Shown here: one piece after another, positions 1-31,642 of the stretch
Layout of the letters: every line of letters begins with the position of its first letter
Position numbering within the stretch: the first letter of the stretch is position 1
The notes under the pieces: generated by a model
Seen by the model: only the letters and a program-made list of their open reading frames with translations
What the model was told of the DNA's origin: nothing
Database searches by the model: none
Translations under genes and position numbers: made by a program
Origin: a virus
Virus record (IMG/VR): IMGVR_UViG_3300010885_031497
Span: 1-31,642 of that record
Direction: 5' to 3' (one strand)
DNA length: 31,642 nucleotides

Positions 1-141
1 ACAGAAACCCAGATTGCGCTCAGCATTATGGTACAGAGGGGCCCAGTATACCCACTGTGCATTGCCGCCTTGAAACTGATGTAATATGGCTTCAGTGGGC
101 TGGCCGCAGTGGCTACAGGGTTGACCCTGTGCCCACTCCAT
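1..141 (-). CDS. Partial gene, zinc-ribbon-like N-terminus (cut by window edge)
   Basis: On the minus strand an open frame runs off the left edge. From the ATG at 141 it reads 47 codons without a stop. The start of the protein carries a Cys-x-x-Cys-Gly pair (C9 and C12, in CSHCGQP), typical of one knuckle of a zinc ribbon, followed by an aromatic-rich stretch (QWVYWAPLYHN). The partner cysteines would lie outside the window. It follows the Sm-like gene by about 30 bases, in the same direction. The start is uncertain: in-frame GTG (156) and TTG (171) codons lie upstream and no candidate has a good ribosome site. No function can be assigned. Confidence 0.55.
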   Translation of the reverse strand, partial: MEWAQGQPCSHCGQPTEAILHQFQGGNAQWVYWAPLYHNAERNLGFC

Positions 142-173
142 GGTCTTGCTGGGCACGGGATTGGAGGGATATC

Positions 174-509
174 TCAAATTTTGAGGCCGTTGCTTCCGCT
201 GGATATTGCCAAACCAGTGGTCTGGCTGAGATAGCTCTTTTTCACGCCTTCTTCGGTTGGTGCAATGAACATCACATTGCTCATTCCCACTTTGATCTTG
301 GCATCAACATTGACCGTGAGCACAAAACCAGGCAATAGCTGCATTCCCATCCGACCGCTCTGAGGATCCATGCTCAGTTGCACGCTTAGCGGTTTGCTCA
401 TTGTGATGCTGGCATCATCTGCTGCAACAATCTTGGTAATGATCTCTTCGCCGCTGACCATCTTTACTGTGCAGATGTCGTCAACCTTCCATGTCTTTTC
501 TAGTAACAT
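174..509 (-). CDS. Sm/Hfq-like small beta-barrel protein, function unknown
   Basis: The 111-residue product begins with a run of the form V-x-M-V-S-G-E-E-I-I-T-K-I-V, then short hydrophobic strands separated by turns. This is the strand pattern of LSm-type barrels, where the first motif usually reads L-x-(S/N)-G-x-x-(I/V)-x-G-x-(V/I). Small proteins of this kind are common in T4-like aquatic phages. Whether they bind RNA is not known, and the fold here is inferred from pattern only. The ATG at 509 has a good ribosome site (AGGAG, 8 bases ahead). The gene stands about 50 bases after the cell-wall peptidase and just before the cut zinc-ribbon gene. Confidence 0.7.
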   Translation of the reverse strand: MLLEKTWKVDDICTVKMVSGEEIITKIVAADDASITMSKPLSVQLSMDPQSGRMGMQLLPGFVLTVNVDAKIKVGMSNVMFIAPTEEGVKKSYLSQTTGLAISSGSNGLKI

Positions 510-562
510 TGATATTGCTCCTGTTTAGAACAGTGTACAAGGTTACGTAACAACTCACAAGA

Positions 563-1513
563 TCAACGAGTGGGAACCTTATATCCACGTGGTAATGATT
601 GTATTATCGGTTTATTAAAATCATCAGGTACATCCCAGGCCCTACCAACAAAGGCTATCCACCGGCTGCTACCAGATTGGAAGGTGCATTGTGTCATGTT
701 GTGGCTTTGGTTGCCACCTGCGCCCTGATATACTTGTTGCTGCAGGTCTACACCTCTTATGAAAGTCACGTGATGATTACCGCGATCATCTAGATGCACT
801 ACGAGATCATTTCTACGCCATGTGCTAGGATCATTTATTGGCAGAGATGTAGCTCCGCACTTTGCTACCCATGAGGTCCTATAGCTGTCTGCTGAAAAGC
901 TAACCAATGCCTTGGCACCAGCACCTTTCAGCAACCATCCTGCAAATGCAGCACACCACGGTGTGCTATCACCTGGTCCGAGACGTTGTGCCGCTGCTAC
1001 ACCGCCGGTCTGTGCATAACAGCCGAGAATATTTTGATTGTTCCCGTTGGCTTTCCACGCTCCGCCGGCAGCTTCCTGTAGGCATTGATTTAGAAGATTC
1101 TCAACTCTGCCGAACACAGTGTCACCATTTGCCAATGGCACACCCGCTGCTGTATCTGGATTACCAGCCAAATCATTGGGATCACTGGTATTAGGGCCAG
1201 GAGGGTTGCCCTGATCCATCTTGGTAACGCCGATGCTTCCGCCTGCTACGTTATCGATTTCAACTGGATTGGCCAGGGATCCTGCAGCACTGGACTTAAA
1301 GTTGTTGATCTGTTCGGGATTTGGCGCATAGTTCTGCAGTGGTGCAGGCGGAGGTATGTTTAAGCTGCTCAACACACTGTTACCTAACTGGGCAGCGTTC
1401 CACAATGCCACCTGTTGATAATTCACAAACACTGTAGGGCTGTGATAGACATCAATGACACCGGGGTCAAAGACGTCAAGTGCCTGCGGCACTGAGCGCT
1501 GTATATATGGCAT
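563..1513 (-). CDS. NlpC/P60-type cysteine peptidase (TIGR02594-like), virion-associated cell-wall hydrolase
   Basis: This 316-residue protein probably cleaves peptide bonds in peptidoglycan during entry or lysis. The catalytic part is the C-terminal half: a Cys in TPWCAAFAGW (about residue 187) followed by His in GNHHVTFIRG (about 247-248) and a polar third position near GAGGNQSHN, the order seen in NlpC/P60 and TIGR02594 peptidases. The first 40 residues hold SPTVFVNYQQVALW, which resembles the S-P-x-V-F-V-N-G-x-x-V-A repeat of PAAR spike-tip proteins, though degenerate. Residues 50-130 are Pro/Asn/Gly-rich and look like a linker. The ATG at 1513 has AGGA about 8 bases upstream. I see no signal peptide, so a virion role is more likely than a secreted endolysin. 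Confidence 0.75.
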   Translation of the reverse strand: MPYIQRSVPQALDVFDPGVIDVYHSPTVFVNYQQVALWNAAQLGNSVLSSLNIPPPAPLQNYAPNPEQINNFKSSAAGSLANPVEIDNVAGGSIGVTKMDQGNPPGPNTSDPNDLAGNPDTAAGVPLANGDTVFGRVENLLNQCLQEAAGGAWKANGNNQNILGCYAQTGGVAAAQRLGPGDSTPWCAAFAGWLLKGAGAKALVSFSADSYRTSWVAKCGATSLPINDPSTWRRNDLVVHLDDRGNHHVTFIRGVDLQQQVYQGAGGNQSHNMTQCTFQSGSSRWIAFVGRAWDVPDDFNKPIIQSLPRGYKVPTR

Positions 1514-1517
1514 TTGT

Positions 1518-1778
1518 TTATCCTAGGTGTTTCGCGAGATCATCATAGCCGCCAATGTGCTGACCATCTAACCAAATCTGCGGCACAGTCTTAGCAGCAG
1601 GAGCAGCTTCTAACAGTGTTTCGCGGGTAGTCCAAGTTTGATTTTCACTGAGCTCTCTGTTGTCCTTGCCATTTACAGCGATGATTTTCTCTTCATAGGT
1701 GATGCCCCTATTGTCAAAAAGCATCTTGGCTCTGGTGCAATAAGGACAGCGATCTTTGGTGTAAATGATTGCATGCAT
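1518..1778 (-). CDS. Glutaredoxin
   Basis: The 86-residue product is a complete glutaredoxin. It has the dithiol active site C-P-Y-C at residues 11-14, the cis-proline loop T-V-P-Q-I near residue 65, and the G-G-Y-D-D motif that binds glutathione. Glutaredoxins pass electrons from glutathione to class I ribonucleotide reductase, and its position just after nrdA, nrdB and one glycosyltransferase fits that job. T4 uses its own thioredoxin-like NrdC in the same way. The ATG at 1778 lies 17 bases after a late-promoter-like AATAAATA, so it may be expressed late as well as from the nrd transcript. Confidence 0.93.
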   Translation of the reverse strand: MHAIIYTKDRCPYCTRAKMLFDNRGITYEEKIIAVNGKDNRELSENQTWTTRETLLEAAPAAKTVPQIWLDGQHIGGYDDLAKHLG

Positions 1779-1794
1779 TAGGTTATCCCCTGGA

Positions 1795-2487
1795 CTATTT
1801 ATTGGTGTGTTTAACGTGGCTTAGCGAGCCATCGGCATTGTTATGTATCCACACGGTACCATCTGGTATGGGCCAACCAGCGTATTCATAATGCCAAGCC
1901 CAGCGTGTGACGTACACCACTGTGGGTGCATCGCTGCGCACTATGCCCATACCAGTCTCTATCACAGCTTTGGCAAAGTATCGATCACTCCATAGGCGTT
2001 GCCCTGGTTCAACTATCCATCCTGTCATAGCAGGCAGTGCTTTGCGTGTGAGGAACCAGCTGTTGGTGTCAACCATGTTCTCACCGTTGCTTTCCACACG
2101 GTCAACATACATCTCACGATCATCTTGACTGTGTATTACCCGAGTGGCTATCACACCATCTGCACCGCTCTCCCGCAGGATGTTTACCATGAGCTCCACA
2201 TGATTGGGTTTGAGATAGCAATCAGCATCAATGAATCCCACTGCATCGTAGCCTTGGCTAAATGCACTGAGCGCACCTAATGCTCGAGGCGTTGCACCGG
2301 CATCTGCGTGAGCTTGAGGCAGCTTATAGTGATCAACATCCAGCTTTTCTACCATGGGATGCGGAATGCCATCGCTGACCAAGACGTGACGCACGTTGGT
2401 ATATGTCTGAGCAATCACGCTGTCATGGCACCTGCGCAGAGTGCGAGCATCTTCCTGGTGATAGGGAGTGATTATGGCCACTCTCAT
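1795..2487 (-). CDS. Family 2 glycosyltransferase (GT-A fold)
   Basis: The 230-residue protein starts with VAIITPYHQ and has a D-x-D metal-binding site in GFIDADC (D87/D89), preceded by a Rossmann-like nucleotide-sugar half containing HDSVIAQTY and HVLVSDG. This is the order of GT2 enzymes, which move a sugar from a nucleotide donor to an acceptor. The later region (WFLTRKALP and GQRLWSDRYF) matches the acceptor-side half. Its start codon shares a base with the nrdB stop (TGATG), so the two are translationally coupled. The target is unknown: phage DNA bases, virion proteins or host surface glycans are all possible. It is soluble, with no membrane segment. Confidence 0.85.
   Translation of the reverse strand: MRVAIITPYHQEDARTLRRCHDSVIAQTYTNVRHVLVSDGIPHPMVEKLDVDHYKLPQAHADAGATPRALGALSAFSQGYDAVGFIDADCYLKPNHVELMVNILRESGADGVIATRVIHSQDDREMYVDRVESNGENMVDTNSWFLTRKALPAMTGWIVEPGQRLWSDRYFAKAVIETGMGIVRSDAPTVVYVTRWAWHYEYAGWPIPDGTVWIHNNADGSLSHVKHTNK
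1796..1803 (-). promoter_or_regulatory. Late-promoter-like octamer AATAAATA
   Basis: The minus strand reads AATAAATA, one base from the T4 late consensus TATAAATA. It overlaps the end of the glycosyltransferase gene and lies just ahead of the glutaredoxin ATG at 1778. The short distance leaves room for only a brief leader, so it could be coincidence. Confidence 0.35.
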
Positions 2488-3590
2488 CAGAGGCTGAAAC
2501 CCTTGAAGCTGTCAGTGCCCACGTCCTGTTTAGTGCCACCACTCACATAGCTTGAGATTTCTGTTTCCTGTGGGGCCACTTGAACTTCTCCGCCGGCTAT
2601 CCACTTCTGTGTCCAAGGCAGAGGATTACTTCCTCCCTTGTACTTGCTGGGCAATCCCACGGCAGTCATGCGCTTGTTGGCGATCCATTCCACATAGTCA
2701 CCTAACAGCTGATTGTTCAGTCCGATCATGCTGCCATCCTTGAACAGATATTCTGCCCAGCGTTTTTCTTGATCCACCGCATCCTCAAACATCTTCACTG
2801 CTTCAGCTTGGCATTCTACTTCAATCTTGGCATAGTCTGGATCATCCTTGGGCAAGATCTTCAGCAGCGTTTGTGTTGATGCCAAGTGCAGGTTCTCGTC
2901 GCGTGCTATGAACTTGATGATCTTGGCATTGCCTTCCATCTTCTTGACTTCAGCAAATGCCCAGCTGCAGGCAAAGCTCACGTAGAAGCGCACGCCTTCC
3001 AAGATGTTCACGCTCATCATGCACAGCCAAATTAGCTGCTTGTGACGATATGCATCATATCCAGGTCGAGGACCGGATTGAGCCAGCAGGTTATTCATGG
3101 CAATCAGTTCGTCGTAGTATTTGCTGATATCACTTGCGCAGTCTACGATCTCAGCTATGTCCATGAGCTCATCAAAGATCTTGCTGGGATTGCTATAGAT
3201 ATTTCTGATGATATGTGTGTAGCTGCGGCTGTGTATGGTCTCGCTAAACGTCCAGGTGGTGATCCAATTTTCCAGCTCAGGCAGGCTGCAGATAGGACCA
3301 AATGCCACGCTGGGTGCACGACCTTGCACGCTGTCTAACAGTATCTGCCGCTTGAGGTTGCTGGTGAATATGTGCTGTTCGTGCGCAGTGAGATCCTTGA
3401 AGTCTTTGGCATCCTTGAAGATATCAACTTCGGTAGGTAACCAGAAAAACGATAATTGTTTTTCCGTGAGCTTGTCCAGAGTCTTGTATTTCATGGTGTC
3501 ATAGCGCTGGATGCTCACACCTCCCTGAGGATCAAGGAACGCTAGGCTCTTGGTGTGGTCCGATCGGTTAGCAACGTCAAAAACGCTCAT
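2487..3590 (-). CDS. nrdB: Ribonucleoside-diphosphate reductase class Ia, beta subunit
   Basis: NrdB carries the diiron-tyrosyl radical cofactor that drives reduction of ribonucleotides to deoxyribonucleotides for phage DNA synthesis. All the metal and radical residues can be seen by alignment with E. coli NrdB: D86, E117, H120, radical Y124, E198, E232 and H235. The flanking text (FSETIHSRSYTHIIRN and SMIGLN) is very close to the enterobacterial protein. The length, 367 residues, is normal. The C-terminus ends in F-x-G-F-S-L, the type of tail that docks into NrdA. It lies 60 bases after nrdA in the same direction and overlaps the following glycosyltransferase by one base. Confidence 0.97.
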   Translation of the reverse strand: MSVFDVANRSDHTKSLAFLDPQGGVSIQRYDTMKYKTLDKLTEKQLSFFWLPTEVDIFKDAKDFKDLTAHEQHIFTSNLKRQILLDSVQGRAPSVAFGPICSLPELENWITTWTFSETIHSRSYTHIIRNIYSNPSKIFDELMDIAEIVDCASDISKYYDELIAMNNLLAQSGPRPGYDAYRHKQLIWLCMMSVNILEGVRFYVSFACSWAFAEVKKMEGNAKIIKFIARDENLHLASTQTLLKILPKDDPDYAKIEVECQAEAVKMFEDAVDQEKRWAEYLFKDGSMIGLNNQLLGDYVEWIANKRMTAVGLPSKYKGGSNPLPWTQKWIAGGEVQVAPQETEISSYVSGGTKQDVGTDSFKGFSL

Positions 3591-3623
3591 GATTGTTTCC
3601 TCATCTGTATGTGTTAATTATGT

Positions 3624-3651
3624 AGCAGGTAGCTTTGGTTGCCAACCTGCT
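3624..3651 (-). other. Hairpin between nrdA and nrdB
   Basis: The minus strand can fold AGCAGG with CCTGCT, and inside it TTGG with CCAA. It starts at the nrdA stop codon and is not followed by a run of T. It could be a weak terminator or a message-stability element that sets the NrdA to NrdB ratio. The outer stem is only 6 bp with a bulge. Confidence 0.35.
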
Positions 3652-5966
3652 TAAATGGTGCAGCTTTCGCAGTCAGCTTCATCGATGGGCGGCAACTCAG
3701 CAGGATCATCGGACATCATCTTAGTGACGTTGATCTCGCCCTGACCATCGTAAGTCTGAAAATAATAAAGCTGCTTGCCGCCGTACTTATAGAACATCAA
3801 CAAGTGGCCCAGCATCTCGCTGAGTGGGATCTTATCATCTTGATAATGCTGCGGATTATAAGATGTATTCACTGATATGCCTTGGTCAATGTACTTCTGC
3901 AGCACTGCACATATCTTGAGATAGCCTTCCGGACTGGTCTGATCCCAGAGCAGCTCGTATTTGTTCTTGAGCCTGCGGAACTCCGGAACAACCTGCTTGA
4001 GCACACCATGCTTGCTCTGTTTAATGCTGATCAAGCTGCGGGGTGGTTCGATGCCGTTGGTGGCATTAGCTATTTGCGCTGATGTTTCTGCGGGCATCAC
4101 TGCCATCAGCGTGCTATTACGGATGCCAACTACCTGCAGGTCTTCACGCAACTCTGCCCACGGCATGCGCTCCACATGTGGTACCAACTCGTCAATATCA
4201 CGCTTGCGTGTGTCAATAGGAACGATGCCATGCCCATACTTGGTTTCCTCACTCTTACAGCAAGCACCCTTGGTGCGTGCCAAATCCACCGAAGCTTTGA
4301 TCAAATAATAGCTCATGGCTTCCATGTATTCATCAACCAATGGCAGTGCTGCTGGATCGCTGTAGCTCACACCATTCTTGGCCAGCCAGTAAGCAAAATT
4401 GATGATTCCAATACCCAGCGGGCGGCGGTTCATGGTGCTGCGATAGGCTGCTTTCACGGGATAAGTTTGGTAATCAAGCAGATTGTCCAGTGCCATCACT
4501 GCCAGCTTGCAGGGCTTTTCAAAGTCAGCAGGGCTGCGTATGTTTCCCCAATTGATGGCACTGAGAGTGCAGAGGCTGATCTCGCCTTCTTCGTCATTGA
4601 AATCATTCAGAGGTTTGGTAGGCAAGTCAATCTCAGCACAGAGGTTGCTCTGCTTTATTGGAGCAATGCTTTCAATGAACGCACCGTGTTGGTTGGCATT
4701 GTCCACGTTCTGTAGATAGATACGGCCTGTGTCTTTGCGTTCCTGCATGAAGCTACTGAACAAATCAATGGCCTTGACTGTCTTCTTGCGCAGCTTTCTG
4801 TTCTTTTCAGCAGTCTCATACAACGCACGGAACCGATCTTGATCAGCAAAGAACGCATCATATAATCCTGGCACATCGCTGGGTGAGAACAGTGTGATAT
4901 CTCCGCCTTGTATCAGGCGCTCGTAGAATAGCTTGCTGAACTGTACACCGTAATCCATGTGGCGCACGCGATTGTCTTCTGTGCCGCGGTTGTTCTTGAG
5001 AACCAGCATCTCTTCAACTTCCAGATGCCAGATAGGATAGTAAAGTGTAGCTGCACCATTGCGTACACCACCCTGTGAGCAAGAACGGGTGGCCGCCTGG
5101 AACAGCTTATAGAACGGTACCACGCCTGTGTGGCTGGCATCACCGTTCCTGATTGGAGAACCAATAGCACGAATAGACCCAGCACCTATGCCAATCCCAG
5201 CCTTTTGGCTTACATATTTGACCACTGCGCTGGCAGTGGCATTGATGCTGTCTAGGCTGTCCCCAGTTTCGATCAACACGCAGCTACTGAACTGGCGCTG
5301 CGGTGTGCGCACACCTGCCATAATAGGCGTGGGCAAGCTGATGTCATGCCTGCTGATAGCATCGTAATAATCGTGTATAACGTTCAATCTCGTGGGCTTA
5401 TCATGGCGAATGAACAGCGTGGCTGCGATCAGGGCATACGCCATCTGGGGAGTTTCTTTGATCTCGCCGGTCACACGGTTCTGCACCAGATACTTGCCGC
5501 GCATCTGTTCCATGGCCACATAGGTAAGACTGGCATCGCGCTCGTGATCGATAAAGCGATTGATTGCGTCCCACTCAGCTTCTGTGTATTCTTCTAGCAG
5601 TTGTGCGTCATAGAAGCCGTCAGCAACGTTCTTTTTGATGAGATTCAGTATGTGCCACGGTTTATAGTTACCGTAGACTTCTTTGCGCAGATGATAGTTG
5701 ACCAAACGTCCAGCAACATACTGATAGTTGGGTGTTTCTTCGCTGATCAGATCAGCTGCGGCCTTGATCAGCGTTTCCTGCAGGTCCTGTGTCTTGATAC
5801 CGTTATAGAACTGGATCTGGCTGCGGATCTCAACTTCACTGGCACTGACTCCTTGGATACCCTCAGTTGCCCAGAACACTACCTTGTGTAGTTTTTCAAT
5901 GTTCAGTGGCTCCTTGCTACCATTACGTTTGGTTACCAGTATCTCGTTTTTAGGTGAAGTGGCCAT
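3651..5966 (-). CDS. nrdA: Ribonucleoside-diphosphate reductase class Ia, alpha subunit
   Basis: NrdA is the catalytic subunit that reduces NDPs to dNDPs. Numbered from the ATG at 5966 (771 residues), it has an N-terminal ATP-cone (LVTKRNGSKEPLN onwards), the redox pair C229 and C466, the thiyl radical C443 with N441 and E445 (SNLCAEI), the radical-relay tyrosines Y734-Y735 (LYYFQT) and a C-terminal reducible pair in CESC. The tail pair is C-x-x-C, whereas E. coli NrdA has four residues between its cysteines. Start choice: ATG 5966 has AAAGAG 6 bases upstream; ATG 5972 and TTG 6020 are in frame but have poorer sites. Sequence similarity to proteobacterial and T4 NrdA is high throughout. Confidence 0.97.
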   Translation of the reverse strand: MATSPKNEILVTKRNGSKEPLNIEKLHKVVFWATEGIQGVSASEVEIRSQIQFYNGIKTQDLQETLIKAAADLISEETPNYQYVAGRLVNYHLRKEVYGNYKPWHILNLIKKNVADGFYDAQLLEEYTEAEWDAINRFIDHERDASLTYVAMEQMRGKYLVQNRVTGEIKETPQMAYALIAATLFIRHDKPTRLNVIHDYYDAISRHDISLPTPIMAGVRTPQRQFSSCVLIETGDSLDSINATASAVVKYVSQKAGIGIGAGSIRAIGSPIRNGDASHTGVVPFYKLFQAATRSCSQGGVRNGAATLYYPIWHLEVEEMLVLKNNRGTEDNRVRHMDYGVQFSKLFYERLIQGGDITLFSPSDVPGLYDAFFADQDRFRALYETAEKNRKLRKKTVKAIDLFSSFMQERKDTGRIYLQNVDNANQHGAFIESIAPIKQSNLCAEIDLPTKPLNDFNDEEGEISLCTLSAINWGNIRSPADFEKPCKLAVMALDNLLDYQTYPVKAAYRSTMNRRPLGIGIINFAYWLAKNGVSYSDPAALPLVDEYMEAMSYYLIKASVDLARTKGACCKSEETKYGHGIVPIDTRKRDIDELVPHVERMPWAELREDLQVVGIRNSTLMAVMPAETSAQIANATNGIEPPRSLISIKQSKHGVLKQVVPEFRRLKNKYELLWDQTSPEGYLKICAVLQKYIDQGISVNTSYNPQHYQDDKIPLSEMLGHLLMFYKYGGKQLYYFQTYDGQGEINVTKMMSDDPAELPPIDEADCESCTI

Positions 5967-6027
5967 GATCATCTCTTTATCTTTCCCTGCTATTGTATGG
6001 TGGACAGTCGCTTTCAGCAACAGGTAT

Positions 6028-6055
6028 ATTTAACGCCAATCCTGGTTTATGACAA
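6028..6055 (-). promoter_or_regulatory. Candidate sigma70-type promoter for nrdA (proximal)
   Basis: The minus strand reads TTGTCA, 16 bases, then TTAAAT, about 60-90 bases ahead of the nrdA ATG. The -35 is 5 of 6 and the -10 is 4 of 6 against the E. coli consensus. No late-type octamer is present here, which fits early or middle expression of nrdA. Confidence 0.35.
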
Positions 6056-6177
6056 ACCTATGATACCAATAAAAACCCAATAAATCCTTGGAAAAATTAC
6101 CATTATTTGGCAGATTTTTGACAAAATCAGCTGTGAGCATCCAACCTGTTAACTATTTGTCAGTTGTCCAATATTGG
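6044..6177. repeat. Cluster of inverted repeats with a TTTGTCA core in the nrdA upstream region
   Basis: The roughly 240-base non-coding stretch 5967-6205 is AT-rich. It holds GGTTT-ATGAC-AAACC (6044-6058), GATTTT-TGAC-AAAATC (6113-6128) and AACT-ATTTGTC-AGTT (6151-6165). Each is centred on TGACAAA or its complement TTTGTCA. A separate perfect palindrome CCAATATTGG lies at 6168-6177. The elements could be operators over the nrdA promoters or origin-type iterons. I see no gene in this stretch. Confidence 0.5.
6096..6124 (-). promoter_or_regulatory. Candidate sigma70-type promoter for nrdA (distal)
   Basis: A second TTGTCA on the minus strand is followed after 17 bases by GGTAAT. It repeats the -35 word of the proximal candidate, so the two could be tandem promoters. 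The -10 is 4 of 6. Confidence 0.28.
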
Positions 6178-6205
6178 CTTGAAATCTTTGCTTTATATTG
6201 CGGCA

Positions 6206-6703
6206 TTAGTCGCAATGGGAACTAGCACTAACCACGCCAATCTCCTCCACACAGCGTTTACGCAAATTATATTTGTACCTATGCATGACATGCAGATCTG
6301 GTATTGAGTCAAGGTCTACCACAGCATTGTGGTTGTAACCAATTATCCACTGCCCGTCGATCACACAAACCAAACCTTCCCAAGATAGGCGAGGTTGACG
6401 CATCATGGCTAGAGTTATATCCATATTCTTAATGGCATCATCGTTGCTCAGCAATATGGTATAGAACATTCCCAAGCTGATACTGTTCTTATCCAATATT
6501 TTTGTGTCCAATAATGTCCACGGATCTGGCCAACTTGCAGGATCCATATAATCCAAATACGGCTTGCTGATCGGAGCTTGGTTCCAAAACACTAGGATCA
6601 ACTGTAGTTGGGTTAGGAGATCTGCGGAACCATTTAGAGAAGTCCGAAGATCTTTCCAAGACTGTCTCAGCTGTTGGGGATGCGATAGGAAAGGATTATG
6701 CAT
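6206..6703 (-). CDS. Conserved-looking phage protein of unknown function
   Basis: The 165-residue product opens with HPQQLRQSWKDLRTSLN and is followed by a helical QLQLILVFWNQAP segment and Trp/Pro-rich loops (DPASWPDPWTLL). The C-terminal half has beta character and includes CVIDGQWIIGYNHNAVVDL. There is no signal peptide, membrane span or catalytic motif that I recognise. It follows the tailspike gene after 15 bases in the same direction, so it may assist or decorate the tail. The ATG at 6703 has a short AGG site only 3-4 bases away. Confidence 0.75.
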   Translation of the reverse strand: MHNPFLSHPQQLRQSWKDLRTSLNGSADLLTQLQLILVFWNQAPISKPYLDYMDPASWPDPWTLLDTKILDKNSISLGMFYTILLSNDDAIKNMDITLAMMRQPRLSWEGLVCVIDGQWIIGYNHNAVVDLDSIPDLHVMHRYKYNLRKRCVEEIGVVSASSHCD

Positions 6704-6718
6704 TAACCTATGAGAGAT

Positions 6719-8248
6719 TTATGATTGCCACAATGTCTGTATATAGTTCATGACACCAGGGGTGCTGCCAGTGCTAGTGTATGATACTTCTATCATGTTA
6801 CCAGATACAGTCACCGAAAACACCACTGATACATTGGTGTTTAACTGCACGCTACTGTCACTTAAATCAGCCGTGGTACCATCCGAAGTGATGGTTAGCG
6901 TGCCAGATCTCCTATAGGTTCCCATGGTGATGCTGTACTTTATCTCACCAAAGAAACTGGACACACCAGTGGTACTGTACACTATACCGGTCAGTGCATT
7001 GGTCTGTCCATTCAATAGCACAACTGCAAGCGGTGTAGGTGTATTGGTAACCAAACCAGTTTGCTGAGCATCAAATATCAAATTCTTGCCAGGGTTACCG
7101 TTGTAGATGCGGCTCTGCGGCGTGTTAGCACTGAATACATCGCCAATGCTGGAGCAAGAATCTGTGCCAGCTGACCAATGTATGGCAGGTACACCCTGTG
7201 TCACACCAACTTCGATGTACGAGTTGTTGATGCTAGTCACACCGCGATTGGTGGTACTGATGTACACACCATAGCTGCTTATGTCTTGGAATTTACTAGC
7301 GCTGATCTGCACATTGCTAGGACCGTTTGATCCGCCTAGGAGATTGATTCCGCTGTAGCACTGTACCATCTGCGAACCAGTAATGCTGATACGCTGAACT
7401 GGATCACTGGTCACAATAGCATTACTGCAGTTCTTTATGTTCAGTGCTGTAAAAGCTATGTCTGCTGTAACCACAGCATTGCCAAGACTTTCTATGGTCA
7501 CACCAGGCGACGCTGTGCTGGGATCACTGCCTTCTGTCCAGCCACCCAAAAGTTTCACACTATTGAGTGTGACACCACTGCAGCGTTGTAAGCTCACCAC
7601 TGGGTTGGTAGGATCGCTACTGCCGTCAACATTCATAGCATCAACACTGATGCTATTTGGTAACACTGCACCATTGGTGCCTATGTTAGCGCCAGTCTGT
7701 CCGAGGCTGTCTGCCGTAGTGAAGACTGGACCAACCGATCCTGACATCAATGCGATGTTAGTTCTGTTGACACCTTCCCCTTTTAAAGTGATGAATGGTA
7801 ACAGATTTATTGTGCCTGATACGGCATATGTGCCAGCTGGGAAGTTTATTATGTTCCTGCTGCTGAACACTGCAGCATTACTGGTAGCAATCCTAGCCCA
7901 TTCGTCATTGATAGCTTGTTGTATGGCCGCTCTATCATCTGTGATACCGTTGCCAACTGCGCCATAATCTTTGACATTAAGAGTATCATCCAGCAGCGAG
8001 CCCAGGGTCCTAGACACAGTGCCTGCTGCGCTGATATCGGTATCGCCCACATATCTGTGAGTGATAAGCTGATCATTGGGGCTCCATTGCGTCAAGATCT
8101 GACTATTGCCGGTGTATGTATTACCGTTACCAATAAACAACTGTCTGGTATCAAGACACCATCCAAGCTCTGCTTCATTGAGATTGTGTGGTAGATCTGC
8201 TCGCAAACCTCTACGATGTTGTAGTCGACTGATGCTTACTATGGCCAT
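6719..8248 (-). CDS. Tailspike / tail fibre with pectate-lyase-type beta-helix
   Basis: This 509-residue protein is a probable receptor-binding or glycan-degrading spike. Residues 5-45 (ISRLQHRRG, then AELGWCLDTRQLFIGNG) match the short N-terminal module seen on many phage fibres and on major tropism determinants. Residues 91-114 contain the Pectate_lyase_3 signature D-Y-G-A-V-G-N-G-x-T-D-D-x-A-A-I-Q-x-A-I, followed by FPAGTYAV and a helix of short parallel strands rich in N, S and T to about residue 400. The last 100 residues look like a separate beta-sandwich. A late-promoter-like GATAAATA lies 30 bases before the ATG. The polysaccharide target cannot be told. Confidence 0.87.
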   Translation of the reverse strand: MAIVSISRLQHRRGLRADLPHNLNEAELGWCLDTRQLFIGNGNTYTGNSQILTQWSPNDQLITHRYVGDTDISAAGTVSRTLGSLLDDTLNVKDYGAVGNGITDDRAAIQQAINDEWARIATSNAAVFSSRNIINFPAGTYAVSGTINLLPFITLKGEGVNRTNIALMSGSVGPVFTTADSLGQTGANIGTNGAVLPNSISVDAMNVDGSSDPTNPVVSLQRCSGVTLNSVKLLGGWTEGSDPSTASPGVTIESLGNAVVTADIAFTALNIKNCSNAIVTSDPVQRISITGSQMVQCYSGINLLGGSNGPSNVQISASKFQDISSYGVYISTTNRGVTSINNSYIEVGVTQGVPAIHWSAGTDSCSSIGDVFSANTPQSRIYNGNPGKNLIFDAQQTGLVTNTPTPLAVVLLNGQTNALTGIVYSTTGVSSFFGEIKYSITMGTYRRSGTLTITSDGTTADLSDSSVQLNTNVSVVFSVTVSGNMIEVSYTSTGSTPGVMNYIQTLWQS

Positions 8249-8277
8249 ATTGAGATAAACTCCGATGCAATGCTAGA

Positions 8278-8285
8278 TATTTATC
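8278..8285 (-). promoter_or_regulatory. Late-promoter-like octamer GATAAATA
   Basis: GATAAATA on the minus strand, one base from the T4 late consensus, overlaps the stop codon of the 496-aa gene and ends 30 bases before the tailspike ATG at 8248. The position and the structural nature of the gene make a real late promoter likely. Confidence 0.55.
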
Positions 8286-9771
8286 GCACACCTGGATAGG
8301 ATTTCTTATAGCTTGTACCCGACTGGTGCATGTCACATTGATATCTTGGAATAGTTCTCTGGGCCAATCTATCTATCACGTTTTTAGGAGTATCTTGAAA
8401 ATATAAGTGTGCGCATTGCCCATGCATCACACTGTCTGGTGCAATGGCATGTATGCCTTTGGCTAAAATTGCCAGACTGTGCCCAAGCTTACGTATGCCA
8501 TACAGCATGATATTGCGTCTGAAATAGAAAATATTGTTGAGCCATACAAAATTCATAGTGCCAGGCTGCATGGTATTGGCAATGTAAAGCGGATCTTCCA
8601 CGAGATTACAGAGATGATAGCGATGATCCAACTGTTGGAATCTCTGCCAAGCAGCCTGCATGTGAGCTGCACTTCCAAAATACAAGTGTAAATCATGCTC
8701 TTGCCTAGCACTACCGCGTTTTACCGTCTCGTTGGCAAGTATATTGCCCCAGCAATAGCTATCGTCCAAATCAGATCCGAGATGACAGTCTGTGATAAAA
8801 GAATATATGTCATTGCCAGACCAGCTTTGGTGTATATGTTGCCAAATTTCTAAAGATCTCGCGTTGAAATCATAGGTATTAATCTGGCATTTATCTGATG
8901 CTCCTCGAGTGTACCATTCAACAAATGACTTAAATCCACTTGCTGTGGTCCACAACGCATCTGGTACTTGATCTGGTAACCAGCCATGTTCTATGAGAGT
9001 GTCGCTGGTATTAAAGATAAATGTCGAAGAATTGCTGTTGGACGACATCATCCACTGCAGTGATTCTAATAATCTCTGTTGGGCCGGATTCGCCACAGGC
9101 AGTTGGCTTGCATCATGTCGTCTTATGTCAGATACTCGCTGTGCCAGCGTTGCGCCATTATCAGCCGGATATGTGTAAAATTTTGTCTTGCGGATATCAA
9201 TTGGCAAGTTACAAATCTCAAAACCATTATGCATGGCCGATGCAATTATATTCCATCCAAATTTGCGTTCATCTGTGACAACATCAACACCAACCTTTGG
9301 GCGTATCCACAATGGCGTATAGTCGTCGTGCACGTTGTCAGGACTGGATTGATAGGATGGCAGATTTGCATATCCAGTTTCTGCATCACCCAGTCGTGGC
9401 TCTCCACATTTCAACCAATAGCTTAGGTTCACAGCCACTGTCTGATCGTGTAGCCAAGGATATTGATCGTTTGGCCGACACATGATATGTCCAGCTGCTA
9501 ACCATGATTTTTGACAGAAAGTATGCCAATTTGATTGAGCATCATACATGTTTATTAGCACTGTGCCGCTATTGTAGATTACCAAATGAGTGTAATCTGT
9601 TTCTTTTGCAGCCCATTCTATCATTCCCATTATATCGCTATCAAAAACAGGAGCAATGATGCTATCTAATGCAAAGTTCATATCTAATAACAGACGTTGA
9701 ACCGAGCTGTCAGTGTGCTGATTGCAGGTATCCCACACAGCATAACAGATACGCACAGCAGTGTTAGACAT
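8281..9771 (-). CDS. Unknown 496-aa protein, possibly glycosyltransferase-like
   Basis: I do not recognise this protein with confidence. Its N-terminal third has an alternating strand-helix pattern (VRICYAVWD, then THLVIYNSGTVLINM). A stretch around AGHIMCRPNDQYPWLHDQ followed by VNLSYWLKCGEPRLG recalls glycosyltransferase-like proteins of aquatic phages, in which G-H-I-x-x, Y-x-x-L-H-x-Q and G-x-P-x-x-G recur. The second half is rich in aromatic residues and histidine and shows no clear motif. The start overlaps the stop of the oxygenase gene by 8 bases (ATGTCTAA), so the two are probably made together. A role in modifying the fibre or a host glycan is a guess from context. Confidence 0.75.
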   Translation of the reverse strand: MSNTAVRICYAVWDTCNQHTDSSVQRLLLDMNFALDSIIAPVFDSDIMGMIEWAAKETDYTHLVIYNSGTVLINMYDAQSNWHTFCQKSWLAAGHIMCRPNDQYPWLHDQTVAVNLSYWLKCGEPRLGDAETGYANLPSYQSSPDNVHDDYTPLWIRPKVGVDVVTDERKFGWNIIASAMHNGFEICNLPIDIRKTKFYTYPADNGATLAQRVSDIRRHDASQLPVANPAQQRLLESLQWMMSSNSNSSTFIFNTSDTLIEHGWLPDQVPDALWTTASGFKSFVEWYTRGASDKCQINTYDFNARSLEIWQHIHQSWSGNDIYSFITDCHLGSDLDDSYCWGNILANETVKRGSARQEHDLHLYFGSAAHMQAAWQRFQQLDHRYHLCNLVEDPLYIANTMQPGTMNFVWLNNIFYFRRNIMLYGIRKLGHSLAILAKGIHAIAPDSVMHGQCAHLYFQDTPKNVIDRLAQRTIPRYQCDMHQSGTSYKKSYPGVR

Positions 9772-10483
9772 TTTTCGATATCAGATTGCTGTAGCTATCT
9801 AAGATATAATTCTGCCACTGGTTTGCTCTGGTACCATGCACTATGATATGATATCTATCTTCGTTGCTGTTATTGAACACAGCATGCCGATGTCCTACGG
9901 CCAGCATGTTAGCCGTACCTTCCGAAAATGGTACCAAACCCCAGTGTTCCATGGCAAACTCACAGCCAACTGGATTGTTCAATGCTATGTTTATTGGACC
10001 CAGCTGCTTCCAATCCACATCCTCATGCGGAAGTATATAACCGCCTGGTTCCAAGAGCATGAATCGCACGCGATCATAGCTATCATAACCTAATACATCT
10101 CTGAAAAACGCAGTAGATACAGGACAAAATCTGCTGATATCAGTGTAGTCATAGCCAGCAGATTCTCTGTTGGCAAATCCATAGCGATCGTGATTTTCAG
10201 TATGCACACTGCTGATGCCATGGAGACACAAGCTTCTCCAACCTCTATGCTCACCGCCCGATCTGTGAGCAACAAAGAATTCTCTGAGTTTCTTTGCCTC
10301 AGCTAACATAGCTTGATGCGGAATGTCAAACGGCAACTGTAATGTAAGATATCCCAATGAACGGCGTATATCAGTTGGTGTCGGTTGATATAGATCTGGA
10401 ATTACTGGTGTATGATCGCGCCAGGTGTCTATAAACTCGAATAGTTGGTGCAATTCATCAAGTTCTTCTGTGTCATGATACAT
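9764..10483 (-). CDS. Aspartyl/asparaginyl beta-hydroxylase-like 2-oxoglutarate Fe(II) oxygenase
   Basis: The 239-residue product has the jelly-roll iron site of this family: H153-x-D155 in LPHEDVDW, the third ligand H200 in RHAVFNNSNE, and R210 in DRYHIIVHG to bind 2-oxoglutarate. Family members hydroxylate Asp or Asn side chains in proteins, using O2 and 2-oxoglutarate; several phage and cyanobacterial relatives have unknown targets. The ATG at 10483 has a clear GGGAG site 7-8 bases upstream. It is coupled to the 496-aa gene and lies ahead of the tailspike, so a virion or host-surface protein could be its substrate. That is inference only. Confidence 0.83.
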   Translation of the reverse strand: MYHDTEELDELHQLFEFIDTWRDHTPVIPDLYQPTPTDIRRSLGYLTLQLPFDIPHQAMLAEAKKLREFFVAHRSGGEHRGWRSLCLHGISSVHTENHDRYGFANRESAGYDYTDISRFCPVSTAFFRDVLGYDSYDRVRFMLLEPGGYILPHEDVDWKQLGPINIALNNPVGCEFAMEHWGLVPFSEGTANMLAVGHRHAVFNNSNEDRYHIIVHGTRANQWQNYILDSYSNLISKNV

Positions 10484-10516
10484 GCAACATCTCCCACAGC
10501 ATCACATATGATATGA

Positions 10517-11200
10517 TCAGAATACAAAACGCTCATAATAATCAGCTACTTTTTGGCTCCACAACAGGGTGCTTTCCTCAAACTCTTGCCCTGTCCACAC
10601 AAACTTCTGGAACTCGCATTCGCGGCTAACCATGAACACCACTGTGGTATCAATATTGGTTCCGTGTATGTTGTTGTGTGCCATGGCATATGCAGCCAAT
10701 TGCAGTCGATAGTCCTCGACCCACTCGCGTTTCTTGGGCTTGATTGTGGTCTTGAAATCCATGATAGCAGGACGTCCCATGTACATGCCAACCAAATCGG
10801 TGGTACCTGCCCAAAGGTTTTCGTAATAAAGATGGCTCTCAACACCCCATACTTCATCCACATCGATGAGGCCTTCTGCAATCACTGTGTCAGCCATGCG
10901 CTGCGCCATCAACCTACCATAGTTGTTGCCACCTGGACGCTGTTCACCTAGCACGTATGCTTCTAAATGTGCGTGCATGGTTGTGCCAAGTCCTGCAGAT
11001 TCCTCTGTGATCTGCTTGGCTTTATCTTCACCTATGCGCTTTTTCCACGCAATGAGATGTTTCATATCCTTGGTCTTGCTGAGTATGGTCGTAACACTAG
11101 GTATCTTGTTGCCCACATCATCCACATATACTCGGCCCTGTCCGCCGCCGTCTTGCCTGTCAAGCTTCTTGTAGGTGTATATGGGATTGTATTTTATCAT
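10517..11200 (-). CDS. PD-(D/E)XK superfamily exonuclease (Cas4/RecB/MGME1-like)
   Basis: The product is a probable single-strand DNA exonuclease for recombination or end processing. Numbered from the ATG at 11200 (227 residues), it has a motif-I-type His in GTTMHAHLEAYVLGE, then E121 (GVESHLYY), the acidic D135 in AGTTDLVG, the D148-x-K150 pair in IMDFKTT, and the motif YRLQLAAYA, in the order seen in RecB-family nucleases. The longer frame up to a TTG at 11248 lacks a ribosome site, so I chose the ATG. It stands between the methyltransferase and the oxygenase, all in one direction. In T4-like phages such nucleases usually sit with replication genes, so its place here is slightly unusual. 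Confidence 0.85.
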   Translation of the reverse strand: MIKYNPIYTYKKLDRQDGGGQGRVYVDDVGNKIPSVTTILSKTKDMKHLIAWKKRIGEDKAKQITEESAGLGTTMHAHLEAYVLGEQRPGGNNYGRLMAQRMADTVIAEGLIDVDEVWGVESHLYYENLWAGTTDLVGMYMGRPAIMDFKTTIKPKKREWVEDYRLQLAAYAMAHNNIHGTNIDTTVVFMVSRECEFQKFVWTGQEFEESTLLWSQKVADYYERFVF

Positions 11201-11265
11201 GTTTACTGTGCCTGTTTTATAGATACATCTTAACAGTCTAATACACAATTTGATATTTGTCTAGG

Positions 11266-11847
11266 CTAGGCTTTGTGACATGCAAAAAAATGATCTATCC
11301 AGGTAATTGTACACTCATGGGCAGCAGCAAAATCGTCAATGGCCTGCTTGCCATCTAATATGGCCTGGCCAGTGATCCAACCATTTGGTTTTATCTTTGT
11401 CCACCACCAGCTGATATTGTCCATGTACACAGCATATCCCTGAGTATCAAATCCAATATGAACTAGATCCAACGGCGTCTCCCACAGTTGGCACACTTCG
11501 CCAGCCGGAGATGTTCCAAAATGCAGAGTTATGTTTTTACGTGTGCCTATAACTTCTTCAAAGCGTTCCACAGCAGTCTTGTCTTGCAAATCAAATATCA
11601 CGCGGCCTTCGGGCAGCTTAGGATGTATTTTACCTATTTTGCCGCTCCATTCGCCATCATCTATACCGTGTATGCTGCAATCTGGTCGGCAGTCTGACAT
11701 GATGCATAACACACCGCCTATGTAACAACCAACTTCCAACATCACCGCAGATGTCGGCAATTGAGCTAGTATTGACACTAGTTGATTCACACTTTCAGGT
11801 GACATGCAATGTGTCTCAATTTTAGGATCCCATGCATGGTATGACAT
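11266..11847 (-). CDS. Class I SAM-dependent methyltransferase (Methyltransf_24-like)
   Basis: The 193-residue protein shows motif I for S-adenosylmethionine binding, MLEVGCYIGGVL (residues 36-47), then an acidic loop at the end of strand 2 (IHGIDDGEW) and a later strand LDLVHIGFD that would hold motif IV. The C-terminus has WWWTKIKPNGWITGQ, a usual post-IV segment. The family includes small-molecule, sugar and protein methyltransferases; none of the DNA-methylase motifs (NPPY, DPPY) is present, so DNA methylation is unlikely. Its ATG is fused to the stop of the upstream 83-aa gene (TAATG), which points to coupled translation. Confidence 0.8.
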   Translation of the reverse strand: MSYHAWDPKIETHCMSPESVNQLVSILAQLPTSAVMLEVGCYIGGVLCIMSDCRPDCSIHGIDDGEWSGKIGKIHPKLPEGRVIFDLQDKTAVERFEEVIGTRKNITLHFGTSPAGEVCQLWETPLDLVHIGFDTQGYAVYMDNISWWWTKIKPNGWITGQAILDGKQAIDDFAAAHECTITWIDHFFACHKA

Positions 11848-12098
11848 TATTTGTTGTCCATTAGGTTGGGGTGATACTTTGCTATCATCATGTCTGCCAA
11901 AAGTTCTGCTCTGGAAGCCGAAGCAGCTTGATCGCCCTGCTTCTTGATGTTCTTGAGTCCCAGCTTCACATCTGGCTTTTCTGAAAGAGCATCGATTTCT
12001 TCTATGCTCATGTGGTGTGCTCTGGCAACCAAGGCCTGCACATGAGGTTTCTTGCTCTTTAACATGAACGCTTCCGGACCGTGTAGAGTGCTGCGCAT
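11847..12098 (-). CDS. Small unknown protein between HTH protein and methyltransferase
   Basis: The 83-residue product is basic and helical (LKSKKPHVQALVARAHHM, then ADMMIAKYHPNLMDNK). No known motif is visible. It begins one base after the stop of the HTH protein gene and its stop overlaps the methyltransferase start by one base, so it is part of a tightly coupled trio. That packing and the absence of a competing frame make it real in my view. Confidence 0.72.
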   Translation of the reverse strand: MRSTLHGPEAFMLKSKKPHVQALVARAHHMSIEEIDALSEKPDVKLGLKNIKKQGDQAASASRAELLADMMIAKYHPNLMDNK

Positions 12099-12099
12099 G

Positions 12100-12789
12100 T
12101 TATTCGTATCTCGAGAACATCCTGTACGAATGCTTGCTACCAGGTCCCTTGCTGCGAAGATTTCCTATGGTTCCAGGTCTAGATATTTTAGTGCTTGCTT
12201 GCGCCGCATGGCGTATTGCTCTGCGCCTTGCTTCCCATTTAGCTCTGAGTGCGTTCCAATCAGGTTGTAATTTCAAGGTGCGCAACACTGTGCTATGGCT
12301 GACTACATTACCCAATTTGTTAGCAATGTCTACGGGACTCTTGCCTTCACTATATTCGTCTCGCATGACTTGTATCATGTCATTGGTTACCTTGTCTTTT
12401 ACTCTGGTATGAGGTGTTGATCGCCTAACCTTCATCTCATCTTTTACAGTGTCTATGCCCCATTGAGATGTGAGCACTGACCTAACCAAGCTAGGTGGTA
12501 TGCCCATGTCGGCTGCAATCTCAGATATGGTTTTTTTATCTGCAAATGCCAAGGTGATTGCTACCTTGTCGTCGGTTGTAAGTGCGCCTCCCAGGTGCTC
12601 TGCACGACGTTCCCTACCGCCATAATATCTATTAAGCATGTTGCCGACATCATTCCTAGTGGTGCCTATCATGTTGGCTATATCTTCATAACTGTAGCCC
12701 TGATCATATGCGTACTTGATATCTTCGATATCCCTAGGTTCATATTGTTTTGCAGCCCTAGCTTCAGTGATAAACTCGTGTGCTCTCAT
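12100..12789 (-). CDS. Triple helix-turn-helix DNA-binding protein with capsid-targeting-like N-terminus
   Basis: The 229-residue protein has three HTH-like units, at about residues 20-55 (YSYEDIANMIGTTRNDVGNM), 71-112 (KTISEIAADMGIPPSLVRSV) and 134-172 (KSPVDIANKLGNVVSHSTVL), then a very basic tail. The spacing is that of homeodomain or resolvase-type recognition units. The first ten residues, MRAHEFITEA, resemble the start of T4 internal protein I (MKTYQEFIAEA), which targets proteins to the prohead and is cut after Glu by protease gp21. Here the cut would fall between E9 and A10. I infer a DNA-binding protein packaged in the head. The start has GTGAG a few bases upstream and lies just after the 837-aa gene. 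Confidence 0.85.
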   Translation of the reverse strand: MRAHEFITEARAAKQYEPRDIEDIKYAYDQGYSYEDIANMIGTTRNDVGNMLNRYYGGRERRAEHLGGALTTDDKVAITLAFADKKTISEIAADMGIPPSLVRSVLTSQWGIDTVKDEMKVRRSTPHTRVKDKVTNDMIQVMRDEYSEGKSPVDIANKLGNVVSHSTVLRTLKLQPDWNALRAKWEARRRAIRHAAQASTKISRPGTIGNLRSKGPGSKHSYRMFSRYE

Positions 12790-12793
12790 GATC

Positions 12794-15307
12794 TCACCAT
12801 TTCACATTCCATTGGAATGTCTTGTTAGTGTTTGGATTGGTCTGCTGTGTTATGGTATAACCCAGATTGGTGAAGTAGTTGATTATGGTACCCATCTGAT
12901 CAGCATATGGGCGTGTGAGGTTAGGATCGAGTGCATTACCTCCCTGCCAAACTTGGAAGTAATCATAGCTGGCTGGATAGGGTATCACACTCATCGTACC
13001 AGATCCATAACCAATAGATGCTGTTGCAACCGCTGCATTGCTGCCTAGATTCTCAGGAGCGCTTATGCTCACAATTGGTATAGACGTGTAGCCCTGCCCT
13101 TGATCAGTTATGGCTATGGTTGCTATGCTAAAACCTCTTATCACGCTGGTGCTGGGCTGTATTGGTTGTACGGTCTCACCTGCACCCGCAATAACATTGA
13201 CCTGCGGATTGCTTGAATAAAATTCACCACCGCTGGTCATCACTATCTGCTGCACACCTGTGCCATACAAGCTCACATTGGCCGTGGCAGCCCCAGATAT
13301 ATTAACCGTTGGTATGCTGGTATAGTTGTTACCATATTGGGCTATTGACACAGATGCCACAGACGTGGGTATCAGCAATGCAGTGGCTGTCGCCCCTGTG
13401 CCATCGCCCTGTATCAGCACTTCTGGTGCTTGCACATATCCTGTACCAGGATATGTCACAGTTACACTGGCTACTTGACCATTGCTCACTGTGGCGCTGG
13501 CCGTGACACCAATGCCAAATTGGCTAGCAAAGCTCACTGTGGCAAAGCTATAACCGCTGCCAGTGTTGCTCATGTTGACAAATTGCACACCAGTAGCAGT
13601 GAGGTTGGCTGTGGCTGTGGCACCACTGCCGCTGGTTATGGTAGCAGTGGGAACCTGAGTGTAGCCTGTACCAGATGCAGTAACCACAACATTGCTGACT
13701 GTGGTACCCGATAGGATACAATAGGCTTCGGCACCCACTCCTTGGCCATTTGCAGTAGAGATCAACAATGTTGGTGGTTGAGTGTAACCAGTACCACCTG
13801 AGCTTAGAATCAAGCTGTTGATACCTGCTGTGAGATTGAAGCTTGCAGCCTGTCCACTACCGCCATAGACTGCATTGCCTTGCATGACAGGTAATATGTT
13901 GTAAAGACCGCCAGTCATCAAGGTAAAGTTTACGATAGATCCTGCAGAATCAACTACGTTGACCATTATAGTTGCACTGGCTGCACCAGCACCACCGGCT
14001 ATGATCAGTGTATCGCCTACCACATATTGGCTGCCAGCACCTCCTGTGGCCAGTGTGGCACCTGTCATCTGCATGTAAACAGTGCTGACAGCTGCTCCTG
14101 ACCCTACAGAATCAATGGTAATGCTAGGTGCATCTGTGTATGATGCACCGCCGTTGTAAGTCAGTAATATGTTACCAACTCCTGTGGGTTCAAGATATGG
14201 AACTGCTGTGGCACCGCTACCACTGGTTATGGTTATTGCAGGTTGGCTCACATATCCAGATCCAGGATATGACATGTTGATGCTGTTCACAACTCCAGCT
14301 GATAAGGTTGTATATGCTAGCGCCCCGGATCCGCCGCCGCCTGCTATGGTCACTAATGGAGGAGCAGTATATTGTATGCCAGCAGTGGATATGGAAATGC
14401 TGCCAATGCCCATGCTGAGATCCAACGTAGCACCAGTTCCGCCGCCTGGGCTCACAGTAGTTACGACATTGCTTAGGTTTGGCAAGATGCTGTAATTACC
14501 AGATGTGGTCAATGACACAGTCTGCACTGATCCGCTACCAAAAGTTGACGTAACTGTAGCGCGAGTAGCTGTACCGGTTCCACCAACTGCAGTGAGCACA
14601 TCGCCTACTGCATAGTTTATACCAACTTGGTTTATTAACCCCGTAACTGCTGTAAATGTTGCTGAACCCGCTGTGGCTCCGCTGCCCTGTGATACTATTG
14701 ACACAGATGGCGGATAGTGATAACCGCTGCCGTTGGAGCCTACCACTATATAGCTAACGCTACCATATGGTGCTAGATAGGCCTGCACAGTGGCATTCAC
14801 TGTGGCATTACCACCGGATATCGTCACAGTGGGCGTTGCAGTGTATCCTGTGCCTTGGTTGATGAGATTGATAGCAGTGACACCGCTGCTAAGGCTGATA
14901 TTAATTGGTCTTTTAGACAGTGCCTCCTGCTTTGTAGCAGCTAATCGTATGTTGTCTTTATCCACATATATCACATAGTACAGAACATTGATCATCAGTG
15001 GACTTGGTAATTCGCCTGTGCTGTTGACAAATACTGCTTCGCCAGTGTTATAAGGATGATTTGGTATTTCAAACGTGCTAGAAGTGTCGTTAATGTTATA
15101 GACTGGTTCATTTATACCAGCATTCTGTGTCATGGTAGTACCTTGGTTTACCAGGGCATTATAGAAGCCGGTGCGGACAGCTTCCAGCACAGCTGCGCTG
15201 ATTGCAGTGCCTTCGTCAAACACGATTCTTTCGCGAATTGGATTCTGTCGTGCATCCGCAGCTGTGATAAAGATGCTGCTAGCTGTAGTACCACCGTTAA
15301 CTGCCAT
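12794..15307 (-). CDS. Large beta-repeat virion protein (fibre or neck/baseplate decoration)
   Basis: The 837-residue product has a non-repeat head (residues 1-145), about fifteen degenerate units of 40-45 residues between 145 and 760, and a C-terminal cap ending in FQWNVKW. Each unit reads roughly G-(T/S)-G-Y-x-x-x-P-x-V-x-I-(S/T)-x-G-x-G-A-x-A. Such Gly/Thr/Val-rich repeats make stacked beta layers and occur in phage structural proteins. I expect a trimeric virion appendage but cannot say which. No enzyme motif is visible. The start overlaps the upstream 114-aa gene by 11 bases. Confidence 0.85.
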   Translation of the reverse strand: MAVNGGTTASSIFITAADARQNPIRERIVFDEGTAISAAVLEAVRTGFYNALVNQGTTMTQNAGINEPVYNINDTSSTFEIPNHPYNTGEAVFVNSTGELPSPLMINVLYYVIYVDKDNIRLAATKQEALSKRPINISLSSGVTAINLINQGTGYTATPTVTISGGNATVNATVQAYLAPYGSVSYIVVGSNGSGYHYPPSVSIVSQGSGATAGSATFTAVTGLINQVGINYAVGDVLTAVGGTGTATRATVTSTFGSGSVQTVSLTTSGNYSILPNLSNVVTTVSPGGGTGATLDLSMGIGSISISTAGIQYTAPPLVTIAGGGGSGALAYTTLSAGVVNSINMSYPGSGYVSQPAITITSGSGATAVPYLEPTGVGNILLTYNGGASYTDAPSITIDSVGSGAAVSTVYMQMTGATLATGGAGSQYVVGDTLIIAGGAGAASATIMVNVVDSAGSIVNFTLMTGGLYNILPVMQGNAVYGGSGQAASFNLTAGINSLILSSGGTGYTQPPTLLISTANGQGVGAEAYCILSGTTVSNVVVTASGTGYTQVPTATITSGSGATATANLTATGVQFVNMSNTGSGYSFATVSFASQFGIGVTASATVSNGQVASVTVTYPGTGYVQAPEVLIQGDGTGATATALLIPTSVASVSIAQYGNNYTSIPTVNISGAATANVSLYGTGVQQIVMTSGGEFYSSNPQVNVIAGAGETVQPIQPSTSVIRGFSIATIAITDQGQGYTSIPIVSISAPENLGSNAAVATASIGYGSGTMSVIPYPASYDYFQVWQGGNALDPNLTRPYADQMGTIINYFTNLGYTITQQTNPNTNKTFQWNVKW
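13028..14875 (-). repeat. Tandem degenerate GxGYxxxPxVxI repeats inside the 837-aa gene
   Basis: About fifteen units can be read, for example GTGYTATPTVTISGG, GSGYVSQPAITITSG, GTGYTQVPTATITSG, GTGYVQAPEVLIQGD and GQGYTSIPIVSISAP. Two units have Y-V/A-V-G-D in place of the proline half, which suggests a second unit type. DNA similarity between units is limited, so expansion is old or under strong selection for protein shape. Confidence 0.8.
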
Positions 15308-15641
15308 TGCTCATGCTCTTCTTTGCTGCTTTACTTGCCATCTGCGCGACCTTATCTTCACTTGCGTTGGCTTCGTCGTCTGACGCTTCGCTGTCTGGTA
15401 CAGTGTCTTGCTGGAGAATCACTTCATTTGGTGTGATCCTCTTTACACCACTCTTGTCTTTGAGATTGTCCATAACCCAGCGTATATTAGCATCAAAACC
15501 CTGATTGTGAAGAACGCTTAGGATCTCATCCATTGGTATGCTGGCTGCATCCTTGCTGCGATAAACAGTGATGAGATCCAACATAGCATTTTCTGCTTCC
15601 TCAGGGCTGCTAGGTAGGCTTGATATTTCGCTGTACCTCAT
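15297..15641 (-). CDS. Small acidic-tailed protein of unknown function
   Basis: The 114-residue product has a helical first half (EEAENAMLDLITVYRSKD, then PMDEILSVLHNQGFD) that may form a small winged or four-helix unit, followed by an acidic low-complexity tail (SEASDDEANASEDK) and a basic end. No motif is known to me. It lies between the 933-aa and 837-aa genes, 14 bases after the first and overlapping the second by 11 bases. A chaperone or assembly partner for the repeat protein is possible from position alone. Confidence 0.75.
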   Translation of the reverse strand: MRYSEISSLPSSPEEAENAMLDLITVYRSKDAASIPMDEILSVLHNQGFDANIRWVMDNLKDKSGVKRITPNEVILQQDTVPDSEASDDEANASEDKVAQMASKAAKKSMSNGS

Positions 15642-15655
15642 CAGTGTTCACCAAT

Positions 15656-18457
15656 TCACTTGGCTGCTACACGGTCAAAGTGCTCTGGATTAATCAGCGC
15701 AGGCTTCAAACTATCATTGAGCTGTGCCCAATAATCACGTGCCTTCTGATCTTCAAAGAACTTGGTCTTGCGCTTGCCCTGCGACTCGTACATAACACCC
15801 CACGGCTTGGTAGACTTAGCTGTTGCAAAACGCGCCGCTTTGCGCTCTTCCTTGATCGCTGTTAGTAGCTTTGCATTGCTGTCTGCTTCAAGCACACGTA
15901 TTTGATTAGTTAGATCATCTGCCATGGATGTGACTTCAGCTATCTTCTTCTCAAGGAGATCGCCTTCTAGTCCTTGTCCGCTCTTCAGCAGGTCTTTGAC
16001 CTTGCCTTCTGCTAGACGCTGAGCAAATTCTGCACGGTGTTCTGCGAGATCAGCTTCATATTTACGCTTGCCGCGCTGCGCCTTTTCTACCAGATTGCCA
16101 AGACGCGCAATGCTCTCATCTGTACCTTCGATCTTCTTGCCAATCTCATGTGCCTTCTTAACAACTTTCTTTGGAAGATCGTGTGCAGGCTTGTCTGGAT
16201 CCATGCCAGCTTCTTTCTTGGCCTGCCACATGCCTATGGCAAATGGGCTCTTGCTCTTCTTAGCAGCTTCGTCCATTTTCTTGGCCTTGTCTTTGATAGC
16301 CTTGGTCATTGGTTCTTTCTTGTCACCGTCCTTGTCGATATCAAGAAAGTCTGGCTTCTTGCCCTTGGTTTCGTCTACGCTTTCTTTCTTGATGGTACCA
16401 AACTTGTCTTTCTGCTTGGCACGTATAGCAAAATCAATCTGCTTCACAGTCTTCTGTTCAGCTGCGCTGCGCTCTTCCTTGTCCATAAGCTTCTTTTTCT
16501 TGGCCTTGAGATCAGCTATGGTATAACCATCCCATTTGCCCTTGTCCTTCTCAGCGGTGTGCATCTCAGTGCCCCACTTTTCAGATACGTTTTTGCGACC
16601 TTCTGCCAGTTCTGGTTCTTCACCCGGTGCTGCCTTTTTGGCACGACCTAATGGCTCTTCACCGCCAGCTGCTGCTGGCATAGTACCCATGCCATCTCCA
16701 GCCCCTGCTTCTGGAGCCATTGGCGCTGCACCTAGTTCCATGTCCATGTTTTCGATATCACTGGCACCCTGTCCGGGGATACCCCCGCCTTGCAGAGCTA
16801 AAACAGCATCATCGCTTTGATCTTTAGCAGTCTGCACGCTTTGCAGCAGTTCTTCAAGCTGCGCCTTCATTACATCGTTATATCCATCAGCAGCTTCCGG
16901 TCCAAACTGCGTCTTCATGGTATCTACTAACGGCATGAGATCGTCCACGCCCATGCGTGCTACCTTTTCTGCCATGCTCTGTAGATCATCACTGATGCTC
17001 TTGGCAGCAATCAGCGTCTGAGCCTGCTGCAGATCCTGTTCAGGTGTCTCAGCAGCTTCGCGCAGTATGCGTGCTACCAATCCATACCGACTTTCTTCTA
17101 GGCCCATGTCTTCGCCAGCATGACGTTCAAATGCCTTGTAGTCCAAGAAGTGCTTGCTACTGCTAATACCCTCGCTGGCCTTGGTCAGTTTCATAGCTAC
17201 CCAGCCCTCTAGATGGTCACCTGGCTGTATCATCTGGAACAGCTTGATGCTGTACTCGACAATCTCAAGCAGATTCATGCGTGCAATGCTGCCGCTGGTC
17301 TCGCCTAATTCTTCGTCGCCACCCATGTCCTCATCGTCCATGCTGTAGTCAGCCATTGGAGCATCTTCACCTAGCACGCCTGGTTCTGCATGCTGATAAT
17401 AGTCCATGTAGTGATAGATCTTGTCCAGGTTCATAGCAGCTTTGGTCAAGCAGCTAGCTATCCAAGGCTCAATCTCGTCTTCCTTGCGGATCATCTTCAG
17501 CATGTCCATGCCATACTTGGCATTGCGATATAACTCGCTGCGTGCCATGCTGGCCTGATAATCATGATGCTGCATGTGTTCTTCGTTGAGTGCCTGTGCT
17601 ATCCTGCTGGTCATCTGTTCATTAACCTTGAAAGTTTTACCGCCTACTTCAAACTCATCCTTGTGTGCAGCTTTGGCAGCTGCTAATGCTCCAGTGAATT
17701 CGTTGCCCTCGTCTGTGATCTCTTCGTCCATCTCATGCCCAGCATCAACACCATACTTCCTCATCAGTGCTGCTAGCTCTGGATCCATGCTGTGTGCTGC
17801 TGCAACCGTGTCTGCCATGTGTGCTGCAGACTCTTCTTTAACAGGTGCGCTCTTTTCAGTCTTCTTTGAGTGATGCTTGTCGTACATCTTGTGACCCATG
17901 CGCAATGCCATGAGGTTTTCTTTAGCCTGCCTGCGATCATCCTCGTCGTCGTTGGTATCACCAACGCGGGCTTCGTAGTAAGCAACGAGGTCTTTCATGC
18001 TCTTTGGTGAGAATGGTTGTCCCAGACGCACTAGATCTTCACCCACCCGGCCAAAGCTGTTCAGCACGGCCAGCAGCTTGTCATCCTTGGTATTGGCCTT
18101 TTCTGCAAAGTCCATCATCCAACGACCAACCTTGGTAGCATGGCTCTCGCTAAGATTGGTTTCTTCGCTTTCGCGGAGGTTTCGTGGACGACGCCTTGGT
18201 GCTATCTCTGTGAGGTACAATCGCACTGCTTCCATAATCAACATGTGCTTGGTATAAGTTGGATTGCTGTGCCAGCTGTTAAAAGCACTCTCGCTGACTA
18301 TGCTGTTCTTGACTATCTCGCTGCTGTCGTGTATGGCCGCAAGCTCGTCTATGCTTGACTCATCTAGTGTTAGCTCTGTGTCATACACATGCTTCAGTGT
18401 GTGAGCTATCTGGGCGAGCCTGTGCTCTGCGCTTGTTTTTACATCATCAACGAACAT
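15656..18457 (-). CDS. 933-aa mosaic protein, probably virion or head-core associated
   Basis: No enzyme motif is visible. The architecture in order is: helical N-terminus; a tandem pair of about 50-residue helical modules at residues 302-353 and 390-440, each with pattern (S)-x-A-R-x-x-L-x-x-x-x-(K/E)-Y-x-x-x-(L/M)-x-x-M-I and ending in D-Y; a 450-560 helical part (ARILREAAE onwards, QTLIAAKSI); a Gly/Ala/Met-rich linker (555-600); a Lys/Glu-rich region with an EF-hand-like loop DIDKDGDKKE at 706-715; a coiled coil at 785-875; and a C-terminal unit (KPWGVMYESQGKRKTKFFED). Similar modules occur in other aquatic T4-like phages. The ATG has a very strong AGGAGAGG site and a late-like promoter upstream, so high late expression is likely. 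Several L-x-E-(A/G) sites fit prohead protease processing. Confidence 0.82.
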   Translation of the reverse strand: MFVDDVKTSAEHRLAQIAHTLKHVYDTELTLDESSIDELAAIHDSSEIVKNSIVSESAFNSWHSNPTYTKHMLIMEAVRLYLTEIAPRRRPRNLRESEETNLSESHATKVGRWMMDFAEKANTKDDKLLAVLNSFGRVGEDLVRLGQPFSPKSMKDLVAYYEARVGDTNDDEDDRRQAKENLMALRMGHKMYDKHHSKKTEKSAPVKEESAAHMADTVAAAHSMDPELAALMRKYGVDAGHEMDEEITDEGNEFTGALAAAKAAHKDEFEVGGKTFKVNEQMTSRIAQALNEEHMQHHDYQASMARSELYRNAKYGMDMLKMIRKEDEIEPWIASCLTKAAMNLDKIYHYMDYYQHAEPGVLGEDAPMADYSMDDEDMGGDEELGETSGSIARMNLLEIVEYSIKLFQMIQPGDHLEGWVAMKLTKASEGISSSKHFLDYKAFERHAGEDMGLEESRYGLVARILREAAETPEQDLQQAQTLIAAKSISDDLQSMAEKVARMGVDDLMPLVDTMKTQFGPEAADGYNDVMKAQLEELLQSVQTAKDQSDDAVLALQGGGIPGQGASDIENMDMELGAAPMAPEAGAGDGMGTMPAAAGGEEPLGRAKKAAPGEEPELAEGRKNVSEKWGTEMHTAEKDKGKWDGYTIADLKAKKKKLMDKEERSAAEQKTVKQIDFAIRAKQKDKFGTIKKESVDETKGKKPDFLDIDKDGDKKEPMTKAIKDKAKKMDEAAKKSKSPFAIGMWQAKKEAGMDPDKPAHDLPKKVVKKAHEIGKKIEGTDESIARLGNLVEKAQRGKRKYEADLAEHRAEFAQRLAEGKVKDLLKSGQGLEGDLLEKKIAEVTSMADDLTNQIRVLEADSNAKLLTAIKEERKAARFATAKSTKPWGVMYESQGKRKTKFFEDQKARDYWAQLNDSLKPALINPEHFDRVAAK

Positions 18458-18510
18458 GGAAACCTCTCCTGGCCAGCCGGCCTTATTGCTTGGATTGCTG
18501 GTATTTATTT

Positions 18511-18518
18511 AGCTATAG
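18511..18518 (-). promoter_or_regulatory. Late-promoter-like octamer AATAAATA
   Basis: The minus strand reads CTAAATAAATACC in the 82-base gap between the IscA-like gene and the 933-aa gene. AATAAATA is one base from the T4 late consensus and lies 54 bases before the ATG at 18457. No other signal fills the gap. Confidence 0.5.
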
Positions 18519-18539
18519 CAGGGAGGGAAGAGTGTATTA

Positions 18540-18857
18540 TTAAAGGCTGAAACTGGTGCCGCAACCACAGGTGCTGGCTGCTTCTGGTATGTCTATGACA
18601 AAATATGCACCAGCAAGATCAGTCTTGTAATCCACTGTGGCATTGTCCAGAAGGTCATAGCTGATCTTGTCGATCACCACTGGACCTGTGGCTGTGTCTA
18701 TGATCATGTCGTCTGCGTCCACAGCATCGGTCCAGCCAAAATGTTTTTCAAATCCATTGCATCCGCCAGCACGGATTTCTATGCGTGGGGCACAAGGATT
18801 ATCTATCCTTAGCTGGCCAAAACGTTCTATGGCTTTATCGGTTAGCTTTACTGGCAT
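18540..18857 (-). CDS. A-type Fe-S cluster carrier (IscA/ErpA/HesB family)
   Basis: The 105-residue product is a complete A-type carrier. The three cluster cysteines are present at C33 (RAGGCNGFE), C97 and C99 (STCGCGTSF), matching C35, C99 and C101 of E. coli IscA. These proteins receive Fe-S clusters from a scaffold and pass them to target enzymes. In a phage it could keep host Fe-S supply going, or mature a phage Fe-S protein, but no such target is visible in this window. The start overlaps the end of the 221-aa gene by 23 bases and has only a weak ribosome site, which suggests translational coupling. Confidence 0.93.
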   Translation of the reverse strand: MPVKLTDKAIERFGQLRIDNPCAPRIEIRAGGCNGFEKHFGWTDAVDADDMIIDTATGPVVIDKISYDLLDNATVDYKTDLAGAYFVIDIPEAASTCGCGTSFSL

Positions 18858-19500
18858 CTTCGAGGATCGCCTTGATGTCGCGTTTAATGCTTCCAGCAGT
18901 GTCTAGAGCTTTCTGGAATTTAGTTGCGTAGATATCTTCCTTGATCATGTCACCGCGCTGCTCAGCACGCCTCTGTGCCTTTTTGCTGCTCATGGCATCG
19001 ATCTTGCAGCTGGTATAATGATCGTCTAGTTCAAACAATCGGCGCACAGTGGGATTATTCACATATTTGTGATTGTTTAGCATCTTCACTGCCGCTAGTG
19101 CCACCTCATACAAAGTGATATCGTTGGCAATGACCATACCAGTGCCGCTGTGCTCAATGCTATAAAACTGCTTGCCAGCTGCGCGTTGTTCATTGAGATG
19201 TATCTCAATCTTGTATTCACCTACGCTGACACTGCTGTGATCTCTGCGAGTCCGTGCACCCAGTTTCTCATCTGGACTGCTCTCCATTATCACCTCATTG
19301 GTCACTCTGTTGAGATTTTCTAACACTCGAGCCATAGCATGCACTTCGGCCTGGCTTGGGCTACCTGGCCCGCCTTCGGTGCTGAGGCTTTCTGTGACCA
19401 TTTGATTTCCGTTGCTGCCAGATGCCGGCGGTGCTTCACCATTCATTATGGCCATCATGCGGGCCATGGCCTCGCGTTCTGCATCAGTGACCACGGTCAT
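18835..19500 (-). CDS. Unknown 221-aa protein upstream of the Fe-S carrier
   Basis: The product has a Gly/Pro/Ser-rich N-terminal third, a central beta-type section (GEYKIEIHLNEQRAAGKQFY, then TGMVIANDITLYEVALAAVK) and a charged helical C-terminus. The central section looks like a small binding fold, but I cannot name it. Its ATG shares one base with the stop of the 76-aa gene (TGATG), and its end overlaps the IscA-like gene. The set forms one translational unit. There is no signal peptide or membrane span. Confidence 0.75.
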   Translation of the reverse strand: MTVVTDAEREAMARMMAIMNGEAPPASGSNGNQMVTESLSTEGGPGSPSQAEVHAMARVLENLNRVTNEVIMESSPDEKLGARTRRDHSSVSVGEYKIEIHLNEQRAAGKQFYSIEHSGTGMVIANDITLYEVALAAVKMLNNHKYVNNPTVRRLFELDDHYTSCKIDAMSSKKAQRRAEQRGDMIKEDIYATKFQKALDTAGSIKRDIKAILEDASKANR

Positions 19501-19730
19501 CAGTCTCTCTCCACATATTCAATATCATTGTAGGTGTAATAGGTGCGCCCGTCAATAAATGCACGGTCCAGCACACCTCTGAACACCAACTGTCTAGCCA
19601 GCTCTTGCTCGCGTTCGTTAAGTTCTCTTCTAGGCAAGGGAGCACCGTGACCTCTCACACGCTCGCTGACCAGCATCTCGTCATTGCTGACTGGAACCAT
19701 CAATCCACCTGTGATTTCAAGGAACTTCAT
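19500..19730 (-). CDS. Small unknown protein, 76 aa
   Basis: The product reads as a short beta hairpin followed by a charged helix (RRELNEREQELARQLVFRG) and an aromatic end (GRTYYTYNDIEYVE). The helix plus short strands could be a small winged-helix type fold, but no motif proves it. It overlaps the 237-aa gene by 4 bases (ATGA) and the 221-aa gene by one base, so it sits in a coupled operon and is likely real. Confidence 0.72.
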   Translation of the reverse strand: MKFLEITGGLMVPVSNDEMLVSERVRGHGAPLPRRELNEREQELARQLVFRGVLDRAFIDGRTYYTYNDIEYVERD

Positions 19731-20440
19731 GACTGTGTTGCTGCACCAGATGCTGCGGCTTTTGCCATGCTATCTGCAGACTTAATGAAATCAGCACCCA
19801 TAGCAGTCAGTGTATTCAATGCCTGCAGCTTCTGTTGACCAACCACTGTTTGCGGCGGAGAGTCAGCAAAACTCTTACCAAGCATTGCTAATATGCTGCC
19901 TGCGGCGTAGAATCTGGCTGCTTCTGCATTGCCTTTGTATTGCGGCATAGCTTCGGCAGATTGCTGTAATTTATCTAGCATGTCATCGTTGGCATCTTCA
20001 CTGATATCGAAACCCGCGATTTCTTCTGCTACCACAGCACCGCTATGTTCTAAGCCAGCCAGCTGCATCATGCGATTGATTGTTGGCATAGCTTGTACAC
20101 CGCCCAGCACGCCTTCTTCTATTCTCTTGCTTATCTTGCTCTCATGTACCATCTTGAGATTTCCTTTATCTATTATACCCACTGTGTTACGTGGACCTTG
20201 TGCTATGCGCACTTGTGTTAATTTGCCTTCGTACAGCACCTGCTCACCTATCTCATACTGAGATATATGCACAGCATTTGCGATCTCTCCTTGGCTGAGA
20301 TGATGTTTCGCTTGGCGACTGAAACGGTCAGCAGTGGTCTCATAGAGACCTTCTGCGCCGTTGAGATCTACCTGTGCGAATTTCTTGAGACGTCTCATGT
20401 CATCATCCTCCGAGGTTATGGCACGTATGAATTCAAGCAT
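19727..20440 (-). CDS. Unknown 237-aa virion-region protein with a KOW-like strand segment
   Basis: The start is set at the ATG at 20440, because the extra 52 residues of the longer frame (to 20596) lie over a better small gene in another frame. The product has an N-terminal helix (MLEFIRAITSEDDDMRRLKK), a barrel-like segment (GEQVLYEGKLTQVRIAQG, then NTVGIIDKGNLK) that resembles a KOW/SH3 unit, and the phrase MPTINRMMQLAGLE, a pattern recurring in aquatic T4-like phage proteins. The last third is Ala/Ser-rich and helical. It overlaps the 57-aa gene by 8 bases (ATGCTTGA). Function unknown. Confidence 0.78.
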   Translation of the reverse strand: MLEFIRAITSEDDDMRRLKKFAQVDLNGAEGLYETTADRFSRQAKHHLSQGEIANAVHISQYEIGEQVLYEGKLTQVRIAQGPRNTVGIIDKGNLKMVHESKISKRIEEGVLGGVQAMPTINRMMQLAGLEHSGAVVAEEIAGFDISEDANDDMLDKLQQSAEAMPQYKGNAEAARFYAAGSILAMLGKSFADSPPQTVVGQQKLQALNTLTAMGADFIKSADSMAKAAASGAATQS

Positions 20441-20606
20441 TTGGATCAGCGTACCTTGGTTTCTTAATGGGGAACATTGGCTTAGGGAGCTTGGGTAGAT
20501 CTTGCTGTGGGCCAACTTCGCGGTCAACCTTGGCCAGCTGACCGTACTTGCGGATCCAGACCTTCTTGATACGCTTGACACCTTCAAATACTTCATCCAG
20601 CAGCAT
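20433..20606 (-). CDS. Small basic protein, 57 aa, easily missed
   Basis: The minus strand has an ATG at 20606 followed by 57 codons and TGA. It begins MLLDEVFEGVKRIKKVW and is rich in Lys, Arg and Pro (DLPKLPKPMFPIKKPRY near the end). A very strong ribosome site, GGGGAGAG, lies 6 bases ahead, and a late-like ACTAAATA lies 21 bases ahead. The stop overlaps the start of the 237-aa gene by 8 bases. The competing long frame over the same bases lacks such signals. The protein looks like a nucleic-acid-binding or structural minor protein, but I do not recognise it. Confidence 0.78.
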   Translation of the reverse strand: MLLDEVFEGVKRIKKVWIRKYGQLAKVDREVGPQQDLPKLPKPMFPIKKPRYADPNA

Positions 20607-20612
20607 TGCTTG

Positions 20613-20620
20613 CTCTCCCC
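20613..20620 (-). promoter_or_regulatory. Strong ribosome binding site of the 57-aa gene
   Basis: GGGGAGAG on the minus strand, 6 bases before the ATG at 20606. It decides between this small gene and the longer overlapping frame starting at 20596. Confidence 0.75.
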
Positions 20621-20627
20621 AGTGTGA

Positions 20628-20635
20628 TATTTAGT
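20628..20635 (-). promoter_or_regulatory. Late-promoter-like octamer ACTAAATA
   Basis: ACTAAATA on the minus strand between the terminator hairpin and the 57-aa gene. It differs at two positions from TATAAATA, but the same octamer recurs ahead of the 83-aa gene at 25700-25707. Its place right after a terminator supports a new transcript start. Confidence 0.45.
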
Positions 20636-20648
20636 TGCTATTCATGCG

Positions 20649-20672
20649 AAAGGGCACCCGGAGGTGCCCTTT
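20649..20672 (-). terminator. Strong hairpin terminator after the 264-aa gene
   Basis: A perfect 10-bp stem AAAGGGCACC / GGTGCCCTTT closes a 4-base loop. It lies 30 bases past the stop of the 264-aa gene. The T run is short (TTT at the stem end), so it may act in both directions or rely partly on stem strength. It is the strongest hairpin I found in the window. Confidence 0.85.
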
Positions 20673-20701
20673 CTGTGTTAGTACCCTGTGGGTTTGATCT
20701 A

Positions 20702-21496
20702 TTAGATCAAGCCGCCTGGGAGTGCGCCAGTGAGAGCAGCCATGGTGTTGGTGAGGCTTGCGCTGCTGGTGATGAACGTGTTCACATATGGAGCAACAGT
20801 GTTTGTGGTAGCGAAGGTGCTGTTTGTAGCTGCTGCGCTGCTGTTGGTTGAACCACTGAGTGCTTGGCTGCTCTGGTTATCGTAGCAGAGCAAGCCGTCA
20901 AGACCACCGTACAGCGTGTTGTTGCCAAGGATCAGGTAACCCTGATTGTTGGTGTTGTCAGCAGTTGTGCCGGTGTTGTAGTTATTGTTGAGGTAGCTTT
21001 CCCAAACATTGTTCTTTTCAGTGCTTACATTGACGATGTATACTGGATACGTTGCTGTAGCATTGTAGCTTGAACCAAACACGCTGGTGACTGCACCAGT
21101 GATGTTGTTGTAGTAACCAGCCTGAGCAAAATATGCACTGGTGTATGGGTTGATAGCAGCACCGTTAATGCTAGCTAGCAATGTACCAATGCTTACCTGT
21201 ACAGGGTTACCACGTCCTGCGAATGTATTCACGAGGATATTGTAGTTCTGTTGCTGATAGAACGCATTGAGGTACTGGTTGAGGCTGGTGTAGACTACAG
21301 GGGTACCAGCACCGTTGGTCACGGTGTAGTTTGTCCATGTACCAAGGGTGGCATATACCTGATAACCAGGAAGGTCCACTACAGGGGTATCAACGTTAGT
21401 CTGGCCAACTGGTACCAGGGTAGCGAACGAGAACCACTGTGGCTGTCCACTGAGGAACGAACCAGAACGGTAATTACCATTTACTTGATCAGTCAT
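20702..21496 (-). CDS. 264-aa virion-type protein in its own late transcription unit
   Basis: The product is rich in Asn, Thr, Gly, Tyr and Ser with almost no charged residues, as in extracellular or capsid-surface proteins. Segments such as NYTVTNGAGTPVVYTSLNQ and SYNATATYPVYIVNVS look like beta strands. The gene has a perfect late promoter (TATAAATA, 21540-21547), a strong site (TTAGGAGAG) 7 bases before the ATG and a strong terminator, so it is probably made in high amounts. The C-terminus ends in a hydrophobic Gly/Leu stretch (GALPGGLI). I do not recognise the family. A head decoration, whisker or fibre protein would fit. Confidence 0.82.
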   Translation of the reverse strand: MTDQVNGNYRSGSFLSGQPQWFSFATLVPVGQTNVDTPVVDLPGYQVYATLGTWTNYTVTNGAGTPVVYTSLNQYLNAFYQQQNYNILVNTFAGRGNPVQVSIGTLLASINGAAINPYTSAYFAQAGYYNNITGAVTSVFGSSYNATATYPVYIVNVSTEKNNVWESYLNNNYNTGTTADNTNNQGYLILGNNTLYGGLDGLLCYDNQSSQALSGSTNSSAAATNSTFATTNTVAPYVNTFITSSASLTNTMAALTGALPGGLI

Positions 21497-21539
21497 TTTT
21501 TCTCTCCTAAGAGTTAATGCAAAACTGCTTTGCTAGGAT

Positions 21540-21547
21540 TATTTATA
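21540..21547 (-). promoter_or_regulatory. Perfect T4-type late promoter TATAAATA
   Basis: The minus strand reads GGTATAAATAATCC, an exact match to the T4 late -10 element TATAAATA used with a gp55-type sigma factor. It lies 43 bases ahead of the 264-aa gene ATG, with no -35 element, as expected. Confidence 0.85.
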
Positions 21548-21559
21548 CCGCAGCTCATA

Positions 21560-21769
21560 TCAGCTGCGCTTACGGGATATCTTGGTCTTCTTTGGCTTCT
21601 GTTGTGGTTCATCATACGGAATATAACCAAAAAGGCTAGGTCGACGATTGATATTACCCATTGGATTGGCTATGCTAGCTACATTTCCAGCGCTTGTAGA
21701 GCCGCCGCTAGCGCTCTCTGTTATATCAGGGAATTCACCGTCTTTCTTGGTTAAGTCCTTGATTCTCAT
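21560..21769 (-). CDS. Small protein, 69 aa, with a prohead-protease-type site
   Basis: The product starts MRIKDLTKKDGEFPDITES and continues with a Gly/Ser/Ala-rich stretch (GGSTSAGNVASIANPMG) and a basic end (KPKKTKISRKRS). I-T-E18 before S19 has the T4 prohead protease form (I/L)-x-E. The ATG overlaps the stop of the ligase-like gene by 4 bases (ATGA). The Ser/Gly/Ala segment followed by arginines resembles the tails of other small proteins in aquatic T4-like phages. A short DNA-binding internal head peptide is my best guess. Confidence 0.7.
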   Translation of the reverse strand: MRIKDLTKKDGEFPDITESASGGSTSAGNVASIANPMGNINRRPSLFGYIPYDEPQQKPKKTKISRKRS

Positions 21770-22920
21770 GATTGTGCATCCTTCTTCATGAAGTGGGGTC
21801 TGTTGACCAGTTTGATCTTTCCACTAGGCGTGTCTGCAACATAACCTTCGTGTCCTGGCACGTCTCGTAGATCTGCTTTGACTGTGCCGCCTACCTGTGC
21901 ATCTACATTGCGTTTCAACAGATCCTTGAGCTTGGTAAGTTGATCAGCAACCATCCAAGCAGCCCCATAGCCCTTGGGGTTCTCATTGATCCATGTGAGC
22001 AGATTCTCTCGTTTACGATCAGTGAGATCTTTGATATTACTCTTGGCCCATGTCAAAAAACCATTAGCAGCATCTTCCAGACCTTGTGTGCCGGCATATG
22101 CTCTGCTGTTTACATATTTCTTCATAAGTTCGGGTAAATTAGTAAGCTGCCTTGCTGCCAAGCTAGCAGGATCTAAAAATCTATCTATAGCAGCACGGTT
22201 GCTTTCAATGAAATTGCGCAGCGTCGTGATGGATTTGATTGGCAATGCTGTGCTCTCGAGATCGCGTATCTCCGGTCCCATGATAACCAATCCTGGTACT
22301 TCACGCATACCACTGCTTTCGATGTCACCTATAGCACGCGGTTCAGTATCTTCTCTGCTGTCAAACCTGCTATGTACTGCTATACCAGCACGGCTATTGC
22401 CAATACGCTTGCCCAGAGGGCTGTCCACAGGGATACGATAGGTTATCTTACTGGGTTTAAACACATAATAACCGTCAACCACTTCTGGTGTTTTGGTCCA
22501 CAATACATCTCCCGTGAGATATTCCTGCTTGTCTGCAGGCATTGCATGTTCAAGCATGTCGTACAATCCTGCTATGCTTTGGGCGTAATCCTGCCTGCCA
22601 GGCTCGTCCGGCTTGCGCATGAACAACATGGAATTTAGATCACTGGCACTGCGAGGCATTCCGCCTGGTTTCTTGCTGCCAAATCCGCTCTTGTCTGTGA
22701 GCGTGAATCCGTCAGCATCGCGACCAAATATCAGCGCAGGGCTCCCATCCCACTTTATGGTTACTGTGTGTGGTTGTTCAGCAGCTTGGATGAGAGCATT
22801 GAGCGCACGCTTAGCCCCAGCAGATCCTTCTTCAAACACCAAATCTTCTGGATGGTCTATTCTGGCCTTGGCTTCAGTTATGAACCAACGTTGCGGTATG
22901 ATTATATCACTATGGCGCAC
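21766..22920 (-). CDS. Nucleotidyltransferase / RNA-ligase-like protein (DUF6267-like) with prohead-protease-type site
   Basis: The start is set at the GTG at 22920, because AAGGA lies 7 bases ahead; the longer frame begins at a TTG with no site. The 384-residue product has motif I of covalent nucleotidyltransferases, TIKWDGSPA, with K56 as the expected nucleotide-carrying lysine (K-x-D-G). A middle part has GDVLWTKT and YVFKPSKITYRIP. The C-terminus reads GHEGYVADTPSGKIKLVNRP, like ligase motifs IV and V (E-G-x-V, then K-x-K). Related unknown proteins occur widely in aquatic T4-like phages. The N-terminus contains F-I-T-E16 before A17, as in T4 internal head proteins. It overlaps both neighbours. 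Confidence 0.83.
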   Translation of the reverse strand: MRHSDIIIPQRWFITEAKARIDHPEDLVFEEGSAGAKRALNALIQAAEQPHTVTIKWDGSPALIFGRDADGFTLTDKSGFGSKKPGGMPRSASDLNSMLFMRKPDEPGRQDYAQSIAGLYDMLEHAMPADKQEYLTGDVLWTKTPEVVDGYYVFKPSKITYRIPVDSPLGKRIGNSRAGIAVHSRFDSREDTEPRAIGDIESSGMREVPGLVIMGPEIRDLESTALPIKSITTLRNFIESNRAAIDRFLDPASLAARQLTNLPELMKKYVNSRAYAGTQGLEDAANGFLTWAKSNIKDLTDRKRENLLTWINENPKGYGAAWMVADQLTKLKDLLKRNVDAQVGGTVKADLRDVPGHEGYVADTPSGKIKLVNRPHFMKKDAQS

Positions 22921-24748
22921 GTCGACGTCCTTCAAGCTGTGATCCAGCTGCAGGCGGCGTAGCAGCAGCTAGTGCTGGTGTGGCTGCTGGTGCTGGTGCT
23001 GGTACTGTTGGTTTCGCAGTCACAGGTTTGGTTCTCGGTTGAGCCACTGGCTTAGCAGCGGTAATATTACCAACTGTGCGCAGATCTCGTAGTAATGCCT
23101 GTAACTGATCCTGATTGCGTATCCTGCTGATAGCCAAAGTCAATTGCTGTACTATATCTGGGTGTGCCGGAGCCGGAGCAGGTTGTGCTGCAGGCGTCTG
23201 TGACGTTTGAAGAGCAGCATCTGCTTCTTGTATGCCTTGGCGCTGTAGATTGCTTAAGATTGTTCTGGCATTTGCCTGTGTCAATCTGGCTATCTCACCT
23301 TTGATACCGCGTAGAGTTTTCAAGGCTGCTTGTTGATCCTGATAAAGCAGTTCTCTGGCCAGTGCGATAGCTGCATCTTTGCCTTCGATTGATAGCTTGT
23401 CATTAACCAATTTGTCTATCTCAGCATCACCTGTCTTGATAGGCTGACTGGCTGTTGATGGTGCAGCAGATGCTGCAGGGGTAGCAGCTGCTGCTGGAAT
23501 TTCCATCTGGTATTTCTTAAAGATTGCTTTAATGTCATCTTGCGAAATATTATCAGCTAATAGTTTTTTGTAAAGATTAGTGGTATTCCTATCAAAATTA
23601 TCAGCTTCTCGGAGACTTCTTAAAGATGCAGATACGGCTATAGATTCTTCAAATTCACTATCATCATTCTGGGTAGGAGTGTACTTTCCAGATGCCGCAT
23701 TTGACATTGCCTTGCGCATCGTATCAGCGCTTGCAATATCCTTGTTAAATCCCTTGGCAGCAGCTGGATTTTCTAGCTCAACAAATGACTTTTCTATGGC
23801 TGCACTGCCGCCGCTTAGTTTACCACCGTGTGCGCGAGCTGCTTCGCCGCCGGCCATGAGATCTAGCTCATCTTTTCGCGCCTGTTGATACTCAAAATCC
23901 ATGTTCTTGTGCTCACCTTTGTGTGTAGCAACAATGGTATCGAGAGCCTTCTCGTAGCTGGCATGATCAGTTATCTTGCCATCCTTGGCCATCTGTTTGA
24001 GAGCATTGAGATCGTCTTCTATGCTCTTATGATGAGATGCATCGGCGATCGGTGCAGCGGTGCTTGTGTTAGTCATCATCATGTGGCCAAGCTGGCCCAT
24101 GGCTGTGGCTGCCAATCCGCCTATGGCTCCCGCAGCTAGGCCCATAGCCGCACCTTCCAACCCTGCTTTTGCTGCTGATTTCCAATCCTGCCCTGCTATC
24201 TTGGCACGAGCAATGCTTGCCAATCCGCCTGCTACTGCACCCGCTGCTTGAGGATTCGCTGTGGCTAATAGTGTAGCTGCACCAGCTGCACCAGACACTG
24301 CAGTTAGTGCCAGACTCTGCAGATTTGGATTCTTTATCGCAGTTTGTGCTAGCCGTAGCAATTCTCGTTTAGCAGTACCATCTGTGACGTTTGATAATGC
24401 AGTCTTGATCTTTGCTGCATATCCTTGTACTGGTGTACTTTTGTTAGCATCCGGTATCTTAGCATAGTATTTTTGTTGTATATCTGGAGGAATTATATCT
24501 GCCAAGGTAGTTTTGGCGATATCTTGGCCCTGTTTGAGTAATTCAACATCGGCCATTATCTTCTGCCATGTATCAGGGTCTATCGTAGACTCTTCATTAA
24601 GCTGGCGTTCGTTGATCTTTTTGCGTAACCATGCACCGTATGGCTTTAAAAATTGATCGCGCATCTCAATGAGATGACGTACTGTCCTGGGATCAGTGCC
24701 ATCTGCTAATGACTCAAATAGTTCGTCTCGGAATTCATGTGCTTTCAT
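22910..24748 (-). CDS. Large putative internal head protein with Gly/Ala hydrophobic core
   Basis: The 612-residue protein begins MKAHEFRDELFES, with a prohead-protease-type site after L-F-E12 and an M-K-A-H-E-F start almost the same as the HTH protein's. Residues 145-220 are long Gly/Ala/Leu helices with glycine-zipper spacing (GAAMGLAAGAIGGLAATAMG) that could enter a membrane. The centre is charged and helical, and the C-terminal third has Pro/Ala-rich linkers around a helical repeat region. More sites of the same type lie after E381 (SLREA) and E508 (GIQEA). No enzyme motif is seen. I infer a protein carried in the capsid that may help DNA entry, but this is untested. Confidence 0.8.
   Translation of the reverse strand: MKAHEFRDELFESLADGTDPRTVRHLIEMRDQFLKPYGAWLRKKINERQLNEESTIDPDTWQKIMADVELLKQGQDIAKTTLADIIPPDIQQKYYAKIPDANKSTPVQGYAAKIKTALSNVTDGTAKRELLRLAQTAIKNPNLQSLALTAVSGAAGAATLLATANPQAAGAVAGGLASIARAKIAGQDWKSAAKAGLEGAAMGLAAGAIGGLAATAMGQLGHMMMTNTSTAAPIADASHHKSIEDDLNALKQMAKDGKITDHASYEKALDTIVATHKGEHKNMDFEYQQARKDELDLMAGGEAARAHGGKLSGGSAAIEKSFVELENPAAAKGFNKDIASADTMRKAMSNAASGKYTPTQNDDSEFEESIAVSASLRSLREADNFDRNTTNLYKKLLADNISQDDIKAIFKKYQMEIPAAAATPAASAAPSTASQPIKTGDAEIDKLVNDKLSIEGKDAAIALARELLYQDQQAALKTLRGIKGEIARLTQANARTILSNLQRQGIQEADAALQTSQTPAAQPAPAPAHPDIVQQLTLAISRIRNQDQLQALLRDLRTVGNITAAKPVAQPRTKPVTAKPTVPAPAPAATPALAAATPPAAGSQLEGRRRAP
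22928..22932 (-). promoter_or_regulatory. Ribosome binding site that fixes the GTG start of the ligase-like gene
   Basis: AAGGA on the minus strand with a 7-base spacer to GTG at 22920. It lies inside the last codons of the 612-aa gene, so the two genes overlap by 11 bases. Confidence 0.7.
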
Positions 24749-25428
24749 GGCTGGCTCAATAGTTGATTTAATGCTTGCTGTAGCGCAACTCTTCTTGCAG
24801 TTGGCGCGGTGGGAGCTGCAGCAGCTGCAGACTGCGTGGTTGCAGCAGGCTCTGCTTGTTTGCTAGATTTTTGATATGTTTGTGTGTTAACTTTTTGATT
24901 AACTTGCTGAGTACCTTGATCAACATCGCCAAACTGTAGTTGTTCCATCCTACGCACACTGGCTATTCCGATCAGCTTTTGTAGTATCTCTGTTGCATTA
25001 TCGCTGTTGATACCAGGCCACAGCTCGTCCAATGTTGCATCACCCTTCATATCATTTATTGTGATGATCTTGGCAGGTTTGAAACGCTCCAATTTACGAT
25101 TTTTACTAGCTGCCTGCATGATTGCTTGTATCTCAGTATCGGACAGCTTCAGACCGCCTCGCATAAACAGATAGACTGCGCGTATTGGCAGCTCGTGCAA
25201 CGTTTTATTGGTTATTGGACCATCGTTCTTGTCAGTGTATCGCCCAACCAGCCGCATCATATCACGCACATTTTTATTCACATAGTCCTGCATCTCGGCT
25301 CGGCCGCCCATCATGCTAGTGCTGTCACTGGGTACCACAGTGGATAACCATTTAGCAATACCTCTGAGACCAGCCCAAATTTCGTCTAATTCTTGTTTAG
25401 TATTTGGTGCATACTCGCTGACTCTCAC
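24745..25428 (-). CDS. Unknown 227-aa protein with a low-complexity C-terminus
   Basis: The start is a GTG that overlaps the previous stop by 4 bases (GTGA), with GAGG 9 bases upstream. Residues 1-150 look like a compact helical domain (WAGLRGIAKWLSTVVPS, then NVRDMMRLVGRYTD). The last 80 residues are Gln/Ala/Thr-rich and end in QALNQLLSQP, a weak amphipathic helix. I recognise no family. It lies between the 83-aa and 612-aa genes in a coupled late string and may be an assembly partner of the large protein. Confidence 0.75.
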   Translation of the reverse strand: MRVSEYAPNTKQELDEIWAGLRGIAKWLSTVVPSDSTSMMGGRAEMQDYVNKNVRDMMRLVGRYTDKNDGPITNKTLHELPIRAVYLFMRGGLKLSDTEIQAIMQAASKNRKLERFKPAKIITINDMKGDATLDELWPGINSDNATEILQKLIGIASVRRMEQLQFGDVDQGTQQVNQKVNTQTYQKSSKQAEPAATTQSAAAAAPTAPTARRVALQQALNQLLSQP

Positions 25429-25676
25429 GGCTTTATACCTCGTAATTCCTTGATCTTCCTGCCAAATTTGCGATGATCTTCGCTCATTATGCTGCGATGC
25501 AATCTCTTGATCAGATCCTGTGCATCTTCTTCACTGTAATTCTCACGTATGAGCTGCACAAGGTTTATGGCGCTGGCAATAACATGGCTAGCTCGGCTTT
25601 CTATCACCGTGTGTTTGCTTTTGGCAGGGACGAACTTATCCAATTCGTCAATAAAGCTGTTGATCTTGTCAGCCAT
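25425..25676 (-). CDS. Small helical protein, 83 aa, first gene of a late string
   Basis: The start is placed at the ATG at 25676, because GAGG lies 6 bases ahead; the ATG at 25688 has none. The product is charged and helical throughout (ADKINSFIDELDKFVP, then EDAQDLIKRLHRSIMS), with no known motif. A late-like ACTAAATA lies 24 bases upstream of the start, back to back with a plus-strand late promoter. The stop overlaps the start of the 227-aa gene. Confidence 0.75.
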   Translation of the reverse strand: MADKINSFIDELDKFVPAKSKHTVIESRASHVIASAINLVQLIRENYSEEDAQDLIKRLHRSIMSEDHRKFGRKIKELRGIKP

Positions 25677-25699
25677 GGTGATCCTCATGCTAGGTTCAT

Positions 25700-25707
25700 T
25701 ATTTAGT
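25700..25707 (-). promoter_or_regulatory. Late-promoter-like octamer ACTAAATA (minus strand)
   Basis: Same octamer as at 20628-20635. It would drive the string 25676 to 21560 leftwards. It stands 15 bases from a plus-strand late-like element. Confidence 0.45.
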
Positions 25708-25722
25708 TACAGCCTTCTGCTC

Positions 25723-25730
25723 GATAAATA
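25723..25730 (+). promoter_or_regulatory. Late-promoter-like octamer GATAAATA (plus strand)
   Basis: GATAAATACC, one base from the T4 late consensus, ends 27 bases ahead of the 146-aa gene ATG. It is the only promoter-like signal for this isolated plus-strand gene. Confidence 0.6.
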
Positions 25731-25757
25731 CCTTTTGTAAATCATCCGGAGTCTATC

Positions 25758-26198
25758 ATGAACATCACACTTCAATCAGATGCAATGCGCGAATTGATGC
25801 GCCGTCTCGCTGAGGCAGATGCTGGAATACTAGGCACTGGTGATACTGCTGCTCCTGCTGCTGCTCAAACACCGGTCGAAGAACCTGCTGCTGCTCCAGA
25901 AGCTGGCACAGAAGATCAACCTGAGGACGACGCAGACATAGAAAAGGTCATGACCGAACCTCGCGATACCACTGCTGAGAAGTTCAGCCTTAGTTCATTG
26001 GCCGATGATCTAGGTTTGGAAAACACACAACTATTCAAAACAGCATTTAATCAGCTACGCAGTGGCACAGAGCCAACTGATCCAGATCAGCTCAAAGAAC
26101 TTGCAGCTGCGTTCACCAAATTGATGAGCACAGATACCAGTAATGCACAGAAGGCGGTAAATCGCCTACGCCAGATCTATAAGAAACCTATCGCCTAA
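25758..26198 (+). CDS. Acidic 146-aa protein with a prohead-protease-type site, plus-strand island
   Basis: The product starts MNITLQSDAMRELMRRLAEA. L-A-E19 before A20 has the form cut by the T4 prohead protease. The middle is acidic and Ala/Pro-rich (EEPAAAPEAGTEDQPEDDAD) and the end is helical (LKELAAAFTKLMS, then AVNRLRQIY). Acidic small proteins trimmed in this way are known from the T4 head core (gp67 and the internal proteins), so a head-core or packaged role is likely. GGAG lies 8 bases ahead of the ATG, and a late-like promoter precedes it. The last 11 bases overlap the end of the helicase gene on the other strand. Confidence 0.82.
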   Translation: MNITLQSDAMRELMRRLAEADAGILGTGDTAAPAAAQTPVEEPAAAPEAGTEDQPEDDADIEKVMTEPRDTTAEKFSLSSLADDLGLENTQLFKTAFNQLRSGTEPTDPDQLKELAAAFTKLMSTDTSNAQKAVNRLRQIYKKPIA

Positions 26199-27630
26199 TC
26201 AAACTGGTCAAGCTGCTGAGCTGACCCAAACTCTTGCTAATGTCAACCCCGGGCCTGGCTGCTGCTGGCGTGTCACTCATGCCTCTAGGCGGAGGATTTA
26301 GGTTCTTCCTGCGCAGATCATTGAACACATCTGCACCCGCGCCGCCGCCCTGCAGCATGTTTTGTTGCTCTTCATCCAAGTCAAATATCTTCAGTGTGTT
26401 CTGATCAAAGCCCAGATATACCTTGCTGCCAACACCGCTTGAGCTACGTGTTTTCAAGAACTGTACTTGATACTGCCCGCGCTCTTTCATTGCTGCGCTG
26501 GCAAAGATGGATATCACGTTATCTGCGGTCTGGATCTTGGAGATACCACCCGAGATCATGCTGTGATCATGTTCTTGTTCCTGCGTGGCACTTCTATTCA
26601 GCTGACATGCTGTAACACATACCATGTTTCGCTCAACTGCTAAACCACGCAGCTCTTCAGTGACAAACTTGTCTTTGATGAACAAGTCACTGGGATTGAT
26701 CTTCTTGTTGTTGGGATACAACAAGTCCAAGTAATCAACCACGATCACATCACAGCGCTTCTGCGTTTCAATCTCATAGTTCTTGAGATAGGCTTTGATA
26801 TCGTTCACTGTGCTGCCCTGTGGCAGTTGGCGTACATGCAGCAGTCCGCTCTTGCGCTGTGCTGCCTTGACTTTCAGTTCAACAGTATCAAGATTGCGGA
26901 AGATTTCTTTGCTGCCAACCTCAGTGAGCATGCTATCCATGCGCATGGAAGTCAGTTCTTCGCTGAGCTCCAGCGTGATGTACACCACATTCAAACCCTG
27001 CTTGACCATGTTCAAACTAATGTTCTGCAAGAACAAGCTCTTGCCCACACCAGAGCCTGCACACCAGATTGTGATTTCACCTCGGTTAATACCACCATAA
27101 AGCTTGTCATCCACAGATTTCCATCCAGTGGTACACTGGCCATTCTTGTCCTTGATCTTCAGCAATCTAGCTCGAGGATCATCAAAATAGTCTGTGCCTA
27201 AGTCGCTCTGCAAGCTGACCAATATAGCTTCTCTGACCAGCTTCTCAACCTCACCATAGTTGCCCTTGTCTATGAGATCAGCACTGCTGAGCACAGCATC
27301 TGCAAGTGCTCTGTTCTTGCAGAAGCCTTCGATCTCATCCAAGAATGCATCTTGATGACCGGGACTGATGTCACCAATGTGTGTAAAGTCCAATCCTGTC
27401 TCAGCATTAACCTGTTCTATCTTTGGCAGCACACGATATTCCTCAGCATGCTTGACCATATAACGCACTGCTGGTCTGAGCTTGGCCACAAAATATTTGG
27501 GATTGACGATGTTCACGCAGCGAGTGAAGATGTCTTCGCTGCTCAACAACACGTTGATCAGCAGCTTCTGCTTGTCCTCGTTGTAATCTGTGACGGTCTC
27601 TTTTTCTTCATTGCCAAATCTATCTGCCAT
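26188..27630 (-). CDS. 41: Replicative DNA helicase, T4 gp41-like (DnaB family)
   Basis: The 480-residue product is the hexameric helicase that unwinds DNA at the fork and works with the primase encoded just upstream. The RecA-type core has Walker A AGSGVGKS (about 191-198), the H1a region VVYITLELSEE, Walker B VIVVDYLDLL (295-304), the sensor ACQLNR (341-346) and the arginine-finger region FLKTRSSSG. The N-terminal 150 residues form the collar that binds the primase. The C-terminus is a low-complexity Gly/Pro tail that ends in a short helix. The ATG at 27630 has GGGG 7 bases upstream. It follows the primase gene after 12 bases. Confidence 0.95.
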   Translation of the reverse strand: MADRFGNEEKETVTDYNEDKQKLLINVLLSSEDIFTRCVNIVNPKYFVAKLRPAVRYMVKHAEEYRVLPKIEQVNAETGLDFTHIGDISPGHQDAFLDEIEGFCKNRALADAVLSSADLIDKGNYGEVEKLVREAILVSLQSDLGTDYFDDPRARLLKIKDKNGQCTTGWKSVDDKLYGGINRGEITIWCAGSGVGKSLFLQNISLNMVKQGLNVVYITLELSEELTSMRMDSMLTEVGSKEIFRNLDTVELKVKAAQRKSGLLHVRQLPQGSTVNDIKAYLKNYEIETQKRCDVIVVDYLDLLYPNNKKINPSDLFIKDKFVTEELRGLAVERNMVCVTACQLNRSATQEQEHDHSMISGGISKIQTADNVISIFASAAMKERGQYQVQFLKTRSSSGVGSKVYLGFDQNTLKIFDLDEEQQNMLQGGGAGADVFNDLRRKNLNPPPRGMSDTPAAARPGVDISKSLGQLSSLTSLIRR

Positions 27631-27642
27631 CCGTCATCCCCT

Positions 27643-28662
27643 TCATCTGAACATCTTGCGTTTGGTGCCAATCTGCAAGGCACTGTTGGTCTTGCTGTCT
27701 ATTATTGTGCGCAGAGTGAACAGTTTCCCATACCTGCAACTGGCATCTGCTGCATCTTTTACATCATCTTCCCAGTCTGGAAAACTCACGCTCCAACCTT
27801 GTTCCAATGCTATATCTATCAGCCCTTGGTTGTTGCGCTGCCTATCCGGCAGCAGTATTATCTCTCGATCGGTACTGTTGAGCCAACTCAGCTGTTGCTT
27901 GCTCAATTTGCTACCCAGTGCTGCCACACCATCCACTGCTATTGCATCAAATGGACCTTCAACCAGTATGATATATTTACGATTGCCCTTGGTTATGGCA
28001 TCACAGTTGAACAGGTATCCAGTCTGCAGATCACTGTTGTAATATCTGGGAGTACCAGACGGAGGAGTACCAGCATATCTGGCAGTCCAACCCACTATCT
28101 TATCGCGATAATAAAAGGGTATGACAATGCGCTGATCTAGGTTCCATTTGGTGCTGGGTGTCCAGTGATAATCCCAGCCTTCGCCCACAGCTGTGCCTCG
28201 GCTATTTAAATAGTCTATGCATGTTCCAAACTGCTCACTGAGCTCGTCGTCTTCCATCACCACTTGTATTGGTCGTGCGTTTTCAGGCAATGAAACTTCC
28301 TTGAAGTCATGCACAAAGTTCAATTCAGCGTGATCTGACACTGCTGTCACACCGTTCAGCTTGTTCTGCAAGACTTCTAGCTTGACCTTGCGGATATCCT
28401 CGCTGGGTACACCCATCCAATCCATGAGGTTCTCAAAGTTCCTGCTGATGTTGACATTGTCAAACACAGTCTTGAAACCACAGTTGTAACAGTTGTAGGC
28501 AATGTGGCCATCTGGTAAGATCAGCATGTTACCGCGCATGCGTGTGTCACGGCCATGGCCTCTGTGAGTGCAACAAGGAGCATTGAACATCAGCCAGCCG
28601 CGGGGACTGGTCTTGCGTTTCTGTGGTAGATTCTCAGCCACTAGTTGATGCATCAGAGCCAT
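27643..28662 (-). CDS. 61: DNA primase, T4 gp61-like
   Basis: The 339-residue product makes RNA primers for lagging-strand synthesis. It has an N-terminal zinc-binding domain (C30, C31 and H33 in APCCTHRGHG, with C58 and C61 in YNCYNCGF), then a Toprim core: the acidic E235 in IILVEGPFDAI, the D-x-R in LLPDRQRNN (about 272) and D299-D300 in DWEDDVKDAADA. This is the T4 gp61 / DnaG-like order. The start is either the ATG at 28662 or, more comfortably spaced from GGAG, the in-frame ATG at 28653. It lies 20 bases after the 291-aa virion gene and directly before the helicase. Confidence 0.93.
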   Translation of the reverse strand: MALMHQLVAENLPQKRKTSPRGWLMFNAPCCTHRGHGRDTRMRGNMLILPDGHIAYNCYNCGFKTVFDNVNISRNFENLMDWMGVPSEDIRKVKLEVLQNKLNGVTAVSDHAELNFVHDFKEVSLPENARPIQVVMEDDELSEQFGTCIDYLNSRGTAVGEGWDYHWTPSTKWNLDQRIVIPFYYRDKIVGWTARYAGTPPSGTPRYYNSDLQTGYLFNCDAITKGNRKYIILVEGPFDAIAVDGVAALGSKLSKQQLSWLNSTDREIILLPDRQRNNQGLIDIALEQGWSVSFPDWEDDVKDAADASCRYGKLFTLRTIIDSKTNSALQIGTKRKMFR

Positions 28663-28682
28663 GCTCCGATTATAATGCCAAC

Positions 28683-29558
28683 TTAAGATTTGTACAGGAT
28701 TTTGTGAAAAACACCGTCATTGACGATCAGCTGCGCAAATGCATCCACATTGATAGGACTATCAATTCCGCTCCATATCGGAATGTAGCCAAATCTAACC
28801 CAGTATGCGTTTAGGTCAAAGTTAAACAGTGTTGGACCAGGCCCTTGGTTGTTAGTATAATCAAAAGTATAAAGTGGATCTGGACCAGGTACCAATGGTA
28901 TGAAGAACCATTCGCTGGGCAGTGGGCTATTATTGCTTAGACTAGCTTGAATGAAGAACTTGCCAAGGAATCTGGTTTGATAAACTGCAACTGTGTGCAT
29001 GCCGTTAGCACGCTGTGTCTGTGCATCACCCGGAAATGCCCCTGTGACGAACATGACATCGTCGTTGTTGCCAATTGGAGTCTGGGTGAATTGCTCAGCT
29101 AACACCTCTGTGGCAGGTACCATGGTGCGTAACACGCCATCGAATAGCTCAAAATTACCTATGCCGCGTTGGTTGATATCTGTATAAAACAACTGAGATA
29201 TGCCATTAACATCGGTATTTTGTATGCTGTAATTGTAGTATCCAGCAGCAAGATCTTCCACTTCGCCAGGTGTCAACCTCAGCTGTGCCTTGCCTTGGAT
29301 GGCCACAGTGACATCTACCCTCTTGGTTAGCACTATCTCGCCAGTGGATTGGTCCTGTATGAATGCTTCAAGCTCGATACCAACAAGATTGATCGGACGG
29401 CGCTCATTGTTGCGAATGACAAAGTCTATGGTGTTGGTCACGCCTTTGTAAAGCTTGGTATCATATATGGTCATAGGCCAATTCACCAGTTGCGGGTTTG
29501 CATCGAACTGCAGGAGTTGCACGTATTCCTTGAAGCTGTAGAGGAAGACCGTTGGCAT
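28683..29558 (-). CDS. Virion structural protein with BppU-like N-terminal beta domain
   Basis: The start is the ATG at 29558. The longer frame begins at a TTG beyond the promoter palindrome, so it is not used. The 291-residue product has an early segment (YKGVTNTIDFVIRNNERRP, then LVGIELEAFIQDQSTGE) like the beta-sandwich at the start of phage baseplate/receptor proteins (BppU type), followed by a middle part with GIGNFELFDGV and a C-terminal half rich in aromatic and Pro residues (PSEWFFIPLVPGPDP). No enzyme motif is seen. A late promoter 35 bases upstream fits a structural role. It is odd that it lies directly before the primase. Confidence 0.82.
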   Translation of the reverse strand: MPTVFLYSFKEYVQLLQFDANPQLVNWPMTIYDTKLYKGVTNTIDFVIRNNERRPINLVGIELEAFIQDQSTGEIVLTKRVDVTVAIQGKAQLRLTPGEVEDLAAGYYNYSIQNTDVNGISQLFYTDINQRGIGNFELFDGVLRTMVPATEVLAEQFTQTPIGNNDDVMFVTGAFPGDAQTQRANGMHTVAVYQTRFLGKFFIQASLSNNSPLPSEWFFIPLVPGPDPLYTFDYTNNQGPGPTLFNFDLNAYWVRFGYIPIWSGIDSPINVDAFAQLIVNDGVFHKILYKS

Positions 29559-29593
29559 AGGATCCTGACATATTGTTCCATCGATACTTTGTA

Positions 29594-29601
29594 TATTTAT
29601 A
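29594..29601 (-). promoter_or_regulatory. Late promoter TATAAATA, minus-strand half of a palindrome
   Basis: The palindrome TATTTATAAATA (29594-29605) gives an exact TATAAATA on each strand. The minus-strand copy lies 35 bases before the 291-aa gene ATG. Confidence 0.8.
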
Positions 29602-29605
29602 AATA
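29598..29605 (+). promoter_or_regulatory. Late promoter TATAAATA, plus-strand half of a palindrome
   Basis: The plus-strand copy of TATAAATA in the same palindrome lies 24 bases before the 123-aa gene ATG. The two copies share four bases, so both cannot be occupied at once. Confidence 0.8.
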
Positions 29606-29629
29606 CCACCACACGCAATTAGGAACAAT

Positions 29630-30001
29630 ATGTCAGATACCAAGCAGGTGTTACAGGAAAAGTTCCCGTTCCTCACTATAATAAGTCATTTAGACAAGGA
29701 ATATCTGGGCATAGTGCAGCATGCAGACAATGCATTTGTGCACATGTATGTGATGGATAACACTTTCACCGATGCGATGAAGCGAGAATTTTTAGAATGT
29801 GGTGATGTATGGTGGTGGGAAAGCAACCGACAGATACCAATCAACATGTTTGTGCGTGAAAGGTTTTATCTTTTCAAACGTCATCTGCGCATCTTCAGCA
29901 TGAAGGACACTGAGATCCTACAAGGTCCTGTGGTAAACCTCAAGGATCTCATGAACAAGCGAGTTAAGCGCAGGACCATACAGCTGGTCAAGCACGCTTA
30001 G
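29630..30001 (+). CDS. Conserved phage protein, 123 aa, plus-strand island
   Basis: The product reads FPFLTIISHLDKEYLGIVQH, then FVHMYVMD and a striking REFLECGDVWWWESNRQIP, ending basic (MNKRVKRRTIQLVK). I recall this pattern as common in aquatic T4-like phages, with no known function. The WWWES segment with several acidic and aromatic residues might bind a partner or nucleic acid. AGGA lies 6 bases ahead of the ATG, and a perfect late promoter precedes it. Its stop codon shares bases with the stop of the 157-aa minus-strand gene. Confidence 0.82.
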   Translation: MSDTKQVLQEKFPFLTIISHLDKEYLGIVQHADNAFVHMYVMDNTFTDAMKREFLECGDVWWWESNRQIPINMFVRERFYLFKRHLRIFSMKDTEILQGPVVNLKDLMNKRVKRRTIQLVKHA

Positions 30002-30471
30002 TCTCCCAGTGTCTCTACTGTGACTTTTGCACGAATGCGACCATCCTTGGTCACATGCACCTTAAGTGGTTTGCTAGCCGCCTTGCGTGACTTGGCATCA
30101 GCTTTTTCCTTGTCGTCACCCCACTTTTCAAACTCATTGTGGCTGAACGCAAACATGGTAGCATCACCGGCTTCGGCAATTCTCACGTAGCTGATGTATT
30201 GAGGATCCTTGCCATCTTCGCGCTCAACTTCAGTCCACACGTTCACAGCACCTGTGAGATTTTCTACCGTGTCCCAGATAGTAGCAATCAACGCAGGAGT
30301 GGCGCGGGGATTGCGAAACAGATAGCCCTTCTTGAGCTTGGCATTCAGCTTGGCAATTGGATCGTACTTGAGATCTATTCCAACTGGGTGTATCTCATCT
30401 CCGTCCACCATCTGGACGTTGGTACCAAACATATCGCTGATTACTTGGAATTCTAGCTTGGTGCGTGCCAT
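29998..30471 (-). CDS. Unknown 157-aa protein upstream of the virion/primase genes
   Basis: The product begins MARTKLEFQVISDMFGTNVQ and has a beta-rich first half with a helix (TPALIATIWDTVENLTGA), an acidic/aromatic centre (DATMFAFSHNEFEKWGDD) and a Lys-rich end. No motif is known to me. The ATG has a strong GAGGAG site 8 bases ahead. A weak sigma70-like pair (TTGAAC, 19 bases, TATAAG) lies over 30491-30520 and may drive it. It ends convergently with the plus-strand 123-aa gene, sharing bases of the stop codons (TTAG). Confidence 0.75.
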   Translation of the reverse strand: MARTKLEFQVISDMFGTNVQMVDGDEIHPVGIDLKYDPIAKLNAKLKKGYLFRNPRATPALIATIWDTVENLTGAVNVWTEVEREDGKDPQYISYVRIAEAGDATMFAFSHNEFEKWGDDKEKADAKSRKAASKPLKVHVTKDGRIRAKVTVETLGD

Positions 30472-30507
30472 TTGATTGCTCCTCTGATTGCTTATACTAA
30501 CACAGAT

Positions 30508-31092
30508 TTAAGATTGTTCAAGCAAAATGTTGGCATGAACATATTCCAAAACTGCATAAGAAATCGCATGTGCTTTCTTGAAACTGTAGGTATCTTGCTC
30601 GGTCTTGACCCAGATCTCGTCTTTGATGCTGTCGAAATCCTGTGTTTCACACTTAGATTGCAGGTGCTTCTTGCCTGGACGGATCAGCGCTAAGATCATG
30701 GCTATGTGTTCAATGCTGGTTGGTCGCAATCTGGCACAGAGGTCGCCATAGTTGCCCAAGTGGAACAGCTTGGCTACGAAGCTGGGATCTGTGAACACTG
30801 CCCAATCCAGCGGGCGTTCCATGAGATCTCTGAGATGTTCTTCATCGCGCACATGCTCATACACGCCCACGTTCAGCATGTCTATCTTGAAGAATCCTCG
30901 ATCTTCGGCAGCATTATAGTCCAAGCTGCACAGTCCAGTTATGGGATCCGTGGGCACGGCATGGAAGTACACACCTGTGTTGTGTCGCGTGATCTTTCCA
31001 TCCTTGATGATGCTGGCGGGTGTATGACGCAGGCCAGACAGTGCCTGTTCTCTGTGCGCAAAATCTATGTCGATATCACCGCGATTTAACAT
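30508..31092 (-). CDS. Miniature DNA polymerase III alpha (DnaE/PolC)-like protein
   Basis: The 194-residue product contains short, ordered pieces of the DnaE catalytic core: G-D6-I-D8-I-D10-F near the start (DnaE P-D-F-D-V-D-F), an RHNTGVYFHAVP section (DnaE R-N-A-G-K-H-A-G-G-V-V-I), GFFKIDMLNVGVYEHV with D71 (DnaE V-K-F-D-F-L-G-L), HIAMILALIRPGKK (DnaE M-I-A-L-V-A-L-F-R-P-G) and FKKAHAISYAVLEYV (DnaE F-N-K-S-H-A-x-x-Y). The catalytic aspartates are present, but the thumb, fingers and PHP domains of the roughly 1,100-residue DnaE are missing. I infer descent from DnaE with a different job. The ATG at 31092 has AGGA 6 bases ahead; the frame's GTG at 31095 does not. Confidence 0.82.
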   Translation of the reverse strand: MLNRGDIDIDFAHREQALSGLRHTPASIIKDGKITRHNTGVYFHAVPTDPITGLCSLDYNAAEDRGFFKIDMLNVGVYEHVRDEEHLRDLMERPLDWAVFTDPSFVAKLFHLGNYGDLCARLRPTSIEHIAMILALIRPGKKHLQSKCETQDFDSIKDEIWVKTEQDTYSFKKAHAISYAVLEYVHANILLEQS

Positions 31093-31100
31093 CACTTATC

Positions 31101-31397
31101 CTACTGTCGATCGATCTTGCCGTCAAGCTGCCTCTGTAGTTGTGCGGTTTCAGCCCGGCGTGTGCGGATGCTGTTGTTGATCCGATTGATCTCGTTGCGC
31201 AGTTCCTGCACCAGCTGTTCTGTCTGGGCCAAGCGATTTTCTATCAATGTCACATATGTGGGATCTATGGTGCGTATGCGCTGTCCGTTCACTTCGAATT
31301 CAGTGATCATGCCCTGCTTGATCACAGGTCGTTTGATATCAGCTGTGACGATTTCTGCATCGTCACTGGCCCCGTACATGTCTGCTATCTCTGCCAT
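31101..31397 (-). CDS. Small coiled-coil protein, 98 aa
   Basis: The product has a beta-type first half (AEIVTADIKRPVIKQGMI, then VNGQRIRTIDP) and a second half that is one long coiled coil (LIENRLAQTEQLVQELRNEI, then NNSIRTRRAETAQLQRQLDG). The start is chosen at the ATG at 31397, fused to the stop of the upstream gene (TGATG) with AGGA 5 bases ahead; the ATG at 31400 is also possible. A longer frame upstream overlaps another gene and is not used. It lies directly before the mini-DnaE gene. Function unknown. Confidence 0.78.
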   Translation of the reverse strand: MAEIADMYGASDDAEIVTADIKRPVIKQGMITEFEVNGQRIRTIDPTYVTLIENRLAQTEQLVQELRNEINRINNSIRTRRAETAQLQRQLDGKIDRQ

Positions 31398-31642
31398 CAT
31401 AGTCCTGCTTTCTTGAGAGTGTCCTTGACGAAGGTAGTGCTCTCTTTGTCTCTGTTGAACTTCAGCGACCACTGTGGTGCTGGTGCTATGCCTGCTATCA
31501 TACCAATCTGCTCCGGCGTGCAACGCTTGAGCGCCGACTCTGCGCTGCTAGCATTATATAGCACCCAGGGGCTGATGCGACCTGTGGTCACCCAGCGTGT
31601 CATCTGGTTTGCGTTCACTTCCCTGAAGAAGTCATACCATGC
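31397..31642 (-). CDS. Partial gene, C-terminus of an unknown protein
   Basis: The frame is open to the right edge, so the first visible Met need not be the start. The 81 visible residues read AWYDFFREVNANQMTRWV, then ISPWVLYNASSAESALKRC, and end KDTLKKAGL. It has a helical, Trp-rich look with no known motif. It is coupled to the coiled-coil gene by TGATG. Confidence 0.7.
   Translation of the reverse strand, partial: AWYDFFREVNANQMTRWVTTGRISPWVLYNASSAESALKRCTPEQIGMIAGIAPAPQWSLKFNRDKESTTFVKDTLKKAGL

Follow-up and report, generated by a model that had tools for sequence, protein, structure and literature searches.

T-even internal proteins, which counter host nucleases, are alike only in their capsid-targeting sequence (CTS) (PMC3012670). 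In T4 IPIII, residues 4 and 7 are the main determinants of targeting and residues 8 and 10 those of processing (PMC9026906), while T4 Alt is cleaved at ITE-6 (PMC5694885). The N-termini described below resemble the T4 CTS (IPI-III and Alt, processed by gp21) in being propeptide-like segments of 10-20 residues that have hydrophobic residues spaced three positions apart close to the start, that end at a predicted [IL]xE cut and that sit on cargo proteins unrelated in sequence. They differ in an anchor that lies one residue out of register (MRAHEF vs. MKTYQEF, with Y4/F7 in T4), in a variable linker before the cut, in cargo that includes enzyme-like and helix-turn-helix (HTH) proteins, and in occurring in environmental phages known here from sequence alone. 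The ejection proteins of the giant phages SPN3US, phiKZ and 201phi2-1 offer a second parallel, as an inner-head set with removable N-terminal propeptides processed by a prohead protease, but their propeptides are mostly >100 residues long with a cleavage motif of the S/AxE type, and phiKZ gave no Peptidase_S77 Pfam match here.

The window, i.e., the whole stretch of DNA analyzed, is a 31,642-nt (31.6-kb) fragment (IMG/VR virus record IMGVR_UViG_3300010885_031497) of a phage that is a member of the T4 superfamily. Gene starts were assigned with a simple home-made gene finder and homologue comparison. Viral-contig scans using the HTH protein and a 612-aa protein of the window gave no confirmed relatives directly, and related contigs were reached via the DUF6267 protein. 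Comparisons draw on G001 (IMGVR_UViG_3300010334_000023), a near-complete 216-kb relative that is syntenic with the window, and on 127 IMG/VR loci (1506 genes, 930 non-redundant). Because the loci were chosen around tagged genes, they do not give genome-wide rates, whereas the G001 count does.

A sequence-only reading of the window had singled out at least five ORFs with (I/L)-x-E before A or S near the N-terminus, taking them as a packaged, ejected set in which the M(K/R)AHEF start shared by two unrelated proteins, resembling that of T4 internal protein I, reflects a signal and not common descent. All five ORFs listed are as described, but the triplet is not informative: there are 6 bare [IL]xE[AS] matches within the first 20 residues across the G001 proteome vs. 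4.6 expected, and the frequency is similar in other phages, gp21-encoding or not. At chance level the bare triplet is weak evidence when taken alone, and it was dropped as evidence for a tag. The case for a signal is carried instead by an anchored start. M[RK]xx[EDQ][FYIL] opens 10 G001 genes vs. 1.43 expected when N-terminal columns are shuffled (0 of 5000 shuffles as high). The stricter M[RK]hx[ED][FIL] opens 94 of the 930 non-redundant IMG/VR-locus genes vs. 8.2 expected (largest count among 2000 shuffles, 18), spread over at least 27 families (28 as counted in the loci) of related uncultured phages. The bias from tag-centered locus collection was partly corrected by leaving out the query families (55 anchored genes vs. 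4.2 expected) and by counting one random member per family (21.3 vs. 1.7).

Four of the five ORFs carry the anchor; the fifth (25758-26198) has an LxE site before A and no anchor, and a sixth, anchored product (24745-25428) had been overlooked. In the HTH, 612-aa, DUF6267 and 69-aa proteins the predicted [IL]xE cleavage motif lies at the boundary between propeptide and domain. Like T4-type CTS cargo, these otherwise unrelated proteins have a short N-terminal propeptide in common. Loss of the tag from conserved bodies would have spoken against a signal; the anchors instead persist while protein bodies diverge to 36-50% identity, and these comparisons strongly support the shared start as a CTS-like signal.

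The HTH protein (12100-12789, minus strand) begins with the tag MRAHEFITE (12763..12789, minus strand), a start supported by its G001 orthologue, which begins MRAWEFIVE before A (ATG at 40721) with a body only about 36% identical. It matches Pfam sigma-70 region 4 / HTH models and is a cargo candidate as a multi-HTH DNA-binding protein with a net charge of +10. The 612-aa protein (22910-24748, minus strand), for which no known family was matched, is another cargo candidate and contains a hydrophobic, Ala/Gly-rich zipper at residues about 146-215; that it acts at a membrane or as a pore is a guess. Based on homologue alignment, its tag is MKAHEFRDELFE (24713..24748, minus strand). The MKxxEFRDxLFES start is retained in 7/7 close homologues with bodies 45-60% identical, and a distant G001 homologue begins MRAREFR.

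The overlooked product, a 227-aa protein (24745-25428) with a GTG start, has the tag MRVSEYAPNTKQELDE followed by I (25381..25428, minus strand). All 11 aligned homologues begin M[RK]xx[EDQ][YF], with bodies 34-49% identical to the window protein, and nearly all have an [IL]xE triplet within about 18 residues. In the 69-aa protein (21560-21769), homologue alignment places the tag at MRIKDLTKKDGEFPDITE (21716..21769, minus strand), and the pattern M[RK][IL][KR]D[LI]...[ILM]xE, before S, is retained in 10/10 aligned homologues. The unanchored 146-aa acidic protein (25758-26198) has an N-terminal segment, MNITLQSDAMRELMRRLAE (25758..25814, plus strand), ending at a putative cut. An ExAD/EAD step is retained in most of its homologues despite indels, and there is a weak PHROG head-morphogenesis match (E = 1.3e-4). 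The protein may belong to another class of head or core substrates. Two further genes are anchored but have no clear cleavage site, which counts against the propeptide reading: 15297-15641, where MRYSEI (15624..15641, minus strand) is of a type conserved in 6/6 homologues, and 19500-19730, with MKFLEI (19713..19730, minus strand) and a similar 67-70-aa family in relatives that keeps the anchor in 11/14 members.

The DUF6267 protein (21766-22920, minus strand; Pfam E = 1.9e-31) belongs to one of two families that show where the tag ends. Homologue evidence favored a GTG start at 22920 over a TTG at 22935, which was dropped, and nearly all close relatives keep the resulting MRHxDI start, many using ATG. 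The tag is MRHSDIIIPQRWFITE, followed by A (22873..22920, minus strand). In the AlphaFold model (mean pLDDT 89.2), residues 1-17 are unstructured (below 50) and the remainder is mostly above 90; E16 (P1) is the residue before the predicted cut. Among 76 DUF6267 N-termini read by eye from a list, a tag is present in about 61, while about 15 start directly at the domain. A similar arrangement is seen in a nucleotidyltransferase (NTase)-like gene that adjoins the capsid gene in G001: the N-termini of its relatives, otherwise unrelated, nearly all run up to [ILVM]xE directly before GG, and two homologues begin with Met directly before GG. Tagless homologues of both families thus begin at the predicted cut, as a removable tag predicts, and we take the cut site to be the edge of a removable module.

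DUF6267 is itself a candidate ligase-like covalent nucleotidyltransferase and cargo protein. Its invariant motifs KxDG, EGxV and KLVxR are as in covalent nucleotidyltransferases (invariant residues K56, D58, G59, E358, G359, V361, K370 and R374 in 42 sequences), and KxDG as motif I with a downstream EGxV and a basic motif is the arrangement of the RNA/DNA ligase superfamily. Fold searches of the PDB returned mainly RNA/DNA ligases as top matches, at non-significant scores (best E = 0.09, TM below 0.25), and the DUF6267 profile, searched against PDB sequences, retrieved nothing of note. Phage proteins containing a cytidyltransferase were matched in fold with E values down to 1e-24, proteins annotated as cytidyltransferases are among the best fold matches, and one PHROG profile covers both DUF6267-like and cytidyltransferase regions. 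A literature search found no paper describing DUF6267.

A gp21-like protease, which the sequence-only reading expected elsewhere in the genome, is present in G001 (Peptidase_S77, E = 1e-26), adjoining portal, scaffold and capsid genes; neither it nor capsid genes were found within the 31.6-kb fragment. Peptidase_S77 was matched in 7/7 named T4-like phages examined, and gave no match in Felix O1, SPO1, N4 or phiKZ. The PF03420 profile matched 0/14 control genomes, so that its absence from the window alone is uninformative. The T4-type pattern recovers the T4 internal proteins, as a positive control, and 8 Melnitz genes vs. 0.38 expected, with 0 genes in the gp21-less Felix O1, SPO1, N4 and phiKZ. 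Tags in Methylophilales phage Melnitz, Stenotrophomonas phage DLP6, C48C1 and G001 gene 78484 match the T4 register, while those of the window represent a shifted form outside the exact register (aromatic at 4 and 7, [IL]8, E10). In Melnitz and DLP6, both the DUF6267 gene and the cytidylyltransferase gene carry a tag. In P-HM1, the gene adjoining DUF6267 belongs to cluster T4-GC190, whose putative cytidylyltransferase was detected in purified S-SM1 virions (PMC3037559). Both families appear untagged in P-HM1, which suggests that the tag is not always needed.

We infer, with a probability of roughly 0.8, that the window encodes a T4-like capsid-targeting propeptide on a set of unrelated cargo proteins that would be packaged, cleaved and ejected. 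The proposed role of the anchor M[RK]xx[E/D][F/I/L/Y] is binding to the prohead core. A linker, whose length ranges from 0 to at least 14 residues, would separate it from a gp21-type site, [ILV]xE, immediately ahead of the folded domain. On this model the scaffold and the tagged proteins would enter the prohead together; the prohead protease would trim the tagged proteins, which would remain with the DNA until their delivery at infection. The proposed window cargo comprises the HTH, ligase-like DUF6267, glycine-zipper (612-aa), 227-aa and 69-aa proteins.

The alternative that survives best, although we consider it unlikely, is that the common N-terminus does act as a signal, but for some other destination (host membrane, tail/baseplate or replication compartment) and that the [ILV]xE triplets are incidental. 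The anchored families without a clear cleavage site fit this possibility, as do the replication genes (gp41 and a gp61-like gene) that neighbor the window. Against it, [ILMV]xE is far commoner in anchored genes (84/94 vs. 455/836 others; p = 4e-12), as is [IL]xE[ASG] at residues 6-40 (38/94 vs. 136/836; Fisher p = 2e-7). In DUF6267 and an NTase the site also coincides with the edge of the domain, and on homologous proteins the T4-type version is the pattern documented for capsid targeting. Spread of a functionless start segment by recombination would account for ATGARAGCACAYGARTTY, which genes 12100 and 22910 have in common at the DNA level, but is very improbable given that anchor and site have been conserved across strongly diverged proteins, in which indels leave [ILV]xE beside the domain; this indicates selection. 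Chance origin of short N-terminal motifs agrees with the frequency of the bare triplet and holds for that triplet only, being already refuted for the anchored motif, which exceeds the expectation from column shuffling by a factor of 7 to 13 in independent gene sets and is conserved while bodies diverge.

If the capsid-targeting reading is correct, a simple N-terminal rule predicts which of the many uncharacterized genes in abundant T4-like phages of the environment encode proteins that are carried in virions and passed on at infection. Ligase-like, nucleotidyltransferase, DNA-binding and glycine-zipper proteins would be among these, and the variant tag would be ready for use in phage protein-delivery work.

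A separate and directly testable feature, which extends to T4 itself, is the copying of the capsid arm. The segment SASGGSTSAGNVASI (21671..21715, minus strand), with which the 69-aa protein starts following its predicted cut, resembles the N-arm of the mature major capsid protein: the G001 capsid protein begins SATPGSTSAGNVATL following a predicted cut at ILFE, before S, and this arm is invariant among the relatives read. The match scores 53, a value reached by 0/500 shuffled-arm searches of the G001 proteome and 0/20000 shuffles of the 69-aa protein. Once cleaved, the 69-aa protein would, as judged from these sequences, expose a copy of the mature capsid N-arm. The same likeness is found in T4 gp61.1 and in PHROG phrog_4187, which copy the mature capsid N-arm of their own phage near the N-terminus; gp61.1 also has a CTS-like start. 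In 0/200 shuffles was the score against the phage's own arm reached for T4 gp61.1 (69), an RB49 58-aa protein (81), a P-HM1 234-aa protein (108), a Syn9 169-aa protein (96) and a 58-aa protein of Vibrio phage 2.275 (46). The cyanophage proteins differ in being untagged and longer.

Shuffle tests for a capsid-arm copy were non-significant in Melnitz (p = 0.225), HTVC008M, C48C1 and S-PM2, and the S-PM2 member of phrog_4187 is without the copied segment. The top arm matches in DLP6 and phiM12 are differently placed proteins and were not counted. Of the arm-copy proteins (T4 gp61.1, those of RB49, P-HM1, Syn9 and Vibrio phage 2.275, and the 69-aa protein), several have the copy behind a putative removable capsid-targeting tag. 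We infer, at even odds, that such proteins in the T4 superfamily dock in the arm-binding site of the inner shell, where they would staple or tether proteins of the interior, and that they and the capsid protein co-evolve. In a five-phage comparison, the T4, P-HM1, Syn9 and Melnitz copies each score highest with their own arm.

The N-terminal arm of each phage's own mature major capsid protein is copied in small proteins of the window (21671-21715) and of T4 (gp61.1, 18966-19130), P-HM1 (146124-146828), Syn9 (154444-154953), RB49 (11412-11588) and Vibrio phage 2.275 (16459-16635). In phiM12, an arm-like segment lies close to the C-terminus of a 141-aa protein (179442-179867), with a match score of 48 that was reached by none of 200 shuffles.

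Two more proteins of G001, a 216-kb relative syntenic with the window, carry the putative capsid-targeting tag, starting MRWREIITEGG (108560-109297) and MRITELLEGG (6876-7904). In both, a GS...DID sequence appears nucleotidyltransferase-like by eye, and neither protein has a match in Pfam or PHROG. The anchor of the tag also occurs in a small protein encoded at 19500-19730 of the window and in IMG/VR family 47 (e.g., 8238 in L174 and 8808 in L176, loci of related contigs); it is retained (MKFLEI/MKIVEL) in 11 of 14 relatives, and the cleavage site is absent from this protein.

Elsewhere, window genes 15656-18457 (E = 7e-16) and 25425-25688 (E = 2e-17) match PHROG virion structural protein families. 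By eye, the product of window gene 18540-18857 resembles an IscA/HesB-type iron-sulphur protein, and in G001 genes lying side by side (67688-69617) are reminiscent of GroEL and GroES.
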